DNA of 64,000 nucleotides from Motilibacter aurantiacus (GTDB taxonomy: Bacteria; Actinomycetota; Actinomycetes; Motilibacterales; Motilibacteraceae), in contig NZ_JAANNO010000001.1 of NCBI RefSeq assembly GCF_011250645.1, positions 715,520 through 779,519 of the forward strand, in the 5' to 3' direction. The translations under genes were made by a program, and so were the position numbers. The notes beneath the pieces are model-generated. The model was not told where the DNA came from. It made no database searches and saw nothing but the letters and a program-made list of their open reading frames with translations. Below, piece after piece: positions 1-64,000 of the stretch. The stretch's first letter is position 1, and each line of letters opens with the position of its first letter.

Positions 1-624
1 GCACGCACCGCCCTGGCCGCGACGCTCGTCGCTGCCGCCGCGCTGAGCGCTTCCCCCGCGCCCGCGCAGGCCGCCCTGACCGACGACTCGCCCGTCGCCT
101 CGCCATCCGCGGTCGCCGAGGACAGCGTCTACACCGACACCCTGCCCCCCGGGGTCTGGCCGCACCTGGGCGCGCTCCGCTTCGAGCGCGCCGGCCGGCA
201 CAGCGGGGCGCTCTCGGGCGCCTGCGTGCCGGCGATACCGGCAGGCATCGAGCGGGTGACCGCCCGCTACACGCCCCCGGAGGGGCGCAGCGCTGGACGA
301 GCCGCTCAGACGGTGGTCGAGCTCGGCACCGCGAGCGCTGCCCGGGACGCGGCGCGCCGCATCGCCAAGCTCGTGCCCAAGTGCGTGCGCAACGGGGAGA
401 ACACCCGGGTCTTCCCGCTGGAGGACACGACGGCGAGCACCTGGGCGTGGTCGACGATCACCAGCAGCCCCGGTGACGAGGAGGGCTGGTTCGGCTACAT
501 CGGGGTCGGGCACCGCGGCAGCCGGCTGACGGTGACGTACTACGGCCACGGTGGGCAGGACAGCAACTTCCCCGTCGGGACGTTCGAGAAGCTCATCCGG
601 TACGCCACGGCCCGGCTGGGCTGA
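1..624 (+). CDS. Exported protein of unknown function (5' partial)
   Basis: The reading frame is open from base 1, so the true start lies upstream; 207 residues are visible. The first ~24 residues (ARTALAATLVAAAALSASPA...AQA) are the hydrophobic core and AxA cleavage site of a Sec signal peptide. The mature part has two cysteines (in GACVPA and PKCVRN) that could form a disulfide, and ends in a Tyr/Gly-rich beta-like stretch (VTYYGHGGQDS). The size and cysteine pair recall extracellular sensor domains of actinobacterial kinases, but I cannot assign a family. A GTG at 226 is internal and would remove the signal peptide, so it is not a credible start. A strong hairpin follows the stop. Confidence 0.7.
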   Translation, partial: ARTALAATLVAAAALSASPAPAQAALTDDSPVASPSAVAEDSVYTDTLPPGVWPHLGALRFERAGRHSGALSGACVPAIPAGIERVTARYTPPEGRSAGRAAQTVVELGTASAARDAARRIAKLVPKCVRNGENTRVFPLEDTTASTWAWSTITSSPGDEEGWFGYIGVGHRGSRLTVTYYGHGGQDSNFPVGTFEKLIRYATARLG

Positions 625-634
625 GCCCCGCAGG

Positions 635-690
635 TGCCGCTGCGGTTCCCGAGGCCCTGTCGCGGGACGGCCTCGGGAACGGCAGCGGCA
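635..690. terminator. Bidirectional hairpin terminator
   Basis: Two 22-nt arms (635-656 and 669-690) pair with one mismatch around a 12-nt loop. The hairpin lies between the converging genes ending at 624 (+) and 714 (-) and can stop both transcripts. There is no clear U-tract, as is common in high-GC actinobacteria. Confidence 0.75.
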
Positions 691-713
691 TCGTGGTGAC
701 TGAGCAGCGGTCG

Positions 714-1595
714 TCAGGAGACCGTGACGACCACGTGGTAGTTCACCTTGAAGCTGAGGTTGTCGCCGATGGCGGTCGCCGCCGTGCCGGTCCAGGTGCC
801 GGGGCTGTTCGGCCCGCCGACCATGAAGTCGACCGTGTTGTAGTCGTAGTCGTCGTTCGAGCCGTTCTTGAAGTACCAGTTGCCCTTGCTGAAGGGCCAG
901 TCGTCGAGCACGCTCCCGCAGCCGAAGAGGTCGCAGTCGTTGTCCGCCAGCTGCACGGAGACCTCCCGCCCGTCGTAGCCGTCGTCAGCGGTCCAGGACA
1001 TCGACGCACCGCCCAGGCCGACGGTCTGGCCGCTGGAGATCGAGCGGTTGGTGAGCAGGCGCTTCTCCTGGCCCCCCATGAGCGAGTGCGCCCAGATCTC
1101 GCCCGCGCCGGTGGAGTCCGAGTCGTCGAGCACCTGGACCGAGTCGAGGACGACCGTCGTCTTCTTGGTCCGGGTGACGAAGTTGCCGGTCTCGGTCCAG
1201 GACTTGCCGTTGGCGTCGGTGGCCGTGAGCTCGTACAGGTAGCCGGTGCTCGGGCTGAGCGACAGGGTGAGCCCGTGGCTCGTGCTCGCGGCGTTCTCGG
1301 TGACCGAGTCGCTCTTGCCCTCGGAGAAGAACGGCGTCGCCGAGAACGTGACCTTGGCCGGGACCGTCGTCTTCAGCGTGACGGACGCATGTCGCAGCCC
1401 GGCGGAGATGTGCTTGTCGTAGATGCAGTCCGTCTGGCAGTTGCCGCTGGGCCATTGGATGGGCGGCACCTCGGGGTTCACGACGATGGGACCGTCGACG
1501 CCCGGCTGCGGCACGCCCGCGGAGGCGTTGCCGGCGAGCGCGGGCACGGCGGCGAGCGCGAGGGCGAGGACGGTGAAGGCACGGCGGATTCGCAT
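714..1595 (-). CDS. Exported protein of unknown function, 293 aa
   Basis: The ATG at 1595 has an AGGAG ribosome site 7 nt upstream. Residues 1-27 (MRIRRAFTVLALALAAVPAL...ASAG) form a typical signal peptide, so the product is secreted. The mature protein is rich in Thr, Ser, Asp and aromatic residues with a beta-sandwich look. It has a CQTDC motif near residue 55 and a CDLFGC motif near residue 225, probably disulfides. An Asp-rich stretch (DDSDSTGAGE) could bind calcium. I recognise no enzyme motif. It is a single gene flanked by a terminator downstream and folA upstream on the same strand, with ~110 nt between. Confidence 0.7.
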   Translation of the reverse strand: MRIRRAFTVLALALAAVPALAGNASAGVPQPGVDGPIVVNPEVPPIQWPSGNCQTDCIYDKHISAGLRHASVTLKTTVPAKVTFSATPFFSEGKSDSVTENAASTSHGLTLSLSPSTGYLYELTATDANGKSWTETGNFVTRTKKTTVVLDSVQVLDDSDSTGAGEIWAHSLMGGQEKRLLTNRSISSGQTVGLGGASMSWTADDGYDGREVSVQLADNDCDLFGCGSVLDDWPFSKGNWYFKNGSNDDYDYNTVDFMVGGPNSPGTWTGTAATAIGDNLSFKVNYHVVVTVS

Positions 1596-1705
1596 GGAAG
1601 GCTCCTGGGGGTCCGGCCCGGGCCGTGTGCCCGGGTGACAGGAGCAATTCCAGCCGCTTTCGCGGCGCCGGTCCTGAGTGGCAGCTACTCCATCGTGCGG
1701 GAGGG

Positions 1706-2185
1706 CTACTCAGCCCTGTCCCACGTCCGGACCCGGTAGCGCAGCCCAGTCGTCGACACGAGCCACTCCGGCGTCGGCCCGTCCTCGACCCAGGTCGCGT
1801 CCAGCACGGGCGCGTACGTGTCGCCCGCGAACTCCTCGGCGAGCTCGGTGACGACGGCCCGGCCCGCGAGGGGCAGGCAGGCGGCGTACACCTCTCCGCC
1901 GCCGATCACCCAGACGTCGTCACCGGCGAGGGCCTGGTCGACCGAGGACGCGACCTGCGCGCCCGGCAGCTCGCGCACGGTGCGCGACAGCACGACGTTG
2001 CGGCGGCCCGGCAGTGGGCGGAAGCGCTCTGGCAGGGACTCCCAGGTGGCCCGGCCCATGACGACGGCGCACCCCGCGGTCAGCGCCTTGAAGTGGGCCA
2101 TGTCCTCCGGCAGCCGCCAGGGCAGTGCGCCGTCCCGCCCGATGACCCCGTTGGCCGCCTGCGCCCAGACGAGCCCGATCGCCAC
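1706..2185 (-). CDS. folA: Dihydrofolate reductase
   Basis: 159 aa, the normal length for bacterial DHFR. It reduces dihydrofolate to tetrahydrofolate with NADPH, regenerating the cofactor consumed by thymidylate synthase. Family marks are the N-terminal IGLVWAQAANGVIGRDGALPW (folate site, with the acidic residue in the LPWRLPED segment), MGRATWESLPERFRPLPGRRN (NADPH site) and VIGGGEVYAACL. The GTG start lies 10 nt after the thyA stop without a strong ribosome site of its own, so it is probably translationally coupled to thyA. Cytoplasmic. Confidence 0.96.
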   Translation of the reverse strand: MAIGLVWAQAANGVIGRDGALPWRLPEDMAHFKALTAGCAVVMGRATWESLPERFRPLPGRRNVVLSRTVRELPGAQVASSVDQALAGDDVWVIGGGEVYAACLPLAGRAVVTELAEEFAGDTYAPVLDATWVEDGPTPEWLVSTTGLRYRVRTWDRAE

Positions 2186-2195
2186 GGGCGGCGGG

Positions 2196-2999
2196 TCAGA
2201 CCGCGACCGCGCCGCTCAGGCGCGGGTGCGAGACGTAGTCGACGACGGTGAAGTCCTCGTAGGCGTAGTCGAACAGGCTCGCGGCCTTGCGCAGCTGCAG
2301 GCGAGGGAAGGGGTACGGCGCCCGCGAGACCTGCTCGGTCACCTGCTCGACGTGGTTGGCGTAGATGTGGCAGTCGCCGCCGGTCCAGACCAGCTCGCCC
2401 GGCTCCAGGTCGACCTGCTGGGCCACCATGTGGGTGAGCAGCGCGTAGCTCGCGATGTTGAACGGCACGCCGAGGAAGAGGTCGGCCGAGCGCTGGTAGA
2501 GGTGACAGGAGAGCCGGCCGTCCGCCACGTAGAACTGGAACATCGCGTGGCACGGCGGCAGCGCCATCTCCTCGAGCTCGGCGACGTTCCAGGCCGAGAC
2601 GACCATCCGCCGCGAGTCCGGGCTCGTCCGCAGCTGCTCGAGGACGTTGCTGATCTGGTCGACCGTCCCGCCGTCCGGCGTCGGCCAGGCCCGCCACTGC
2701 ACCCCGTAGACGGGGCCGAGCTCGCCGTCGGGCGCCGCCCACTCGTCCCAGATCGTGACGCCGTTCTGCTGCAGCCACGTCACGTTGCTCTCGCCGCGCA
2801 GGAACCACAGCAGCTCGTAGGCGATCGAGCGGAAGTGCACCTTCTTGGTCGTGATGAGCGGGAAGCCCTGCGCCAGGTCGTAGCGCAGCTGCTGGGCGAA
2901 CAGGCTGCGCGTGCCGGTGCCGGTGCGGTCGGGCTTGACGCTCCCCCCGGTGAGGACCGAGGCGAGCAGCTCCTCGTACTGCGAGTCCGGCGCGCTCAT
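2196..2999 (-). CDS. thyA: Thymidylate synthase (ThyA type)
   Basis: 267 aa, close to the E. coli enzyme. It converts dUMP and methylene-THF to dTMP and dihydrofolate, so pairing with folA is functional. The nucleophile is in [12 protein letters not shown]; the folate/dUMP contacts ([33 protein letters not shown]) are present. The ATG at 2999 is preceded by AGG only. A TAGGCT -10 box at 3007-3012 lies 7 nt upstream, so a leaderless transcript from inside the sigma-gene tail is plausible. It is the canonical cobalamin-independent ThyA; no thyX is seen in the window. Confidence 0.97.
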
Positions 3000-3006
3000 G
3001 GCGCGA

Positions 3007-3012
3007 AGCCTA
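3007..3012 (-). promoter_or_regulatory. Candidate leaderless -10 box for thyA
   Basis: TAGGCT read on the minus strand, 7 nt before the thyA ATG at 2999. This matches the actinobacterial TAnnnT -10 at the distance expected when transcription begins at the start codon. Confidence 0.4.
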
Positions 3013-3018
3013 CGTCGG

Positions 3019-3612
3019 TCAGCGGCGGCGCATCATGCGACGCCGCGGGGCCTCGACGACCGTGTCCTCGGTGGGGGCGTACGCCTCCACGAGGTCGGCG
3101 CGGGCGCGCGCCACCCGCGAGCGGATCGTCCCGATCGGGACGCCGCAGACCTCGGCCGCCTCGGCGTACGACAGCCCGAGCGCCTGGGTCAGGACGAACG
3201 CCTCCCGGCGGTCGTCGCCGAGCCTGGCGATCAGGTCGGCGAGCTCTACGCTGGAGGTGAGGTCGGCGGTCGGCACGTCGTGGAGGGACTCGTCGAGCAC
3301 CCCCTCGCGGGCGCGGCGGCGCGTCAGGCCCGACAGGTGGTCCGCGACGCAGCGACGGGCGATCGCGAGCACCCAGGTGGTGGCCGACGCGTCGCCCCGC
3401 CAGCGCGAGCGCCCGGTCAGCGTGCGGACGAACGTCTCCTGCACGACCTCGGCGATGTCGTGCTCCGGGGTGCGCGGGCCGAGCAGCGAGGCCACGAAGC
3501 GCCAGACCGACGGCTGGAGGGCGCGGACGAAGGCCGCGGCGGCGGCCTCGTCGTCACGCGCCGCGAGCAGCAGCGCGCCGAGGTCGCCGCTCTCCTCGCC
3601 GTCTCTGGGCAT
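3019..3612 (-). CDS. ECF RNA polymerase sigma factor
   Basis: 197 aa from the ATG at 3612, which has an AGGAG ribosome site; longer frames upstream read through antisense sequence. Region 2 is visible ([20 protein letters not shown] then [14 protein letters not shown], residues ~60-115). Region 4 has the helix-turn-helix [34 protein letters not shown] (residues ~140-175). It is divergent from a zf-HC2 membrane anti-sigma gene and close to copC, so it is probably an ECF factor answering copper or envelope stress. The C-terminal tail is Arg-rich (PRRRMMRRR). Confidence 0.92.
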
Positions 3613-3661
3613 CGTGCCTCTCCTGCTCGCCGGGGAACGCAGCCGGAGCCGGGCACGTTCA

Positions 3662-3692
3662 CGGGAACTTCCAGCGCCTCGGGGCTGACTAA
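3662..3692 (+). promoter_or_regulatory. Candidate autoregulated ECF promoter between sigma and anti-sigma genes
   Basis: A GGAAC -35 element (3664-3668) is followed after 17 nt by GACTAA (3687-3692), ending 6 nt before the anti-sigma ATG at 3699. The GGAAC class is the usual -35 of ECF factors. The overlapping GTTC/GAAC symmetry could also serve the divergent sigma gene. Assigned by eye. Confidence 0.4.
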
Positions 3693-3698
3693 CGGAGC

Positions 3699-4508
3699 AT
3701 GCGGTGCGAGGACTTTGCGGAGGCGCTGTCCGCTCAGCTCGACGGCGAGGATAGCCCCGGGGAGCAGGCGGCGATAGCCGATCACGAGAGCACGTGTCCG
3801 GACTGTGACGCGCTGGCGCAGCGCATGCGCCGGCTGCACCGGGCCGCCCGCACGGGCTCGGTCCAGGCACAGCCCGACCTCGCCCCCGCAGTGCTCGCGG
3901 CGGTCGCGGCCCGGCGCTCGCCGCTCGCCCGCGTACGCCATGGCGGGCTCGCCGTCGCCCGCGCGGTCGGCGCCCGGCTGCGCCCTCGTGGCCTGCCCGA
4001 CGTGGCCCTGCGCCTGGGCCTGCTCGCGGTCGGGCTCGTCCAGGGCCTGCACTGCCTGGGCCTCGCGCTCGGCCCCGAGCAGACGGCGGCGGCCGACGAC
4101 GGGCACTCGCACAGCCACGCGCACGGGCACACCCACGGCTCCGGGGGCGCGGCGGCCGCCGTCTCCCACGCCGCCCAGCACCTCGACCGAGACCTTGCGG
4201 CGTTCGGCCTCGCCCTGGCCGCGGCGTTCGCGGCCATCGCACTGCGCCCACGGCGCGCGGCCCCGCACCTGCCGTTCCTGGTGACCCTCGTCGGCGCGCT
4301 GGCGGTCTTCGTGGCCGTGGACCTCGCCTCCGGCGCCGCGTCGGCTCTGGAGGAGCTCGACCACGCGCTCCCCGTGCTCGGCCTGGCGTTCGTGGCCGCG
4401 CTGGCCCGCCGCGAGCGCACCGGGCGGCGCGAGCCGGAGTCGCTGCCGCGGCCCGGGACGCACCGGCCGGGACTGGGCGTGGTCGGTGGCCGGCGCCGGG
4501 CCGCCTGA
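3699..4508 (+). CDS. Membrane anti-sigma factor with zf-HC2 domain and His-rich loop
   Basis: 269 aa. The N-terminus (MRCEDFAEALSAQLDGED...) ends in the zinc-binding HESTCPDC motif (residues ~29-36) typical of anti-sigma domains that hold an ECF sigma factor. After a helical linker come about four hydrophobic membrane segments. A histidine run (HSHSHAHGHTHG, residues ~133-144) lies between the first and second, a plausible outward metal-binding loop. It is divergent from its probable partner sigma factor and just upstream of copC. The GGAG is only 1 nt from the ATG, so a leaderless transcript from the ECF-like promoter is likelier. The role in sensing copper is inferred from the loop and the neighbour. 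Confidence 0.8.
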   Translation: MRCEDFAEALSAQLDGEDSPGEQAAIADHESTCPDCDALAQRMRRLHRAARTGSVQAQPDLAPAVLAAVAARRSPLARVRHGGLAVARAVGARLRPRGLPDVALRLGLLAVGLVQGLHCLGLALGPEQTAAADDGHSHSHAHGHTHGSGGAAAAVSHAAQHLDRDLAAFGLALAAAFAAIALRPRRAAPHLPFLVTLVGALAVFVAVDLASGAASALEELDHALPVLGLAFVAALARRERTGRREPESLPRPGTHRPGLGVVGGRRRAA

Positions 4509-4545
4509 GCCCGGGCGGCCCGGCCGACGCCGATTCGTGACTGAG

Positions 4546-4551
4546 TATTGT
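4546..4551 (+). promoter_or_regulatory. Candidate -10 box for copC
   Basis: TATTGT lies ~50 nt before the GTG at 4602. If it is a real -10, the transcript starts near 4558, which excludes the TTG at 4548 as a start codon and favours GTG 4602. Confidence 0.35.
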
Positions 4552-4601
4552 CCGCAGCGCCTCAAGTTTCGCTTCCGTCGCACGGATCCGGGTGGCAATC
4601 T

Positions 4602-5486
4602 GTGCCGGTGCTAGGACTGGCAACGGAGCCGGCGCCCCACCGCAGCAGCGGCCGGGTCGCCCGCGCAGGACTTCTCGCGGCACTGACGACGGCGGGGGTG
4701 CTCGGCAGCGCGCTGCCGGCCTCGGCCCACGGCACGCTCGCCGAGGCCACCCCGGCCGACGGGACCAAGGTCTCCGAGCCGCTGGAGGTCGTCGACCTCT
4801 ACTTCACCGAGGCGATCAACCCCGGCGTCGCGAAGTTCGAGGTGTACGCCCCCAACGGCGAGCGGGTCGACGCCGGGTGGTGGCCCGGCCAGACCCGGCG
4901 GCTGCGCGAGCCCGTCCAGGAGTTCAACCTGGTCGACGGCAAGTGGACGCCGGTCTTCTACGACTACGGCTACGGCACCCAGGTCGCGCTCAAGCAGCTG
5001 CCGCAGAAGGGGACCTACAGGGTCTCCTACTACAACGTCGCCTCGGACGGCGACGAGGTGAAGGGCGAGCTCACGTTCACGTACTCCGGGGCTCCCACGC
5101 AGCCGCGGGTCGTGCAGACGCCTTCCCCGTTGCCCCAGCAGGTGGCACCGCCTGTGGCGAGCGCCGGCGCCTCCGCGCCCGCTGCCGCCGTGCCACAGCC
5201 GGCCACGACCCCGGTGGCGCAGGCTCCCGCGGCCGCTCCGGCGAGCGAGGACTCCGGGGGGCTCCCCGTGCCGGCGCTCGTCGCCGCGGTCGTCGTCGTC
5301 CTCGGCCTGGTCGTCGGGGCCCGGGTGCTCGTGTCGCGCCGTTCGTCCCCCACCGCCGCGACCGGCACGGGCCGGGCCCGGGGCAAGGCTCCCGCCGCCG
5401 GTGGCTCGCGGCCCGCCGCCGCGCGGCCGGCCCCGCCGCGCAGCCGGGCCGGGGGCCAGCAGCCCACGCGCAAGGGCCGCCCCTGA
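4602..5486 (+). CDS. copC: Copper resistance protein CopC, membrane-anchored
   Basis: 294 aa from GTG 4602, with GGGTGG 6 nt upstream; an in-frame TTG at 4548 falls inside the likely -10 box. The signal peptide ends ...LPASA|H, leaving an N-terminal histidine (residue 43) as in CopC copper sites. The CopC fold follows (TLAEATPADG, VDLYFTEAINPG, GTYRVSYYNVASDGDEVKGELTF). Where classical CopC has SADGH, this protein has SDGD, so the usual second copper-brace histidine is an aspartate. A Pro/Ala-rich spacer, a transmembrane helix (LVAAVVVVLGLVVG) and a basic cytoplasmic tail anchor it outside the membrane. A role in periplasm-like copper handling is inferred. It is downstream of the anti-sigma gene. 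Confidence 0.85.
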   Translation: MPVLGLATEPAPHRSSGRVARAGLLAALTTAGVLGSALPASAHGTLAEATPADGTKVSEPLEVVDLYFTEAINPGVAKFEVYAPNGERVDAGWWPGQTRRLREPVQEFNLVDGKWTPVFYDYGYGTQVALKQLPQKGTYRVSYYNVASDGDEVKGELTFTYSGAPTQPRVVQTPSPLPQQVAPPVASAGASAPAAAVPQPATTPVAQAPAAAPASEDSGGLPVPALVAAVVVVLGLVVGARVLVSRRSSPTAATGTGRARGKAPAAGGSRPAAARPAPPRSRAGGQQPTRKGRP

Positions 5487-5501
5487 CCCAGGGACGGCCC
5501 T
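5473..5501. terminator. Hairpin terminator between copC and the MFS gene
   Basis: 12-nt arms (5473-5484 and 5490-5501) with one mismatch (a G-U wobble in one strand's RNA) and a 5-nt loop, overlapping the copC stop. It sits between converging genes and can serve both. Confidence 0.55.
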
Positions 5502-5520
5502 CGTAGCGGGTGGTGCGGGC

Positions 5521-7182
5521 TCAGCCGCGGGTCCCCGCCCCCTCCTGGGGGCGTGCCCCGACGACCGGCACGCCCTCGACGGCGGCAGCCCCCTCGTGCT
5601 GCTCCACGACCTCGGCCGGCTCCCCGTCGGCCGTCACGTTCGCCCGCCGGAGCGGGACCTCCTTGATGAAGATGACGCAGAGGAAGGCCAGCAGCGCGAA
5701 CGGCGCCGCGATGATGAAGGTCTCCGCGGCTCCCCTGCCGTAGGCGTCCTCGACGACCGCGCGGACCGGGCCGGGCAGCGTGCCGAGGTCGGGGATCGAC
5801 GAGCCGCCCGCCTCCCCGCCGGCGGGGACGCCCAGCCTGGCCAGGCCGGAGGTGATCGAGTCCTTCACCTCGTGTCCGAGCACGGCGCCCAGGGCCGAGA
5901 CGCCGACGGCACCGCCGAGGCTGCGGAAGAAGGCGACGGTCGAGCTGGCCACCCCCAGCTCGCTCACCGGGACGGCGTTCTGCACCGAGAGCACGAGGTT
6001 CTGCATGGTCATGCCGACGCCGGCCCCGGAGACGAACATGTAGAGGGCGAGCAGGACGTACGGCGTGTCGGCGCGCATCGTCCCCATGAGGGCGAACCCG
6101 ATGGTGATGAGGACCGTGCCGGCGACCAGCCAGCGCTTCCACAGCCCGGTCGAGCTGATGATCCGACCGGTGATCGTGGAGGACAGGAACAGCCCGGCGA
6201 TGAGCGGCAGCGTCATGAGGCCGGCCTTGGTCGGCGAGTCGCCGCGGGCCAGCTGGAAGTACTGGCTGAGGAAGACGGTCGCGCCGAACATCGCGACGCC
6301 GACGAACAGGCTGGCGACGGTGGCCAGGGTGATGGTCGAGTTCCTGAACAGCTTCAGCGGGATCACCGGCTCGGCGGCGTGGGACTCCACCCAGATGGCC
6401 AGCGCGCCCAGCACGAAGGCCCCGGCGAGCATCGCGGCGGTCTGCCACGAGCCCCAGTCGAAGTTGTGCCCGGCCAGCGACACCCAGATGAGGACCAGCG
6501 AGACGGCCGCGGCGATCAGCGTCGCGCCGAGCCAGTCGATGCGGACCTGGCGGCGGACGACCGGCAGGCGGAGGGTCTTCTGCAGGATCACGATCGCGGC
6601 GAGCGCGAACGGCACCCCGACTCCGAAGCACCAGCGCCAGCCGAGCCACGAGGTGTCCACGATCACGCCGCCGATGAGCGGGCCGCCGACGGTCGCGACC
6701 GCGAAGACCGCGCCGAGATAGCCGCTGTAGCGGCCGCGCTCACGGGGCGAGATCATCGCTGCCATCACGACCTGGGCCAGGGCGGTGAGCCCGCCGGCGC
6801 CGATTCCCTGCAGCGCCCGGCAGCCGATGAGCGTCCCGGTGTTCTGCGAGAACGCCGCGGCCACGGAGGCCACGACGTAGATCAGGAGCGCGAGCTGCAC
6901 GAGCAGCTTCTTGCTGTAGAGGTCGGCCAGCTTTCCCCAGAGCGGGGTCGAGGCGGTCATCGCGAGCAGGGTGGAGGTGACCACCCAGGTGTACGCCGAC
7001 TGCCCGCCGCCGAGCTCGGCGATGATGCGCGGCAGGGCGTTCGAGACGACGGTCGAGGACAGGATCGCGACGAACATCCCGAGCAGCAGCCCGGACAGCG
7101 CCTCCAGGATCTGCCGGTGCGTCATCGGCTGCCCCTGCGTGGATGCCGTGTCCCCCACGGCAGCCGATGTGGTGGTGCTCAT
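5521..7182 (-). CDS. MFS multidrug exporter, DHA2 (14-TM) family
   Basis: 553 aa from the ATG at 7182, which overlaps the marR stop as ATGA and has GAGGAGA upstream, so the two are translationally coupled. DHA2 marks are motif C-like ILSSTVVSNALPRIIAEL in TM1, WVVTSTLLAMTASTPLWGKLADLY (motif A) and GRALQGIGAGGL-type loops (GCRALQGIGAGGLTAL). Fourteen hydrophobic segments run to the C-terminus, which ends in a hydrophilic Glu/Gly tail. It probably exports drugs by proton antiport. The coupled MarR regulator and its operators upstream suggest substrate-induced expression. Confidence 0.92.
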   Translation of the reverse strand: MSTTTSAAVGDTASTQGQPMTHRQILEALSGLLLGMFVAILSSTVVSNALPRIIAELGGGQSAYTWVVTSTLLAMTASTPLWGKLADLYSKKLLVQLALLIYVVASVAAAFSQNTGTLIGCRALQGIGAGGLTALAQVVMAAMISPRERGRYSGYLGAVFAVATVGGPLIGGVIVDTSWLGWRWCFGVGVPFALAAIVILQKTLRLPVVRRQVRIDWLGATLIAAAVSLVLIWVSLAGHNFDWGSWQTAAMLAGAFVLGALAIWVESHAAEPVIPLKLFRNSTITLATVASLFVGVAMFGATVFLSQYFQLARGDSPTKAGLMTLPLIAGLFLSSTITGRIISSTGLWKRWLVAGTVLITIGFALMGTMRADTPYVLLALYMFVSGAGVGMTMQNLVLSVQNAVPVSELGVASSTVAFFRSLGGAVGVSALGAVLGHEVKDSITSGLARLGVPAGGEAGGSSIPDLGTLPGPVRAVVEDAYGRGAAETFIIAAPFALLAFLCVIFIKEVPLRRANVTADGEPAEVVEQHEGAAAVEGVPVVGARPQEGAGTRG

Positions 7183-7667
7183 GCCCGGTCTCCTCGTGCA
7201 GCGGCGGAGCCGGCCGGGGCTCCGGGTGTGGGTGATGTCGGTGCGCCCTCGGTGGCGAGGCGAAGGCAGGTCAGGAGCTGGACCAGGGTCTCCGCGTCCC
7301 GTTGGGCCCATGTGTCAAGACGTTGAGCCAGTCGGCCGGCCAGGGCCTCGCGCACGCCGGCGAGCCGGGTCCGCCCGTCCTCGGTGATCCGCAGCCGATG
7401 GCTGCGCCGGTCCTCCGGGTCGGGCAGACGCTCGACGAGCCCCTGCGCGGCCAGTTGCCCCGCCTGCCTGCTGATCACCGACAGGTCCACGTGCAGCCGG
7501 TCGGCCAGCGCGCTGGGGCGCAGCGGCCCGTCCTGGGCCAGCACGCCCAGCGCGCCGAGCCCGGGCAGCAGCGCCTCCGGGACGGTGCGCACGAGCTCGC
7601 GCTTCAACCCGGTGAGCACAGGCAGCTGGTCGATGAGCCGCGAGCAGGTCTCGGTACTCACACCCAT
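7179..7667 (-). CDS. MarR-family repressor of the exporter operon
   Basis: 162 aa from the ATG at 7667, which has a GAGGGGG ribosome site; longer frames add residues across the operator region. The winged helix is clear: PEALLPGLGALGVLAQDGPLRPSALADRLHVDLSVISRQAGQLAAQGLVERLPDPEDRRSHRLRITEDG, with the DxR...wing motif (DPEDRRSH). It is first in a two-gene operon with the MFS exporter. Dyad sites directly upstream (7683-7722) are good candidates for autoregulation, relieved by the transported compound. Confidence 0.92.
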   Translation of the reverse strand: MGVSTETCSRLIDQLPVLTGLKRELVRTVPEALLPGLGALGVLAQDGPLRPSALADRLHVDLSVISRQAGQLAAQGLVERLPDPEDRRSHRLRITEDGRTRLAGVREALAGRLAQRLDTWAQRDAETLVQLLTCLRLATEGAPTSPTPGAPAGSAAARGDRA

Positions 7668-7682
7668 CAGGCACCCCCTCAT

Positions 7683-7722
7683 TGCTCGAAGCAACTGTAC
7701 GGGTACAAGTTGCTTGCCGCAA
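7683..7722 (-). promoter_or_regulatory. Clustered palindromes, candidate MarR operator
   Basis: Three overlapping dyads lie 16-55 nt upstream of the marR start: TTGCT-CGA-AGCAA (7683-7695, perfect); AGCAACTGTAC and its partner GTACAAGTTGCT (7690-7700 and 7703-7714, one-base offset); and an imperfect TTGC...GCAA (7710-7722). The shared TTGC/GCAA half-sites suggest cooperative dimer binding. Confidence 0.6.
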
Positions 7723-7748
7723 CCAGTATTCCCTGAAGGGCGGAACGT

Positions 7749-7785
7749 CGAAGGGCCGGGCCTACGCGGTCGGCCCGGCCCTTCG
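7749..7785. terminator. Hairpin terminator
   Basis: Perfect 13-nt arms (7749-7761 and 7773-7785) around an 11-nt loop. It follows the minus-strand MarR gene that ends at 7809. Confidence 0.65.
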
Positions 7786-7808
7786 GCCGGTCAGCGAGCG
7801 GATGGCGG

Positions 7809-8276
7809 TCAGCCGGCGGCGTTCAACCGCCCGAGCAGCTCGGCGAACTTGGCGACGTCCTCGGTCGGCCAGGAGTCCAGCATCTGCCGGTAGATGCGTC
7901 GCCGGGCCTCGCGCACCGGGGCCAGCCGGCGTGCGCCCTCCTCGGTCAGCACCAGCAGGAAGGCGCGGCCGTCACTCGGGTCGGGGGTACGCCGGACCAG
8001 CCCGAGCTCCTCGAGCAGCCGGACCTGCCGGCTGATCGTCGGCTTGCCGACGCCGAAGTAGGCCGCGAGGTCGGTGCCCCGGGACCCCTCGGACTCCGAC
8101 AGCCGCACCAGCAGCCCGTACGCGTCGGGCTCCATGTCCGGATGGACCTCGCGGGCCAGCTCCTTGGAGGCGGCCCGGGCGCGGCGCAGGAACACCGCGA
8201 GCTCGTGCTCCAGGGCGCGGTAGGCCTCGGCATCGACTCCCGGGTCCATGCCCAGCTCTTGGTCGAGGGTGTGCAT
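7809..8276 (-). CDS. MarR-family transcriptional regulator
   Basis: 155 aa. The DNA-binding part reads EPDAYGLLVRLSESEGSRGTDLAAYFGVGKPTISRQVRLLEELGLVRRTPDPSDGRAFLLVLTEEG, a complete MarR winged helix with the wing motif DPSDGRA; dimerisation helices flank it. It starts 4 nt after the stop of the Rcp1-like receiver gene and is probably the last gene of the signalling operon running from 11675. Its target is unknown. It is distinct in sequence from the MarR at 7179-7667. Confidence 0.88.
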   Translation of the reverse strand: MHTLDQELGMDPGVDAEAYRALEHELAVFLRRARAASKELAREVHPDMEPDAYGLLVRLSESEGSRGTDLAAYFGVGKPTISRQVRLLEELGLVRRTPDPSDGRAFLLVLTEEGARRLAPVREARRRIYRQMLDSWPTEDVAKFAELLGRLNAAG

Positions 8277-8280
8277 GGCG

Positions 8281-8721
8281 TCAGTGCCTGGGCAGCTTGA
8301 CGACGCTGACGAAGAAGTCGTCGATCTGGCGGACGACCTCGATGAACCGCTCGAAGTCCACCGGCTTGGTCACGTAGGCGTTGGCGTGCAACGAGTAGCT
8401 GCGCAACACGTCCTCCTGGGATTCGGACGTCGTGAGGACGACCACGGGGATCAACCGGAGGGCGTCGTCGGCCTTGATCGCGGCGAGCACCTCGCGGCCG
8501 TCCATGCGCGGCAGGTTCAGGTCTAGCAGCAGCAGGTCCGGTGTCGGCGCGTCGGCGAACTCGCCCTCCTTGCGGAGGAACTCCATCGCCTTGACCCCGT
8601 CGCTGACGACGTAGAGGTTGTTCGCCACCTTGTTGTCCGCGAACGCCTCACGCGTCATCAGCACGTCGCCGGGGTCGTCCTCGACGAGCAGCACGTCGAT
8701 CGACGTGTGCTGGTCACCCAT
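8281..8721 (-). CDS. Single-domain response regulator (Rcp1-like CheY)
   Basis: 146 aa, a lone receiver domain. The acidic pocket is VEDDPGD, the phospho-acceptor Asp is in [13 protein letters not shown] (about residue 66), and the Thr and Lys are in VVLTTSE and YVTKPVDF. The ED(D/N)PGD start and LNLPRMDG phrase are those of receivers that partner phytochrome-like or CHASE3 kinases (Rcp1 group). It lies 21 nt after the CHASE3 kinase gene in the same operon, so that kinase is the likely phosphodonor. With no output domain it probably acts by protein contact or as a phosphate sink. Confidence 0.92.
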
Positions 8722-8742
8722 ACCGCGTCCTTCCGCCCTCGA

Positions 8743-10457
<1,715 letters not shown>

Positions 10458-10461
<4 letters not shown>

Positions 10462-11675
10462 CGCGCGCCCGCGGCCGCCTGTGCCGCGGGCTCGTGCCCC
10501 ACGACCACGACCGCCAGGTCGTCGGAGAGGTCGCCTCCGTGCAGCTCGCGCGCCCGCGCGATCAGGTCGTCGACGAGCGCGCCGGAGTCCGGGTAGCCCG
10601 GGCTCTGCACCGCGAGCGCGAGCAGGCCCGGCACCCCGAGCCGCTCGGAGCCGTCGCCCACGTGGCCCTCGACGATGCCGTCGGTGAAGAGCATCAGCCG
10701 CCAGCCGGGCGAGAGCTCGACGATCCTGCTGCCCCACACGACACCGGGCAGCACGCCGAGGGCCGGGCCGACCAGCTCGTCGGGCAGCTGCTCCGGGGAC
10801 TCGCCGAGCAGCAGCGGCGCCGGGTGGCCGGCGAGGAACACGCGCGCCGAGCTGCGGTCCGGCGCAACCACGACCATGCAGAGGGTGGCGAAGACCTCCT
10901 CGGACCGGCGCTCGCGGACCAGCACGTCCTCGAGCACGGGCAGCAGGCGCTCGCGGTCCAGCCCGGCCAGGACCAGGGTGCGCCAGGCGATGCGCAGGCA
11001 GACGCCGAGCGCGGCCTCGTCGGGGCCGTGGCCGGCCACGTCACCGATGAGCAGGAAGAGCGTCCCGTCGTCGGTCTCGACGACGTCGTAGAAGTCGCCG
11101 CCGAGGACGGCTTCCCGGCCGGGCCGGTATCGCGTCGTGACCCCGATCGTCGGGTCGGCGACCTCCGGGTGCGGCAGCAGCCCGCGCTCGAGGCGGGCGT
11201 TCTCCGCGGCGCGCAGCTCCGAGGCGTACAGCGCGCGCAGCTGCTCGTCGGCCCGCTTGCGCTCGATCGCGTAGCGGATCGACCGGCGGAGCAGCTGGCC
11301 GTCGACCTGCCCCTTGACGAGGTAGTCCTGCGCGCCGGCTGCGGCTGCGGCCACTCCACGGTGCTCGTCGTCGAGGCCGGTCAGGCAGAGGACCGCGGCG
11401 CCGTCGGCGACCTCGAGCACCGCGTGCAGCGCGTCGAGCCCGTTCGCGTCGGGCAGGCCGAGGTCGAGCAGGACGCAGTCGTACGGCGTGGTGCCCGGCC
11501 GCTGGAGCCGCTGCCGGGCGGCCGCGACCGTGGTCGCCACGTCGATCTGGACGGGTGCGGCGTCCTCGTCGAGCAGCTCGGACACGAGGAAGGCGTCGCC
11601 CTCGTCGTCCTCGACGAGCAGCACCTTCACGACGCCGACGCCGGGTAGGCCCGGAGCGACGTGTGCCTGGTCCAC
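10458..11675 (-). CDS. Response regulator with PP2C (RsbU/SpoIIE-type) phosphatase output
   Basis: 405 aa, GTG start with a GAGGGGG-type site. The receiver (residues ~15-135) has VEDDEGDAF, the acceptor Asp in CVLLDLGLPDANG (~residue 72), and YLVKGQ for the conserved Lys. A short coiled coil leads to the PP2C domain with metal-binding motifs GGDFYDVV, GDVAGHGPDEAALG and the C-terminal DDLAVVVVG. Such proteins dephosphorylate anti-sigma-factor antagonists in partner-switching stress networks. No anti-sigma or antagonist gene lies nearby. It is first in an operon with the CHASE3 kinase, so phosphorelay control of the phosphatase is likely. Confidence 0.92.
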
Positions 11676-11756
11676 GGAGGCCCCCCTCGTCAGGTCCGTG
11701 CGGCTCGGGTGAGTCGGCGGCCGATCTTAGGCGACCCGGGCCGGGCATGTGCCGAA

Positions 11757-11781
11757 GCCCCGCGGCCGGCAGCCGCGGGGC
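11757..11781. terminator. Hairpin terminator
   Basis: Perfect 10-nt arms (11757-11766 and 11772-11781) with a 5-nt loop, just past the stop of the minus-strand oxidase gene at 11796. Confidence 0.6.
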
Positions 11782-11795
11782 GTCCGCGGCCCCGG

Positions 11796-13238
11796 CTACT
11801 CCACCGGGCCGGCCTGCCGCGGCAGGGCGCTCTCGGGGACCGGGGCGTGGCCGATGCGGAACACGTCCTGCGGGTCGTACGCCGCCTTCACCTGCCGGAG
11901 CCGGGCGTACGTCTGCGCGGGCCAGACCGACGAGAGCTCCTCCCGCCCGATGTCGCCGCTGAAGTTGAGCAGCCGGTCGGGGCGGGCGTACGGCTCGACG
12001 GCGCGCACGGTGGCGCGGACCGCCTCGGGCACGATCGCGGCGATCTCGGGCATGAGCACGCCGACGGCGAAGACGGAGAACTCGGCTCCGCGGCCGGCGA
12101 CGGCGTTGGGCCCGTTGGCGGCGCGGGCGGTGGCCCCGCCGAGGTGGCGGATCTCGGCCAGCAGGACCGGTGTCTGCACGCCGGGGCCGGCAACGGCGAG
12201 CAGGGCGTCGACGGCCTCGGGGCGCAGCTCGTCCAGCAGCGCGGAGCGCTCGAAGGCCGGCAGCGGGTCGGTCGGGTCCATGTGGACGGCGGCGACCTCG
12301 GTGAAGGGCATCTCGCCGACCGTGTCCATCACCGCCGGCGCGACGGCGCGCATCGGGGCCAGCAGCCGCTCGCCCTCCTCGACGGTGCCGAGGTGCGCGA
12401 AGCGCAGGTGCACCACGAACTGGCCGCGCAGCGGCTCGGGGATGCTCGGCAGCGGCGGGAGCCGGAGCAGGCCGATCGACGTGGTCGTGTCCTCCGGCAG
12501 GGTCGGCGCCCACTCGCGGTACGCGTGCAGCAGGGCCGGGGCGAGCTCGCCGGGGAACATGATGCCGCCGCCGTGGAACCGCCGGACCGGCACGAGCTCG
12601 GTCTCGATCTCGGTGACGATGCCGAAGCCGCCCTTGCCCCCGCGGACGGCCCAGAAGAGGTCGGGGTCGTTGTGGGCGTCCACCCGGCGGACCTCGCCGT
12701 CGGCGGTCACGATCTCGAACGCCCGGACGCGGTCCGCCGCGAAGCCGTACTTGCGCGAGATCGGGCCGACCCCGCCGCCGAGGGTCATCCCCACGACGCC
12801 GACGGAGGTCGAGGAGCCGCAGACGGCCGCGAGCCCGACCTCGGCCGCCGCCTCGAGAAGGGCCTGCACGCGCACGCCGGCCGCGACCCGGGCCGTCGCC
12901 GTGTCGGCCGACACCGACACGGTGTCCAGCCGCTTGGTGCTGACGAGCACGGCGCCGTCGGCAGCGGCGACCGCGCCGTGCCCGGTGGCCTGGACGGCCA
13001 CGGGCAGGCCGCGCGCCGCCCCGAACCGGACGGCGGCGCTCACGTCCGCGGCCGAGACGGCCGCGACCACGATCGCGGGTCGGTGGGTGGTGGCGAGGTT
13101 GAAGGTGGCCACCTCGGCGGCGAACGCCTCGTCCCCGGGCAGCAGCACCTGGCCGTCGACCTCGGCGGCGAGGGCGGCGGCGTCGGCAGCGGTGACGACG
13201 GCAGTGGAGGCGGTGGGCATCGAGGACATGGCGGTCAT
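11796..13238 (-). CDS. FAD-linked oxidoreductase, BBE-type
   Basis: 480 aa from ATG 13238 with CAGGAG upstream; longer frames have no ribosome site. The PCMH FAD fold has VQATGHGAV (the His that usually carries covalent 8-alpha FAD, ~residue 93), GVVGMTLGGGVGPISRKYGFAADRV and FWAVRGGKGGFGIVTE. The C-terminal BBE motif reads YARLRQVKAAYDPQDVFR. There is no obvious CxxxG cysteine for a second FAD bond, so attachment is likely single. Relatives oxidise alcohols, sugars or amines and reduce O2. The substrate is unknown and it has no operon partner. Cytoplasmic, no signal peptide. Confidence 0.9.
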   Translation of the reverse strand: MTAMSSMPTASTAVVTAADAAALAAEVDGQVLLPGDEAFAAEVATFNLATTHRPAIVVAAVSAADVSAAVRFGAARGLPVAVQATGHGAVAAADGAVLVSTKRLDTVSVSADTATARVAAGVRVQALLEAAAEVGLAAVCGSSTSVGVVGMTLGGGVGPISRKYGFAADRVRAFEIVTADGEVRRVDAHNDPDLFWAVRGGKGGFGIVTEIETELVPVRRFHGGGIMFPGELAPALLHAYREWAPTLPEDTTTSIGLLRLPPLPSIPEPLRGQFVVHLRFAHLGTVEEGERLLAPMRAVAPAVMDTVGEMPFTEVAAVHMDPTDPLPAFERSALLDELRPEAVDALLAVAGPGVQTPVLLAEIRHLGGATARAANGPNAVAGRGAEFSVFAVGVLMPEIAAIVPEAVRATVRAVEPYARPDRLLNFSGDIGREELSSVWPAQTYARLRQVKAAYDPQDVFRIGHAPVPESALPRQAGPVE

Positions 13239-13440
13239 GAGGAAGGCTCCTGCGAGGAAGTCGTTGTGGTGGAGGTCCTGGCCAGCGTGTGCGCGCGGGC
13301 TTGAATCGCGCTTGCGACCTGCTTGACCCCACTCGTCCACCGGGATCTCCGGCGGGCACCGCAACGACGGAGCGGCGCCGGCTCGAAGGTGATACGTGCG
13401 GCCCCCACCCGACCGACCGCCACGCCCGCCCGGTGGCGCC

Positions 13441-13446
13441 TACTGT
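13441..13446 (+). promoter_or_regulatory. Candidate leaderless -10 box
   Basis: TACTGT, 6 nt before GTG 13453, the spacing expected for a leaderless start. Confidence 0.35.
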
Positions 13447-13452
13447 TGCCCG

Positions 13453-14142
13453 GTGAGATCCGCACGCCGCCCGCCCGCCCACGGGGCCGCCGGGCTGGCG
13501 CTCGCGGTCGCCGCGGGGACGGCGGCGGCGTGCGCGCCCGCGAGCGCGTACGACAGCTCCTCGTTCTGCGCCGCGCTCAACCAGGTGCGGGCGTCGACCG
13601 CGGAGGTCGGCACGCTGCTCGCCGGCGCCGACGCCGACCAGCGCCGGTCGCTGCGCAACGAGGTCGGCGAGGACGTCGAGTCCCTGCGCGAGGTCGCCGA
13701 GGACACCGGCAGCTTCGAGCACTCGGAGGCCGTGCGGCAGGTGGGCGAGGCGTACGCGCGCTTCGACCAGGCCGTGCGCGGCAGCGGTGACTCCGTGGAC
13801 GCCGAGCAGACGCTGCCGGTCTGGCTGACGCTCGGCCGGCTCGGCGACGCCGCGAAGCTGTCCGCGACGCAGCTCGGGTGCCCGCAGCCGACTCCGCCTC
13901 CGACCTCGAGCCCCTCCGGCTCCCCCTCGTCCTCCCCGTCCCCGTCGGGCTCCCCCTCGGCCCCGGCGTCGCCCTCCCCGGGGCCCACCGGCTCCCCGAC
14001 ACCGGGCGCGTCGCCGTCGCCCTCGACGACCGGTACGCCGCAGCCGTCGTCCTCCCCGAGCCCGCGCCCCACGCAGGGCCGGCCCACGCCGGGCGGGACG
14101 CTGCCCCCGGGCACGCCGGACTGGCCGGGGCGGATCCTGTAG
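13453..14142 (+). CDS. Exported protein with Pro/Ser/Thr-rich tail, possible lipoprotein
   Basis: 229 aa from GTG 13453. TACTGT (13441-13446) lies 6 nt upstream, matching a leaderless promoter; an earlier ATG at 13396 would precede that box. Residues 1-~32 are a signal peptide (GAAGLALAVAAGTAAAC); the Cys could be a weak lipobox, otherwise cleavage is after APASA. The middle (~residues 35-135) is helical with two Cys. The last ~90 residues are low-complexity SPS/PTP repeats like the wall-spanning stalks of actinobacterial surface proteins. No known domain is recognised. Divergent from the BBE oxidase. Confidence 0.75.
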   Translation: MRSARRPPAHGAAGLALAVAAGTAAACAPASAYDSSSFCAALNQVRASTAEVGTLLAGADADQRRSLRNEVGEDVESLREVAEDTGSFEHSEAVRQVGEAYARFDQAVRGSGDSVDAEQTLPVWLTLGRLGDAAKLSATQLGCPQPTPPPTSSPSGSPSSSPSPSGSPSAPASPSPGPTGSPTPGASPSPSTTGTPQPSSSPSPRPTQGRPTPGGTLPPGTPDWPGRIL

Positions 14143-14244
14143 CCCGCGGGCGACGCCGCACGTCCTCCCGGCCGGGACGACGTCCCACCTGCTGGGACGG
14201 GTCGGACGCGTACCCGGCTGATAGGACGCCCCCGCCGGTCGAGC

Positions 14245-14287
14245 GAATGCGGCATTGGGCCGGTAGGTCCGCCACCGTGCCGCATTC
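14245..14287. terminator. Inverted repeat between convergent genes
   Basis: Perfect 10-nt arms (14245-14254 and 14278-14287) with a 23-nt GC-rich loop that can pair internally. It sits between converging genes ending at 14142 (+) and 14318 (-). Confidence 0.5.
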
Positions 14288-14317
14288 ACGCGCTCCGGCG
14301 CGGTCCAGGGCAGGGGG

Positions 14318-14887
14318 TCACCCCAGTCGGGCGGGCGGCGGGTCGTCGACCAGCTGCAGCAGGCCCCACACGAAGACCGCGCGCCACGGCCGCACCGGGC
14401 CGGGCCCGAGGGCGTACCACCGGCTGGTCGCGTCGCCCTCCCCCTGCTCGGCCACGTCGTACGCCCGCGCCACGTCCCCCACGACGCACGACCACGGTTG
14501 CAGGCCGTGCGGGTCGGCGGGCAGCACCGGGTCGCCGGAGACGCGGGTCAATTCGGTGTGGACCGTCGGCCCCTCCGGCAGCGACACCACCTGCCAGGCC
14601 AGGTCGGGCCAGAGCTGCCCGAGGGGCCACCACCGGCGTACGACGGGGAGGTCGCCCAGGGCGAGGCGCTCCTGGCCGGCGGGCGGGCCGAGCACCGCGG
14701 AGTACCGCTGCAGGTCGCCGCGGAACGCGCGCGAGTGGCAGAGCCGCTGCCACCGGGTGTGCGCGGCGCGCGCCTCGGCCGGTGTCGCGCCCAGCTCGTC
14801 GAGCGCGGTGCGGACGAGCCCGGGGTGGAAGTCGGCCATCCGGCGCAGCAGCACGAGCTGGAACTCGCGGCGGGCCAGGCCTTGCAC
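14318..14887 (-). CDS. Hypothetical protein, 189 aa
   Basis: No family recognised. A GTG at 14887 has GGGAAG 9 nt upstream and is preferred; an ATG at 14941 gives 207 aa with a very basic, non-conserved-looking N-terminus. The protein is rich in Trp, Leu and Arg ([51 protein letters not shown]), cytoplasmic and without membrane segments or signal peptide. The balanced codon use and composition look like a real gene, but support is limited to that and the ribosome site. It is the last gene before a converging terminator. Confidence 0.5.
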
Positions 14888-14992
14888 GCCGAGCAGCTTC
14901 CCACGTGGCCGCGCACGGCCGGCCGTGGAGCCGGGCGCCACGGAGCACCCGCCGGAGCGGTGGCCGGATGCTGTCGACCGCCCGGGGACGCG

Positions 14993-15021
14993 GACGGGCC
15001 CGGCCGGGGGCCGGGCCCGTC
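14993..15021. terminator. Hairpin terminator of the hydrolase operon
   Basis: Perfect 13-nt arms (14993-15005 and 15009-15021) and a 3-nt loop, 17 nt past the stop of the CBM2 esterase. Confidence 0.75.
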
Positions 15022-15037
15022 AGCACGCTGCGCAGGG

Positions 15038-16696
15038 TCAGCCGCAGGCAGCCCCGTCGAGCGTGACCCCGGACGCCCCGGCTGGCGAGCCGGACGCCGT
15101 GAAGCCGAGGGTGAGCGTCTTGCCGGGCTGGACCGTGCTGTTCGACGCCGGCGCCGCGATGGAGACCGACGTCCCGTCCTGCGTCAGCGTGCCCGGCCAG
15201 GCCTTGGCCACCGAGACGCCACCGGCCACGGACAGCCCGACCGACCAGCCCGCGACCGGCTTGGTGCCCGTGTTCGTGACGCGGACGGTCGCGGAGAACC
15301 CGCCGTCCCAGCTGCTCGTGGACACCGACGCCGAGCACGACGCCGAGCCGGTCCGCTCGTGGGAGAAGAGCCAGTCGAGCATGACGTCGTTCTGGTACGT
15401 CGGGACCCACGACCAGTGCGCGTTGACGGGGGTGGTGCCACGCGAGTACGTCGTGAACAGCGTCGGGCTGCCGGCCGCCCGCGCGGCCTGTACCTGCTCG
15501 GACGCCTTCGCGTTGGCCTCCGCGCGGGACAGGTTGCCCGCCCACTCACGCCAGGTCGCCGTGCCGCCGGCGGCCTCGATCGCCTCGACGAGCGCCCGGT
15601 CCGAGATCGGCCCGGAGTACTGCACCGTGGGGTCGTCCACGGAGTGCGTGGCCCAGAGCGGGAGGTCCTTGAGGACGCCGACCTTGGCCGGGTCGCCCTG
15701 CCCGGTCACGAGCAGCGCCGCGGCGAACTTGCGCGGCACCTTCGGCAGCAGCTCCCAGGAGCCGATCGAGCCCATCGAGAGGCCGGTGAGGTAGACCCGG
15801 TCCGGGTCGATCGGGTACGTCGCGACAGCCCTGTCGACGATGTCGAGCAGCGCCTGCTGCAGGTCGGCGGGGTTCCAGATGAACGTCCCCGGCGCCCACA
15901 CGGCGGGCGCCTGCGGCGCGATGACGAAGCTCGGGTCGGTCGACTGCCGGCCGGGCTCGGCGAAGGCGTACGCCAGCTGGTTGCCGACGATCTGCGAGGT
16001 GTTGTTCGTGCCCCGCTCACCGACGCCGTGCAGCGCGAGCACGAGCGGGTAGAGCTTCTTGGCCCGCGGCTTGTCGCGGTACGCCTCGGGCGCGAAGAAG
16101 CGGTACCGGACCGAGGTGCCCCCGGGCGAGGTGTAGGCCTCGCGGCTGAAGTCGTCGACGACCGGGCTGACGACTCCCGTGTTGACGATCGGGGACGAGG
16201 GCGCGTCCAGCTCGAGCCGCCCGCGGCCGTCGAGGACGTCCGCGGTCTGGGTCACCGAATAGGCCCCGGCGAGCGGGTAGAGCTCGGTGAGGAAGCCGGC
16301 GAACGAGAAGTACGTCGCCGCCGCACCCGCGTCGCTCGTGGCGAGCTCGAGGATGAGGTACTTGCCCTTCTCCCCCGTAGCCGCCCGCTCGGGCTCGTCG
16401 TTGGTGTAGACCCGGGTCACCGTGCGGTTGCGCACCACCGGCGTGCCCTGCCCGCGCAGCGTGGCCTGCACGTCGAAGGCCGAGGTGGGCACGGTGGCGC
16501 CCTCGAGGTCGATCGTGCGCTGGTAGCGGATGGCCACGGCCGTGACGTTGTACGCCAGCGGCTGCACCTCCGCGATGACGTCGGCGCCCACCACGGTGTT
16601 GTCCGCCGCGGCTGCCGCCGGGGTCGCCCCCAGCGGCAGCGCGACGGCCAATGCCGCCGGCAGGGCCGACGCGAGGAACTTTCCTGTTCTCTGCAT
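15038..16696 (-). CDS. Secreted alpha/beta-hydrolase (esterase) with C-terminal CBM2
   Basis: 552 aa, ATG with AGGAAG 4 nt upstream. A signal peptide (residues 1-~30) is followed by a ~150-residue beta-rich domain (fasciclin- or Ig-like in look). The catalytic domain has LYPLVLALHGVGERGTNN and the nucleophile motif GLSMGSIGSW (Ser ~residue 300), as in polymer-degrading esterases and PHB-depolymerase-like peptidases. The C-terminal ~100 residues form a family 2 carbohydrate-binding module (two end cysteines; Trp in SSWDGG, GWSV, AWPG). It probably deacylates or cleaves plant polysaccharide-linked esters outside the cell. It lies 25 nt after the second hydrolase gene, in one operon. Confidence 0.88.
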   Translation of the reverse strand: MQRTGKFLASALPAALAVALPLGATPAAAAADNTVVGADVIAEVQPLAYNVTAVAIRYQRTIDLEGATVPTSAFDVQATLRGQGTPVVRNRTVTRVYTNDEPERAATGEKGKYLILELATSDAGAAATYFSFAGFLTELYPLAGAYSVTQTADVLDGRGRLELDAPSSPIVNTGVVSPVVDDFSREAYTSPGGTSVRYRFFAPEAYRDKPRAKKLYPLVLALHGVGERGTNNTSQIVGNQLAYAFAEPGRQSTDPSFVIAPQAPAVWAPGTFIWNPADLQQALLDIVDRAVATYPIDPDRVYLTGLSMGSIGSWELLPKVPRKFAAALLVTGQGDPAKVGVLKDLPLWATHSVDDPTVQYSGPISDRALVEAIEAAGGTATWREWAGNLSRAEANAKASEQVQAARAAGSPTLFTTYSRGTTPVNAHWSWVPTYQNDVMLDWLFSHERTGSASCSASVSTSSWDGGFSATVRVTNTGTKPVAGWSVGLSVAGGVSVAKAWPGTLTQDGTSVSIAAPASNSTVQPGKTLTLGFTASGSPAGASGVTLDGAACG

Positions 16697-16721
16697 CAGG
16701 CTTCCTGTGTCGTCGGGCCGG

Positions 16722-18476
16722 TCAGCCCTCGTTGGCCGTGCCGTCGACCGCGTCGAGCAGGGCGATCAGCGCGGTGGCCGAGCGGACGACCGCCTCGCGG
16801 GCGGCCGCGTCGCCCTTGATCTGGTTGCGGGCGCGGTCCACCAGGTGCTGCAGGTACCCGGCGGTGCGGCTCTCGCTGCCCGACAGGCCGAGGCGCTCGG
16901 CCCGGTCGAGCCGGTCGAGCAGGCTGGCCTCGACGTGACCGGCGATGCGGCCGGCAGCGGCGTGCTCCTCGATCAGCTCACGCAGGTCCGAGTACCACGC
17001 CGGGTCGCGGGTGAAGTTGCCCGGGATGTAGCCGGCGGCGGCGTTGGCGAGCGTGGTCGCGACGAACTCGTCCACGTAGGACTGCACCGTCGGGTAGAGC
17101 GCCGCGAGCTGGGCGTCGGTCAGCGGAAGCGAGCTTCCGTCGAGGAAGCAGAACCCGGGGCCGGTGTTGGACCCGGAGTTGACCCGCAGCGGCGCCTCGT
17201 GCTGCGCCAGCCGGATGCCGCCGAGCGCCAGGCCCAGGCCGTCGCGGACGACGGTGGTCGATGCGGCCGGCTCGGTCGTGATCTTCGGTGCGGTCGGCGG
17301 CTGGGCCCCGTACGCCACCCAGTCCACCGTGTGGTCGTAGACGGCGTTCTGCACCATGTGCTGCGGCACCCGGGACAGCGAGGGCAGGGCACAGGTCTGC
17401 GGCTCGCCGGGGTAGCCGCCGGGGTAGGTGCCGATGTCGCGCTTGCGCAGGGGGCCGTAGTCCGTGATGAGCTTCCAGTCGCCGTGCGACGCGCCGGCGA
17501 CCTCCCAGGAGCGCAGGACCGGCGAGTCGGGCTGCTGACGGGCGGCGACGCTGAGGATGCCACTGGCGACGTCGCCCTCGGAGTTGATCCGGAAGACCGG
17601 CCGCGTCGAGCCGGTGCGCAGCACGCCGCCGCCGCCGTGCAGGACGACGGCGTCGAGGATGTTCGACAGCGGGAGGATGCCGTTGTAGTAGTTCGCGAGC
17701 CGGCCCGCCGACTGCGAGTGGCCGGTGGCGATGACGTACTGCGGCGCCGGCAGCGAGCCGAGCGGGTCCACGCCCGCGGCCGGGCTGCGCACGGCCTTCA
17801 CGGCCTGGCTGAAGATGTCGTAGGAGAGCGTGTCGTCGTTGATCGTGCCACCGGCAGTCACGTCGAGGGAGCCGTAGCGGGCCGGGCTCCACGCCTTGAG
17901 GCCGGTGGCCGAGTGCACGCCGACGCGCTGGGCGGAGACGCCCACCCACGCGTACCCCTCGCGGAGGAAGTGCTCGTGGCTCTGGAACCAGTCGACCTCC
18001 TGGTCCCACTGGTTGCTGACGTTGATCCACTCGGCGACGACGACGCCGTTGAACTTCTTGGCGTCGGTCGGCTTGCGCACCACGATGCGCGTCGAGTAGG
18101 GGTGGCCGGTGCTGGTGACCGTGGCGGTGCTCGTGCCGGACTGCGCGTAGCGCGTGGCCTGGCCGGAGATGAAGAACTCCTGCTCCACGTAGCCGGCGCT
18201 CGCGAGATCGACGTCGGTGGCGAGGAACGGGTACCCGTGGGCCGGGTCACCGACGGGCGTCGTGCTGGCGACCGGGCCGGTGACGGTGGGGGCCGCGACG
18301 CTCGCACCCGTCGCGGTGGACGGGATCGGGGCCTGCCCCTGCGGGCCGAGCCCGACGGCCCCGGCGGGAGCGGCGATCGTGCCCGCGGCCATGGCCACGC
18401 CCGCCGCGACGACGGCGGGCCGCAGCAGGCGGCGGGCGGCACGGGGGCGGTGACGGTCGTTCTGGAGAAGCGACAT
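16722..18476 (-). CDS. Secreted alpha/beta-hydrolase-domain protein with possible FIMAH C-terminus
   Basis: 584 aa from ATG 18476 (GGTGG 6 nt upstream; a TTG one codon earlier is possible). Signal peptide at residues 1-~40. The body matches the alpha/beta hydrolase domain-containing family: VVVAEWINVSNQWD, GYAWVGVSAQRVGV, nucleophile GHSQSAGRLANYYN (Ser ~residue 255) and a conserved late His region (VAGASHGDW). The last ~75 residues (LLDRLDRAERLGL...LIALLDAVDG) resemble a FIMAH helical module found on actinobacterial exoenzymes. It is first in a two-gene operon with the CBM2 esterase and has its own TTGACA-type promoter, divergent from a ROK regulator that probably controls it. Substrate unknown. 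Confidence 0.85.
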   Translation of the reverse strand: MSLLQNDRHRPRAARRLLRPAVVAAGVAMAAGTIAAPAGAVGLGPQGQAPIPSTATGASVAAPTVTGPVASTTPVGDPAHGYPFLATDVDLASAGYVEQEFFISGQATRYAQSGTSTATVTSTGHPYSTRIVVRKPTDAKKFNGVVVAEWINVSNQWDQEVDWFQSHEHFLREGYAWVGVSAQRVGVHSATGLKAWSPARYGSLDVTAGGTINDDTLSYDIFSQAVKAVRSPAAGVDPLGSLPAPQYVIATGHSQSAGRLANYYNGILPLSNILDAVVLHGGGGVLRTGSTRPVFRINSEGDVASGILSVAARQQPDSPVLRSWEVAGASHGDWKLITDYGPLRKRDIGTYPGGYPGEPQTCALPSLSRVPQHMVQNAVYDHTVDWVAYGAQPPTAPKITTEPAASTTVVRDGLGLALGGIRLAQHEAPLRVNSGSNTGPGFCFLDGSSLPLTDAQLAALYPTVQSYVDEFVATTLANAAAGYIPGNFTRDPAWYSDLRELIEEHAAAGRIAGHVEASLLDRLDRAERLGLSGSESRTAGYLQHLVDRARNQIKGDAAAREAVVRSATALIALLDAVDGTANEG

Positions 18477-18513
18477 CAAGATCCACCTCGGTGTGGACGT
18501 CAGGACGGCCGCA

Positions 18514-18542
18514 ACCTAAAGAGAGCCCGAACACGCTGTCAA
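18514..18542 (-). promoter_or_regulatory. Housekeeping-type promoter of the hydrolase operon
   Basis: On the minus strand a perfect -35 TTGACA (18537-18542), a 17-nt spacer and -10 TTAGGT (18514-18519), giving a short leader to ATG 18476. It lies between the hydrolase and the divergent ROK gene, so ROK binding here could repress both. Confidence 0.65.
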
Positions 18543-18585
18543 TGAGCCAGTTCTGGACGAAATCGCCGAGGTAGCGTTCCGCCCC

Positions 18586-19803
18586 ATGTCGAACGCGGCC
18601 CCTTTCCGATCGGCAGCGAGCGGCACGCCGGGCTCGCGGTCGGCCGCCGCGCGTGTCGCGGGCCTGCTGCGCGAGCGTGGGCCGCTGACCCGGGCCCAGC
18701 TGGCGCGGGCGGCCGGGATGCCGAAGTCGACGGTGGCCGCCGCGGTCGCGGAGCTGGCGGCCGAGGGCGTGGTGCGCGAGCTCGGCGCCGAGGAGCGGGG
18801 CGGGCGCGGGCGGCCGGGTGCCCTGGTCTGCCTCGACCCGCGGCGCGGCCTCGTGGTGGGCCTGCAGCTGGGGCTCGTCCACATCCGGGCCGCGGCCGTG
18901 GACGTCGCGCACACGGTCCGCGCCGAGCGCGACCGCGCCCTGCGGCCGCACTACTCGGCTGCCGAAGCGCTTCCGGTCGCCGAGCAGCTGGTCCGCGAGA
19001 CGATCGAGGCCGCCGCGGCCGCGCCCGAGGACGTGCTCGGCCTCGGGCTCGCGGTGCCCCTGGGCCTCACCGACGGGCCCGTGGAGGGGGCGCCGGGCCT
19101 ACCGCCGTCGACCATGCGCCCCGGCTGGGAGTCGGTGGACCTGGTCGAGGAGCTGCAGGGCCGGCTCGGGCTGCCCGTCGTCCTGGACAACGACAGCAAC
19201 TGCGCCGCCCGCGGGGAGCTGCTCTGGGGCGCGGCCAAGGGCTACTCGGACGTCGTCTTCTTCAAGCTGCACATCGGGGTGGGCGGCGCGGTGGTGCTCG
19301 ACGGCAAGGTCCGGCCGGGCCGTTCCGGGACCGCCGGCGAGTTCGGGCACCTCGTCCTCGACCCGGCCGGCCCGCTCTGCCGGTGCGGCAACCGAGGCTG
19401 CCTGGAGACGTACGCCGGTACGACCGCCCTCATGCACGACCTGCGTCCCTGGTTCCCGGACGGGCTCACCTTCGACCTGCTGCTGGAGCGCCTGCGGGCC
19501 GGGGACCCGGCCTGCCGGCGGGCGGTCGCGGACGCGGCGACGCGGGTCGGTCAGGCGGCCGGGCTGCTGTGCAACGCGCTCGACCCGGAGGCCGTGGTCC
19601 TCGGCGGCCCGCTCGTCCGCGCCGGCGACCTGGTCGCGGAGGAGGTCGGCCGCGGCCTGCGCCTGTCGTGCCTGCGGGCGACAGCGGACGTGGACATCGT
19701 GCTCGCGACCCTCGACCAGCGCGCCGGCGCCCTCGGTGCCGCCGGGCTCGCGCTCAGCGCCGCTCCGCTGCCCGCCTTTCCCACCCCCCCGCTCCCCCGC
19801 TGA
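18586..19803 (+). CDS. ROK-family transcriptional regulator
   Basis: 405 aa. The N-terminal winged helix is LLRERGPLTRAQLARAAGMPKSTVAAAVAELAAEGVVREL (residues ~25-70). It is followed by a sugar-kinase-like ROK domain with GLGLAVPLG, DNDSNCAARGE, GEFGHLVLD (His of the metal site) and the zinc motif CRCGNRGCLE. The catalytic Asp in DNDSN is present, so sugar binding is expected. TAGCGT (18572-18577) lies 8 nt before the ATG, suggesting a near-leaderless transcript. It is divergent from the secreted hydrolases, which suggests carbohydrate-responsive control of them. Confidence 0.93.
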   Translation: MSNAAPFRSAASGTPGSRSAAARVAGLLRERGPLTRAQLARAAGMPKSTVAAAVAELAAEGVVRELGAEERGGRGRPGALVCLDPRRGLVVGLQLGLVHIRAAAVDVAHTVRAERDRALRPHYSAAEALPVAEQLVRETIEAAAAAPEDVLGLGLAVPLGLTDGPVEGAPGLPPSTMRPGWESVDLVEELQGRLGLPVVLDNDSNCAARGELLWGAAKGYSDVVFFKLHIGVGGAVVLDGKVRPGRSGTAGEFGHLVLDPAGPLCRCGNRGCLETYAGTTALMHDLRPWFPDGLTFDLLLERLRAGDPACRRAVADAATRVGQAAGLLCNALDPEAVVLGGPLVRAGDLVAEEVGRGLRLSCLRATADVDIVLATLDQRAGALGAAGLALSAAPLPAFPTPPLPR

Positions 19804-19879
19804 CCATGCACGACCGTGCCGGTTCTGCGCAGCGCGCGGCCGTGGACAACGGTCGCGGTCGTGCACGGTCAGCGGGGGG
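19794..19879. terminator. Long bidirectional hairpin terminator
   Basis: 23-nt arms (19794-19816 and 19856-19878) pair with one mismatch around a ~39-nt loop. The left arm overlaps the ROK stop codon. It separates ROK (+) from the converging PRC-barrel gene (-). Confidence 0.7.
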
Positions 19880-19889
19880 AGGGGTGAGG

Positions 19890-20813
19890 TCAGAGGCGGC
19901 GCGAGGCGTCCGGGCCCGTCCCGGGCTGCGCCGTGGCCTCGCGGCCTGCGTCGAGGTCGATCCGCTCCTTGCGGACGTCGGCGCTGACCGTCTCGTCGTG
20001 GGTCTCGGTCTCCGTCTCGAGCCGGACCCGCTCGACCGGGACCGTCTCCGTGCTGACGACGGGGCGCTCGGCGTGCAAGGTGACCTCGTGCTCGGCCTCG
20101 GAGATGTCCGGGCCGCTCGTCGCGCGGCCGACGTTCTCGGCGGTGACGGGCTCGCTCACGAGCCGGGCGTGCTCGGTCGTCACGGGCACCGTCACCTGCT
20201 GCTGCTCGGTCTCGACCCACTTGCGCAGGCGCGCCCGCCCGGTCCGCACGGTCTCCGTGCCTGCCCGCAGCTGCTCCTCCGAGCGGGTCATCGCGTCGTC
20301 GGTGGCGTCACCGGAGGACATGGACGCGCCGGTCAGGCCCGAACCCGCCATCTGCGAAGCGACCATCGGCGAAGCAGACATCGCAGAGGTGGGCATCGCA
20401 GAGGTGGGCATCGCAGACTCGTCCGCCTCGCCCGCCGGCATGTCAGTGCGCGCCATGCCCGTCTGCGCCATGCCCGTCTGCGCCATGCCTGCGTCAGACC
20501 GGGTCATCCCGTAGTAGCGGTAGAGCTCGGCCTCCTGCTCCTCGCTGAGGTGGCCCTCCGCCGGGTCGACGTTCGGCGCGTCCTTCACCATTCCCTTGTC
20601 GAAGGGCACGGAGACCTCGTCGCCCTGCAGCTGCGCCTCGGCGACCGGCACGAAGCTCTCGTGGGTCCCGAACAGCCCGGTGTGCACGGTGACCCACTCG
20701 GGCCGGCCGCTGACGTCGTCGACGAAGACCTGGCCGATCTTCCCGATCCTCTCGCCGTCCGCGCCCCGGAGCGTGCCGCCGATGACACCGCCCGCCTGCT
20801 CCTGCGTGATCAT
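19890..20813 (-). CDS. PRC-barrel and DUF2382 (YsnF-like) stress protein
   Basis: 307 aa from ATG 20813; longer frames upstream are spurious. The N-terminus is a PRC barrel (GGVIGGTLRGADGERIGKIGQVFVDDVSGRPEWVTV, residues ~6-85). The C-terminal half is DUF2382, with its repeated T/E/V pattern (LRKWVETEQQQVTVPVTTEHARLVSEPV; VERVRLETETETHDE). These domains occur in general-stress proteins of actinobacteria. The linker (~residues 110-165) is Met/Ala/Thr-rich and built of short tandem repeats, reflected in 15-bp DNA repeats at 20381-20413 and 20455-20487. It is a single gene and cytoplasmic. Confidence 0.88.
   Translation of the reverse strand: MITQEQAGGVIGGTLRGADGERIGKIGQVFVDDVSGRPEWVTVHTGLFGTHESFVPVAEAQLQGDEVSVPFDKGMVKDAPNVDPAEGHLSEEQEAELYRYYGMTRSDAGMAQTGMAQTGMARTDMPAGEADESAMPTSAMPTSAMSASPMVASQMAGSGLTGASMSSGDATDDAMTRSEEQLRAGTETVRTGRARLRKWVETEQQQVTVPVTTEHARLVSEPVTAENVGRATSGPDISEAEHEVTLHAERPVVSTETVPVERVRLETETETHDETVSADVRKERIDLDAGREATAQPGTGPDASRRL
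20381..20487. repeat. 15-bp tandem repeats inside the PRC/DUF2382 gene
   Basis: The unit GCAGAGGTGGGCATC is repeated around 20381-20413, and ATGCCCGTCTGCGCC around 20455-20487 with a degenerate third copy upstream. They encode SAMPT and GMAQT pentapeptide repeats in the linker and keep the frame. Confidence 0.6.
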
Positions 20814-20943
20814 CGCCCTCGCCCTCTCTGTCGGCAGTCTGTCGAGGGACCGGGCACCGCCACCCACGGCGCGGCCCCTGAAGACTCCCGTCCCCGGCGA
20901 CGGCGGCCCGGAAACGGCGGCCGGCCACCCCGTCCGGGCCCTT

Positions 20944-23034
20944 TCACGCCGGGACCGCGGCCGCCTCCTCCTGCGCCTGGACGGCGGTGATCGCCACGGT
21001 GTGCACGATGTCGGGCACCGTGCAGCCACGCGAGAGGTCGTTGACCGGGCGGCGCAGCCCCTGCAGGACCGGCCCGACGGCGATCGCGCCCGCTGCCCGC
21101 TGCACCGCCTTGTAGGTCGTGTTGCCGGTGTTGAGGTCCGGGAAGATGAGCACGGTCGCGTGTCCCGACACCGGGTTGCCGGGCAGCTTCGAGGCGCCCA
21201 CGCCGGGGTCGACCGCCGCGTCGTACTGGATGGGGCCCGCGAGCGGCAGGTCGGGCCGGCGTGCGGCGACGATCTCGGCCGCCCGGCGCACCTTCTCCAC
21301 GTCCGCGCCGCTGCCGGAGGTGCCCGTCGAGTAGGACACCAGCGCGACGCGCGGCTCGATGCCGAACGCCGCGGCGGTCTGCGCCGTCGACAGTGCGATC
21401 TCGGCGAGCTGCTCGGGGCCGGGGTCGGGGTTGACCGCGCAGTCGGCGAAGGCGAGCACTCGGTCGGACAGGCACATGAGGAAGGTGCTCGACACCAGCG
21501 AGACCCCCGGTGCCGTCTTGATGATCTCGAGCGCCGGCCGGATCGTCGCGGCCGTGGTGTGGGCCGCCCCGGACACCATGCCGTCGACGAGCCCGGCGTG
21601 CACCAGCAGGGTGCCGAAGTACGACGGGTCCACCACCACGTCGTACGCCGCGTCCAGCGTGACCCCCTTGTGCGCCCGCAGCCGGGCGTACGTCTCGGCG
21701 AACTCCTTGCGCAGCGGTGAGGCCGCCGGGTCGAGCACGTCGATCCCGCGCAGGTCGACACCGAGCTGCGCAGCGCGGGCCGACACGGCGTCGGGCTCGC
21801 CGAGCACCGTCAGCCGGGCGACGCCGCGGCGCACGATCTCCTCGGCCGCGCGCAGGACCCGGTCGTCCTCGCCCTCGGGCAGGACGATGTGCCGGCGGTC
21901 CGAGCGGGCCCGCTCGAGCAGCTGGGCGGAGAACATCAGCGGCGTCACGGCGTCGCTACGGGTGAGCCGCACGCGGCTGGCGAGCTCGTCGGCGTCGACG
22001 TTGTCGGCGAAAAGGCCCAGTGCCGCCGCCACCTTGCGCGAGCTCGTGGGGTGGATGTGCCCGCGCAGGCCCTCCAACGCGTGCAGCGTGCCGTACGTGT
22101 CCGGCTCGGTGAGCAGCACCGGCAGCCCGGACGGGCGCAGCAGCTCCTCGATGTGCGGGCTGGGGGCGGCGCCGAGGGTGAGCAGCACGCCCGCGGGCGT
22201 GGGGAGCGCGGGGCTGGTCGCCGCGGCGGCGGCGGTGACGATGAGATCGGTGCGGTCCCCCGCCGTCACGAGCAGGGTGCCGTCGCGCAGCAGGGGCAGG
22301 ACCGCGTCCACGTGGCCGGAGCCGACGACGAACGACTCGACCTCGCGCTGCAGGCTCGCGACGTCCCCCGTGATGTGCGCCGCGGCGAGCCGGGTCGAGA
22401 CCTCCTCGACGGTGGGCGCGGACAGCAGCGCGAGCTCCGGCAGTACGTACGTCGGCGCGTCGGCCGCCGAGCGCTGCTGCTGGGCGCGCAGCACGTCCAC
22501 GGTCTCCTGGGCGGCCCGGTTCACGATGGTGGCGACGAGGATGCAGCCGTTGTCGCGCAGCACGCCACCCGCCTGCGCCGCGTCGCCGGACACCTCGTGC
22601 GGACGCCTGCCGAGCGCGGGGACCAGCGTGATGACGGGGGCGCCGAGGTTCGCGGCGAGGACCGCGTTGAGCTCCAGCTCCGTCGACGGGGAGGGCCCGG
22701 TGTAGTCCGACCCGATCGACAGGACCAGGTCGGCACGCTCGGCGAGCGCGGCGTACCGCTCCATCACCCGCTCGACGAGCGGCCCCGGGCCGGCCGCCGT
22801 GAGCCGTGCCGCCTCCTCGTACGTCGCGCCCACGCCGGCCTCGGGCGGCTGCGCCAGCGAGTAGCGGGCGCGCAGCAGCTCCACGATGCCGTCGGGGCGC
22901 CCCCCGTCCTCGACCAGCGGGCGGAACACGGCCAGCCGGTCGACGTGGCGCGCCAGCAGCTCGAGCACGCCGAGGGCGACGGCCGCCTTGCCCGAGCGCG
23001 GGCCGGTCGACAACAGGTAGAGGCTCTGAGCCAC
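20944..23034 (-). CDS. pta: Phosphate acetyltransferase
   Basis: 696 aa, the long actinobacterial/enteric form. It interconverts acetyl-CoA and acetyl phosphate. N-terminal P-loop-like BioD domain (LSTGPRSGKAAVALGVLELL), central DRTGG domain (~residues 215-330) and a catalytic PTA_PTB domain (MFSAQLLERARSDRRHIVLPEGEDDRVLRAAEEI to the end, with SYSTGTSGSGADVEKV and FPDLNTGNTTYKAVQR). No acetate kinase gene follows, although ackA usually neighbours pta; the next gene in the same direction is the PRC-barrel protein 130 nt on. Cytoplasmic. Confidence 0.95.
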   Translation of the reverse strand: MAQSLYLLSTGPRSGKAAVALGVLELLARHVDRLAVFRPLVEDGGRPDGIVELLRARYSLAQPPEAGVGATYEEAARLTAAGPGPLVERVMERYAALAERADLVLSIGSDYTGPSPSTELELNAVLAANLGAPVITLVPALGRRPHEVSGDAAQAGGVLRDNGCILVATIVNRAAQETVDVLRAQQQRSAADAPTYVLPELALLSAPTVEEVSTRLAAAHITGDVASLQREVESFVVGSGHVDAVLPLLRDGTLLVTAGDRTDLIVTAAAAATSPALPTPAGVLLTLGAAPSPHIEELLRPSGLPVLLTEPDTYGTLHALEGLRGHIHPTSSRKVAAALGLFADNVDADELASRVRLTRSDAVTPLMFSAQLLERARSDRRHIVLPEGEDDRVLRAAEEIVRRGVARLTVLGEPDAVSARAAQLGVDLRGIDVLDPAASPLRKEFAETYARLRAHKGVTLDAAYDVVVDPSYFGTLLVHAGLVDGMVSGAAHTTAATIRPALEIIKTAPGVSLVSSTFLMCLSDRVLAFADCAVNPDPGPEQLAEIALSTAQTAAAFGIEPRVALVSYSTGTSGSGADVEKVRRAAEIVAARRPDLPLAGPIQYDAAVDPGVGASKLPGNPVSGHATVLIFPDLNTGNTTYKAVQRAAGAIAVGPVLQGLRRPVNDLSRGCTVPDIVHTVAITAVQAQEEAAAVPA

Positions 23035-23136
23035 GCGGGTCCTCCTGCAGGTCGGTCGTCCCTATCCTGCGCGCCCGCGGCCGCCCCCACACCCCGGGTA
23101 GGCGCGGGCGGAGGGCTAAGGCCGCCGGCAACAGGA

Positions 23137-23175
23137 AGGGCGACGCACCCGCCTGCCGGCGTGGCACGTCGCCCT
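23137..23175. terminator. Hairpin terminator
   Basis: 9-nt arms AGGGCGACG and CGTCGCCCT (23137-23145 and 23167-23175) with an inner GC-rich stem in the loop, ~50 nt past the phosphatase stop at 23223. Confidence 0.55.
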
Positions 23176-23222
23176 CCCCTCACCTGCGGCGGCCCGCCCT
23201 CACGTGGCAGCGCCGCCCCGGG

Positions 23223-24611
23223 TCACCTCTTGGCCGCGGCCGAGGTGATCTTCTTGCCGTCCTCGTCGAGGTCGTAGACGCGCTTGCGGTCGCGGTCGAA
23301 GTCCTTCTCGATCACGAAGCCGTCGTGCCACTCGCCGTTGGCCTTGCGGGCCTCGTAGCGCATGGTCTCGCCGTCGACGTCGATGAGCTGGTACAGCTGG
23401 TTGTCCTCCAGCTGCTTGGTGACCTCGGCGCCGTTGCTCGTCCAGTTGACGCCGCCGTTGAGCTCGTACATCTTCTCGCCCGAGACCGAGACGACGTACA
23501 CGGTGCCCTGCTGGTTGATGGCGTTCTTGCGGTTGACCGCGAGGTTGCCACGGGCGTACGAGTGGTCGTGTCCCTGCAGGACCAGGTCCACGTTGTACTT
23601 CTCGAAGATCGGCAGCCAGTACTTGCGGACGTTCGGGTTGTTGCGCGTGCCGGTCGTGGAGAACGCCGGGTGGTGGTACGTGACGACCGCCCACTCGTTC
23701 GGGTTGTCGCGCAGGACCTGCTCGAGCCACGCGGCCGTGGCCTCCATGTAGGCGGTGTTGCCCTGGAGGTTGGTGTTGAGGCCGATGAAGCGGACGCCCT
23801 GGTAGTCGGTGTAGTACGTGGTCTCAGGGGCGACCGTGTTGAACGCCGCGGGGCCGTTCTTCGGGAACTCGAACTGCTTGTCCCAGTAGCGGGCCAGCTG
23901 GCCACCGCTGTACTCGTGGTTGCCCGGGATGCCGAGCTGGTTGATCATGCCGGTCGTGAAGCCACCGGCGTAGAACCACTCGCCCCACTGGGAGTCGCTG
24001 TTCGCCGAGTCGACCAGGTCGCCGGCGTGGACGACGAGCTGGGCCTCGCTGCGGTCGCGGAAGGCCTGCCGGAACACGCGCGAGGCGTGCTGCTTGATGC
24101 CGTTCTGCGCGTCGCCGTAGTAGATGAACGAGAACGGCTTAGCCGACGCGGCGGCGGTCTTGAACTGGAACCACTCGGACCAGTTGACGCCGTCGCCGAC
24201 GCGGTAGGTGTACATCGTCTCCGGCTCGAGTCCGGTGAACGTCGCCGAGTGGAACGAGACCGGGTAGCCGAGGTCGGCCTGGACGGTCGGGCTCGTCGTC
24301 GCGGTCAGGCGGGTCGGGGTGAACGACGGGCCACCGGTCGCCTTGGCGATCTCGGCGTAGCCCGGGTTCTCCGTGGCGTCGGAGCGCCACGAGACGCTCT
24401 GCGACGTCGCCGGGTCCGTCGTCGGGTTCATGACGACGCGGTCGGGGACCGAGATCGCCTTGTACTGCTCGGCAGCCGGGTACTTGGTCGGCGCGGCGCC
24501 GGTGGCCGAGGTGACGACACCGCCGGCGAGGGCGGCGGCGGCGACGCCGACGGCCGAGACGCGTGCAACGCGCGAGTGGTAAACCCGCGAGCGCAGGGAG
24601 CTGCTGCTCAT
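23223..24611 (-). CDS. Secreted purple-acid-phosphatase-like metallophosphoesterase
   Basis: 462 aa. A signal peptide (residues 1-~40) is followed by a fibronectin-like purple acid phosphatase N-domain (TGLEPETMYTYRVGDG). The metallophosphoesterase core carries all five metal motifs: GDAQNG (~residue 167), GDLVDS, GNHEYS, HHPAFS and GHDHSYAR. The PAP Tyr following the second motif region is not clear by eye. Exported phosphoesterases of this kind release phosphate from organic esters. A PhoP-box-like repeat 59-78 nt upstream fits phosphate-starvation control. The codon choice has more AAG/TAC/AAC than the neighbours, as is usual for an abundantly made secreted enzyme. Confidence 0.9.
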   Translation of the reverse strand: MSSSSLRSRVYHSRVARVSAVGVAAAALAGGVVTSATGAAPTKYPAAEQYKAISVPDRVVMNPTTDPATSQSVSWRSDATENPGYAEIAKATGGPSFTPTRLTATTSPTVQADLGYPVSFHSATFTGLEPETMYTYRVGDGVNWSEWFQFKTAAASAKPFSFIYYGDAQNGIKQHASRVFRQAFRDRSEAQLVVHAGDLVDSANSDSQWGEWFYAGGFTTGMINQLGIPGNHEYSGGQLARYWDKQFEFPKNGPAAFNTVAPETTYYTDYQGVRFIGLNTNLQGNTAYMEATAAWLEQVLRDNPNEWAVVTYHHPAFSTTGTRNNPNVRKYWLPIFEKYNVDLVLQGHDHSYARGNLAVNRKNAINQQGTVYVVSVSGEKMYELNGGVNWTSNGAEVTKQLEDNQLYQLIDVDGETMRYEARKANGEWHDGFVIEKDFDRDRKRVYDLDEDGKKITSAAAKR

Positions 24612-24669
24612 CAGTGCTCTGGTCCTCTTCGTCTAGGAGACGCTGATACCGCGAGTGCGGCGGACCAGT

Positions 24670-24689
24670 CCTAGGTGTGCAGGGTGAAC
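24670..24689 (-). promoter_or_regulatory. PHO-box-like site upstream of the phosphatase
   Basis: Read on the minus strand, GTTCACCCTGC overlaps GCACACCTAGG; each matches 9 of 11 positions of the Streptomyces PhoP half-repeat G(G/T)TCAYYYR(G/C)G. The two are offset by 9 nt rather than the usual 11, which lowers confidence. Confidence 0.3.
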
Positions 24690-24739
24690 GAAGAGCGACG
24701 AGCGAAGGGCCGTGCGCTGAACGCGCGTTCGTCAAACCA

Positions 24740-24756
24740 TGACAGCGGCAGTGTCA
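24740..24756. promoter_or_regulatory. TGACA-N7-TGTCA dyad
   Basis: A perfect 5-bp inverted repeat separated by 7 nt in the divergent region; the cognate regulator is unknown. Confidence 0.3.
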
Positions 24757-24875
24757 CCCGACGTTAACCCGGCAGTTGCCCGCGAGTCAGGGAACACCCT
24801 CCGGTCGTTCGCCTCCGGCGGCCACCGTGGCGCCCGCCGGCCTGCGAGGAGCAGTCTTCCCCGCACCGGCGCTTA

Positions 24876-24892
24876 TTGCAAGTGTCTCGCAA
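24876..24892. promoter_or_regulatory. Nur-box-like operator upstream of the Ni/Co transport operon
   Basis: TTGCAA-GTGTC-TCGCAA matches the Nur (nickel-responsive Fur-family) box TTGCAA-N5-TTGCAA with one mismatch. It lies 25 nt before ATG 24918, overlapping the expected promoter of a nickel/cobalt transporter operon, exactly where nickel repression would act. Confidence 0.55.
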
Positions 24893-24917
24893 CTACGGCC
24901 TCTCGAGGAGAAGCCCG

Positions 24918-25568
24918 ATGCCCGTCCTGTCCCGCGGACGCCGGCTCGGGGTCGGTGCGCTGGCCGCACTGGGCCTCGTCGTCGCCGTGCCCACGGCGGC
25001 GTACGCCCATCCCTTCGGCCCGCCGCTCACCGCCCAGCTGAGCGTCGAGGGCAGGACGGTCGAGCTCGAGCTGCACATGCCGAGCGACGACTGGATGGCG
25101 ATCGCCCAGCTCCTGCAGGTCTTCGACGAGGCCCCCGGGGACACCACCACCACGGGTGAGCAACGACTGGTGCAATCGGAGAAGTTCGCTTCGTATCTGA
25201 CCGAGAGCGTCCGCGTGTCCCAGGACGGCGACGACTGCGCGCGGAGCGTGACCCCCCGGCCCAGCCTGCTCGAGGACGGCATCGTCGTCGTCGCCGACTG
25301 CCCCGAGGCGGTCGACACGGTGACGCTCGACATCACCACCCTGCACGAGGTGCACGCGAACTACCGCACCGTCGTGTCCGGCGCCGGTGCGCCGCAGACC
25401 CTCTTCACCAGCTCCGCCCCGACCCACGAGCTGACGCTGACGGGCGGCACGGGCTCGACCCCGCTGCCCGGCCTGCTGACCGCCGGTGGCTTCCTCGCGG
25501 CCGCCGCCGCGGCCGCCGTGGCCTTCCCCCTGCTGCGCCGTCGTACCCGAGAGGCTTCCCGTGCCTGA
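24918..25568 (+). CDS. Exported membrane-anchored accessory protein of the Ni/Co transporter
   Basis: 216 aa from ATG 24918, with GAGGAG 7 nt upstream; a longer frame begins inside the operator. A signal peptide ends at ...TAAYAH, leaving HPFGPP at or near the mature N-terminus. A beta-rich extracytoplasmic domain of ~150 residues has two Cys (DDCARS, ADCPEA). A C-terminal transmembrane helix (LLTAGGFLAAAAAAAVAFPLL) and basic tail anchor it. Its stop overlaps the transporter start by 8 nt, so translation is coupled. An N-terminal His on an exported domain suggests metal capture for the transporter. No named family is recognised. Confidence 0.75.
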   Translation: MPVLSRGRRLGVGALAALGLVVAVPTAAYAHPFGPPLTAQLSVEGRTVELELHMPSDDWMAIAQLLQVFDEAPGDTTTTGEQRLVQSEKFASYLTESVRVSQDGDDCARSVTPRPSLLEDGIVVVADCPEAVDTVTLDITTLHEVHANYRTVVSGAGAPQTLFTSSAPTHELTLTGGTGSTPLPGLLTAGGFLAAAAAAAVAFPLLRRRTREASRA

Positions 25569-26508
25569 CCTGACCGCACTCGACGACCGCCTCGTGCGGC
25601 TGTTCGACAACCCGGGCACGCCCTGGCTCGTCCTGGCCGTCGCCCTGGGCGTCGGCGCCCTGCACGCCGTGGCCCCCGGGCACGGCAAGAGCATCACGGC
25701 CGCCTACCTCGTCGGCTCCGCCGGCCGCTACCGGCACGCCGCCGCGCTGGGCGCGATCGTCGCCGCGATGCACACCTCCTCGGTCCTGGTCCTGGCGATC
25801 GGCTGGGTCGCGCTGTCGGAGGGCACCGCGGTCGGGACCCTGGCCCTCACCGAGTGGCTGCAGGTCGTCGCCGGCGCGGTCTTCGTCGTGGTCGGCGCCG
25901 CGCTGGTGTGGCACCGCTTCCGCGGCAGCCGCGGGCACGGCCACTCCCACACCCACGAGCCGCACGGCCGTTCCCACGACCACGCGCACCAGCCCCCCGG
26001 CCACGGGAACGAGCCGCACCCCCACGCGCACCCGCACGAGCCGCACGGCGCGACAGCGACCGCAGTGGCGGTCGCGACGCAGACCGAGCAGCACAGCCAC
26101 GGCCACACGCACGCCGACCCTCACAGCCACAGCCACGGCGGGCGCAGGCACAGCCACGCCCCCGCTCCCGACGTCGTCCCGTGGTCGCGCAAGGGGCTCG
26201 TCGCCCTCGGGCTGTCCGGCGGGCTGCTCCCCTCGCCGTCGGCGTTCATGGTCCTGGTGAGCGGGATCTTGGCCAACCGGGTCCCCTACGCGATGCTGCT
26301 GATCGCGGCCTTCGCCGTCGGCATGGCGCTCACCCTCACGGCGGTCGGCGCGGCGAGCATCCGCGGCACCGCCCTGCTCAACGAGGCAGGCCGGTCGAGC
26401 GGGCTCGCAGCCGCCCTGGCCGTACGCCTGCCCTCGCTCGCCGCGGTCGGCGTGCTGCTCGGCGGCTGCGTCTACCTCGTCCGCGCGACCGCGGCGGTGG
26501 CGGCGTGA
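25561..26508 (+). CDS. Nickel/cobalt transporter, NicO/RcnA-like, with long His-rich loop
   Basis: 315 aa from GTG 25561 (GAGAGG upstream). TM1-2 carry the family signature ALHAVAPGHGKSITAAYLVGS, then a second half with GLSGGLLPSPSAFMVLVSGI; about six membrane segments in all. The central loop (25920-26160, ~residues 121-200) has dozens of His residues (GHSHTHEPHGRSHDHAH and similar) that should bind Ni, Co or Zn. The family includes both importers and RcnA-type exporters. The direction is not determinable here, but a Nur-like box favours nickel-repressed uptake. Coupled to the exported accessory protein before it and to the lipoprotein after it. Confidence 0.88.
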   Translation: MPDLTALDDRLVRLFDNPGTPWLVLAVALGVGALHAVAPGHGKSITAAYLVGSAGRYRHAAALGAIVAAMHTSSVLVLAIGWVALSEGTAVGTLALTEWLQVVAGAVFVVVGAALVWHRFRGSRGHGHSHTHEPHGRSHDHAHQPPGHGNEPHPHAHPHEPHGATATAVAVATQTEQHSHGHTHADPHSHSHGGRRHSHAPAPDVVPWSRKGLVALGLSGGLLPSPSAFMVLVSGILANRVPYAMLLIAAFAVGMALTLTAVGAASIRGTALLNEAGRSSGLAAALAVRLPSLAAVGVLLGGCVYLVRATAAVAA

Positions 26509-27005
26509 GCCGGCGCGTCCTGGCCGCGGTGGCCGCCGCCCTGCTGGGCGCCGTGCTGACCGGCTGCACGGTCGGGAACGACGCCGACCTCACGAGCAGC
26601 GGCGAGATCAAGGGCGCCGGCTACATCGATCCCGCCTGGTCCGACGCCCGCAAGATCGTGCAGATGTTCCACAACGGCGGCGCTCCGGTCGAGCTGGCCA
26701 AGGAGTACGACGAGGGCGACGACCCCGAGGACCTGCTGGGCGAGCCCGGGGGCTACGAGTCGAAGGCGGCCTTCCGCGACAGCCGGGTGCCCGAGCACGA
26801 CGACCCGATCGCGGCCGGAGGGGTGGTCGAGGTCTTCGAGCTCGACACCGAGGCCCGGGATCGGATCGACGACCTCGAGGCCCGGCTGGCGTCGGGCGAG
26901 CTGCCCCACGAGTACCACTTCCTGCACGGCCGGGTGGTCATCCGGGTCTCGGGCAGCCTGGACGAGTACTCCGCGATCGAGCTCGAGACCAACCTGGGCG
27001 ACTGA
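26505..27005 (+). CDS. Lipoprotein of unknown function
   Basis: 166 aa from GTG 26505, which overlaps the transporter stop as GTGA. It has a signal peptide with the lipobox VLTGC (Cys ~residue 21), so it is anchored outside the membrane. The rest is acidic (EYDEGDDPEDL, EVFELDTEARDRIDDLEARL) with no recognised domain. Translational coupling to the NicO transporter suggests the three genes act together in metal handling; the acidic surface would fit cation binding. Confidence 0.8.
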   Translation: MSRRVLAAVAAALLGAVLTGCTVGNDADLTSSGEIKGAGYIDPAWSDARKIVQMFHNGGAPVELAKEYDEGDDPEDLLGEPGGYESKAAFRDSRVPEHDDPIAAGGVVEVFELDTEARDRIDDLEARLASGELPHEYHFLHGRVVIRVSGSLDEYSAIELETNLGD

Positions 27006-27125
27006 CCGGTTCGTCGGGCGCGCCGGAGGTGGGCGACGCGCGCCGTCCGGCTCGCGTAGCGTGACCCCCTACGCTGGGCCACCGTCGGAAGGTGTCATGC
27101 AGGGCGAACTCGGGGGACGGGCCTC

Positions 27126-29360
27126 GTGACGACGTACGAGCCCGTCTACGGCCCGGTCGACCTGACGACGTGCGACCGCGAGCCGATCCACGTCCCCGGG
27201 TCGATCCAGCCCCACGGCCTGCTCATGGCGGTGGACCCGACGAGCCGCACCGTGGCCGTCGTGTCGGAGAACGTCCGGGACCTGGTCGGCGTCGACGCGG
27301 CCGACGTCCTCGGCTCGCGCCCCGCGACCGTGCTGGGCGACACCCTGGCTCCGCTGCTGCGCCGGCGCTCCACCGCCGAGGACCTCATGGAGCCCATCCG
27401 GGTCCGCATGCCCCCGGGCCCCGGGCGGCTCGCCGACGCCGAGGTCGACGTGGTGATGCACCGGTCCGGCGGGCTGGTCGTCGTGGAGCTGGAGCCGGCG
27501 GAGGCGACCAGCGGCGCCGGGGCCGTCTCCTACCGGGCCGCCCGAGCGGCGATGACCCGGCTGACCGAGACGTCGGACCTGACCGAGCTGTGCGACGCGC
27601 TGGCCCGGGAGATCCGGTCGCTCACCGGCTTCGACCGCGTGATGGTCTACCGCTTCGACCCCGAGTGGAACGGCGAGGTCGTCGCCGAGGCCAAGCGGCC
27701 GGACCTCAACGCCTTCCTCGGCCTGCACTACCCGGCCACGGACATCCCGGTGCAGGCCCGCGCGCTGTACACCGTCAACTGGACCCGGCTCATCGCCGAC
27801 GTCGGCTACCGCCCGGTGCCGCTGGTCTCCACGCGCGGCGAGCCGCTCGACCTCTCGCACGCGGTGCTGCGCAGCGTCTCCCCGATCCACATCGAGTACC
27901 TCTCGAACATGGGCGTCACCGCGTCCATGTCGGTCTCGCTGCTGCAGGACGGCCAGCTGTGGGGCCTGGTCGCCTGCCACCACTACTCCGGCCCGCACCG
28001 CCCGTCGTACGACGCCCGCTCGGCCGCGGAGTTCCTGGGCCAGACGGCCTCCCGGCTCATCGCCGAGCGCCGCCGCTCGGACGAGAGCGTGATGGCGATG
28101 ATCGCGCAGGCACGGCTCACCCACATCGCCTCTGCTCTCGCCCGGGACACCCGGTCCCCCCTGGAGGCACTCGCCTCCTCCCCCGAGCTGCTCCTCGGCC
28201 TGGTGGACGCCGGCGGCGCGGCCCTCGCGACGGAGGACCGCGTGCTCCTCGTCGGGGAGACGCCCGCTCCGGAGGCGGTCGGCCGGATCGCGCGCATCCT
28301 CGCGCGCCACGACCCGGGGCTCGCGTCGACCGACAACATCTCCTCCCTCGACCCCGACCTGGACCGCGTCAACGAGCTCGCGGCGGGCGCCCTACGGGTC
28401 GGGCTCGGCCCCGACGGCTGGCTGCTGTTCCTGCGCCCGCAGCAGGAACGCGTCGTCGACTGGGGCGGCGACCCGCACAACAAGGCGCTCGCCGCCGCCG
28501 AGGGGCCGGACGTCCGGCTCAGCCCGCGCAAGTCCTTCGAGAAGTGGCGCGAGGTCGTACGCGGCCGGAGCCTGCCGTGGGAGCGGTGGCAGCTCGACGC
28601 GGCCGAAGGGCTGCGCGCCCACATCACCAGCGCGATCGTCCGCCGCTCGCGCGAGCAGATCGTCATGGCCGAGGCGCTGCAGCGGGCGATCATCCTGCGC
28701 GAGGCGCCGGCCCTGCCCGGGCTCGACCTGGTCGCGCGCTACGCGCCGGCGCAGGGCAGCCAGATCGGCGGCGACTGGTGGGACGCGCTGCGGCTCGCGG
28801 ACGGGCGCATCGCCCTGGTCGTCGGTGACGTGGCGGGGCACGGGGTGGCCGCGGCGGCGGCGATGGCGCAGATCCGGACGGCGCTGCGGGCGTACCTGCT
28901 CGACGGGCACGGCCCGGGCGCCGCGCTCGACCGCCTGGACAACCTGGTCGACGCGCTCTTCGTCGGCGACATGGCGACCGCCGTGGTCGCGGCGATCGAC
29001 CCGGCCGCGCGTACCGCGGAGATCGTGTGCGCCGGCCACCCGCCGCCGGTGCTCGCGCACACCGGTGGCGCGCACGCCCTCGACATCCCGCCACGGCCGC
29101 CGCTCGGCGTCGGGCTGCTCGGAGGCTCCACGCCGGTGACGGTCGCGCTGCCCGCCGGCTCCGCCCTCGTGCTCTACACCGACGGCCTGGTCGAGCGGCG
29201 CGACGCCTCCGTCTACGACGGGGTGAGCAAGCTGTGCACCACAGCCTCCGGGGGGCCGTCGGACGACCTGCACGGCTGGGCCGACCGACTGCTCGCCGCG
29301 GGGGCGGGCAGCGAGGGCGACGACACCACGCTGCTCGTGGCGCGGGTGTCGATTCCCTGA
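27126..29360 (+). CDS. Bacteriophytochrome fused to a PP2C (SpoIIE) phosphatase
   Basis: 744 aa, GTG start with GGGGGA upstream. The N-terminal PAS has the biliverdin-attachment Cys16 in TTCDREPIHVPGSIQPHG. The GAF domain (~145-310) has FLGLHYPATDIPVQARALY (the DIP motif) and SPIHIEYLSNMGVTASMSVSL...CHHY with the conserved His pair. The PHY domain shows the tongue motif PRKSF (~461-465). The output domain (~540-744) has PP2C metal motifs GGDWWDAL, GDVAGHGVA and EGDDTTLLVA. The expected product is a red/far-red photoreceptor that controls a Ser phosphatase of a partner-switch. No heme oxygenase (biliverdin source) is seen in the window. A TACGCT box (27070-27075) may be its -10. Confidence 0.93.
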   Translation: MTTYEPVYGPVDLTTCDREPIHVPGSIQPHGLLMAVDPTSRTVAVVSENVRDLVGVDAADVLGSRPATVLGDTLAPLLRRRSTAEDLMEPIRVRMPPGPGRLADAEVDVVMHRSGGLVVVELEPAEATSGAGAVSYRAARAAMTRLTETSDLTELCDALAREIRSLTGFDRVMVYRFDPEWNGEVVAEAKRPDLNAFLGLHYPATDIPVQARALYTVNWTRLIADVGYRPVPLVSTRGEPLDLSHAVLRSVSPIHIEYLSNMGVTASMSVSLLQDGQLWGLVACHHYSGPHRPSYDARSAAEFLGQTASRLIAERRRSDESVMAMIAQARLTHIASALARDTRSPLEALASSPELLLGLVDAGGAALATEDRVLLVGETPAPEAVGRIARILARHDPGLASTDNISSLDPDLDRVNELAAGALRVGLGPDGWLLFLRPQQERVVDWGGDPHNKALAAAEGPDVRLSPRKSFEKWREVVRGRSLPWERWQLDAAEGLRAHITSAIVRRSREQIVMAEALQRAIILREAPALPGLDLVARYAPAQGSQIGGDWWDALRLADGRIALVVGDVAGHGVAAAAAMAQIRTALRAYLLDGHGPGAALDRLDNLVDALFVGDMATAVVAAIDPAARTAEIVCAGHPPPVLAHTGGAHALDIPPRPPLGVGLLGGSTPVTVALPAGSALVLYTDGLVERRDASVYDGVSKLCTTASGGPSDDLHGWADRLLAAGAGSEGDDTTLLVARVSIP

Positions 29361-29399
29361 GCCGACGCCGAAGGCCTCCCGTCGCGGCCACCCCGCCGC

Positions 29400-29405
29400 T
29401 AGCCT
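29400..29405 (+). promoter_or_regulatory. Candidate leaderless -10 box
   Basis: TAGCCT, 6 nt before GTG 29412; the same hexamer recurs before the sigma gene at 36474. Confidence 0.35.
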
Positions 29406-29411
29406 GACCGC

Positions 29412-29840
29412 GTGCCGGGCCGGGCCGTGGCGCTGGGCGCCACACTGCGAGCGCTGTTGCGCGGCCGGGTCGCGCGCCCGCACACCTTCCGCGACCGGGT
29501 CGACCTGCTCCGTGCGGTCCCCGGCCTCGGGACCCTGCCCGAGGCCGAGCTCGAGCGGCTGGCCCTGCTCCTGGTGCCGCACGTCGTCCACGGGGGCGAG
29601 GACGTGATCCGGCAGGGCGAGATCGGCAGCGCCTACTGGATCGTCTGCCATGGGGCGGTGGACGTGATCGTCGACGACGAGGTGGTCTCGACCCTGGGCC
29701 CGGGGTGGGGCTTCGGCGACCTGGCCCTGCGAGGCGGGATCCCGCGCTCCGCGACCGTCACCGCGCACGGGCCCACCACGCTCTACTCCCTGGGCCGGTC
29801 CGAGTACCTCGCGGCGCTGCAGGCCGCCGGGAGCCCGTAG
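29412..29840 (+). CDS. Cyclic-nucleotide-binding domain protein
   Basis: 142 aa. A single cNMP-binding beta-roll (DLLRAVPGLGTLPEAELERLALLLVPHVVHGGEDVIRQGEIGSAYWIVCHGAVDVIVDDEVVSTLGPGWGFGDLALRGGIPRSATVTA). The phosphate-cassette equivalent FGDLALRGGIPRSATV has G, E-to-D and R positions, so cAMP or cGMP binding is plausible. No DNA-binding domain follows. TAGCCT (29400-29405) lies 6 nt before GTG 29412, a leaderless arrangement. It is 51 nt after the bacteriophytochrome gene and may be co-regulated; it could act as a small regulatory subunit. Confidence 0.85.
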   Translation: MPGRAVALGATLRALLRGRVARPHTFRDRVDLLRAVPGLGTLPEAELERLALLLVPHVVHGGEDVIRQGEIGSAYWIVCHGAVDVIVDDEVVSTLGPGWGFGDLALRGGIPRSATVTAHGPTTLYSLGRSEYLAALQAAGSP

Positions 29841-30054
29841 CCCCTTGGACGTCGTCGCGCTCGTCGAGCGACAGCCAGGCCGTGCGGGTGCCGGCCGCGC
29901 GCAGGCCGGACAGCAGGGCTACCACTCTCCAGTCACCCCGGGCTCCTGTCCGCGTGCGTCGTGCGTGGCGATCGTCCGACGCCGACAGGCGGGGCTCAGC
30001 GGCGCAGCGCCTCGCACGGCGGTCCCCGCCACGCCGCGCGACGCAGCCGTGCCT

Positions 30055-30102
30055 GTCGCCGCCGTCGCCGCCGTCGCCGCCGTCGCCGCCGTCGCCGCCG
30101 AA
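30055..30102. repeat. 9-bp GC-rich tandem repeat
   Basis: The unit GCCGCCGTC is repeated about five times in the intergenic tail (29841-30108) past the stop of the methyltransferase-like gene. That 268-nt stretch otherwise shows no gene. Confidence 0.55.
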
Positions 30103-30108
30103 GGACGC

Positions 30109-30903
30109 TCAGCCCGCGCGCAGCCCGCGGGCCTGCCGCACCGCCTGACGCACGGTCCGGGTGGCGGCACGCCGCAGCCCGCGCCGCCGGGCGCGGTAGC
30201 TCTTGGGGTGCTCGAGGGCCTCGGCCATCTCGACCAGCGCGCGATCCCGGGACATCCAGGGGCGGCGGGCGCGGCGCAGCGCGCCCCAGACCGGGGAGCG
30301 CAGCAGCGCCTCCGGCGGCAGCGCCTCGACGCGGTCGGGGAAGCTCCCCGCGGCGCCCGCCGCGTGCTTCGTGACGATGGCGTCGTAGCGGTCGAGCAGG
30401 ACGGTGCTCTCGGGGTCGAGCCCGGTGAGCAGCAGCAGCCCGCGCGGCCCGGTGTCCACCGGCAGCAGCGTGAGGTCGGGCCGGTGCTCGCGCAGCACCG
30501 AGACGATCCCGTGCGCGTCGTACGCCCCCGTCCCGTCCGTCGAGACCATCCCGTCGAGCACCAGGACGCTGCTGGGGCTGGCCGACAGCTCGAGGTTGAT
30601 GACGTCGCGCAGCGCCGGCTGCAGGCTGCTCCGGCCGCGCACGAACGCGAGGTCCACGGGCGCGCCGTGGAAGTGCGCGAGCGGCTCCGGACGGGCGAAG
30701 TAGTCGTCGCTCGTCGTCCGGTACAGCGCGACGTCGCAGCGGAGGGGGGCGGTGATCGCGAAGCCGGGGTCGATGCCGATCGACCGCGCCCGCGACAGGG
30801 CCAGGGCCCCGCCGTCACCGACGCCGATCTCGAGGTACGCCGCCGGCCGCAGCGCGCCGTGCAGCCGTCCGAGGAACTCCAGGTCGGGCAGCTGGCCGGG
30901 CAA
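30109..30903 (-). CDS. Class I SAM-methyltransferase-like protein
   Basis: 264 aa from TTG 30903 with GAGGAG 4 nt upstream. YLEIGVGDGGALALSRARSIGIDPGF matches motif I and the acidic motif II of the Methyltransf_24 / cephalosporin-hydroxylase-like fold; PVDLAFVRGRS and LDGMV follow. The usual His/Asp metal-site residues of that group are not clear. The C-terminal ~60 residues are very basic (SYRARRRGLRRAATRTVRQAVRQARGLR), which could bind nucleic acid or lipid. Substrate unknown. It is a single gene between the photoreceptor and CBS genes, on the opposite strand. Confidence 0.65.
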   Translation of the reverse strand: MPGQLPDLEFLGRLHGALRPAAYLEIGVGDGGALALSRARSIGIDPGFAITAPLRCDVALYRTTSDDYFARPEPLAHFHGAPVDLAFVRGRSSLQPALRDVINLELSASPSSVLVLDGMVSTDGTGAYDAHGIVSVLREHRPDLTLLPVDTGPRGLLLLTGLDPESTVLLDRYDAIVTKHAAGAAGSFPDRVEALPPEALLRSPVWGALRRARRPWMSRDRALVEMAEALEHPKSYRARRRGLRRAATRTVRQAVRQARGLRAG

Positions 30904-31004
30904 GAGGCTCCTCGTCAGGCGTCGTGCAGGGACGGCCGCCCACCGGGGGGCCGCCGCGCACGCTAACCCGCGCCCCCGCCCCGGCCAAGCAGGCGCGCGG
31001 CGCC

Positions 31005-31439
31005 TCAGCCGCTGGAGCTGATGTAGCCGATCAACTGCTCGCGCTCGGACTCCAGCTCGTCCATCCGCGACTTCACCACGTCGCCGATGCTCACGATGCC
31101 GACGAGCGCGCCGTCCTCGAGCACGGGGATGTGGCGCACGCGGCGCTCGGTCATCTGCGCCATGACCTGGTCGAGCCCGTCCCCGGGGCCGGCCACGGTC
31201 AGCTCCGTGGACATGATGTCGCGCACCGGCGCCGGCAGGACGCCGGGCCCGCGGTCGGCCAGAGCACGGACGACATCGCGCTCGGAGGCCACGCCGACGA
31301 CGCTCATCGCGTCGTCGGTCACGAGCACGGCGCCGATGTTGTGCTCGGCGAGGGTGGCCAGCAGTCCCGCGACCGTGAGGTCCGGCGGGACGGTGACCAC
31401 GGCCGAGCCCTTGCGGTGGAGCACGTCGCGGACGTACAT
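31005..31439 (-). CDS. Tandem CBS-domain protein
   Basis: 144 aa, ATG with a strong AGGAGG site. It contains only two CBS motifs (residues ~10-62: VPPDLTVAGLLATLAEHNIGAVLVTDDAMSVVGVASERDVVRAL; ~75-127: MTERRVRHIPVLEDGALVGIVSIGDVVKSRM) followed by a short helix. Such stand-alone pairs bind adenosine nucleotides and sense energy state or act as hypoxia-response proteins (Hrp1-like). No partner enzyme is adjacent. Confidence 0.93.
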   Translation of the reverse strand: MYVRDVLHRKGSAVVTVPPDLTVAGLLATLAEHNIGAVLVTDDAMSVVGVASERDVVRALADRGPGVLPAPVRDIMSTELTVAGPGDGLDQVMAQMTERRVRHIPVLEDGALVGIVSIGDVVKSRMDELESEREQLIGYISSSG

Positions 31440-31612
31440 GGCGCCTCCTGACGCGACCGTCTCGCCGAGCTGCTTACCGGGAAATGTAGTGCCGGGCCGA
31501 GGCCTTGAACAGGTGCAGCGGCAGGCTGGGCCCGGGGCTGCTTGCTGCCGTTTGCTCAGGTGTGCCCCACCGCGGCCGATGGCTGGACGTTGGGTAGTGA
31601 GCGAGGAGTGTC

Positions 31613-33862
31613 GTGAACGGGATTTCCGAGGTTCTTGCCGGCGGCAGCGTCCGCAGCGTCTTCCAGCCGATCGTCGACCTCGACAGCGGGTCGGTCGTCG
31701 CGTACGAGGCGCTGGCCCGCGGCCCGCGGGGCGAGCTCGAGCGCCCTGACCTTCTCTTCGCCGCGGCCCGCGCCGAGGGCCGGCTGGCCGAGCTCGACGA
31801 GCTGTGCCGGCGCGCGGCCCTGCGCGGCGCGGTCGAGGCCGGCGTCGTGCTGCCCCTGACGCTGTTCGTCAACGTCGAGCCCGAGGTGCTGGACAGCGCT
31901 CCCCTGGAGGAGCTGCTGGCGATCAGCGTCGACGCGCCCGGCGGGATGCAGGTGGTCCTGGAGATCACCGAGCGCGCGATCGGGACGCGGCCGGCCGAGC
32001 TGCTCGCGACCGTGACCCGGCTGCGCGAGGCGGGCTGGCGCATCGCGCTGGACGACGTCGGTGCCGACGACCTCTCGCTCGCCTTCATGCCGCTGCTCCG
32101 CCCCGACATCGTCAAGCTCGACCTCCGCCTGGTCCAGCAGCGCCCCGGCCCCGCCGTGGCCGAGATCATGAACGCGGTGAACGCTTACGCCGAGCGGACC
32201 GGCGCGCTGATCCTCGCGGAGGGCATCGAGGACGAGTCCCACCTCGCCGTGGCGCGTGCGCTCGGGGCCCGGCTCGGGCAGGGCTGGATGTTCGGCCGCC
32301 CCGCGGCGACCCTGAACCCCACCCTTCCCGTGAGCTCGCTCGACCTGCCGCCGGCCGTCGCCTTCACGCCGCAGGCCTCGCCCTTCGAGTGCGTGCCCGA
32401 GAGCACCCCCCTGCGCCGCTCCACCAAGCCGCTGCTCATCGAGCTGAGCAAGCACCTCGAGCGCGAGGCGCTGCGGTTCGGCTCCACCTGCATGGTCGTC
32501 GCCGCGTTCCAGGAGGCGAAGCACTTCACCGTCTCGACGACCCAGCGCTACCGCGAGCTCGCGGAACGGACCGGCTTCGTGGCCGCGATCGGCGAGGGCC
32601 TGTCCGCCGAGCCCGCCGCCGGCGTACGCGGCGCCGACCTGCCCGCCGACGACAAGGTGCGCGGCGAGTGGGACATCGCCGTGCTGTCGCCGCACTTCTC
32701 GGCCGCGCTGCTGGCCCGCGACCTCGGCGACCGGGGCCCGGACCTGGAGCGGACCTTCGAGTTCGCGCTGACCTACGACCGCGACGTCGTCGCCGACGCG
32801 GCAGCGGCGCTGATGGCCCGCGTCCTGCCGCAGGACCCGGCCGCGCTCGAGGCGCTGCGGGCGACCGCGGCCGGCCTGCCGTCCGCCCAGCCGACGCAGG
32901 CCGGCCCGGCGCACCGGACGCGCGAGACGGACTCCGAGCGGACGCTGCGCCGCGCGCTCGCCGCGACGGCCAACGGCGTGACGATCTCCGACGTGACGCG
33001 ACCGGACCAGCCGCTGATCTACGTGAACACCGCCTTCGAGCGGCTCTCCGGGCTGCGGGCCGAGGACGTCATCGGGCGCAACTGCCGGTTCCTTCAGGGT
33101 GAGGGCACCGACCGTGATGCGGTGAAGCGGCTGCGCGAGGCCATCGCCGACGGCCGGGAGATCCGCGAGACGATGCTCAACTACCGCGGGCCGGAGCGCA
33201 CGCCCTGGTGGAACGAGATCTACCTCGCGCCGGTCTTCGACGACACCGGCCGCGTGGTGCAGTACATCGGCGTGCAGAACGACGTGACCGCGCGGGTCGA
33301 GGCCGAGGCCCGGCTCACCCGCGAGCGGGAGCGGGCCGAGGCGTACGCGGCCGAGATCGAGCAGCTGGCCTGGCGGGACCCGCTGACCGGCGTGCTCAAC
33401 CGCCGCCGGGTGCAGGAGGCGCTGGAGGGCACGATCCTGCACTCGCAGATGAGCGACACCGGCGCCGCCCTGCTCTACCTCGACCTCGACGGCTTCAAGG
33501 GGGTCAACGACGACTTCGGCCACGCGGCCGGCGACGAGCTCCTGCGCGTGACCGCCGAGCGGCTCCGGGCCCGGCTGCGCCGCGGGGACCTCATCGCCCG
33601 GCTCGGCGGCGATGAGTTCCTCGTCATCCTGCCCGGGCTGGACCAGGCGTCGGCGGGCGTCGAGGGGCGGCGGGTGGCCGACGAGCTGGCGGCGATCCTG
33701 TCCGAGCCCGTCCGCACGGGACGTGGGCTGGCCCGGGTCCGCGCGAGCATCGGGGTGAGCTCGTTCCCGCAGGACGGCAGCGGGTTCGACGAGCTGCTGC
33801 ACGCGGCCGACACCCGGATGTACGCGATCAAGAACGCGAACCGGAGCTCCGGGCTGCACTGA
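31613..33862 (+). CDS. EAL-DICT-LOV-GGDEF blue-light c-di-GMP protein
   Basis: 749 aa, GTG start with GAGGAG 4 nt upstream. EAL domain (~1-240): YEALARG, LFVNVEP, LEITERA, IALDDVGADD, IVKLDLRL and AEGIED supply the usual metal and general-base residues, so phosphodiesterase activity is likely. A DICT-like sensory domain (~265-400) follows. The PAS domain (~445-560) has the LOV signature GRNCRFLQGEGTD with the FMN-adduct Cys at ~491. The GGDEF domain (~590-749) has intact RLGGDEF and an RRGD I-site five residues before it, so product-inhibited cyclase activity is likely. The protein should make and break c-di-GMP under blue-light control. Its 3' end overlaps the converging gene by 35 nt. Confidence 0.9.
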   Translation: MNGISEVLAGGSVRSVFQPIVDLDSGSVVAYEALARGPRGELERPDLLFAAARAEGRLAELDELCRRAALRGAVEAGVVLPLTLFVNVEPEVLDSAPLEELLAISVDAPGGMQVVLEITERAIGTRPAELLATVTRLREAGWRIALDDVGADDLSLAFMPLLRPDIVKLDLRLVQQRPGPAVAEIMNAVNAYAERTGALILAEGIEDESHLAVARALGARLGQGWMFGRPAATLNPTLPVSSLDLPPAVAFTPQASPFECVPESTPLRRSTKPLLIELSKHLEREALRFGSTCMVVAAFQEAKHFTVSTTQRYRELAERTGFVAAIGEGLSAEPAAGVRGADLPADDKVRGEWDIAVLSPHFSAALLARDLGDRGPDLERTFEFALTYDRDVVADAAAALMARVLPQDPAALEALRATAAGLPSAQPTQAGPAHRTRETDSERTLRRALAATANGVTISDVTRPDQPLIYVNTAFERLSGLRAEDVIGRNCRFLQGEGTDRDAVKRLREAIADGREIRETMLNYRGPERTPWWNEIYLAPVFDDTGRVVQYIGVQNDVTARVEAEARLTRERERAEAYAAEIEQLAWRDPLTGVLNRRRVQEALEGTILHSQMSDTGAALLYLDLDGFKGVNDDFGHAAGDELLRVTAERLRARLRRGDLIARLGGDEFLVILPGLDQASAGVEGRRVADELAAILSEPVRTGRGLARVRASIGVSSFPQDGSGFDELLHAADTRMYAIKNANRSSGLH

Positions 33863-34763
33863 CCTCCGGCGGCGGCGCGCCCTGCCGGTAGACCCGCGGC
33901 CGCAGCCGCTGCCCCGCGCCCGGGCCGAGCACCACGTCGAAGCCGAGCGGGGCGAGCGCCTCCCGTACGCGCTCGACGGGCAGCGACCCGTGCCGCTCGA
34001 CGACGAGCCGCAGTCGACCGTCGACGCCGCTGCCCGCAGTGCGGTGGACCGCGAGGATCGTGGTCGACATCGGCTCGTGCAGCGGGTAGCGCGCCCGCGC
34101 GACGGCCTCGTCGCGGTGGGCGAGGAGGCGGACGCGCGGGTCGGCGCCGAACTCGGCGGCCAGGGCGGCGCCGCGGTGGTGCGCAGGCTCGTCGGCCGCG
34201 CCGGAACGGTGGCGGGAGCGGTTGGCCGACGTGATGTAGAGCAGGTCCGTGCCGGCAGCCGTCAGGGCCGCCGCCAGGAAGTCGTTGCTCGGGCAGGAGT
34301 AGCCCGGCGCGATCACCTGCGCGGTCCGTACGCCCTGGTCGGGCTGGGTGAGGTGGTCGGGCACGTCGTCGGCGGCCGGCCCGCGGAACCCGAAGGGGCC
34401 GACCCGGAAGAGCGCGTCCACGATCTCGAGCACGTCGTGGCGGGACAGCTCCGGCGGCAGCCGTCGCCAGTCGAAGACGAAGGGGACCCGCGACGGTGTC
34501 GTGGTGACGCTGCCGACCTGGCCGCCCGGCCGGCCCTTGAGCAGGTTGACGGCCCGGACGGACCCGGCGTCCGGACGGGTCGAGATGGCGTAGAAGTTCG
34601 CGAACCCGTGCGCGACCACGCCGCCCTCGGCGAGGGAGCGCGCCGCCACCGCCCGGTGCACCTGCTCGTCCAGGTAGAGCCAGGCCCGCTTCTCCTGCAC
34701 CCGCGCAGGAGGCAGCGGCCGGGCCGCCGGCGCGGTCGCGATGCCGGCCCCTGTGTCGGACAT
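33828..34763 (-). CDS. Divergent YrdC/Sua5-family protein
   Basis: 311 aa from ATG 34763 with GAGGGGG 7 nt upstream. The YrdC pattern is visible though degraded: GGVVAHGFANFYAIST, then LLKGRPGGQV (the KxR motif), TTTP, and LLYITSANRSRH (the S/T-SAN motif). Sua5/YrdC makes threonylcarbamoyl-AMP for tRNA t6A. This copy lacks the usual PTE(T)VYGLG start and is unlikely to be the essential enzyme; a specialised carbamoyl-adenylate or RNA-binding role is possible but unproven. It converges on and overlaps the LOV gene. Confidence 0.6.
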   Translation of the reverse strand: MSDTGAGIATAPAARPLPPARVQEKRAWLYLDEQVHRAVAARSLAEGGVVAHGFANFYAISTRPDAGSVRAVNLLKGRPGGQVGSVTTTPSRVPFVFDWRRLPPELSRHDVLEIVDALFRVGPFGFRGPAADDVPDHLTQPDQGVRTAQVIAPGYSCPSNDFLAAALTAAGTDLLYITSANRSRHRSGAADEPAHHRGAALAAEFGADPRVRLLAHRDEAVARARYPLHEPMSTTILAVHRTAGSGVDGRLRLVVERHGSLPVERVREALAPLGFDVVLGPGAGQRLRPRVYRQGAPPPEVSAARSSGSRS

Positions 34764-34841
34764 TCGGTGCCCCCTCGTGGACGGCGTCCCCTGCGGGACG
34801 CGCTCGGGAGGCAGAGGCGCCGGCACCGCGGTCGAGATACA

Positions 34842-35657
34842 TCAGCCGAGCGGCTCGAGCCCTTCGACGTGCCCGGCGAGCCAGGCCGACCACAGCGGGG
34901 CCTCCCGCTCGGCCACCGCGTCGCCACCGGGCCCGTAGAAGTAGCCGCGGACCGCTGCCGTCGCGTCCTCGTGGGCGAAGGCGCCCAGCTCGAGCAGGCC
35001 CGGATGCGGCGCCTCGACGAGCAGGCACACCGACCGTGAGCCGGTCTCGACCACGCTGCCGACGACCTGGGGAAGCGGGGAGCCGAGGCGTACGGGCGTC
35101 CCCGGCGCGGCCTGCGCGAGGCCGAGCCGGCCGAGCAGCTCGGCGCCGACGTCGTCGGGGTCGCGGCCGGCCACGCGCCCGAACACCAGCATGGACGCGG
35201 CCCGCCGGCCGGGGAAATGGGTCAGCGCCAGCCGCAGGTTGCGCAGCGCCGCCACCCAGCCCTCGTCGGTGCCTTCGAGCTGCTCCTCCCAACCGTCCCC
35301 GCCCCGGAAGAAGCCGCTCGTCAACCGGACGAGGCAGGTGCCGCCGTCCCGGGCCTCGACGAGCAGCTCGGTCGACCACGTGGGCACCGCGGGCGACTCC
35401 GGGCCCCAGCCCGGCTCGTCGTACGCGAAGCGGTGCGGCGGGTCCCAGGCGGTCACCACCCCTTCGGAGTCGCCGTACGGGCCGTGGTGGGTCACGATCC
35501 GCCCGCCCTCGCGCCCCTCCACCTGTGCGGGCACGAACCAGGTCGAGATCCCGGGGCCGGTGGCGATCGCCTCCCACACCTGCTCCGGGCTGCCCGGCAC
35601 CTCGACCTCGTGCGCGCTGACGCGCGCCGTGGGCTCCTCCGGGTCGTAGTGGCTCAC
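34842..35657 (-). CDS. SRPBCC (AHSA1-like) domain protein
   Basis: 271 aa from GTG 35657, which overlaps the ArsR stop as GTGA and has AGGAGGAG 5 nt upstream. The N-terminal ~150 residues are a START/AHSA1-like fold (VSAHEVEVPGSPEQVWEAIATGPGISTWFVPAQVEGREGGRI; AWDPPHRFAYDEPGW; LTSGFF). A second ~110-residue stretch seems a diverged repeat of the same kind (GSVVETGSRSVCLLVEAPHPGLLELGAF). ArsR-SRPBCC pairs are common in actinobacteria, where the fold binds a hydrophobic ligand. The ligand is unknown. Confidence 0.85.
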   Translation of the reverse strand: MSHYDPEEPTARVSAHEVEVPGSPEQVWEAIATGPGISTWFVPAQVEGREGGRIVTHHGPYGDSEGVVTAWDPPHRFAYDEPGWGPESPAVPTWSTELLVEARDGGTCLVRLTSGFFRGGDGWEEQLEGTDEGWVAALRNLRLALTHFPGRRAASMLVFGRVAGRDPDDVGAELLGRLGLAQAAPGTPVRLGSPLPQVVGSVVETGSRSVCLLVEAPHPGLLELGAFAHEDATAAVRGYFYGPGGDAVAEREAPLWSAWLAGHVEGLEPLG

Positions 35658-36283
35658 CGGTCCTCCTCCTGGGCTGCCGGGGTGCCCGCCGGCGCCACGT
35701 CGACGTCTGCGGGAACCGGGTGCACACCGACCAGCAGGCGGTGCCACCGGCCGTCCGGAGCGGACTCGTCGTGGTACCTCGCCGCGAGGCGCACGACGGT
35801 GGACGCCAGCTCCTCGGCGAACGCGGCTCGGTCATCGGGTGAACGGAACTGCAGGCTCGTGTCGAGCGCTAGCACCGGCAGCCGGGCGTCACGGCCGGCA
35901 GCGCTCGCCAGCATGCCGCCGATCTCGCGGACCAGCCGGGCGGCCAGTGCGACGAGGTACGACGCGGAGAGCCGGTCACCCGACGTTCCCGGACGCGCGG
36001 CAGCGGCGCCGAGCGCATCGGGTGAGACGACGTAGCCGGCCGCCGACGCCACCAGCCGGCGCTCGGTCAGCCCACCCCACAGCCGGGTCTCCGCGACCTC
36101 GACGAGGCCCTGCTCCTCGAGCCGGCGCAGGTGGTAGTTGACCTTCTGCCGGGCCAGGCCCACGCGCTGCGCGAGCTCGGCCGCCGACGCGGGCGCGCGC
36201 AGCTCGGCGAGGAGCCGGGCGCGGACGGGGTCCAGCGCGGTGGCCGCTGTCGCGGGCTCGGCGATGACCTCGACGGAGCGCAC
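35654..36283 (-). CDS. ArsR-type HTH regulator
   Basis: 209 aa, GTG start. The winged helix is LDPVRARLLAELRAPASAAELAQRVGLARQKVNYHLRRLEEQGLVEVAETRLWGGLTERRLVASA (residues ~17-82). A ~100-residue effector part (FRSPDDRAAFAEELASTVVRLAARYHD) follows. No metal-binding Cys pattern is seen, so this belongs to the non-metal ArsR-SRPBCC group. A palindrome at 36297-36320 directly upstream is its probable operator, and it is translationally coupled to the SRPBCC gene. Confidence 0.9.
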   Translation of the reverse strand: MRSVEVIAEPATAATALDPVRARLLAELRAPASAAELAQRVGLARQKVNYHLRRLEEQGLVEVAETRLWGGLTERRLVASAAGYVVSPDALGAAAARPGTSGDRLSASYLVALAARLVREIGGMLASAAGRDARLPVLALDTSLQFRSPDDRAAFAEELASTVVRLAARYHDESAPDGRWHRLLVGVHPVPADVDVAPAGTPAAQEEDR

Positions 36284-36296
36284 GGCTCAGCCTCGC

Positions 36297-36320
36297 CCTT
36301 GACAAGATGACTTGTCAAGG
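36297..36320 (-). promoter_or_regulatory. Perfect palindromic operator of the ArsR operon
   Basis: 10-bp arms CCTTGACAAG and CTTGTCAAGG flank a 4-nt ATGA centre, 13 nt before the arsR GTG. Symmetry is perfect. It embeds TTGACA-like sequence on the plus strand, so the promoter may overlap. Confidence 0.7.
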
Positions 36321-36460
36321 GGTCCGGCGCCGGGACCGCGCGGTCGTCGGCGCCACCGCGTCGTCCTTCGTTGATGGCCCGGATGAACCGGCCGCCCGCC
36401 CCGGGCGTATCCCGGGTGTGCGGCGTGTGTCGGGGGCTCCCACCGGGGGCCGGTCATGAG

Positions 36461-36466
36461 TAGCCT
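36461..36466 (+). promoter_or_regulatory. Candidate leaderless -10 box for the sigma gene
   Basis: TAGCCT, 7 nt before GTG 36474. Confidence 0.35.
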
Positions 36467-36473
36467 CGCGGCC

Positions 36474-36986
36474 GTGAGGGCGCGCGACGACGACCTGCTG
36501 CGCACGCTCCACGCCGAGCACGGCGCCGCGCTCTGGTCCTACGTCGTCGGGCTGACCGCGGGCGACGGGACGCGCGCGCAGCACGTCGTGGAGGAGACCC
36601 TGCTGCGGGCCTGGCGAGCCCCCTGGCTGCTCACGCAGCCCGGCGTGTCGGCCCGCGGCTGGCTCTTCAGCACGGCGCGTCACCTGGCCTCCGACGGCAC
36701 CGGGCGCTCCCGGCCCGGGCTGCACGTCGCCGAACAGCGCAAGCCCGGGTCGGCCCGGGGCGTCCCCGCCCCCACCACGGCACCCGACCGCCAGCTGGTC
36801 CTCGCCGCCCTGCGCGGCCTCGCCCCGGAGCACCGCGAGGTGCTCGTCGAGTGCCACTTCGGCAGCGCCTCGGTGGCGCAGGCCGCCGAGCGGCTCGGCC
36901 TCCCGCCCGCCGAGGTGAAGGCCCGGATCCGGGACGCGCTGCACGCCCTGCGCCGAGCGGTCACGGAGCTCGGGGGCAGGCCGTGA
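36474..36986 (+). CDS. ECF RNA polymerase sigma factor (second pair)
   Basis: 170 aa from GTG 36474; an ATG at 36456 would add six residues but precedes TAGCCT (36461-36466), which is a good leaderless -10 for 36474. Region 2: LLRTLHAEHGAALWSYVVGLTAGD...VVEETLLRAWR; region 4: LRGLAPEHREVLVECHFGSASVAQAAERLGLPPAEVKARIRDALHALRRAV. It matches SigK/SigL-like ECF factors. It overlaps the anti-sigma gene as GTGA and is presumably held inactive by it. Confidence 0.9.
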   Translation: MRARDDDLLRTLHAEHGAALWSYVVGLTAGDGTRAQHVVEETLLRAWRAPWLLTQPGVSARGWLFSTARHLASDGTGRSRPGLHVAEQRKPGSARGVPAPTTAPDRQLVLAALRGLAPEHREVLVECHFGSASVAQAAERLGLPPAEVKARIRDALHALRRAVTELGGRP

Positions 36987-37639
36987 CCGCGCTGGACCCG
37001 TTCGAGCTCGACGACGGCGCCTACGTGCTGGGCGCCCTCTCGCCGCAGGAGCACTCCGCGTTCGAGGCCCACCTGTCCGGCTGCGCGCAGTGCCGGGAAC
37101 GGGTACGCCGGGCCCGCGAGGCGAGCTCGCTGCTCGAGCGCTTGCGCCTCGTCGACCTGCTCACCGTCGCGCCGCCCCCGCCGCTGCACGGGGGCCTGTC
37201 CTCCGCAGCCGGCAGGAGGCGTACGCGCCGTCGGCTCGCCCTCGGCGTCGGAGGCCTCGCCGCGGCTGCCGTCGTCGCGTTCGGCGCCCTCGTCGTGCCC
37301 GCGCTCGTCCAGGACGACGGCCCCACCGTCCGGGCGATGACCCCGCTGGTCGACACGCCCGTGCGCGCCTCGGCGGCGCTCGCGCCCAGGAGCTGGGGCA
37401 CCGAGATCGAGATCGACTGCGAGTACGACGACTCGGTGCCCACGACGCTGCCCGAGCGGCTGGAGTACGCCGTCCGCGTCGTCGCGCGGGACGGCGCGCA
37501 GCAGACGCTCGGGACGTGGGCGATCTCGCGCGGGGACACCGCGACGTACCGGACGGGGACGTCGCTCGCGAGGGACGAGATCGGCTCGGTGGAGGTGGTG
37601 ACGACGAAGGGGCGGGCGATCCTCAGCCTGAGCGAGTAG
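36983..37639 (+). CDS. Anti-sigma factor, zf-HC2 membrane protein
   Basis: 218 aa from GTG 36983, overlapping the sigma stop as GTGA. The N-terminal anti-sigma domain carries HLSGCAQC (HxxxCxxC, residues ~33-40). A basic stretch (RRRTRRRLAL) and one transmembrane helix (GVGGLAAAAVVAFGALVVPALV, ~residues 85-110) follow. The external C-terminal domain of ~100 residues resembles the RskA/anti-sigma-K sensory part (WGTEIEIDCEYDDS...YAVRVVARDG). It should release the sigma factor by regulated proteolysis or oxidation. Confidence 0.88.
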   Translation: MTALDPFELDDGAYVLGALSPQEHSAFEAHLSGCAQCRERVRRAREASSLLERLRLVDLLTVAPPPPLHGGLSSAAGRRRTRRRLALGVGGLAAAAVVAFGALVVPALVQDDGPTVRAMTPLVDTPVRASAALAPRSWGTEIEIDCEYDDSVPTTLPERLEYAVRVVARDGAQQTLGTWAISRGDTATYRTGTSLARDEIGSVEVVTTKGRAILSLSE

Positions 37640-37730
37640 CGCCGCCCGGCTCGGCAGGCCGGCCGCAGGCGCCGACGCCGTCGTCGTGCCGGCCGACCGC
37701 GCGACCAGCGGTGCACCGGCCCCTGGAACG

Positions 37731-37768
37731 ACTCAGGGCGCCCACCTGCCGAGGTGGGCGCCCTGAGT
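37731..37768. terminator. Perfect 17-bp hairpin terminator
   Basis: Arms 37731-37747 and 37752-37768 pair perfectly around a 4-nt loop. It lies between the anti-sigma gene (+) and the tRNA (-), serving both. Confidence 0.8.
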
Positions 37769-37775
37769 CCGAGCG

Positions 37776-37849
37776 AGCCGCCTATCGGAATCGAACCGAT
37801 GACCTACGCATTACGAGTGCGTCGCTCTGGCCGACTGAGCTAAGGCGGC
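37776..37849 (-). tRNA. tRNA-Thr (anticodon CGU)
   Basis: 74 nt on the minus strand. Acceptor arms GCCGCCT/AGGCGGC, D stem GCTC/GAGC, anticodon stem ACGCA/TGCGT with loop CTCGTAA (anticodon CGT), T stem ATCGG/CCGAT with TTCGATT loop. All stems pair fully. The 3' CCA is not encoded. It reads ACG. Confidence 0.97.
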
Positions 37850-37906
37850 AGCACCACGACACGGGGCCGAGGCACGAAGCAAGAGTGTAGCGGGCGCCTC
37901 GGGCTG

Positions 37907-39496
37907 TCAGCAGCGCGTCCCCTCGGCCGGCAGCGTCCCGTCGACGAGGTACGCGTCCACCGCCTCGTCGACGCACGTGCTCCCCGACGCGTACGCGGTG
38001 TGGCCGTCACCGTCGAAGGTCAGCAGCCGCCCGGAGTCCAGCTGGCCGGCGAGCGCCTGCGCCCACTCGTACGGCGTCGCGGGGTCGCGGGTGGTGCCGA
38101 CCACGAGGATCGGAGCCGCGCCCGCCGCGGAGATGGCGTGCGGCTCGGTGTCCGAGCGGGCCGGCCAGGTGGCGCAGGGCAGGCTGCTCCAGCCGAGGAA
38201 CGCCCCGAAGGTGGGGGCCTGCTGCTCTGCGGCCTCGGCCCGCTGGCGCCAGACCGCGAGGTCGGTGACGGCCGAGGGCTTGTCCAGGCAGTTGACCGCG
38301 TAGATGACCTCGTTGCCGTTGGAGCCGTAGGAGCCGTCCTCGCGCCGGTCGGTCTGCGCGTCGGTGAGCGAGAGCAGCGTCGTGCCGTCGCCGTCGAAGG
38401 CGTCGGCCAGCGCGACCTCGAGGTACGGCCAGAAGTCCTTGCTGTAGAGGCCGGTGGCGACGCCGAGGGCAGCCAGCGACTGGGTGAGCTCGCGGCCGTC
38501 GTCGGTCTCCAGCGGCCGGCGGTCCACGTCGTCGAGCAGCTGGCGGATCTGCGCCAGCCCCGCCTCGCGGTCCCCCGTCAGCGGGCACTCCTCCTGGCCC
38601 AGGCAGTCCTCGACGAACGCCCCGAGCGCCGTCTCGAACCCCTTGGCCTGGCCGAGGTTGAGCTCCTCGTCGCTGAGGGTCGGGTCCAGCGCGCCGTCGA
38701 GCACCAGCCGGCCGACCTTGTCGGGGAACTGCTCGGCGTAGACCGCGCCGAGGTACGTCCCGTACGACTTGCCGAGGTACGTGAGCGTGTCCTCGCCGAG
38801 CGCGGCCCGCAGCACGTCCATGTCCCTGGCCGCGTCGGCCGTGCCCACGTGCGCGAGCAGCTGCCCGGACCTCTCCTCGCACCCCTCGCCGATCAGCCGG
38901 CTCTGCTCGGCGAACTCCTCCTCCTCGGACGGGTCGTCGGGCGAGGCGTCGACGGCGAGGAAGGTGTCGGTCTGCGCGTCGCTGAGGCAGTCGACCGGCG
39001 CGCTCGTCCCGACGCCGCGCGGGTCGAAGCCGACGATGTCGAAGCGGGAGAGCAGCCTGGTGGAGTAGTTCTCCGCGCTGCGGGCGTAGTCGACACCGGA
39101 GCCGCCGGGCCCGCCCGGGTTGACCAGCAGCGAGCCCATCCGCTCGCTCTTGCTGCCCGCCGGTCGGCGCACGACCGACAGCTCGATGTCGCCGTCACCG
39201 GGGGCCGCGTAGTCGACAGGGACGCGCAGCTTCGCGCACTGGTAGCTCTCGCCGCAGGCACCCCAGCTGAGCTCCTGGCCGTAGTACCCGGCCAGCGCCG
39301 CGTCGCCCTCCGCCGGCGCGGCGCTGCCGGCGGTCGTCGGGGGCTGCGACGGTGCCGCGGCCGGGTCGTCCCCGTCACCGCCGGTGCAGCCGCTGACCAG
39401 CAGGACGGCCGCCAGGACCCCGCAGCCGATCAGCCGAGGCCTTCCTGCGCGGCGCGGTCGGCGGGCGGCACGGGCGGGACGACGGCGAGTGGGCAC
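37907..39496 (-). CDS. TAP-family lipoprotein peptidase (alpha/beta hydrolase)
   Basis: 529 aa from GTG 39496, with TACGCT 6 nt upstream suggesting a leaderless start; longer frames lack a ribosome site. Signal peptide with the lipobox VLLVSGC. An alpha/beta hydrolase follows: VNPGGPGGSG oxyanion loop, DPRGVGTSAPVDC, nucleophile GKSYGTYLGAVYAEQFP, acid in TRDPATPYEWA and His in GDGHTAY. The C-terminal TAP-like domain has Cys residues as in Streptomyces tripeptidyl aminopeptidases (Tap/SlpD). It probably removes tripeptides from exported proteins at the cell surface. Confidence 0.92.
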   Translation of the reverse strand: MPTRRRPARAARRPRRAGRPRLIGCGVLAAVLLVSGCTGGDGDDPAAAPSQPPTTAGSAAPAEGDAALAGYYGQELSWGACGESYQCAKLRVPVDYAAPGDGDIELSVVRRPAGSKSERMGSLLVNPGGPGGSGVDYARSAENYSTRLLSRFDIVGFDPRGVGTSAPVDCLSDAQTDTFLAVDASPDDPSEEEEFAEQSRLIGEGCEERSGQLLAHVGTADAARDMDVLRAALGEDTLTYLGKSYGTYLGAVYAEQFPDKVGRLVLDGALDPTLSDEELNLGQAKGFETALGAFVEDCLGQEECPLTGDREAGLAQIRQLLDDVDRRPLETDDGRELTQSLAALGVATGLYSKDFWPYLEVALADAFDGDGTTLLSLTDAQTDRREDGSYGSNGNEVIYAVNCLDKPSAVTDLAVWRQRAEAAEQQAPTFGAFLGWSSLPCATWPARSDTEPHAISAAGAAPILVVGTTRDPATPYEWAQALAGQLDSGRLLTFDGDGHTAYASGSTCVDEAVDAYLVDGTLPAEGTRC

Positions 39497-39589
39497 CCGC
39501 CCGAGCGTACGCAACGGCCCACCCCGCGCGGATCGTCCGTCCCGCGGCACGGGCGGCGCAGCATGCACCTCCCGCGGCGAGGTGCCGGG

Positions 39590-39595
39590 TATGCT
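39590..39595 (+). promoter_or_regulatory. Candidate -10 box with long leader
   Basis: TATGCT lies ~120 nt upstream of TTG 39715. Just before it a broken stem (AGCAT/ATGCT and CACCTC/GAGGTG arms, 39560-39595) can fold. No known riboswitch was recognised in the leader. Confidence 0.3.
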
Positions 39596-39714
39596 CCCAT
39601 TTCCCCTCCGGAGCCGCGAGACGCGCGCCGGCGAGGAGCCTGAAGCAGCCCGGGCCTTGCACAGCGTCTGCCCGCCCGCCTCCGACGGCGCGGCTGCCCT
39701 TCCGGAGCCCTGCG

Positions 39715-40068
39715 TTGAACCAGTTCCTGCGCCTCGACCCCCGCGAGACCCTCGCGAGCCCCGTCCAGCCCGCCGCCGAGGCGACCGAGGCGTACGGGCG
39801 CTCGCTCGCCGTCCTGAGCGCCGCTGAGCGTGCTCTCACGCACCGGCCCACCCCCGAGGTCGAGCGGGCGGTGCTGACCGCCAGCGAGTACGTCCTGGCC
39901 TGCCGCGTCCAGGCCTGCCGCGCGCTGCTCACCGCCGGCGTCCGGCTCCCGAGCGAGACGCTGCACCACCTCGACATCGACGAGGAGCTCGTGGGCCTGC
40001 CCGCGCGTGGGTGGCTGCCACCGGTGCAGGACGCCGCCCGGGCGCCGGGCCGGCTCACCGCGCGGTAG
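39715..40068 (+). CDS. Small hypothetical protein, 117 aa
   Basis: TTG start with GGAG 7 nt upstream. It is soluble and helical (ATEAYGRSLAVLSAAERALTHRPTPEVERAVLTASEYVLACRVQACRALLTAGVRL) with no recognised domain. It lies between the TAP peptidase (divergent) and holB (convergent). Composition and reading-frame phase look coding and the size is plausible, but there is no family support. Confidence 0.5.
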   Translation: MNQFLRLDPRETLASPVQPAAEATEAYGRSLAVLSAAERALTHRPTPEVERAVLTASEYVLACRVQACRALLTAGVRLPSETLHHLDIDEELVGLPARGWLPPVQDAARAPGRLTAR

Positions 40069-40091
40069 CGCTCTGGCTGGCGCGCGGGCCT

Positions 40092-40134
40092 CCACGAGAT
40101 CGTGGTCGCCGGCTCGCCCCCCGGACGGCGAGCC
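40092..40134. terminator. Paired hairpins between convergent genes
   Basis: A short CCACG/CGTGG hairpin (40092-40105) is followed by GGCTCGCC/GGCGAGCC (40111-40118 and 40127-40134), just before the holB stop on the minus strand. Confidence 0.5.
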
Positions 40135-40136
40135 CG

Positions 40137-41303
40137 TCAGCCGGCCCGCAGCGACAGGGTCATCGCCTCGACCGCGAGCAGCGGCGCGACGTTGGCGTCG
40201 ATCGCCGTGCGGCAGGCGAGCACGGCCTCGACCCGGCGCAGCGTCGTCTCGGGCGTGCTGGCCCGCGCCACCCGCTCCAGCGCCGGGCGCAGCTCCTCGT
40301 TGACCAGGGTCACGGGAGCGCCGAACTGGACCGCCAGCACGTCGCGGTAGAACGACACGAGGTCGACCAGCGCCCGGTCGAGCGAGTCCCGCGAGGTGCG
40401 CTTGGCGCGTGTCTTCTGCTGCTTGCCCAGCTCCTTGAGCTGGCCGGCCGCACCGGCGGGCATCGCCTTGCCGGTGGTGCCCTGGCCGAGCGCCCGCGCC
40501 AGCTCGGCGGTCTCCTGCTCGTCGAGCCCCGCCGACTCGGCCGCAGCCTCCTCCGTCGCCGCCTCCACGAGGTTCGCCGCCGCCGTCAGGCAGTCGCCGA
40601 CGCCCTCGACCTGCTGGGGCACCCGCAGCGCCTCGGCCCGGCGCAGCCGAGCCTGCTCGTCGGTGGCGAGCCGACGGGCGCGCCCGATGTGACCCTGCGA
40701 CGCGCGGGCCGCGAACGCCGCCATCGCCGGGTCGATGCCGTCGCGCCGGACCAGCACCTCGGCGACGGCCTCGGCCGGTGGGGTGCGCAGCCCGAGGTGC
40801 CGGCAGCGCGAGCGGATCGTGGGCAGCACGTCCTCGAGGCTGGGGGCGCAGAGCAGCCAGACCGTGCGCGGTGGCGGCTCCTCGAGCACCTTCAGCAGCG
40901 TGTTGGCGGCCTGCTCGGTCAGCCGGTCGGCGTCCTCGACGACGATCACCTGCCAGCGGCCGTCCGACGGTCGCCGGGACGCGCGCTCGACCAGGCCGCG
41001 GGCCTCGGCCACGCCGATCGAGAGCAGCCGCGTGGTCACGACCTCGACGTCGGCATGGGTGCCCGAGCGCGCGGTACGGCAGGCAGCGCACTCGCCGCAC
41101 CCGGTGTAGGGGCACTGCAGCGCTGCGGCGAAGGCCCGCGCCGCCAGCGACCGCCCCGACCCTGGCGGCCCGGTGAAGAGCCAGGCATGGGTCATGGCCG
41201 GGCCGCTGCCGCCGGCGAGGATCTCGACCGCCGACGCCGCCGCGGCCTGCAGGGCGGCGACGGTGGGCGCCTGCCCGACGAGGTCGTCCCAGACGCCGCT
41301 CAT
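40137..41303 (-). CDS. holB: DNA polymerase III delta' subunit
   Basis: 388 aa from ATG 41303, overlapping the tmk stop as ATGA. AAA+ clamp-loader subunit: degenerate P-loop GPPGSGRS, zinc cysteines CPYTGCGECAAC, IIEEAD-type VIVVEDADRLTEQAANTLLKVLEEPP and sensor-1 (TIRSRCRHL). Together with DnaX and HolA it loads the beta clamp. The gene order topA-tmk-holB is standard in actinobacteria. Confidence 0.94.
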   Translation of the reverse strand: MSGVWDDLVGQAPTVAALQAAAASAVEILAGGSGPAMTHAWLFTGPPGSGRSLAARAFAAALQCPYTGCGECAACRTARSGTHADVEVVTTRLLSIGVAEARGLVERASRRPSDGRWQVIVVEDADRLTEQAANTLLKVLEEPPPRTVWLLCAPSLEDVLPTIRSRCRHLGLRTPPAEAVAEVLVRRDGIDPAMAAFAARASQGHIGRARRLATDEQARLRRAEALRVPQQVEGVGDCLTAAANLVEAATEEAAAESAGLDEQETAELARALGQGTTGKAMPAGAAGQLKELGKQQKTRAKRTSRDSLDRALVDLVSFYRDVLAVQFGAPVTLVNEELRPALERVARASTPETTLRRVEAVLACRTAIDANVAPLLAVEAMTLSLRAG

Positions 41304-44089
41304 CGCGAGAACCACCCGTGCGGGCGGTTGTCGTCCGGCTCGTCGACGTCGTCCTCCTCGTCCTCGGGCGACATGGAGAAGAGCTCGTCGGCGAGGGAGA
41401 GCTCACGCGTCGCGTCGTCCGGCACCCGGGCGGGCTCGGGCTGGCGGGCCGGCTCGGCCTGGCGGGCCACGGCGTGCGCCCGGGTGGCCACCGCGTCCGG
41501 CGGCAGGACGGGGAGCACGGTCGTGGCCGTGTCGTCACCGGGAGCCGGCTGCGCCGCGGGGGCGCTGCGGGCCGCGCGCTCGCGGGCCAGCTGGGCCTCG
41601 CGCTCGGCGCGCAGCCGGGCCTCCGCGGCCTCCCGCTCGGCGCGCGCGGCCGCTTCCCGCTCGCGCCGGGCGGCCTCCTGCGCGGCGAGCCGCTCCTGCT
41701 CGCGGCGCTCGGCCTCCTCGCGCTCGGCCCGGGCGGCGGCCTCGCGCTCGCGGCGCTCGGCCTCCTCAGCGGCCCGGGCGGCCATCTCCTCGGCGCGCAG
41801 CCGCGCCTGCTCGGCGGCGACCCGGCGGGCCTGCTCGGCCTCCCGGCGCGCCGCCTCGGCTGCCCGTGCGGCCTGCTCGGCGGTCGCCCGCTGGGCGGCC
41901 TCGATCGCCTCGGCCGCGCGCAGCTGCTCGACGCGGCGGGCCTCGGCCTCCTCGGCGCGCTTGCGCTCCAGGGCCTCGTGGCGCTCGGCCTCGAGCCGGC
42001 GGCGCTCCTCGGCCTGGCGCTGCTCCTCGGCCTGGCGCGCGGCCTCCTGCTCGGCCGCCTCACGCGGGCTCAGCGGGAGCACCCCGCGCAGGCGCTGCTG
42101 GATGACGGTCGTGATCTCGGTCGGCCCCTGGGCGGCGTCCACCACGAGGTAGCGCCGCGGCGCGGCGGCCGCGAGCTCCTTGAACCGGCGGCGCACGCGG
42201 TCGTGGAAGTCGACCGGCTCGGCCTCGAGCCGGTCGGCCCGGCCCTCGTCGCGAGCGGCCCGGCGTGCGGCGCCCAGCTCGGCCGGCAGGTCCAGCAGGA
42301 CCGTCAGGTCCGGCACCAGGCCCCCGGTCGCCCAGGCGGACAGCCGGGCGACGTCGCCGTCCGGGAGCTCGCGCCCCGCGCCCTGGTAGGCGATCGAGGA
42401 GTCGACGTAGCGGTCGCTGATCACCACCGCCGAGCGGGCCAGGGCCGGGCGCACCACGCGCTCGACGTGCTGGGCGCGGTCGGCGGCGTACAGCAGCGCC
42501 TCGGCCCGCACGGACAACGGCCCGGTGGTGGGGTCGAGCAGCAGGGCGCGCAGCCGGGTGCCGATCTCGGTCCCGCCGGGCTCGCGGGTCAGCACGACCT
42601 CGTGGCCGCGCTCGCGCAGCCAGGCCGCGAGAGCCGTGGCCTGGGTGGACTTGCCGGCGCCCTCGCCGCCCTCGAGCACGAGGAAGAACCCGGCGCGCTC
42701 CTCGACCTCACCTGGGCCGGGCAGCCCCTGCCCGCGCAGCGCGGCGACGAAGTCCTTGAGCACCGGGACCCCGCGCCGGTCGTCCATGGTGCGGAACGAC
42801 GCGAGCCCCAGCGCGGCGCAGAGCAGGCCGGCGAGCAGCAGCGTCACCTCGGCACCGCCGAGGGTCCAGGTGACCGCGTCGGTGGGGTGCCAGGTGTGCG
42901 GCCCGATGGCTGCGGCCAGCAGCGGCGCGAGCGCGAGCACGGCGACCAGCACGACCCGGAGCATCACCGTGAGCGAGGCGAAGACCCGCCCGCGGTGCTC
43001 GTCGTCGACCTCGAGGCCGATGAGCGTGTAGGCGATCACCCAGGCGACGCCGGTGCAGGCGCCCATCGCGACCGTGAACAGCACCGCGACGGGGAGGTTC
43101 GGGGTGAGCGCGATGACCGCGAGCAGGAAGCCGGCGGCCGTGATCGCGAGGCAGAGCAGCCGGCGCCGGCTGAACCCGGCGACCAGGCGCGGGCCGAGGA
43201 ACATGCCGAGCGCGAGCCCGAGGAAGACGGCGAAGAAGAGCACGCCGTAGCCCGGGTCACCCGCGCCGAGGTCGCGCACGTAGGTGCGGGCCAGGCCGAT
43301 GACCGCGCCGCCCGCGGCGAACGCCCCGAGCAGCGCCACGATCAGCCCGCGCACGACCTTGGTGCCGCCGAGGTAGCGCCACCCGTCGGTCAGCGCCTGC
43401 CACGCCGACGGCTCGCGACCGTCCTCGCCGGTGGCCGGCTGGCGGGCGGGGATGCCCTTGAGCCGGGCGATGACGACCGCCGCGGCGAGGAAGGTGAGCG
43501 CGTTGACCCAGAGCGCGATGGCAAGCGTCAGCGGGGCGTCCTGCGCCTGCCCGAGCCCGCCCGTCGGAAGGGTCAGGACGATGAAGAGCAGGGCCGCCAG
43601 CGGGGCGCTGCCGTAGGTCCCGGCCAGGTTGAGCTGGTTGGCCGCCTCGAGCCGCTCGCGCGGCACGAGGTTGGGGACCGTCGCCTCCTTCGCCGGGATG
43701 AAGAACAGGCTCGCGGCCTCGTTGAGCAGGGTGGCGACGAAGACCCACCACAGCTCGCCGACGAGCGGGATCGACGCGAGGATGACGAAGCGCGCGGCGT
43801 TGGCGACCACCATCGTCCAGCGCCGGTCCAGCCGGTCGGCGACGACGCCGGCCAGGGGGCCGAGCAGCATCGCCGGCGCGAGCCGGAGCAGGAAGACGAC
43901 GGCGACGGCCAGGTTGGCCTGGGTGTAGTCCCCGCCGGCCAGCGACTGGGCGTACGCGGTCATGGCCAGCAGCCCGAGCCAGTCGCCGAGGCTCGCCACC
44001 GACAGGGCCACCCACATGCGGCGGAAGGTGTGCAGCGACAGGACCTCGCGGACGTCGCCCGCGAGGCCGGTCACGGCACCCGTGCTCAT
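41300..44089 (-). CDS. tmk: MFS transporter fused to thymidylate kinase with coiled-coil tail
   Basis: 929 aa. Residues ~1-430 are a 12-TM MFS transporter (LGDWLGLLAMTAYAQSLAG..., GPLAGVVADRLDRR loop). Residues ~465-665 are dTMP kinase: P-loop EGGEGAGKSTQA, TREPGGTEIGTRLR, DRYVDSSIAYQGAGRE and lid DEGRADRLEAE. Residues ~670-890 are an Ala/Glu/Arg coiled coil (EEAEARRVEQLRAAE...), and the last 40 residues are acidic. It phosphorylates dTMP to dTDP at the membrane. The fusion is known in actinobacteria; the tail length is lineage-specific. TAGGGT lies 6 nt before ATG 44089, suggesting a leaderless start. Coupled to holB. Confidence 0.93.
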   Translation of the reverse strand: MSTGAVTGLAGDVREVLSLHTFRRMWVALSVASLGDWLGLLAMTAYAQSLAGGDYTQANLAVAVVFLLRLAPAMLLGPLAGVVADRLDRRWTMVVANAARFVILASIPLVGELWWVFVATLLNEAASLFFIPAKEATVPNLVPRERLEAANQLNLAGTYGSAPLAALLFIVLTLPTGGLGQAQDAPLTLAIALWVNALTFLAAAVVIARLKGIPARQPATGEDGREPSAWQALTDGWRYLGGTKVVRGLIVALLGAFAAGGAVIGLARTYVRDLGAGDPGYGVLFFAVFLGLALGMFLGPRLVAGFSRRRLLCLAITAAGFLLAVIALTPNLPVAVLFTVAMGACTGVAWVIAYTLIGLEVDDEHRGRVFASLTVMLRVVLVAVLALAPLLAAAIGPHTWHPTDAVTWTLGGAEVTLLLAGLLCAALGLASFRTMDDRRGVPVLKDFVAALRGQGLPGPGEVEERAGFFLVLEGGEGAGKSTQATALAAWLRERGHEVVLTREPGGTEIGTRLRALLLDPTTGPLSVRAEALLYAADRAQHVERVVRPALARSAVVISDRYVDSSIAYQGAGRELPDGDVARLSAWATGGLVPDLTVLLDLPAELGAARRAARDEGRADRLEAEPVDFHDRVRRRFKELAAAAPRRYLVVDAAQGPTEITTVIQQRLRGVLPLSPREAAEQEAARQAEEQRQAEERRRLEAERHEALERKRAEEAEARRVEQLRAAEAIEAAQRATAEQAARAAEAARREAEQARRVAAEQARLRAEEMAARAAEEAERREREAAARAEREEAERREQERLAAQEAARREREAAARAEREAAEARLRAEREAQLARERAARSAPAAQPAPGDDTATTVLPVLPPDAVATRAHAVARQAEPARQPEPARVPDDATRELSLADELFSMSPEDEEDDVDEPDDNRPHGWFSR

Positions 44090-44095
44090 CGCTTC

Positions 44096-44101
44096 ACCCT
44101 A
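44096..44101 (-). promoter_or_regulatory. Candidate leaderless -10 box for tmk
   Basis: TAGGGT on the minus strand, 6 nt before ATG 44089. Confidence 0.35.
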
Positions 44102-44134
44102 ACCAGGAGGCCCGACAGTCCCGCCCGGCGCGGC

Positions 44135-46876
44135 TCACGCACCTGCCTTGGCCGTCTTCTTCGCAGCCGCCTTCTTGGCCGGCGCCTTCTTGGCCGTCTT
44201 GGAGGCGGCCGCCTTCTTGGCCGGCGCCTTCTTGGCGGCCTTCTTGGTGCTCGGGCCGGCGGCGCGCTTCTCGGCGAGCAGCTCGACGCCGCGCTCGGGG
44301 GTGATGCCCTCGACGGTGTCGCCGCGGCGCAGGGTCGCGTTGGTCTCGCCGTCGGTGACGTACGCCCCGAAGCGCCCCTCCTTGACCACGATCGGCTTGC
44401 CGCTGACCGGGTCGGTGCCGAGCTCCTTGAGCGGCGGCTTCGCCGCGGCGCGGCCGCGCTGCTTGGGCTGGGCGTAGATCGCGAGCGCCTGCTCCAGGGT
44501 GACCGTGAAGAGCTGGTCCTCGGACTCGAGCGACCGGGAGTCGGTGCCCTTCTTGAGGTACGGCCCGTAACGCCCGTTCTGCGCCACGATCTCGTCGCCG
44601 CTCTCGGGGTCCTTGCCGACGACGCGCGGCAGGGTGAGCAGCCGCAGCGCCTCGTCCAGCGTGATCGTGTCCAGCGACATGGTCTTGAACAGGGACGCGG
44701 TGCGCGGCTTCGCGGACTTCGGCGACCCCTCGGGCAGCACCTCGGTGACGTACGGCCCGAAGCGCCCGGCCTTGGCGACCACGGTGTGCCCGGTGGCGGG
44801 GTCGGTGCCCAGCTCGCGGTCGCCCGACGGCGCCGACAGCAGCTCCTCGGCCTTCTCGACCGTCAGCTCGTCGGGCGCGAGGTCGTCGGGGAGCGAGGCC
44901 CGCTCCTCGCCACGCTCGATGTAGGGCCCGTAGCGGCCCACCCGCACCGAGATGCCCGCGCCGAGGTCGTAGGTGTTGACCTCGCGGGCGTCGATGTCGC
45001 CGAGGTTCTCCACGATGCGCTTGAGGCCGCCGAGCTCGTCCGGCCCGTGCCCGCCGGTGTGCGCGTGGCCCGGCGTGCCCTCGCCGTCGCCGAAGTAGAA
45101 CCGGCGCAGCCACTCGACCCGGTCGGCGTCGCCGCCGGCGATCCGGTCGAGGTCCTCCTCCATCTCGGCGGTGAAGTCGTAGTCGACCAGCCCGCCGAAG
45201 TGCTCCTCGAGCAGCCGCGTCACCGCGAACGCCAGCCACGTCGGGACGAGCGCGCTGCCCTTCTTGAAGACGTAGCCGCGATCGATGATCGTGCCGAGGA
45301 TCGACGCGTACGTCGACGGGCGGCCGATCGCGCGCTCCTCCAGCGCCTTGACCAGCGTGGCCTCGGTGTAGCGCGCCGGCGGGCTGGTCGTGTGGCCCTC
45401 GGGGTCCACGCGCTGCGGCTCCAGCCCGTCACCCTCGCGCATGGCGGGCAGGCGCTGCTCCTGCGCGTCACGCGGGGCATCCTCGTCGCGCCCCTCCTCG
45501 TAGGCGGCGAGGAAGCCGCGGAACGAGATGACGGTGCCGGAGGCGGAGAACTCCGCGTCGGAGAACGGGGAGCCCGCGTGCGGGGTGCTGCCGATGCGCA
45601 CGGAGACCGTCGTGCCGCGGGCGTCGGCCATCTGCGAGGCGACCGTGCGCTTCCAGATCAGCTCGTAGAGCGCGAACTCGTCGCGGGCCAGCTCGCCCGC
45701 GACCTCGCCCGGCGTACGGAAGACGTCACCGGCGGGGCGGACCGCCTCGTGCGCCTCCTGGGCGTTCTTGACCTTGCGGACGTAGCGCCGCGGCGCGTCG
45801 GGGACGTACTCGGGGCCGTAGAGCGCGCGGGCCTGCGAGCGCGCGGCGTTGATCGCCGACTCCGACAGCGTCGTGGAGTCGGTACGCATGTACGTGATGT
45901 AGCCGTTCTCGTACAGCCGCTGCGCGACGCGCATGGTCGTCTGCGAGGACCAGCGCAGCTTGCGGCTGGCCTCCTGCTGCAGCGTCGAGGTGATGAACGG
46001 CGCCGCCGGCTTGCGGGAGTACGGCTTCTCCTCCACCGAGCGGACGGTGAACGGGGCGTCCACGAGCCCGGCGGCCAGCTGGGTGGCCTGCGCCTCGTCC
46101 AGGTGGGCCACCTGCCCGGCGGCGCGGGTGGTGAGCCGCCCGTCGCTGCCGAAGTCGCGGCCGGTGGCGACCCGGGTGCCGTCGACGGCTGTCAGCCGGG
46201 CCGGGAAGGCCTGGCCGGCGCGCTCGAGGACGGCGGAGACGTCCCAGTACGACGCGCTGCGGAAGGCGATGCGCTCGCGCTCGCGCTCGACCACGAGCCG
46301 GGTCGCGACCGACTGGACACGGCCGGCCGACAGCCCGGCGCGGACCTTGCGCCACAGCACCGGGGAGACCTCGTAGCCGTAGAGCCGGTCGAGGATGCGG
46401 CGCGTCTCCTGGGCGTCGACGAGCGACTGGTCCAGCTCGCGGGTGTTCTCGACCGCCCGGCGGATCGCCTCGGGGGTGATCTCGTGGAAGACCATGCGGC
46501 GCACCGGGACGCGCGGCTTGAGGACCTCGAGCAGGTGCCAGGCGATGGCCTCGCCCTCGCGGTCCTCGTCGGTCGCGAGGAAGAGCTCGTCGGCCTCCTT
46601 GAGCAGGGCCTTGAGCTCGGAGACCTTCTTCTTCTTGTCGTTGTCGACCACGTAGTACGGCGCGAAGCCGTTGTCGACGTCGACGGCGAACCGGCCGTAC
46701 GGGCCCTTCTTCATCTCGGCCGGCAGCTCGCTCGGCGTCGGGAGGTCGCGGATGTGGCCCACGCTGGCCTCGACGTCGTAGCCGTCCCCGAGGTAGCCCG
46801 CGATCTTGCGCGCCTTCGTAGGCGACTCGACGATGACGAGCCGGCGACCGGTGGCGGTACGGGTGCGGGGCGGCAC
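44135..46876 (-). CDS. topA: DNA topoisomerase I
   Basis: 913 aa from GTG 46876 (AGAGG upstream). TOPRIM domain (LVIVESPTKARKIAGYLG; FLATDEDREGEAIAWHL), catalytic Tyr in YITYMRTDSTTLS, ETRRILDRLYGYEVSP, and GLSAGRVQSVATRL. It has C-terminal repeat domains with GRFGPYV / GRYGPYL motifs instead of zinc fingers, then a Lys/Ala tail (KKAAKKAPAKK...) as in other actinobacterial TopA, giving processivity on DNA. It relaxes negative supercoils. A TTGACA -35 lies ~90 nt upstream. Confidence 0.96.
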   Translation of the reverse strand: MPPRTRTATGRRLVIVESPTKARKIAGYLGDGYDVEASVGHIRDLPTPSELPAEMKKGPYGRFAVDVDNGFAPYYVVDNDKKKKVSELKALLKEADELFLATDEDREGEAIAWHLLEVLKPRVPVRRMVFHEITPEAIRRAVENTRELDQSLVDAQETRRILDRLYGYEVSPVLWRKVRAGLSAGRVQSVATRLVVERERERIAFRSASYWDVSAVLERAGQAFPARLTAVDGTRVATGRDFGSDGRLTTRAAGQVAHLDEAQATQLAAGLVDAPFTVRSVEEKPYSRKPAAPFITSTLQQEASRKLRWSSQTTMRVAQRLYENGYITYMRTDSTTLSESAINAARSQARALYGPEYVPDAPRRYVRKVKNAQEAHEAVRPAGDVFRTPGEVAGELARDEFALYELIWKRTVASQMADARGTTVSVRIGSTPHAGSPFSDAEFSASGTVISFRGFLAAYEEGRDEDAPRDAQEQRLPAMREGDGLEPQRVDPEGHTTSPPARYTEATLVKALEERAIGRPSTYASILGTIIDRGYVFKKGSALVPTWLAFAVTRLLEEHFGGLVDYDFTAEMEEDLDRIAGGDADRVEWLRRFYFGDGEGTPGHAHTGGHGPDELGGLKRIVENLGDIDAREVNTYDLGAGISVRVGRYGPYIERGEERASLPDDLAPDELTVEKAEELLSAPSGDRELGTDPATGHTVVAKAGRFGPYVTEVLPEGSPKSAKPRTASLFKTMSLDTITLDEALRLLTLPRVVGKDPESGDEIVAQNGRYGPYLKKGTDSRSLESEDQLFTVTLEQALAIYAQPKQRGRAAAKPPLKELGTDPVSGKPIVVKEGRFGAYVTDGETNATLRRGDTVEGITPERGVELLAEKRAAGPSTKKAAKKAPAKKAAASKTAKKAPAKKAAAKKTAKAGA

Positions 46877-46938
46877 GAGGAGCCTCTTCCGTGGACGGGG
46901 CGGGCAGGAGCGAGCGGGTCGGGCAGGGGACAGGGCGG

Positions 46939-46969
46939 AGTCTGACCGCATCCCCGCCCCCGCTGTCAA
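46939..46969 (-). promoter_or_regulatory. Candidate topA promoter
   Basis: Minus-strand -35 TTGACA (46964-46969, perfect) and CAGACT (46939-46944), with a long 19-nt spacer; leader ~55 nt. Confidence 0.4.
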
Positions 46970-47225
46970 ACCCGAATGATCGCCCACTCGTTCCCGGCGG
47001 CCCGACAGCGGCGCGCCGGGGAGCGCGTCCGCGTCCCGCCCGCGGTGCACGGAGGGCCTTTGGAGAACGGGGCCCGAACGGGCCGGGAGCCGGGCCGGGA
47101 ATCGTCGGGCACCAGTTCCGGACCGGATGTCTCAAACCGGGTCGCAGCGGCTCTGCCCTGGGCGAGGACCGCGTCGTCATCGAGTGGCACGGCGGTCGCG
47201 GAGCGCAGCGAGAGGGGTTGCCCGG

Positions 47226-47239
47226 GTGTCGTCCGACAC
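47226..47239. promoter_or_regulatory. Palindrome upstream of the DHA2 exporter
   Basis: GTGTCG and CGACAC arms with a 2-nt centre, ~88 nt before the exporter start. Possible TetR- or MarR-type operator; no regulator gene is adjacent. Confidence 0.3.
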
Positions 47240-47326
47240 GGGAGGATCCCTCCGAATTGCCACGCTTGCGGCGACGCCGTCCCGGTCCCCGCGGAGCAAT
47301 CCCCCCTACTCCACCCCGGAGACGCA

Positions 47327-48958
47327 GTGACCGGATCGACAACCGTCCCTGCCCGGGCTCCGAAGCCCGGGCACCCCCTGCGCTGGAAGCTGCTCGGCAT
47401 CCTCTGCCTGAGCGTGCTCCTCGTCGCGATCGACAACACGATCGTCAACGTCGCCCTTCCGACGCTCGACCAGGAGATGGCGTCCTCGACCTCCGCCCTG
47501 CAGTGGGTGGTCGACAGCTACACCGTCTGCTTCGCCGGGCTGCTGCTGCTCTGCGGCAACATCGGCGACCGGCTGGGCCGCAAGCGCGTCCTGCAGGCGG
47601 GCCTCGTGCTGTTCGCCGTCGCGTCGTTCTTCGCCGCGCAGGCCTCCTCCACGGAGGCACTCGTGACGTGGCGCTCGGTCATGGGCGTGGCCGCGGCCCT
47701 CGTCTTCCCCTGCACGCTGGCAATGGTGTCGACGCTGTTCCCCGACCGGCAGGAGCGAGCCGCCGCGATCGGCATCTGGGCCGGCGTGGCGGGCCTCGCG
47801 GTGGCGCTCGGCCCGGTGGTCGGCGGCCTGCTGCTCGAGCACTTCTGGTGGGGCTCCATCTTCATCGTGAACCTGCCGATCATCGCGCTCTCCCTCGTGC
47901 TCGGCGCCCGCTACCTGCCCGAGTCCAGGGACGCCGCGCCCGGGCGCTTCGACCCGTACGGCGCGGTGCTCTCCATCGCGATGGTCGGGCTGCTGGTTCG
48001 GACGGTCATCGAGGCGCCGAACCGCGGGTGGACGTCGGCGGCGACGCTGCTCGGCTTCGCCGCGTCGGCCGCGCTCGTCGTGGCCTTCGTCGTGGTCGAG
48101 GCGCGCCGGGACAGCCCGCTGCTGGACGTCACGCTCTTCCGGAACCCCCGCTTCTCGGCCGCCAGCGCTGCGATCTCGATCGCCTACTTCGGCCTGTTCG
48201 GGTTCATCTTCATGATCACGATGTACTTCCAGCTGATCCGCGACTACAGCACGCTCAAGGCGGGCCTCGCGACGCTGCCGTACGCCGCCGTCATGGCCGG
48301 CCTCTCCCCCGTCTCGATCCTCGTGATGAAGAAGATCGGCACGAAGGCCGTGGTCACGATCGGCATGGTGCTCATGGCGGCCGGCTTCCTCGTCGCGGCG
48401 CGGGCAGGGCTGGACGCCGACTACTGGACCGTGGTGGTCGTCTCGATGGTCCTCATGGCCGCCGGCATGGCGCTGGCCACGGGGCCTGCGACCGACTCGA
48501 TCCTCGCCGCGCTGCCGGAGGCCAAGGCGGGGGTCGGCTCCGCCGTGAACGACACGACCCGCGAGCTGGGCGGAGCGCTCGGCGTCGCGGTCGTCGGCTC
48601 GGTGATGAGCTCGTACTACGCGAGCAAGCTGGCCGACTCCTGGGGCGGGCTGGGCCTGCCCACCTCGGTGACCGACGCCGCCGACGAGTCGTTGGGCGCC
48701 GGGCTGGAGGTCGCCCGCCAGCTGCCCACCGACCAGGCCGGCCCCGCGGTCGACGCCGTCCGCGACTCCTTCATCTCCGGCCTGCACGCCGGGTCGGTCG
48801 CGGCGGCCGTCGCCGCGCTGCTCGCGGGCCTCGCCGCGCTGGTCTTCCTGCCCCGCGACGACCGCCCCGCGCCGGAGGCGGCGATCCCGGCGCCGCGTCC
48901 CGAGGGCACCGCGCTCCCGGTGCAGGCCGTCGAGCCGGCCGGGCCCACCACTCGCTGA
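47327..48958 (+). CDS. MFS exporter, DHA2 (14-TM) family
   Basis: 543 aa from GTG 47327 (GGAGA upstream); a longer frame extends into the promoter region. TM1 carries LVAIDNTIVNVALPTLDQEM (DHA2 motif), then WVVDSYTVCFAGLLLLCGNIGDRLGRKRVL (motif A) and GVAGLAVALGPVVGGLLLEHFWW (motif C). Fourteen hydrophobic segments. It exports drugs or metabolites by proton antiport. It lies ~1.5 kb from the PKS/NRPS operon on the other strand and could export its product, but a link is only inferred from position. Confidence 0.9.
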   Translation: MTGSTTVPARAPKPGHPLRWKLLGILCLSVLLVAIDNTIVNVALPTLDQEMASSTSALQWVVDSYTVCFAGLLLLCGNIGDRLGRKRVLQAGLVLFAVASFFAAQASSTEALVTWRSVMGVAAALVFPCTLAMVSTLFPDRQERAAAIGIWAGVAGLAVALGPVVGGLLLEHFWWGSIFIVNLPIIALSLVLGARYLPESRDAAPGRFDPYGAVLSIAMVGLLVRTVIEAPNRGWTSAATLLGFAASAALVVAFVVVEARRDSPLLDVTLFRNPRFSAASAAISIAYFGLFGFIFMITMYFQLIRDYSTLKAGLATLPYAAVMAGLSPVSILVMKKIGTKAVVTIGMVLMAAGFLVAARAGLDADYWTVVVVSMVLMAAGMALATGPATDSILAALPEAKAGVGSAVNDTTRELGGALGVAVVGSVMSSYYASKLADSWGGLGLPTSVTDAADESLGAGLEVARQLPTDQAGPAVDAVRDSFISGLHAGSVAAAVAALLAGLAALVFLPRDDRPAPEAAIPAPRPEGTALPVQAVEPAGPTTR

Positions 48959-48978
48959 GCCGGCCCCCGTACGCAGGG

Positions 48979-49010
48979 GCGCCCCCGACCCGGTCCCGGG
49001 TCGGGGGCGC
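48979..49010. terminator. Bidirectional hairpin terminator
   Basis: Perfect 15-nt arms (48979-48993 and 48996-49010) with a 2-nt centre, between converging genes ending at 48958 (+) and 49032 (-). Confidence 0.8.
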
Positions 49011-49031
49011 TCGTACGTCCGTGGCGGACGC

Positions 49032-49556
49032 TCAGGCTTTGTCCGGCTCCGGGCGTACGGCGTGGGCGCCGTGCCCGTTCGTCACGTGCGAGCCGGAGCC
49101 GTGGGCGGCCGACGCCCCGCACCCGGCGTCCCCGCCCACGAGCGACGTGATGAGCCCGATGCCCCAGAACACCGTGGGGAAGATCGGCCAGGGGAAGCCG
49201 AGCCCGAGCACCGCCCACAGGATCCAGAGGCCCGCGTTGACCCCGACGTACGTGACCAGCTTCGCCTTCTGCGTGGCGTCGAGCCGGGCGAGCGCGCCGC
49301 CGCGGCGCACGTCCGGGCGGGCCGCGACGAGCGGGGGCAGGTCGGCGAGGAGCGGCTCGAGCTCCCGTGCGGTGCGCGCCCGGCCCGCGACGCCCTGGCG
49401 GTCGTCGAGCTCCTCGCGGGTGAGCCGGCCGAGGGCGTAGTGCTCCCCGAGCGCGACGATGACCTCGTCGCGCTCGGCGTCGCCCACCCGCAGCTCGGGA
49501 ACCGCGCCGGGCGCGGTGACTGGGCGGTGTTCCGTGGAGCCGGGGCCGGTCGTCAT
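49032..49556 (-). CDS. DUF1707 / 2TM domain membrane protein
   Basis: 174 aa. A DUF1707 (SHOCT-like) N-domain (LRVGDAERDEVIVALGEHYALGRLTREELDDR, then ARTARELEPLLADLPP) is followed by two membrane helices (VTYVGVNAGLWILWAVLGL; IFPTVFWGIGLITSL) and a His/Ala-rich tail. This architecture is common in actinobacterial membrane proteins. The function is unknown. AGGAG lies upstream of ATG 49556. Confidence 0.85.
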   Translation of the reverse strand: MTTGPGSTEHRPVTAPGAVPELRVGDAERDEVIVALGEHYALGRLTREELDDRQGVAGRARTARELEPLLADLPPLVAARPDVRRGGALARLDATQKAKLVTYVGVNAGLWILWAVLGLGFPWPIFPTVFWGIGLITSLVGGDAGCGASAAHGSGSHVTNGHGAHAVRPEPDKA

Positions 49557-49605
49557 GGTGCTCGGCGCTCCTGAGGAAGGGACGTTGCCTGCCGCGAGCC
49601 TAACC

Positions 49606-49647
49606 CCGCGGGCCCCGCCGGCGCACTCCTGCCGACGGCGCCCGCGG
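49606..49647. terminator. Terminator of the PKS/NRPS operon
   Basis: Arms CCGCGGGC (49606-49613) and GCCCGCGG (49640-49647), extended inward by GCCG/CGGC after a 3-nt bulge, directly past the thioesterase stop. Confidence 0.6.
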
Positions 49648-49655
49648 ACGAGGGG

Positions 49656-50444
49656 TCAGGCCACGACGTCCGCGACGTCGCGCCCGCCCGGCAGCAGCCC
49701 GCCCCGGCGGCCGGCCCGCAGCAGCCCGTCGACGTGCGCCTGCACCTCGGCCTCGGCCTCGTGGACGAAGAAGTGGCCGCCGGGGAACTCGCGCAGCGAC
49801 GTCGGGGCCGTCGTCAGCGATCGCCACGCGGCCAGCCCCTCCTGGGTCGTGTGGGCGTCGGCCGTGCCTCCCAGCACGTGCACCGGGCAGTCGAGCAGGG
49901 GCCCGTCGTGGAACTCGTAGGAGTCGACGAGCTCGAAGTCGGCCCGGATGGTCGGCATGAGCAGCTCGAGCAGCTCCTCGTTGTCGAGGACCACCGCGGG
50001 TGTGCCGCCGAGCCGGCGCAGCTCGTCGACGAGCTCGGCGTCGGACAGGGTCGTGCGCCGACGCGCCGCCGGCACCCTGGCCTGCGGGCCGTCGGCCCCG
50101 CTCACGACGAGCGCGACCGGCGACACCGGCAGCCGCCGGGCCACCTCGTAGGCGACGTAGGCGCCCAGGCTGTGCCCGAAGAGCGCGTAGCGCGGGCGCA
50201 GCACGGGCTCCAGCTCGTCGACGAGGAGGTCCACCAGCTCGAAGAAGCCCTCGACCGGCGCCTCCGCGAACCGCTTGCCGCGCCCGGGCAGCGAAGCGAC
50301 GTAGGACCGCGCGGTGCCGAGCGCCCCGCGCCAGGACCGGAACGCGCCCGGGTTGCCACCGGCGTACGGGAAGAGGACCAGGTCCACCCCGCCGGGCGTC
50401 CCCGGGGCGAGCGGCTCCAGCCAGGCCGATCCTGCGGCGCTCAT
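49656..50444 (-). CDS. Type II thioesterase (editing)
   Basis: 262 aa, overlapping the NRPS stop as ATGA. TEII hallmarks: LVLFPYAGGNPGAFRSW, nucleophile GHSLGAYVAYEVARRL (Ser ~residue 92), DAHTTQEG Asp and GGHFFVHE His. It frees mis-primed or stalled acyl groups from the carrier proteins. Because the NRPS lacks an integrated thioesterase, this enzyme may also assist release, but classic TEIIs do not usually perform it. Confidence 0.92.
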   Translation of the reverse strand: MSAAGSAWLEPLAPGTPGGVDLVLFPYAGGNPGAFRSWRGALGTARSYVASLPGRGKRFAEAPVEGFFELVDLLVDELEPVLRPRYALFGHSLGAYVAYEVARRLPVSPVALVVSGADGPQARVPAARRRTTLSDAELVDELRRLGGTPAVVLDNEELLELLMPTIRADFELVDSYEFHDGPLLDCPVHVLGGTADAHTTQEGLAAWRSLTTAPTSLREFPGGHFFVHEAEAEVQAHVDGLLRAGRRGGLLPGGRDVADVVA

Positions 50445-53400
50445 GCCCGCACCTGCCCCGTCCCGGGCGCGTCGGCGCCCGCCGCGAGGCGGAGCACGAG
50501 CCCCGCCGGGGTGCGTGCGGCGTACAGGTCGCGCAGGCCGATCTGCGCGTCGTCGAGCCGGCGCAGCCGGGTCACGAGCTCGATGGCGTCGATGGAGTCA
50601 CCGCCCAGTTGGAAGAAGTCGTCGTGCAGCCCGATGGCCTGGCGCCCGAGGGTCGACTCCCAGAGCTCGACCATCCGCCGTTCCTCGGGCCGGGTCGGGG
50701 GGACGTACGGCGCGGTGGCCGTGGTCGCCAGTGCGCCGAGCTGGCGCTCGAGGGTCTTGCGGTCGACCTTGCCGTTGCCCGACAGCGGAAGCGCGGGCAG
50801 CTCGGCGACGACCAGCGGCACCATGTACGCCGGCAGGATCGGGGCGAGGAACTCGGGGAGGTCGACCTCCCCGTCCGTGCCCTCGGCCCGCACCCAGGCG
50901 CATGCCAGCCGCTTGTCGGCCAGCTTGTCCCCGAGCGCGAGGACGGTCGTCTCCGCGACGGCGGGGTGGCGCAGGATCGCGCGCTCGACCTCTCCCGCCT
51001 CCACGCGGTAGCCGCCGATCTTGAGCTGGAAGTCCGACCGGCCGAGGAACTCGATGTTGCCGTCCGACATCAGCCGGCCGAGGTCCCCCGTGCGGTAGAG
51101 CCGCTCGCCGCTGACGGGGTGGCGCACGAACGCGGCGTCGGTCAGCTCCGCCGAGCCCCAGTAGCCGAGCGCCAGCCCCACACCCCTGATGTACAGGTCA
51201 CCCGTCACCCACGGGGGAGCCGGGCGCAGGTCTGCGTCCAGGACGACGACGTCCTGGTTCTTCATGCCCTTGCCGTAGGGGACGCTGTTCCACGCCGGGT
51301 CGACCACCGTGACCGGGTACGTGATCGACCAGATCGAGGCCTCGGTCGCGCCCCCGAGGCTGTGCAGCTCGGCCTTGGGGCACCTCTCCCAGGCTGCGGC
51401 CGGGAGCCCCAGCGGGATCCAGTCGCCGCTGAGCAGGACGACGCGCAGCTCCGGGCAGGGCGCGTCCAGGGCGCCGACGAAGAGGTTGAACAGCGCCGGC
51501 ACGGTGTTCCACACGGTGACGCCGTGCCTGGTGACGAGGTCGATCTGGTGCAGCGGGTCGAGCCGGCGTGCCGGGTCCGGCACCACGAGCGCGCCACCGG
51601 CTGCGAGCAGCCCGAAGACGTCGTAGACGGAGAGGTCGAAGCTCAACGAGGACAGCGCGAGCACCCGGTCGGCCGGGCCGACGCCGTAGCGCTCGTTGAC
51701 GTCGACGATCGTGTTGAGCGCCCCCCGGTGGTCGATCATGACGCCCTTGGGCACGCCGGTCGAGCCGGACGTGAAGATGACGTACGCCAGGTCCTCCGCG
51801 CGCACGGTGTGCGACCGCAGCGCGTCCGCGGAGCCCGTGTCCACGTCGTCGACCGTGAGCACCGTCCCGGGGAAGACCTCCGCCAGCCGGTCACGCATCC
51901 ACGGCTGGGTCAGCAGGCATCGCACGCCCGCGAGCTCGGTGATCGTCAGCAGCCGCTCGGCCGGGGTGTCCGCATTGAGCGGGAGGTACGCCCCCACCGC
52001 CACCGTGCCGAGCACGGCCGCGGTCTGCTCCCAGCCCGGCTCCATCATCACCGCCACGGGCTCGCCCGCCCGGACGCCGTGGGCGCGCAGGGCCGCGGCC
52101 ACACCGCCGGCGCGGGAGGCGAGCTCGGCGTACGTCAGCGTCCGGGTCGGCGAGATCACGGCGTCGGCGTGCGGCGTGGCCTCGAGCGAGGCAAGGAACG
52201 GGTCGAGCAGCGTCCCGGCCGGCACGTCCGCGATCTCCAGCGGCGCCGGGGCCTCGAGCGCAGCCGGCCCGTCCCACGCCGCCGGGTCACCGGCGAGCCG
52301 GTGCAGCAGAGCGACCCACTCGGCGAACATCGCCTCGACGAAGCCCTCGGGGTAGACGTCGAGCACGACGTCCCAGTTGCAGCGCAGGTCCTCGCCCTGC
52401 GCCTCCCAGATGCCCGCGTCCAGCCACACCTGCGACGTCTGCGTGACCCCGAGCTCCGGCTGGTGCCGGACCGGGAAGCTGGAGTCGGGCATGGGGATGC
52501 CGAGGGCGCTGGTGAACACGACCGGGAAGTGGGCAGCGCCCGGGCTGTTGTGGTGGCGGGCGTACTCGCGCAGCACCCGCACGCCGCTCATGTCGTTCTC
52601 CTCGAGGACCTCCCACAGGTCACGCTGGATTCGACGGGCGGCCTCGACGAAGGCCGGCCGGTCGGCGAGGTCGACGGGCAGGAGCGTGAGCGAGGTGAAC
52701 TCGCCAGCCACCTGGTCGACCTGGGGGTGGAAGGGCTTGCGGTTGAGGAAGGTGAGGTTGAGCGAGAAGCGCGGGTCCTGCACGCGCCCCGCGAGCACCT
52801 GCGCGTACGCCGTGAGGCAGACGCCGCTCGGGGTGAGCCCGTGCTTTCCCGCAGCGCGCTTCAGTGACTCCCAGACCTCCTTCGGCACCCGGGCGTGCAG
52901 CCGGGTGAACCGCGGCTCCTGCAGCTCGTCGGGGCGGCGGGCCATCGGAAGGCCGGGGGCGCCGGGCAGGGTGGGGATGCGCCGGTCCCAGTACGCCTTC
53001 GTGCGCGCGAACCGCTCGCTCTGCTCGAACTGCCGGTCCGCGAGGACGTAGTCGCGGAACGAGAACTCGAGCTCCGGGAGCGGGAGGCCGTCGTAGATCA
53101 TGGCCAGCTCGCGGAGCACGAGCGTGAAGCTGGCCGCGTCGAGCAGCAGGGCATCGGTGCTGAAGTGCAGCACCTGCACGTCGCCGGGGAGCAGGCTGAT
53201 GCGGATGTCGAAGTTCGGCCAGCGCGTCATGTCGAGCTTCTGGTGGGACAGCTCGTCACGCACGTGCTGCAGGCCGGCGTCGATCTCCTCCTGCGCGGCC
53301 TCGCGCAGGTCGTGGACGCGCGGGACGTAGTCGGGCACCTCGCGCAGGATCTGCTGCCCGCCGTGGTCCAGGACGACCGCTCGCATCATCTCGTGCCGCT

Positions 53401-56400
53401 CGATCACCTGGTTGAGCGCGCGGGTGAGGCGGTCGACCTGCAGCCCCTCCGACTGCAGCTCGTCGTAGCTGTGGGTCGAGACGCCGCTGAACTCGAACGC
53501 CCCGTCCCGCCCGAGCCAGTAGGCCTGCTGCACGTCGGTGAGCGGGAACGGGTCGTGGCGGTGCTCGGGGTCCGGCTCCACGAGCGGCACTGGGCGGTCG
53601 TCCGCGGGCGTGTGCAGCGCGGCGACCCGCTGCACGAGGCCCTCGACGGTCGGGGAGTCGAAGAGCTCCCCCACGCGCAGCCGCACGCCGATCTCGCGGT
53701 GCACCCGACTGAGCAGGTCGAGCGCGGTGAGCGAGTGGCCGCCCAGGGCGAAGAAGCTCTCGTCCACGCCGACGTCGTCGAGCCCCAGCACCGCACCGAA
53801 GAGGGCGGCCATCGCCTCCTCCTCCGCGGTCCGCGGCAGCACGCGCTCACGCCGCGACCGCGGGACCTCCAGCTGCGACAGCCGGGCGCGGTCGACCTTG
53901 CCGCTGGGCAGGTAGGGCAGCTCGTCCGTGAGCAGCAGCTCGGGCACCAGCGCGCCGGGAAGCCGCTGCACGAGCCGCTGCCGCCAGGACGCGGCGTCGG
54001 CGGCCCGGACGTCGGGCACCACCCACGCCACGAGCCTCGCGTCCTCCGCCGTGCCGGAGACCAGCGCAGCGGCCTCCCGCACGCCGGGCAGGGCGCGTAC
54101 CGCCTGCTCGACCTCGCCCAGCTCGATGCGGACGCCACGCAGCTTGACCTGGTCGTCGTTGCGGCCGAGCAGCACCAGGTCCCCGTCCTCGTTCCGGAAT
54201 CCCAGGTCCCCCGTCTGGTAGACGCGCTGCTCGACGCCCGCCGGGGCCGCCGTCGAGAAGCGCGACTCGTCGGCACTGACGTACCCGGCGCCGAGCCCCC
54301 GCCCGCCGACGACCAGTTGGCCCGCGACACCGGGCGGCACCAGCCGGCCGGCGGCGTCGACGACGTAGACCTCGCAGTTCGGCAGGGGCCGCCCGATCGG
54401 CATCCTGGCGCCTGCGACCCCCTCCTCGGGGACGCGGAAGATCGTGCTGTCGACCGTCGCCTCCGCCACGCCGTACGTGTTGAAGAGCGCGGTGCCGGGG
54501 GCGAGCACGTCGCGCCGCCATTCGGCGGCCTCTGCCGGGGCCCACGCCTCGGACGCCACGACGAGGTTGCGGATGTCGAGCCGTCGTCCGCGGCGCGCCA
54601 GCTCCGCCACGAGCCGGCGGAACACGCTGGGCACGAACTCGGCGAAGTCGAAGGACCGCCCGTGCACCAGGTCGGCGAAGCGGGAGGGGTCTGCGGCGGC
54701 CTCGGCCTCCACCACGCGCAGGTGCCCACCCGTGCCGAGCGCGCGGGCCACGTCACCGTAGAAGACGTCGAAGCTGCTGCCGGCGAGTTGGAGGCACTCC
54801 GGCGCGTCGAGCTCGAAGGCAGAACTCCAACTCCTGAGCATCGCTGCATAGGAGGCGTGCGGGACACGCACTCCCTTCGGCCTGCCGGTCGAGCCGCTGG
54901 TGTAGACGAGGTACGCGTCGGCACCGGCCCGGCTCCGCGCCACCGGGGCGGCCGGCAGCTCGGAGAGGATCAGTACCCGGCGTCCGCCCTCGGCGAGCTC
55001 GAACCGCTCGAGCACGTGCGTGCGCTCGGTCAGCACGGGTGCGTCGGCGTCGTCGGCCATGGCCCGCAGGCGCCCGACCGGCAGTGCCGGGTCGAGCACG
55101 AGGCAGGCCTTGCCTGCCTTCCACACGCCGAGCAGTGCCGCGAACAGGGCCGCCGAGCGCGGCAGCATCACGGCGACGACCGGCGCGTCGCGAAGGCTGT
55201 CGAGCACCTGGTCGCGGACGCGGTCGCTGAGCGCGGCGAGCTCGGCGTAGCCGACGGTCCGGTCCGCGTCGGTGACGGCCGGGGCCTGCGGCGCACGCCG
55301 GGCGGCGGCCTCGAACGCGTCCACGACGCTCGCGTGCACCGGCTCGAGCACCGGCCCGCGGGAGCGGGCGATCACCTCCTCACGCTGGGCCGGGCCCAGC
55401 AGCGGCAGGTCGCGCAGCCGGCTCGCGGGGTCGGCGGCCATGGCGGCGACGAGGCCGCGGTAGGAGTCGGCCAGGCTCTGCACGGTGGCTCGCGAGTAGC
55501 GCCGGGTGTCGTACTCGAGGAGCAGCCGGACGCCGTCGTTCTCCTCGACCACGTCGAGCGAGAGGTCGAACTTGGAGGTGCCGAAGTCGAGATCGAGGTA
55601 GTCCGCGCGCAAGCCCCCGACCGGCGCGAGGTCGACCGCCGGCTGGAAGGTGAACAGGGTCTGGAACACCGGGTGCACGCCGGCCGACCGCACCGGGTTC
55701 GTGAGCTCGACGATGCGGTCGAACGCCACGTCCTCGTGGGCGAAGGCGTCGAGGCTGGAGGCCGCGACGGCGCGGAGCAGCTCGCGCACCGTCATGGCGC
55801 CGTCGAGCCGGATGCGCAGCGGGATCGTGTTGACGAACGTCCCGATCAGCTGGTGGGTCGTGCTGTCGGACCGGCCCGAGACCGGGGTCCCCACGACGAT
55901 GTCGTCCTGGCCCGACCGCTGCTGCAGCAGCACGTCGAAGACGGCGAGCGCCGCGGCGAAGGGGGTGGCGCCCTCGGCCCGGGCCGCCGCGACCAGCGGC
56001 TGCCACTCCGGCCCGCGAAGCTCGGCGACCAGCAAGCCCCCCTCCGGCCCGACGGGCGCCGCCGGGCCCTCCACGCTGAGCCGGAGCGGGCCGCCCGGGT
56101 CGCGCAGGTAGTCGACCCAGAAGCGCTCGTCGGCGCTCGGGCCCGGCTCCTCGCCGCGCAGCGAGTCGATCTGCCGGCGCAGCTCGTGGCGGGCGCGCTC
56201 CCACTGCGCGTAGTCGGGGTACTGCCACTCCAGCGGCTCGAGCTGCTGTCCGTCGAGCAGCCGCAGCAGCTCGCCGAGGAAGACCTTGAGCGACCAGCCG
56301 TCGAAGACGATGTGGTGGAACGACAGCACGAGGTAGCTGCGCCCCGCCGCCTGCCGCACCAGGAGCGCCCGCCACAACGGCAGCCTCGAGATGTCGAAGG

Positions 56401-56804
56401 GGCGCCGGACGAACCCGGCGGCGAGCGCGGTCACCCCCGCCTCGTCGGCGGGGCCGTCCACCACCTCGAGCTCGGGCGCGTACGCCGGCTCGACCTCCAG
56501 CCGGGGCGGGTCACCCACGACCCGCGTCCGGAGGATCTCGTGCCGCCGCGCGATCGTGCCGAGCGCGGCCCGGAGCTCCTCGACGTCGACCGCTCTGCTG
56601 AGCCGGAAGTAGCCGGGGATGTTGTAGCTGGCGTCCTGCTCACCGGTCCGGGCGAGGTACCAGAGCCGCTGCTGCGCCGGCGACAGGGGCACGGCGTCCG
56701 GCCGCGGCGCCGAGCGCAGCGCCTGGAGCCGGGTGCCGTAGAGCGCGTCGAGGACGGCCGTCCGCTTGGCCGGGTCGAGCGCCCGCAGGCGCGTGAGGAA
56801 GGTG

Positions 56805-56815
<11 letters not shown>
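50441..56815 (-). CDS. NRPS, C-A-PCP-Cy-A-PCP (basic amino acid, then cysteine heterocycle)
   Basis: 2124 aa. C (~40-470) has HHIVFDG intact. A1 (~475-990) has FDVFYGD...; the eye-read code is D-V-G-E-V-A-T-V-D, close to the ornithine code DVGEIGSVD. PCP1 is FFALGGHSLTAL (~1027). Cy (~1080-1530) has FPLTDVQQAYWLGR, DALLLDAAS (DxxxxD of cyclization domains, ~1222), NLTFLNRKPFHP, VVFTSALG and QVWLDAG...W. A2 (~1540-2030) has FDLSVYD and SLGGATEASIW; its code is D-L-Y-N-L-S-L-I-W, that of cysteine. PCP2 is FFQLGGDSIDAI (~2072). There is no epimerization, oxidation, TE or reductase domain. The product is expected to be acyl-(Orn-like)-thiazoline. It starts 11 nt inside the PKS end (coupled). Confidence 0.93.
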
Positions 56816-62147
<5,332 letters not shown>

Positions 62148-62242
62148 CACAATGGGGGCGGAAGGCAGCACTGTGATACGCACGAGCGGGCACGCCCGGC
62201 GCAACAGGTGTCAGAGGTACGGGCGGCGCGCCCGCAGGGAGG

Positions 62243-63169
62243 TCAGCTCCGGCCGGAGGAGGCGAGCCCCGCGCTCTGGACCGTGAGCGTCACGGCCTCC
62301 TTGAGCGGCGTCGCGGCTTCACCGAAGGCGGCTGCGTACTTCGAGCTGTCGGCGACGTGCGGGGACGTGTACGTGTAGAAGGTCTCCTTGAGCGCCTTCA
62401 TCGTCGGGTTGAAGAGGCTCATCAGGTTCATGACCGCGGGGCCCGCGATACGGAACTTCGGTTGTGCGCCCAGCACCTCGCCGAACGCCGTCATCAGCTC
62501 GCGGTGGGTGGTCGGCTCCTGCATGGGCGCGTGCCATACCTGGCCGAGCGCCGAGTCCGACGAGGCGACATTGACCATCGCGCGGGCGAAGTCGTCGATG
62601 TATGTCATGGTGTGCGGCTGGTCGACCGAGCCGAGCGCGGGCACCGGCTTCCCGGCGGCCAGAGCGGCGAGCTCGGAACGGCCGGCCATCGAGGTCTCGA
62701 CCCCGGGCCCGTAGAACGACGCGCCGCGGACGACAGCGGTACGCAGGCCGGGCGCATCGAGCACGCGCCGGTCCAACCGCTTGCGCAGCGCGCCCTTCGG
62801 CCCGGTGGCGAGCTCGGGGGAGGCCTCGGTGAGCGTGCCCTGCTGCGGGCCGTAGGCGTACAGGTTGCTCGCGAAGACGAGGGTCTTGCCGCTGTCGCGC
62901 AGCCCGTCGAGCAAGCCTCCCACCAGCGCGTCGAACTCCTCCACCCAGCTGGTCAGCGGCGGAGCAGCGCACAGGTGCACCACCTCGCAGTCCGCGGCCA
63001 CGGCGCGCACCTGCTCCGCGTCGCTCGCGTCCAGCTGCCGCCACTCGGCGCCCAGGCCCTCGACCCGGTTGCGGGACGCGGCAACCACCGGGATGCCGCG
63101 CGTGCGCAGCTCCTCGACCACGCGGCGTCCGAGCGGCCCGAGACCGATGACCAGCTGCTGGTTGTTCAA
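62243..63169 (-). CDS. NAD(P)-dependent SDR/epimerase-like tailoring enzyme
   Basis: 308 aa from TTG 63169, which has GGGAGC 6 nt upstream and gives MNNQQLVIGLGPLG; an ATG at 63202 would add 11 residues without a ribosome site. Extended-SDR Rossmann motif LVIGLGPLGRRVVEEL, VVHLCAAP, FASNLYAYGPQQG (substitutes for the YxxxK region), RGASFYGPGVETSM. The catalytic Tyr/Lys pair is not clear, so it may be a non-canonical reductase or NmrA-like. It is first in the operon, 95 nt before the PKS, so it probably acts on the product or precursor. Confidence 0.82.
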   Translation of the reverse strand: MNNQQLVIGLGPLGRRVVEELRTRGIPVVAASRNRVEGLGAEWRQLDASDAEQVRAVAADCEVVHLCAAPPLTSWVEEFDALVGGLLDGLRDSGKTLVFASNLYAYGPQQGTLTEASPELATGPKGALRKRLDRRVLDAPGLRTAVVRGASFYGPGVETSMAGRSELAALAAGKPVPALGSVDQPHTMTYIDDFARAMVNVASSDSALGQVWHAPMQEPTTHRELMTAFGEVLGAQPKFRIAGPAVMNLMSLFNPTMKALKETFYTYTSPHVADSSKYAAAFGEAATPLKEAVTLTVQSAGLASSGRS

Positions 63170-63912
63170 CGTGTTGCTCCCGTGCGAGAGGTCGGATGGC
63201 ATGAGCGAGCGCGACCAGGCGCGCCACGCATCGCGTGTCGAGCTGTCCAGGAACGACGATCAGGGCATCTCGACGGAAGCGCATGTTGCGCATTCGCGTT
63301 CAGGGGAATCGACATTGCGGACGACGCGGGCCCGGCACCTGGCAGGCCGGCCGACCGAGAGGCCGGCGGGACGAGCACCCTTCCCAGTGCTTCCACGACC
63401 GCCCGAGCGGCCACCGTACCCATTGCCGCACTTCTGAACAAGGGGTGCTCACCCCCCAATCCCGGCCAGTCGTAGATCTTTCCGGTCACGTCTCGCCGCC
63501 TACGGTCGTAAAGGAGCCGTCCGACCCATGCTTGATGCATCGACTTTCAGGCAGCGGACACAGGTGGCGCCCGTCCGGGACGCTGCCCGGCATCGCCCGC
63601 CGGCTCCGCCCGCGCCCAGGCCCGGTCAACTCAGCCATCCATAGTTGGCCGAAGACATCTACACCGATGAAAGGTGCATGTATCAGCGGTGAACTGATCG
63701 GTCTCTCCCCGAACGGCACCCGGAATTCCGGAGCCATTGCGTGGCGCGGGTGCGCCGGAAGTGCAAGCATGCCCCCCGTCGCCCGTCCCTCCGCCACGCC
63801 CGCACGACCTGCGGGCGCGGTCACGTGGCCCGGTCGCCGGCCCGTCCGGCCGGCGTGAGGACGCGGCCGGAACGCAAGGCTCCGTCTCCTTCTTCAGACA
63901 AGGACTTGCTGC
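63170..63912. other. Upstream control region of the biosynthetic operon
   Basis: 743 nt without a convincing gene. It contains GCGCA-TGT-TGCGC (63279-63291), a perfect CCGGAATTCCGG palindrome (63720-63731) and an ATCAG/CTGAT dyad (63682-63698). Locally the GC content falls (around 63640-63720), as in regulatory regions. It separates the minus-strand operon from the divergent exported protein. Confidence 0.5.
63720..63731. promoter_or_regulatory. 12-bp perfect palindrome
   Basis: CCGGAATTCCGG, ~180 nt upstream of the exported-protein start at 63913. Possible operator; the regulator is unknown. Confidence 0.3.
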
Positions 63913-64000
63913 ATGCTTCGACTTCGAACACCGCTGCTGGCCATGGGCGCAGGCGCGCTCGCCGTCGCGGGAGTGCTGTCCGCGCCGGCCGCAGGGGCCG
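63913..64000 (+). CDS. Exported protein, 3' partial (signal peptide only)
   Basis: ATG 63913 has AAGGA 8 nt upstream. The 29 visible residues (MLRLRTPLLAMGAGALAVAGVLSAPAAGA) are a Sec signal peptide ending in an AxA-like site. The mature protein runs off the window, so its function is unknown. Confidence 0.75.
   Translation, partial: MLRLRTPLLAMGAGALAVAGVLSAPAAGA

What the first reader, a model, noticed from the sequence alone, without database searches (positions are those of the whole stretch)
49656..63169. Compact PKS-NRPS-TEII operon predicted to make a polyketide-(basic amino acid)-thiazoline
Four minus-strand genes (SDR, PKS KS-AT-DH-KR-ACP, NRPS C-A-PCP-Cy-A-PCP, TEII) run within ~13.5 kb and are coupled by 4- and 11-nt overlaps at the PKS/NRPS and NRPS/TEII joints. 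Module order implies an enoyl or hydroxy acyl chain, one Orn-like residue, then a cysteine cyclised to thiazoline. I do not recognise this exact architecture as a characterised pathway.
Basis: partly seen in the sequence, partly recalled or inferred. Interest (0 to 1): 0.8.

Follow-up and report, generated by a model that had tools for sequence, protein, structure and literature searches.

The report
Polyene–ornithine–thiazoline-type assembly line
A four-gene bacterial assembly line, apparently with no close relative in the public genomes searched, joins a polyketide module like those that build polyene chains to an ornithine-loading module and a cysteine-cyclising module, and so probably makes an unknown acyl-ornithine-thiazoline compound.

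Summary
Four minus-strand genes lie where stated: an atypical SDR, a PKS (KS-AT-DH-KR-ACP), an NRPS (C-A-PCP-Cy-A-PCP) and a TEII. PKS/NRPS overlap by 11 nt and NRPS/TEII by 4 nt; catalytic motifs are intact. The unit is an insert between topA and a DUF7059 methyltransferase gene, which are about 126 bp apart in a related family.

A2 carries the cysteine code (DLYNLSLIW) and is co-linear with the bacillamide Cy-A-PCP. A1 reads DVGEVATVD; its nearest relatives are ornithine A domains (DVGEVGSID) of polycyclic tetramate macrolactam (PTM) synthases. The PKS falls in a supported group of single-module KS-AT-DH-KR enzymes that includes the iterative PTM PKSs. Best reading: an iterative, PTM-like PKS makes a polyene acyl chain, which is loaded on ornithine and then on cysteine closed to a thiazoline, with no cis TE.

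It is not a PTM cluster: no fused TE, no tailoring oxidases, and its C domain does not group with theirs. The NRPS module order alone recurs in a Halotia isonitrile-type cluster. Product, iteration and number of acyl chains remain inferred.

The parts
62243..63202 (-). Atypical extended SDR (likely start TTG 63169); Rossmann motif kept, catalytic YxxxK replaced by G-A-L-R-K; role unknown
   Evidence: Pfam Epimerase 40 bits; start context; family alignment with homologues from 6 genomes
56805..62204 (-). Single-module type I PKS, KS-AT-DH-KR-ACP (likely start TTG 62117)
   Evidence: Pfam; motifs; start context
60825..62114 (-). KS domain
   Evidence: DTACSSS, EAHGTGT, NIGHLEAA; KS tree groups it with PTM and other single-module PKSs, 99/99
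59565..60554 (-). AT domain, GHSAGE and VPYHSxxM as in PTM ATs; malonyl-CoA predicted
   Evidence: AT tree 100/99; GHSxGE read as malonate signature for a PTM AT in PMC3992020
58620..59474 (-). DH domain, LLDHRIEDEIVFP (PTM: LADHRIQDTVVFP)
   Evidence: best DH matches are PTM synthases, 37%
57405..58004 (-). KR domain (structural subdomain about 58005-58604)
   Evidence: TGGLGALGL, Ser and Tyr motifs; Pfam KR
56910..57134 (-). ACP, GLDSM
50441..56815 (-). NRPS, C-A-PCP-Cy-A-PCP, no terminal TE or reductase
55346..56710 (-). C domain, HHIVFDG; not in the PTM C-domain group
   Evidence: C tree
53861..55330 (-). A1, code DVGEVATVD(K); ornithine predicted
   Evidence: DVGEIGSIDK is the ornithine code of a PTM synthase (PMC3992020)
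53606..53830 (-). PCP1
   Evidence: LGGHSLTA
52226..53575 (-). Cy heterocyclisation domain, DALLLDAAS
   Evidence: aligns with BmdB, EpoB and HMWP2/Irp2 Cy structures
50726..52210 (-). A2, code DLYNLSLIW(K); cysteine predicted; no Ox or MT insert
   Evidence: code listed for Cys in PMC12283262
50486..50710 (-). PCP2, last domain of the line
   Evidence: LGGDSIDAIEL
49656..50444 (-). Discrete type II thioesterase (editing and perhaps release)
   Evidence: Pfam Thioesterase 128 bits; GHSLGA and GGHFFV
47414..48958 (+). DHA2-type MFS exporter next to the operon; candidate export gene, link to the pathway inferred
   Evidence: Pfam MFS_1; EmrB-type drug efflux model over cut-off

Best explanation
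A compact PKS-NRPS cluster. A lone KS-AT-DH-KR-ACP module, related to the iterative PKSs of polycyclic tetramate macrolactams, is used repeatedly with malonyl-CoA to build an unsaturated (polyene) acyl chain. The C domain of the separate NRPS moves the chain to ornithine loaded by A1 on PCP1. The Cy domain condenses acyl-ornithine with cysteine loaded by A2 on PCP2 and closes a thiazoline. With no cis TE or reductase, the 2-(acyl-ornithinyl)-thiazoline-4-carboxylate is released in trans, most simply by hydrolysis by the linked TEII; the neighbouring MFS protein may export it. Shown by sequence: gene order, coupling, domains, intact motifs, A-domain codes, phylogenetic groups. Inferred: substrates, iteration, chain length, release, product.
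For: Domains and motifs. A2 code equals the known Cys code and Cy-A2-PCP2 aligns along its length with bacillamide BmdB. A1 code DVGEVATVD against PTM ornithine code DVGEVGSID; A1 groups with PTM ornithine A domains 99/98, and the alternative of grouping with the DLAEVGAVD set is rejected, p-AU 0.003; with cyanobacterial Orn-coded A domains added it stays within the set of DVGE-coded domains, 97/92. The only matches at E<=1e-80 in 394 genomes of the class are two synthases of PTM size, about 3,100 aa. KS and AT lie in a group with PTM PKSs (99/99 and 100/99; concatenated 97/93). DH and AT motifs look like PTM ones. In PTM synthases this module acts iteratively and its chains are joined to the alpha- and delta-amines of ornithine (PMC8399814). 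No second PKS or loading module lies in the locus. Two PPTase-family genes exist in the genome.
Against: The PKS is not specifically sister to PTM PKSs: AU tests reject neither PTM, Tsukamurella nor the mycobacterial-size group as partners, and iteration of the other members is not established here. The C domain does not group with PTM C domains. A1 has a long branch and differs from the Orn code at three positions (G-A, S-T, I-V), so lysine or a modified ornithine is possible. The release step has no dedicated domain, and the SDR has no assigned role. No product is known.
Confidence: 0.55

Rival explanations
1. The PKS works once: an acyl starter from fatty-acid or CoA metabolism is extended once by the single KS-AT-DH-KR-ACP module to a 2-enoyl or 3-hydroxyacyl chain, then joined to ornithine and a thiazoline.
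For: One module normally means one extension; the PKS is not placed inside the PTM clade; the same PKS group contains members whose mode is unknown.
Against: No loading module, acyl ligase or starter ACP gene lies in the locus; the group that includes the iterative PTM PKSs is the best-supported placement.
Confidence: 0.27
2. Double acylation: as in PTM and isonitrile lipopeptide lines, both amines of ornithine are acylated before the cysteine is added, giving a bis-acyl-ornithinyl thiazoline.
For: The A1 relatives come from PTM lines, in which both amines of ornithine are acylated (PMC8399814), and from a Halotia isonitrile-type cluster with the same module order; diisonitrile lipopeptides have lysine or ornithine cores (PMC9600254).
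Against: The C domain does not group with PTM C domains and is unresolved in the tree; double acylation is a property of the C domain, not of the A domain.
Confidence: 0.15
3. The cluster is a degraded remnant that makes nothing, having lost its terminal TE and tailoring genes.
For: No cis TE; the SDR lacks the usual catalytic tyrosine; no relative with the same layout found.
Against: Long open frames with coding GC pattern, intact catalytic motifs in every PKS, NRPS and TEII domain, and preserved translational coupling.
Confidence: 0.06

Closest known systems
Polycyclic tetramate macrolactam (PTM/PoTeM) synthases (SkoA, IkaA, HSAF PKS-NRPS; held examples L094, L096, L099, L071, L122, L124)
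   Same: KS-AT-DH-KR-ACP followed by C-A-PCP; A code DVGEVGSID against DVGEVATVD, 37-43% identity; KS 52-55%, AT 43-49%; DH and AT motifs alike
   Different: Here PKS and NRPS are separate genes, Cy-A(Cys)-PCP stands in place of the TE, no phytoene-dehydrogenase-like, ADH, sterol-desaturase or P450 genes, and the C domain does not group with theirs
Halotia branconii isonitrile-type cluster (L123, NZ_CP124544.1)
   Same: NRPS with C-A(Orn)-PCP-Cy-A(Cys)-PCP in the same order, 37% over about 1,960 residues
   Different: TubC docking domain, nitroreductase (Ox) insert in A2, further Cy-A-PCP-TE, ScoE/ScoD-type acyl genes and a TonB receptor; no PKS found in the stretch read
Bacillamide synthetase BmdB and yersiniabactin HMWP2 (Cy-A-PCP)
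   Same: Cys-type A code and Cy motif; BmdB aligns over nearly the whole module
   Different: Other upstream substrates and release steps
Tsukamurella tyrosinosolvens plasmid cluster (L069)
   Same: Lone KS-AT-DH-KR-ACP PKS (KS 57%, KR 51%) followed by a separate NRPS
   Different: NRPS is C-A-PCP-reductase with another A code (DILQCGMIW); no Cy module
Deinococcus sp. KNUC1210 plasmid cluster (L070)
   Same: Single PKS (KS 50%, AT 48%) followed by Cy and a Cys-like A (52% to A2)
   Different: PKS has an enoylreductase region; no ornithine module seen; SagB oxidase, thioester reductase and aminotransferase follow

Membership tests
PTM (PoTeM) biosynthetic cluster | Single KS-AT-DH-KR-ACP module | tested here: met
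PTM (PoTeM) biosynthetic cluster | A domain with ornithine code | tested here: met
   DVGEVATVD against DVGEVGSID, tree support 99/98; three conservative differences
PTM (PoTeM) biosynthetic cluster | KS/AT inside the PTM clade proper | tested here: inconclusive
   wider group supported 97/93; sisterhood to PTM neither shown nor rejected, p-AU 0.24
PTM (PoTeM) biosynthetic cluster | PKS and NRPS fused, ending in a TE | tested here: not met
   separate genes; Cy-A-PCP and then the end of the protein
PTM (PoTeM) biosynthetic cluster | Phytoene-dehydrogenase-like and ADH tailoring genes next to the synthase | tested here: not met
   none among the neighbours scanned; present in held PTM loci
PTM (PoTeM) biosynthetic cluster | C domain of PTM type | tested here: not met
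   PTM C domains form their own clade without the window's
PTM (PoTeM) biosynthetic cluster | Iterative use of the PKS, two chains on ornithine | not testable with these tools
   needs biochemistry
Thiazoline-forming Cy-A(Cys)-PCP NRPS | Cy domain with DxxxxD motif | tested here: met
Thiazoline-forming Cy-A(Cys)-PCP NRPS | Cysteine A code | tested here: met
   DLYNLSLIW; PMC12283262
Thiazoline-forming Cy-A(Cys)-PCP NRPS | Cyclodehydration activity | not testable with these tools
   needs biochemistry
Isonitrile lipopeptide cluster | ScoE-type oxygenase, ScoD/FcoT-type enzyme, stand-alone ACP and acyl ligase | tested here: not met
   none among the genes next to the operon; ScoE model over cut-off in Halotia L123, ScoD model just under it

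The most novel reading that the evidence does not exclude
A PTM-like iterative PKS builds polyene chains on both amines of ornithine, and instead of Dieckmann release as a tetramate the bis-polyenoyl ornithine is passed to a Cy-A(Cys)-PCP module and leaves as a polyenyl thiazoline carboxylate: a new class between PTMs and thiazoline metallophores.
Probability: 0.12. Interest if true: 0.7.

Novelty: new variant of a known kind. Interest (0 to 1): 0.45.

Why it matters
If right, the PTM-type polyene/ornithine logic is not tied to tetramate formation but can be extended by a further NRPS module, giving an unexplored acyl-ornithine-thiazoline class from only four genes (about 13.5 kb), small enough to express whole in a laboratory host. 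It also offers a natural split version of the PKS-NRPS junction that is fused in PTM synthases, and a test of whether the PKS group that contains the PTM enzymes is iterative as a whole. Orphan PKS-NRPS clusters are common, however, so the surprise for a specialist is moderate until a product is seen.

Tried and rejected
Two wide searches of the class with the full NRPS failed for technical reasons, so shorter queries were used. PTM membership was considered and rejected on the missing fused TE, tailoring genes and C-domain placement, although the similarity in function is kept. Isonitrile lipopeptide membership was considered after the Halotia match and rejected for lack of the acyl-modifying genes. 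The SDR as a marker of the pathway was rejected: its homologues (33-39%) mostly sit outside such clusters. A siderophore reading was not adopted: no uptake genes next to the operon. Promoter and terminator scan gave nothing above chance. A first tree suggesting A1 is sister to PTM A domains alone (99/98) was weakened when cyanobacterial Orn-coded domains were added: A1 then falls outside both, within the DVGE-coded set. Literature searches for a thiazoline/ornithine/polyene pathway of this kind found none, but the library is open-access only. MIBiG and antiSMASH were not available. No structure prediction was run, since sequence already settled the domain calls. The organism could not be named with these tools.
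Full report
OBSERVATION. On the minus strand, in order of transcription: SDR (62243-63202, likely TTG start 63169), PKS (56805-62204, likely TTG start 62117), NRPS (50441-56815, 2124 aa) and TEII (49656-50444). NRPS and TEII share ATGA (4 nt); PKS and NRPS share 11 nt. All four frames show strong third-position GC (0.93-0.97). Pfam gives KS-AT-DH-KR-ACP for the PKS and C-A-PCP-C-A-PCP for the NRPS; the second condensation domain is a heterocyclisation (Cy) domain by its match to solved Cy structures and its DxxxxDxxS motif. All PKS, NRPS and TEII catalytic motifs are present. Nothing follows PCP2, so the line has no cis TE or reductase.

SURROUNDINGS. The operon lies among housekeeping genes: topA, an MFS-tmk fusion and holB on one side, a DUF7059 methyltransferase, H+-pyrophosphatase, an anti-sigma/STAS pair and an MrfA-type helicase on the other. 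In genomes of the same family and of other families topA and the methyltransferase gene lie 126 bp (G005), 1.2 kb (G004), 3.3 kb (G003) and 7 kb (G002) apart; here 18.2 kb separates them. So the cluster is an insert that holds, besides the four genes, an MFS exporter, a DUF1707 protein and an NHL-repeat protein. In the sister species G001 (topA 95% identical) contig ends next to topA and the methyltransferase carry other biosynthetic genes (AT-ACP-ACP, a PPTase, an MMPL transporter, a 4HBT thioesterase), so the site seems to be used by different clusters; the G001 contigs are not joined, so this is not proven.

CYSTEINE MODULE. Cy-A2-PCP2 aligns end to end with the bacillamide synthetase BmdB module, with 'DLSVYDVFG', 'VWNTVPAL', 'LSGDWIPL' and 'LGGATEASIWSI' matching. 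The A2 code is DLYNLSLIW, listed for cysteine in PMC12283262. A2 has no oxidase insert, unlike the Halotia relative, so a thiazoline rather than a thiazole is expected.

ORNITHINE MODULE. The A1 code is DVGEVATVD. Its best matches among 394 genomes of the class are two synthases of 3,107 and 3,098 aa, of the PTM type. Held PTM loci were recognised by domain order KS-AT-DH-KR-ACP-C-A-PCP and by neighbouring genes: phytoene-dehydrogenase-like oxidases, ADH, fatty-acid hydroxylase/sterol desaturase, as described for PTM clusters in PMC8399814 and PMC11724479. Their A code is DVGEVGSID; DVGEIGSIDK is read as ornithine for a PTM synthase in PMC3992020. In a 27-row tree A1 is sister to the PTM A domains (99/98), and a grouping with DLAEVGAVD domains is rejected (p-AU 0.003). 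After adding cyanobacterial ornithine-coded domains A1 lies just outside both sets (97/92 for the whole set; PTM sisterhood not rejected, p 0.25). A1 is a diverged member of the ornithine-coded group on a long branch; lysine or a modified ornithine cannot be excluded.

PKS. KS and AT each fall in a supported group (99/99 and 100/99) with PTM PKSs, a Tsukamurella PKS next to an NRPS, a Nocardia PKS and single-module PKSs of about 1,830 aa. A concatenated KS-AT-DH-KR tree keeps the group (97/93) but leaves the window's branch unresolved within it. DH 'LLDHRIEDEIVFP' and AT 'VPYHSxxM' resemble PTM forms. PTM PKS modules act iteratively and feed both amines of ornithine (PMC8399814); PTM-like KSs are an iterative subclass in NaPDoS2 (PMC9582728). 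With no loading module and no second PKS here, iteration is the better guess, but it is inferred.

C DOMAIN AND RELEASE. The C domain is unresolved and not in the PTM C group, so double acylation of ornithine has no direct support. The TEII is of the discrete type (best matches are alpha/beta hydrolases, one annotated together with an MbtH-family protein, up to 48%); release by it, or spontaneously, is inferred. The SDR keeps the Rossmann motif but has G-A-L-R-K where YxxxK is expected, so a classical dehydrogenase role is doubtful.

HOW RARE. A pattern scan of 84,980 genomes gave 15 loci, best segment 37% identity; 60 relatives gave at most 41% over the Cy-A-PCP half; KS in 297 genomes at most 57%; A1 in 394 genomes of the class and 396 of the phylum at most 43%; plasmid records under 60%. 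None has PKS plus C-A(Orn)-PCP-Cy-A(Cys)-PCP. The pattern scan can miss moderate relatives and the other searches are samples, so rarity is likely but not proven. The NRPS order alone recurs in Halotia branconii, in a cluster with a ScoE-type isonitrile enzyme, at 37% over about 1,960 residues.

VERDICT. Real, intact, uncharacterised as far as could be searched, and best read as a PTM-like polyene/ornithine line extended by a thiazoline module. It works like a PTM line in its first half but is not a member of that family. New variant of a known kind; interest moderate.

Noticed in passing
window:46877-64000 and L028; G001 loci L057, L058: The interval between topA and a DUF7059 methyltransferase gene varies between genomes (about 126 bp to 18 kb); in the sister species its two contig ends carry other biosynthetic genes (AT-ACP-ACP, PPTase, MMPL, 4HBT thioesterase), suggesting a site where clusters are exchanged.
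   Followed up: partly
L123 (Halotia branconii plasmid NZ_CP124544.1), 5274-23331: Isonitrile-type cluster whose NRPS goes on from C-A(Orn)-PCP to Cy-A(Cys, with Ox insert)-PCP and further Cy-A-PCP-TE, next to a TonB siderophore receptor: a likely isonitrile-thiazole metallophore; an IS701 transposase lies within it.
   Followed up: partly
L070 (Deinococcus sp. KNUC1210 plasmid), 9929-23537: Single PKS followed by Cy, a Cys-like A domain (not annotated, possibly frameshifted), SagB-type oxidase, thioester reductase and aminotransferase: a candidate alkyl-thiazole pathway.
   Followed up: partly
L069 (Tsukamurella tyrosinosolvens plasmid), 12001-25032: Lone KS-AT-DH-KR-ACP PKS with a separate C-A-PCP-reductase NRPS, ABC transporter and LLM flavin oxidoreductase; the KS part is not covered by the annotated gene.
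   Followed up: partly
window:41300-44089 (-): Thymidylate kinase fused to an MFS-type membrane domain.
   Followed up: no
G000:C4:60000-79999 (L029), L002: A second NRPS locus with a serine-type A code (DVWHCSLVD) and a DHB-ligase-like code (PLPAVGVVN), perhaps a catechol siderophore cluster; codes read only.
   Followed up: no
L108 (G142:C19), about 5854-10328 (-): A homologue of the window's SDR sits directly upstream of a gene encoding KS-ACP-alpha-oxoamine synthase, another PKS-type setting for this SDR family.
   Followed up: no
window:27126-29360 (+) and 31613-33862 (+): Bacteriophytochrome with a SpoIIE phosphatase output, and an EAL-DICT-PAS-GGDEF protein, close together.
   Followed up: no
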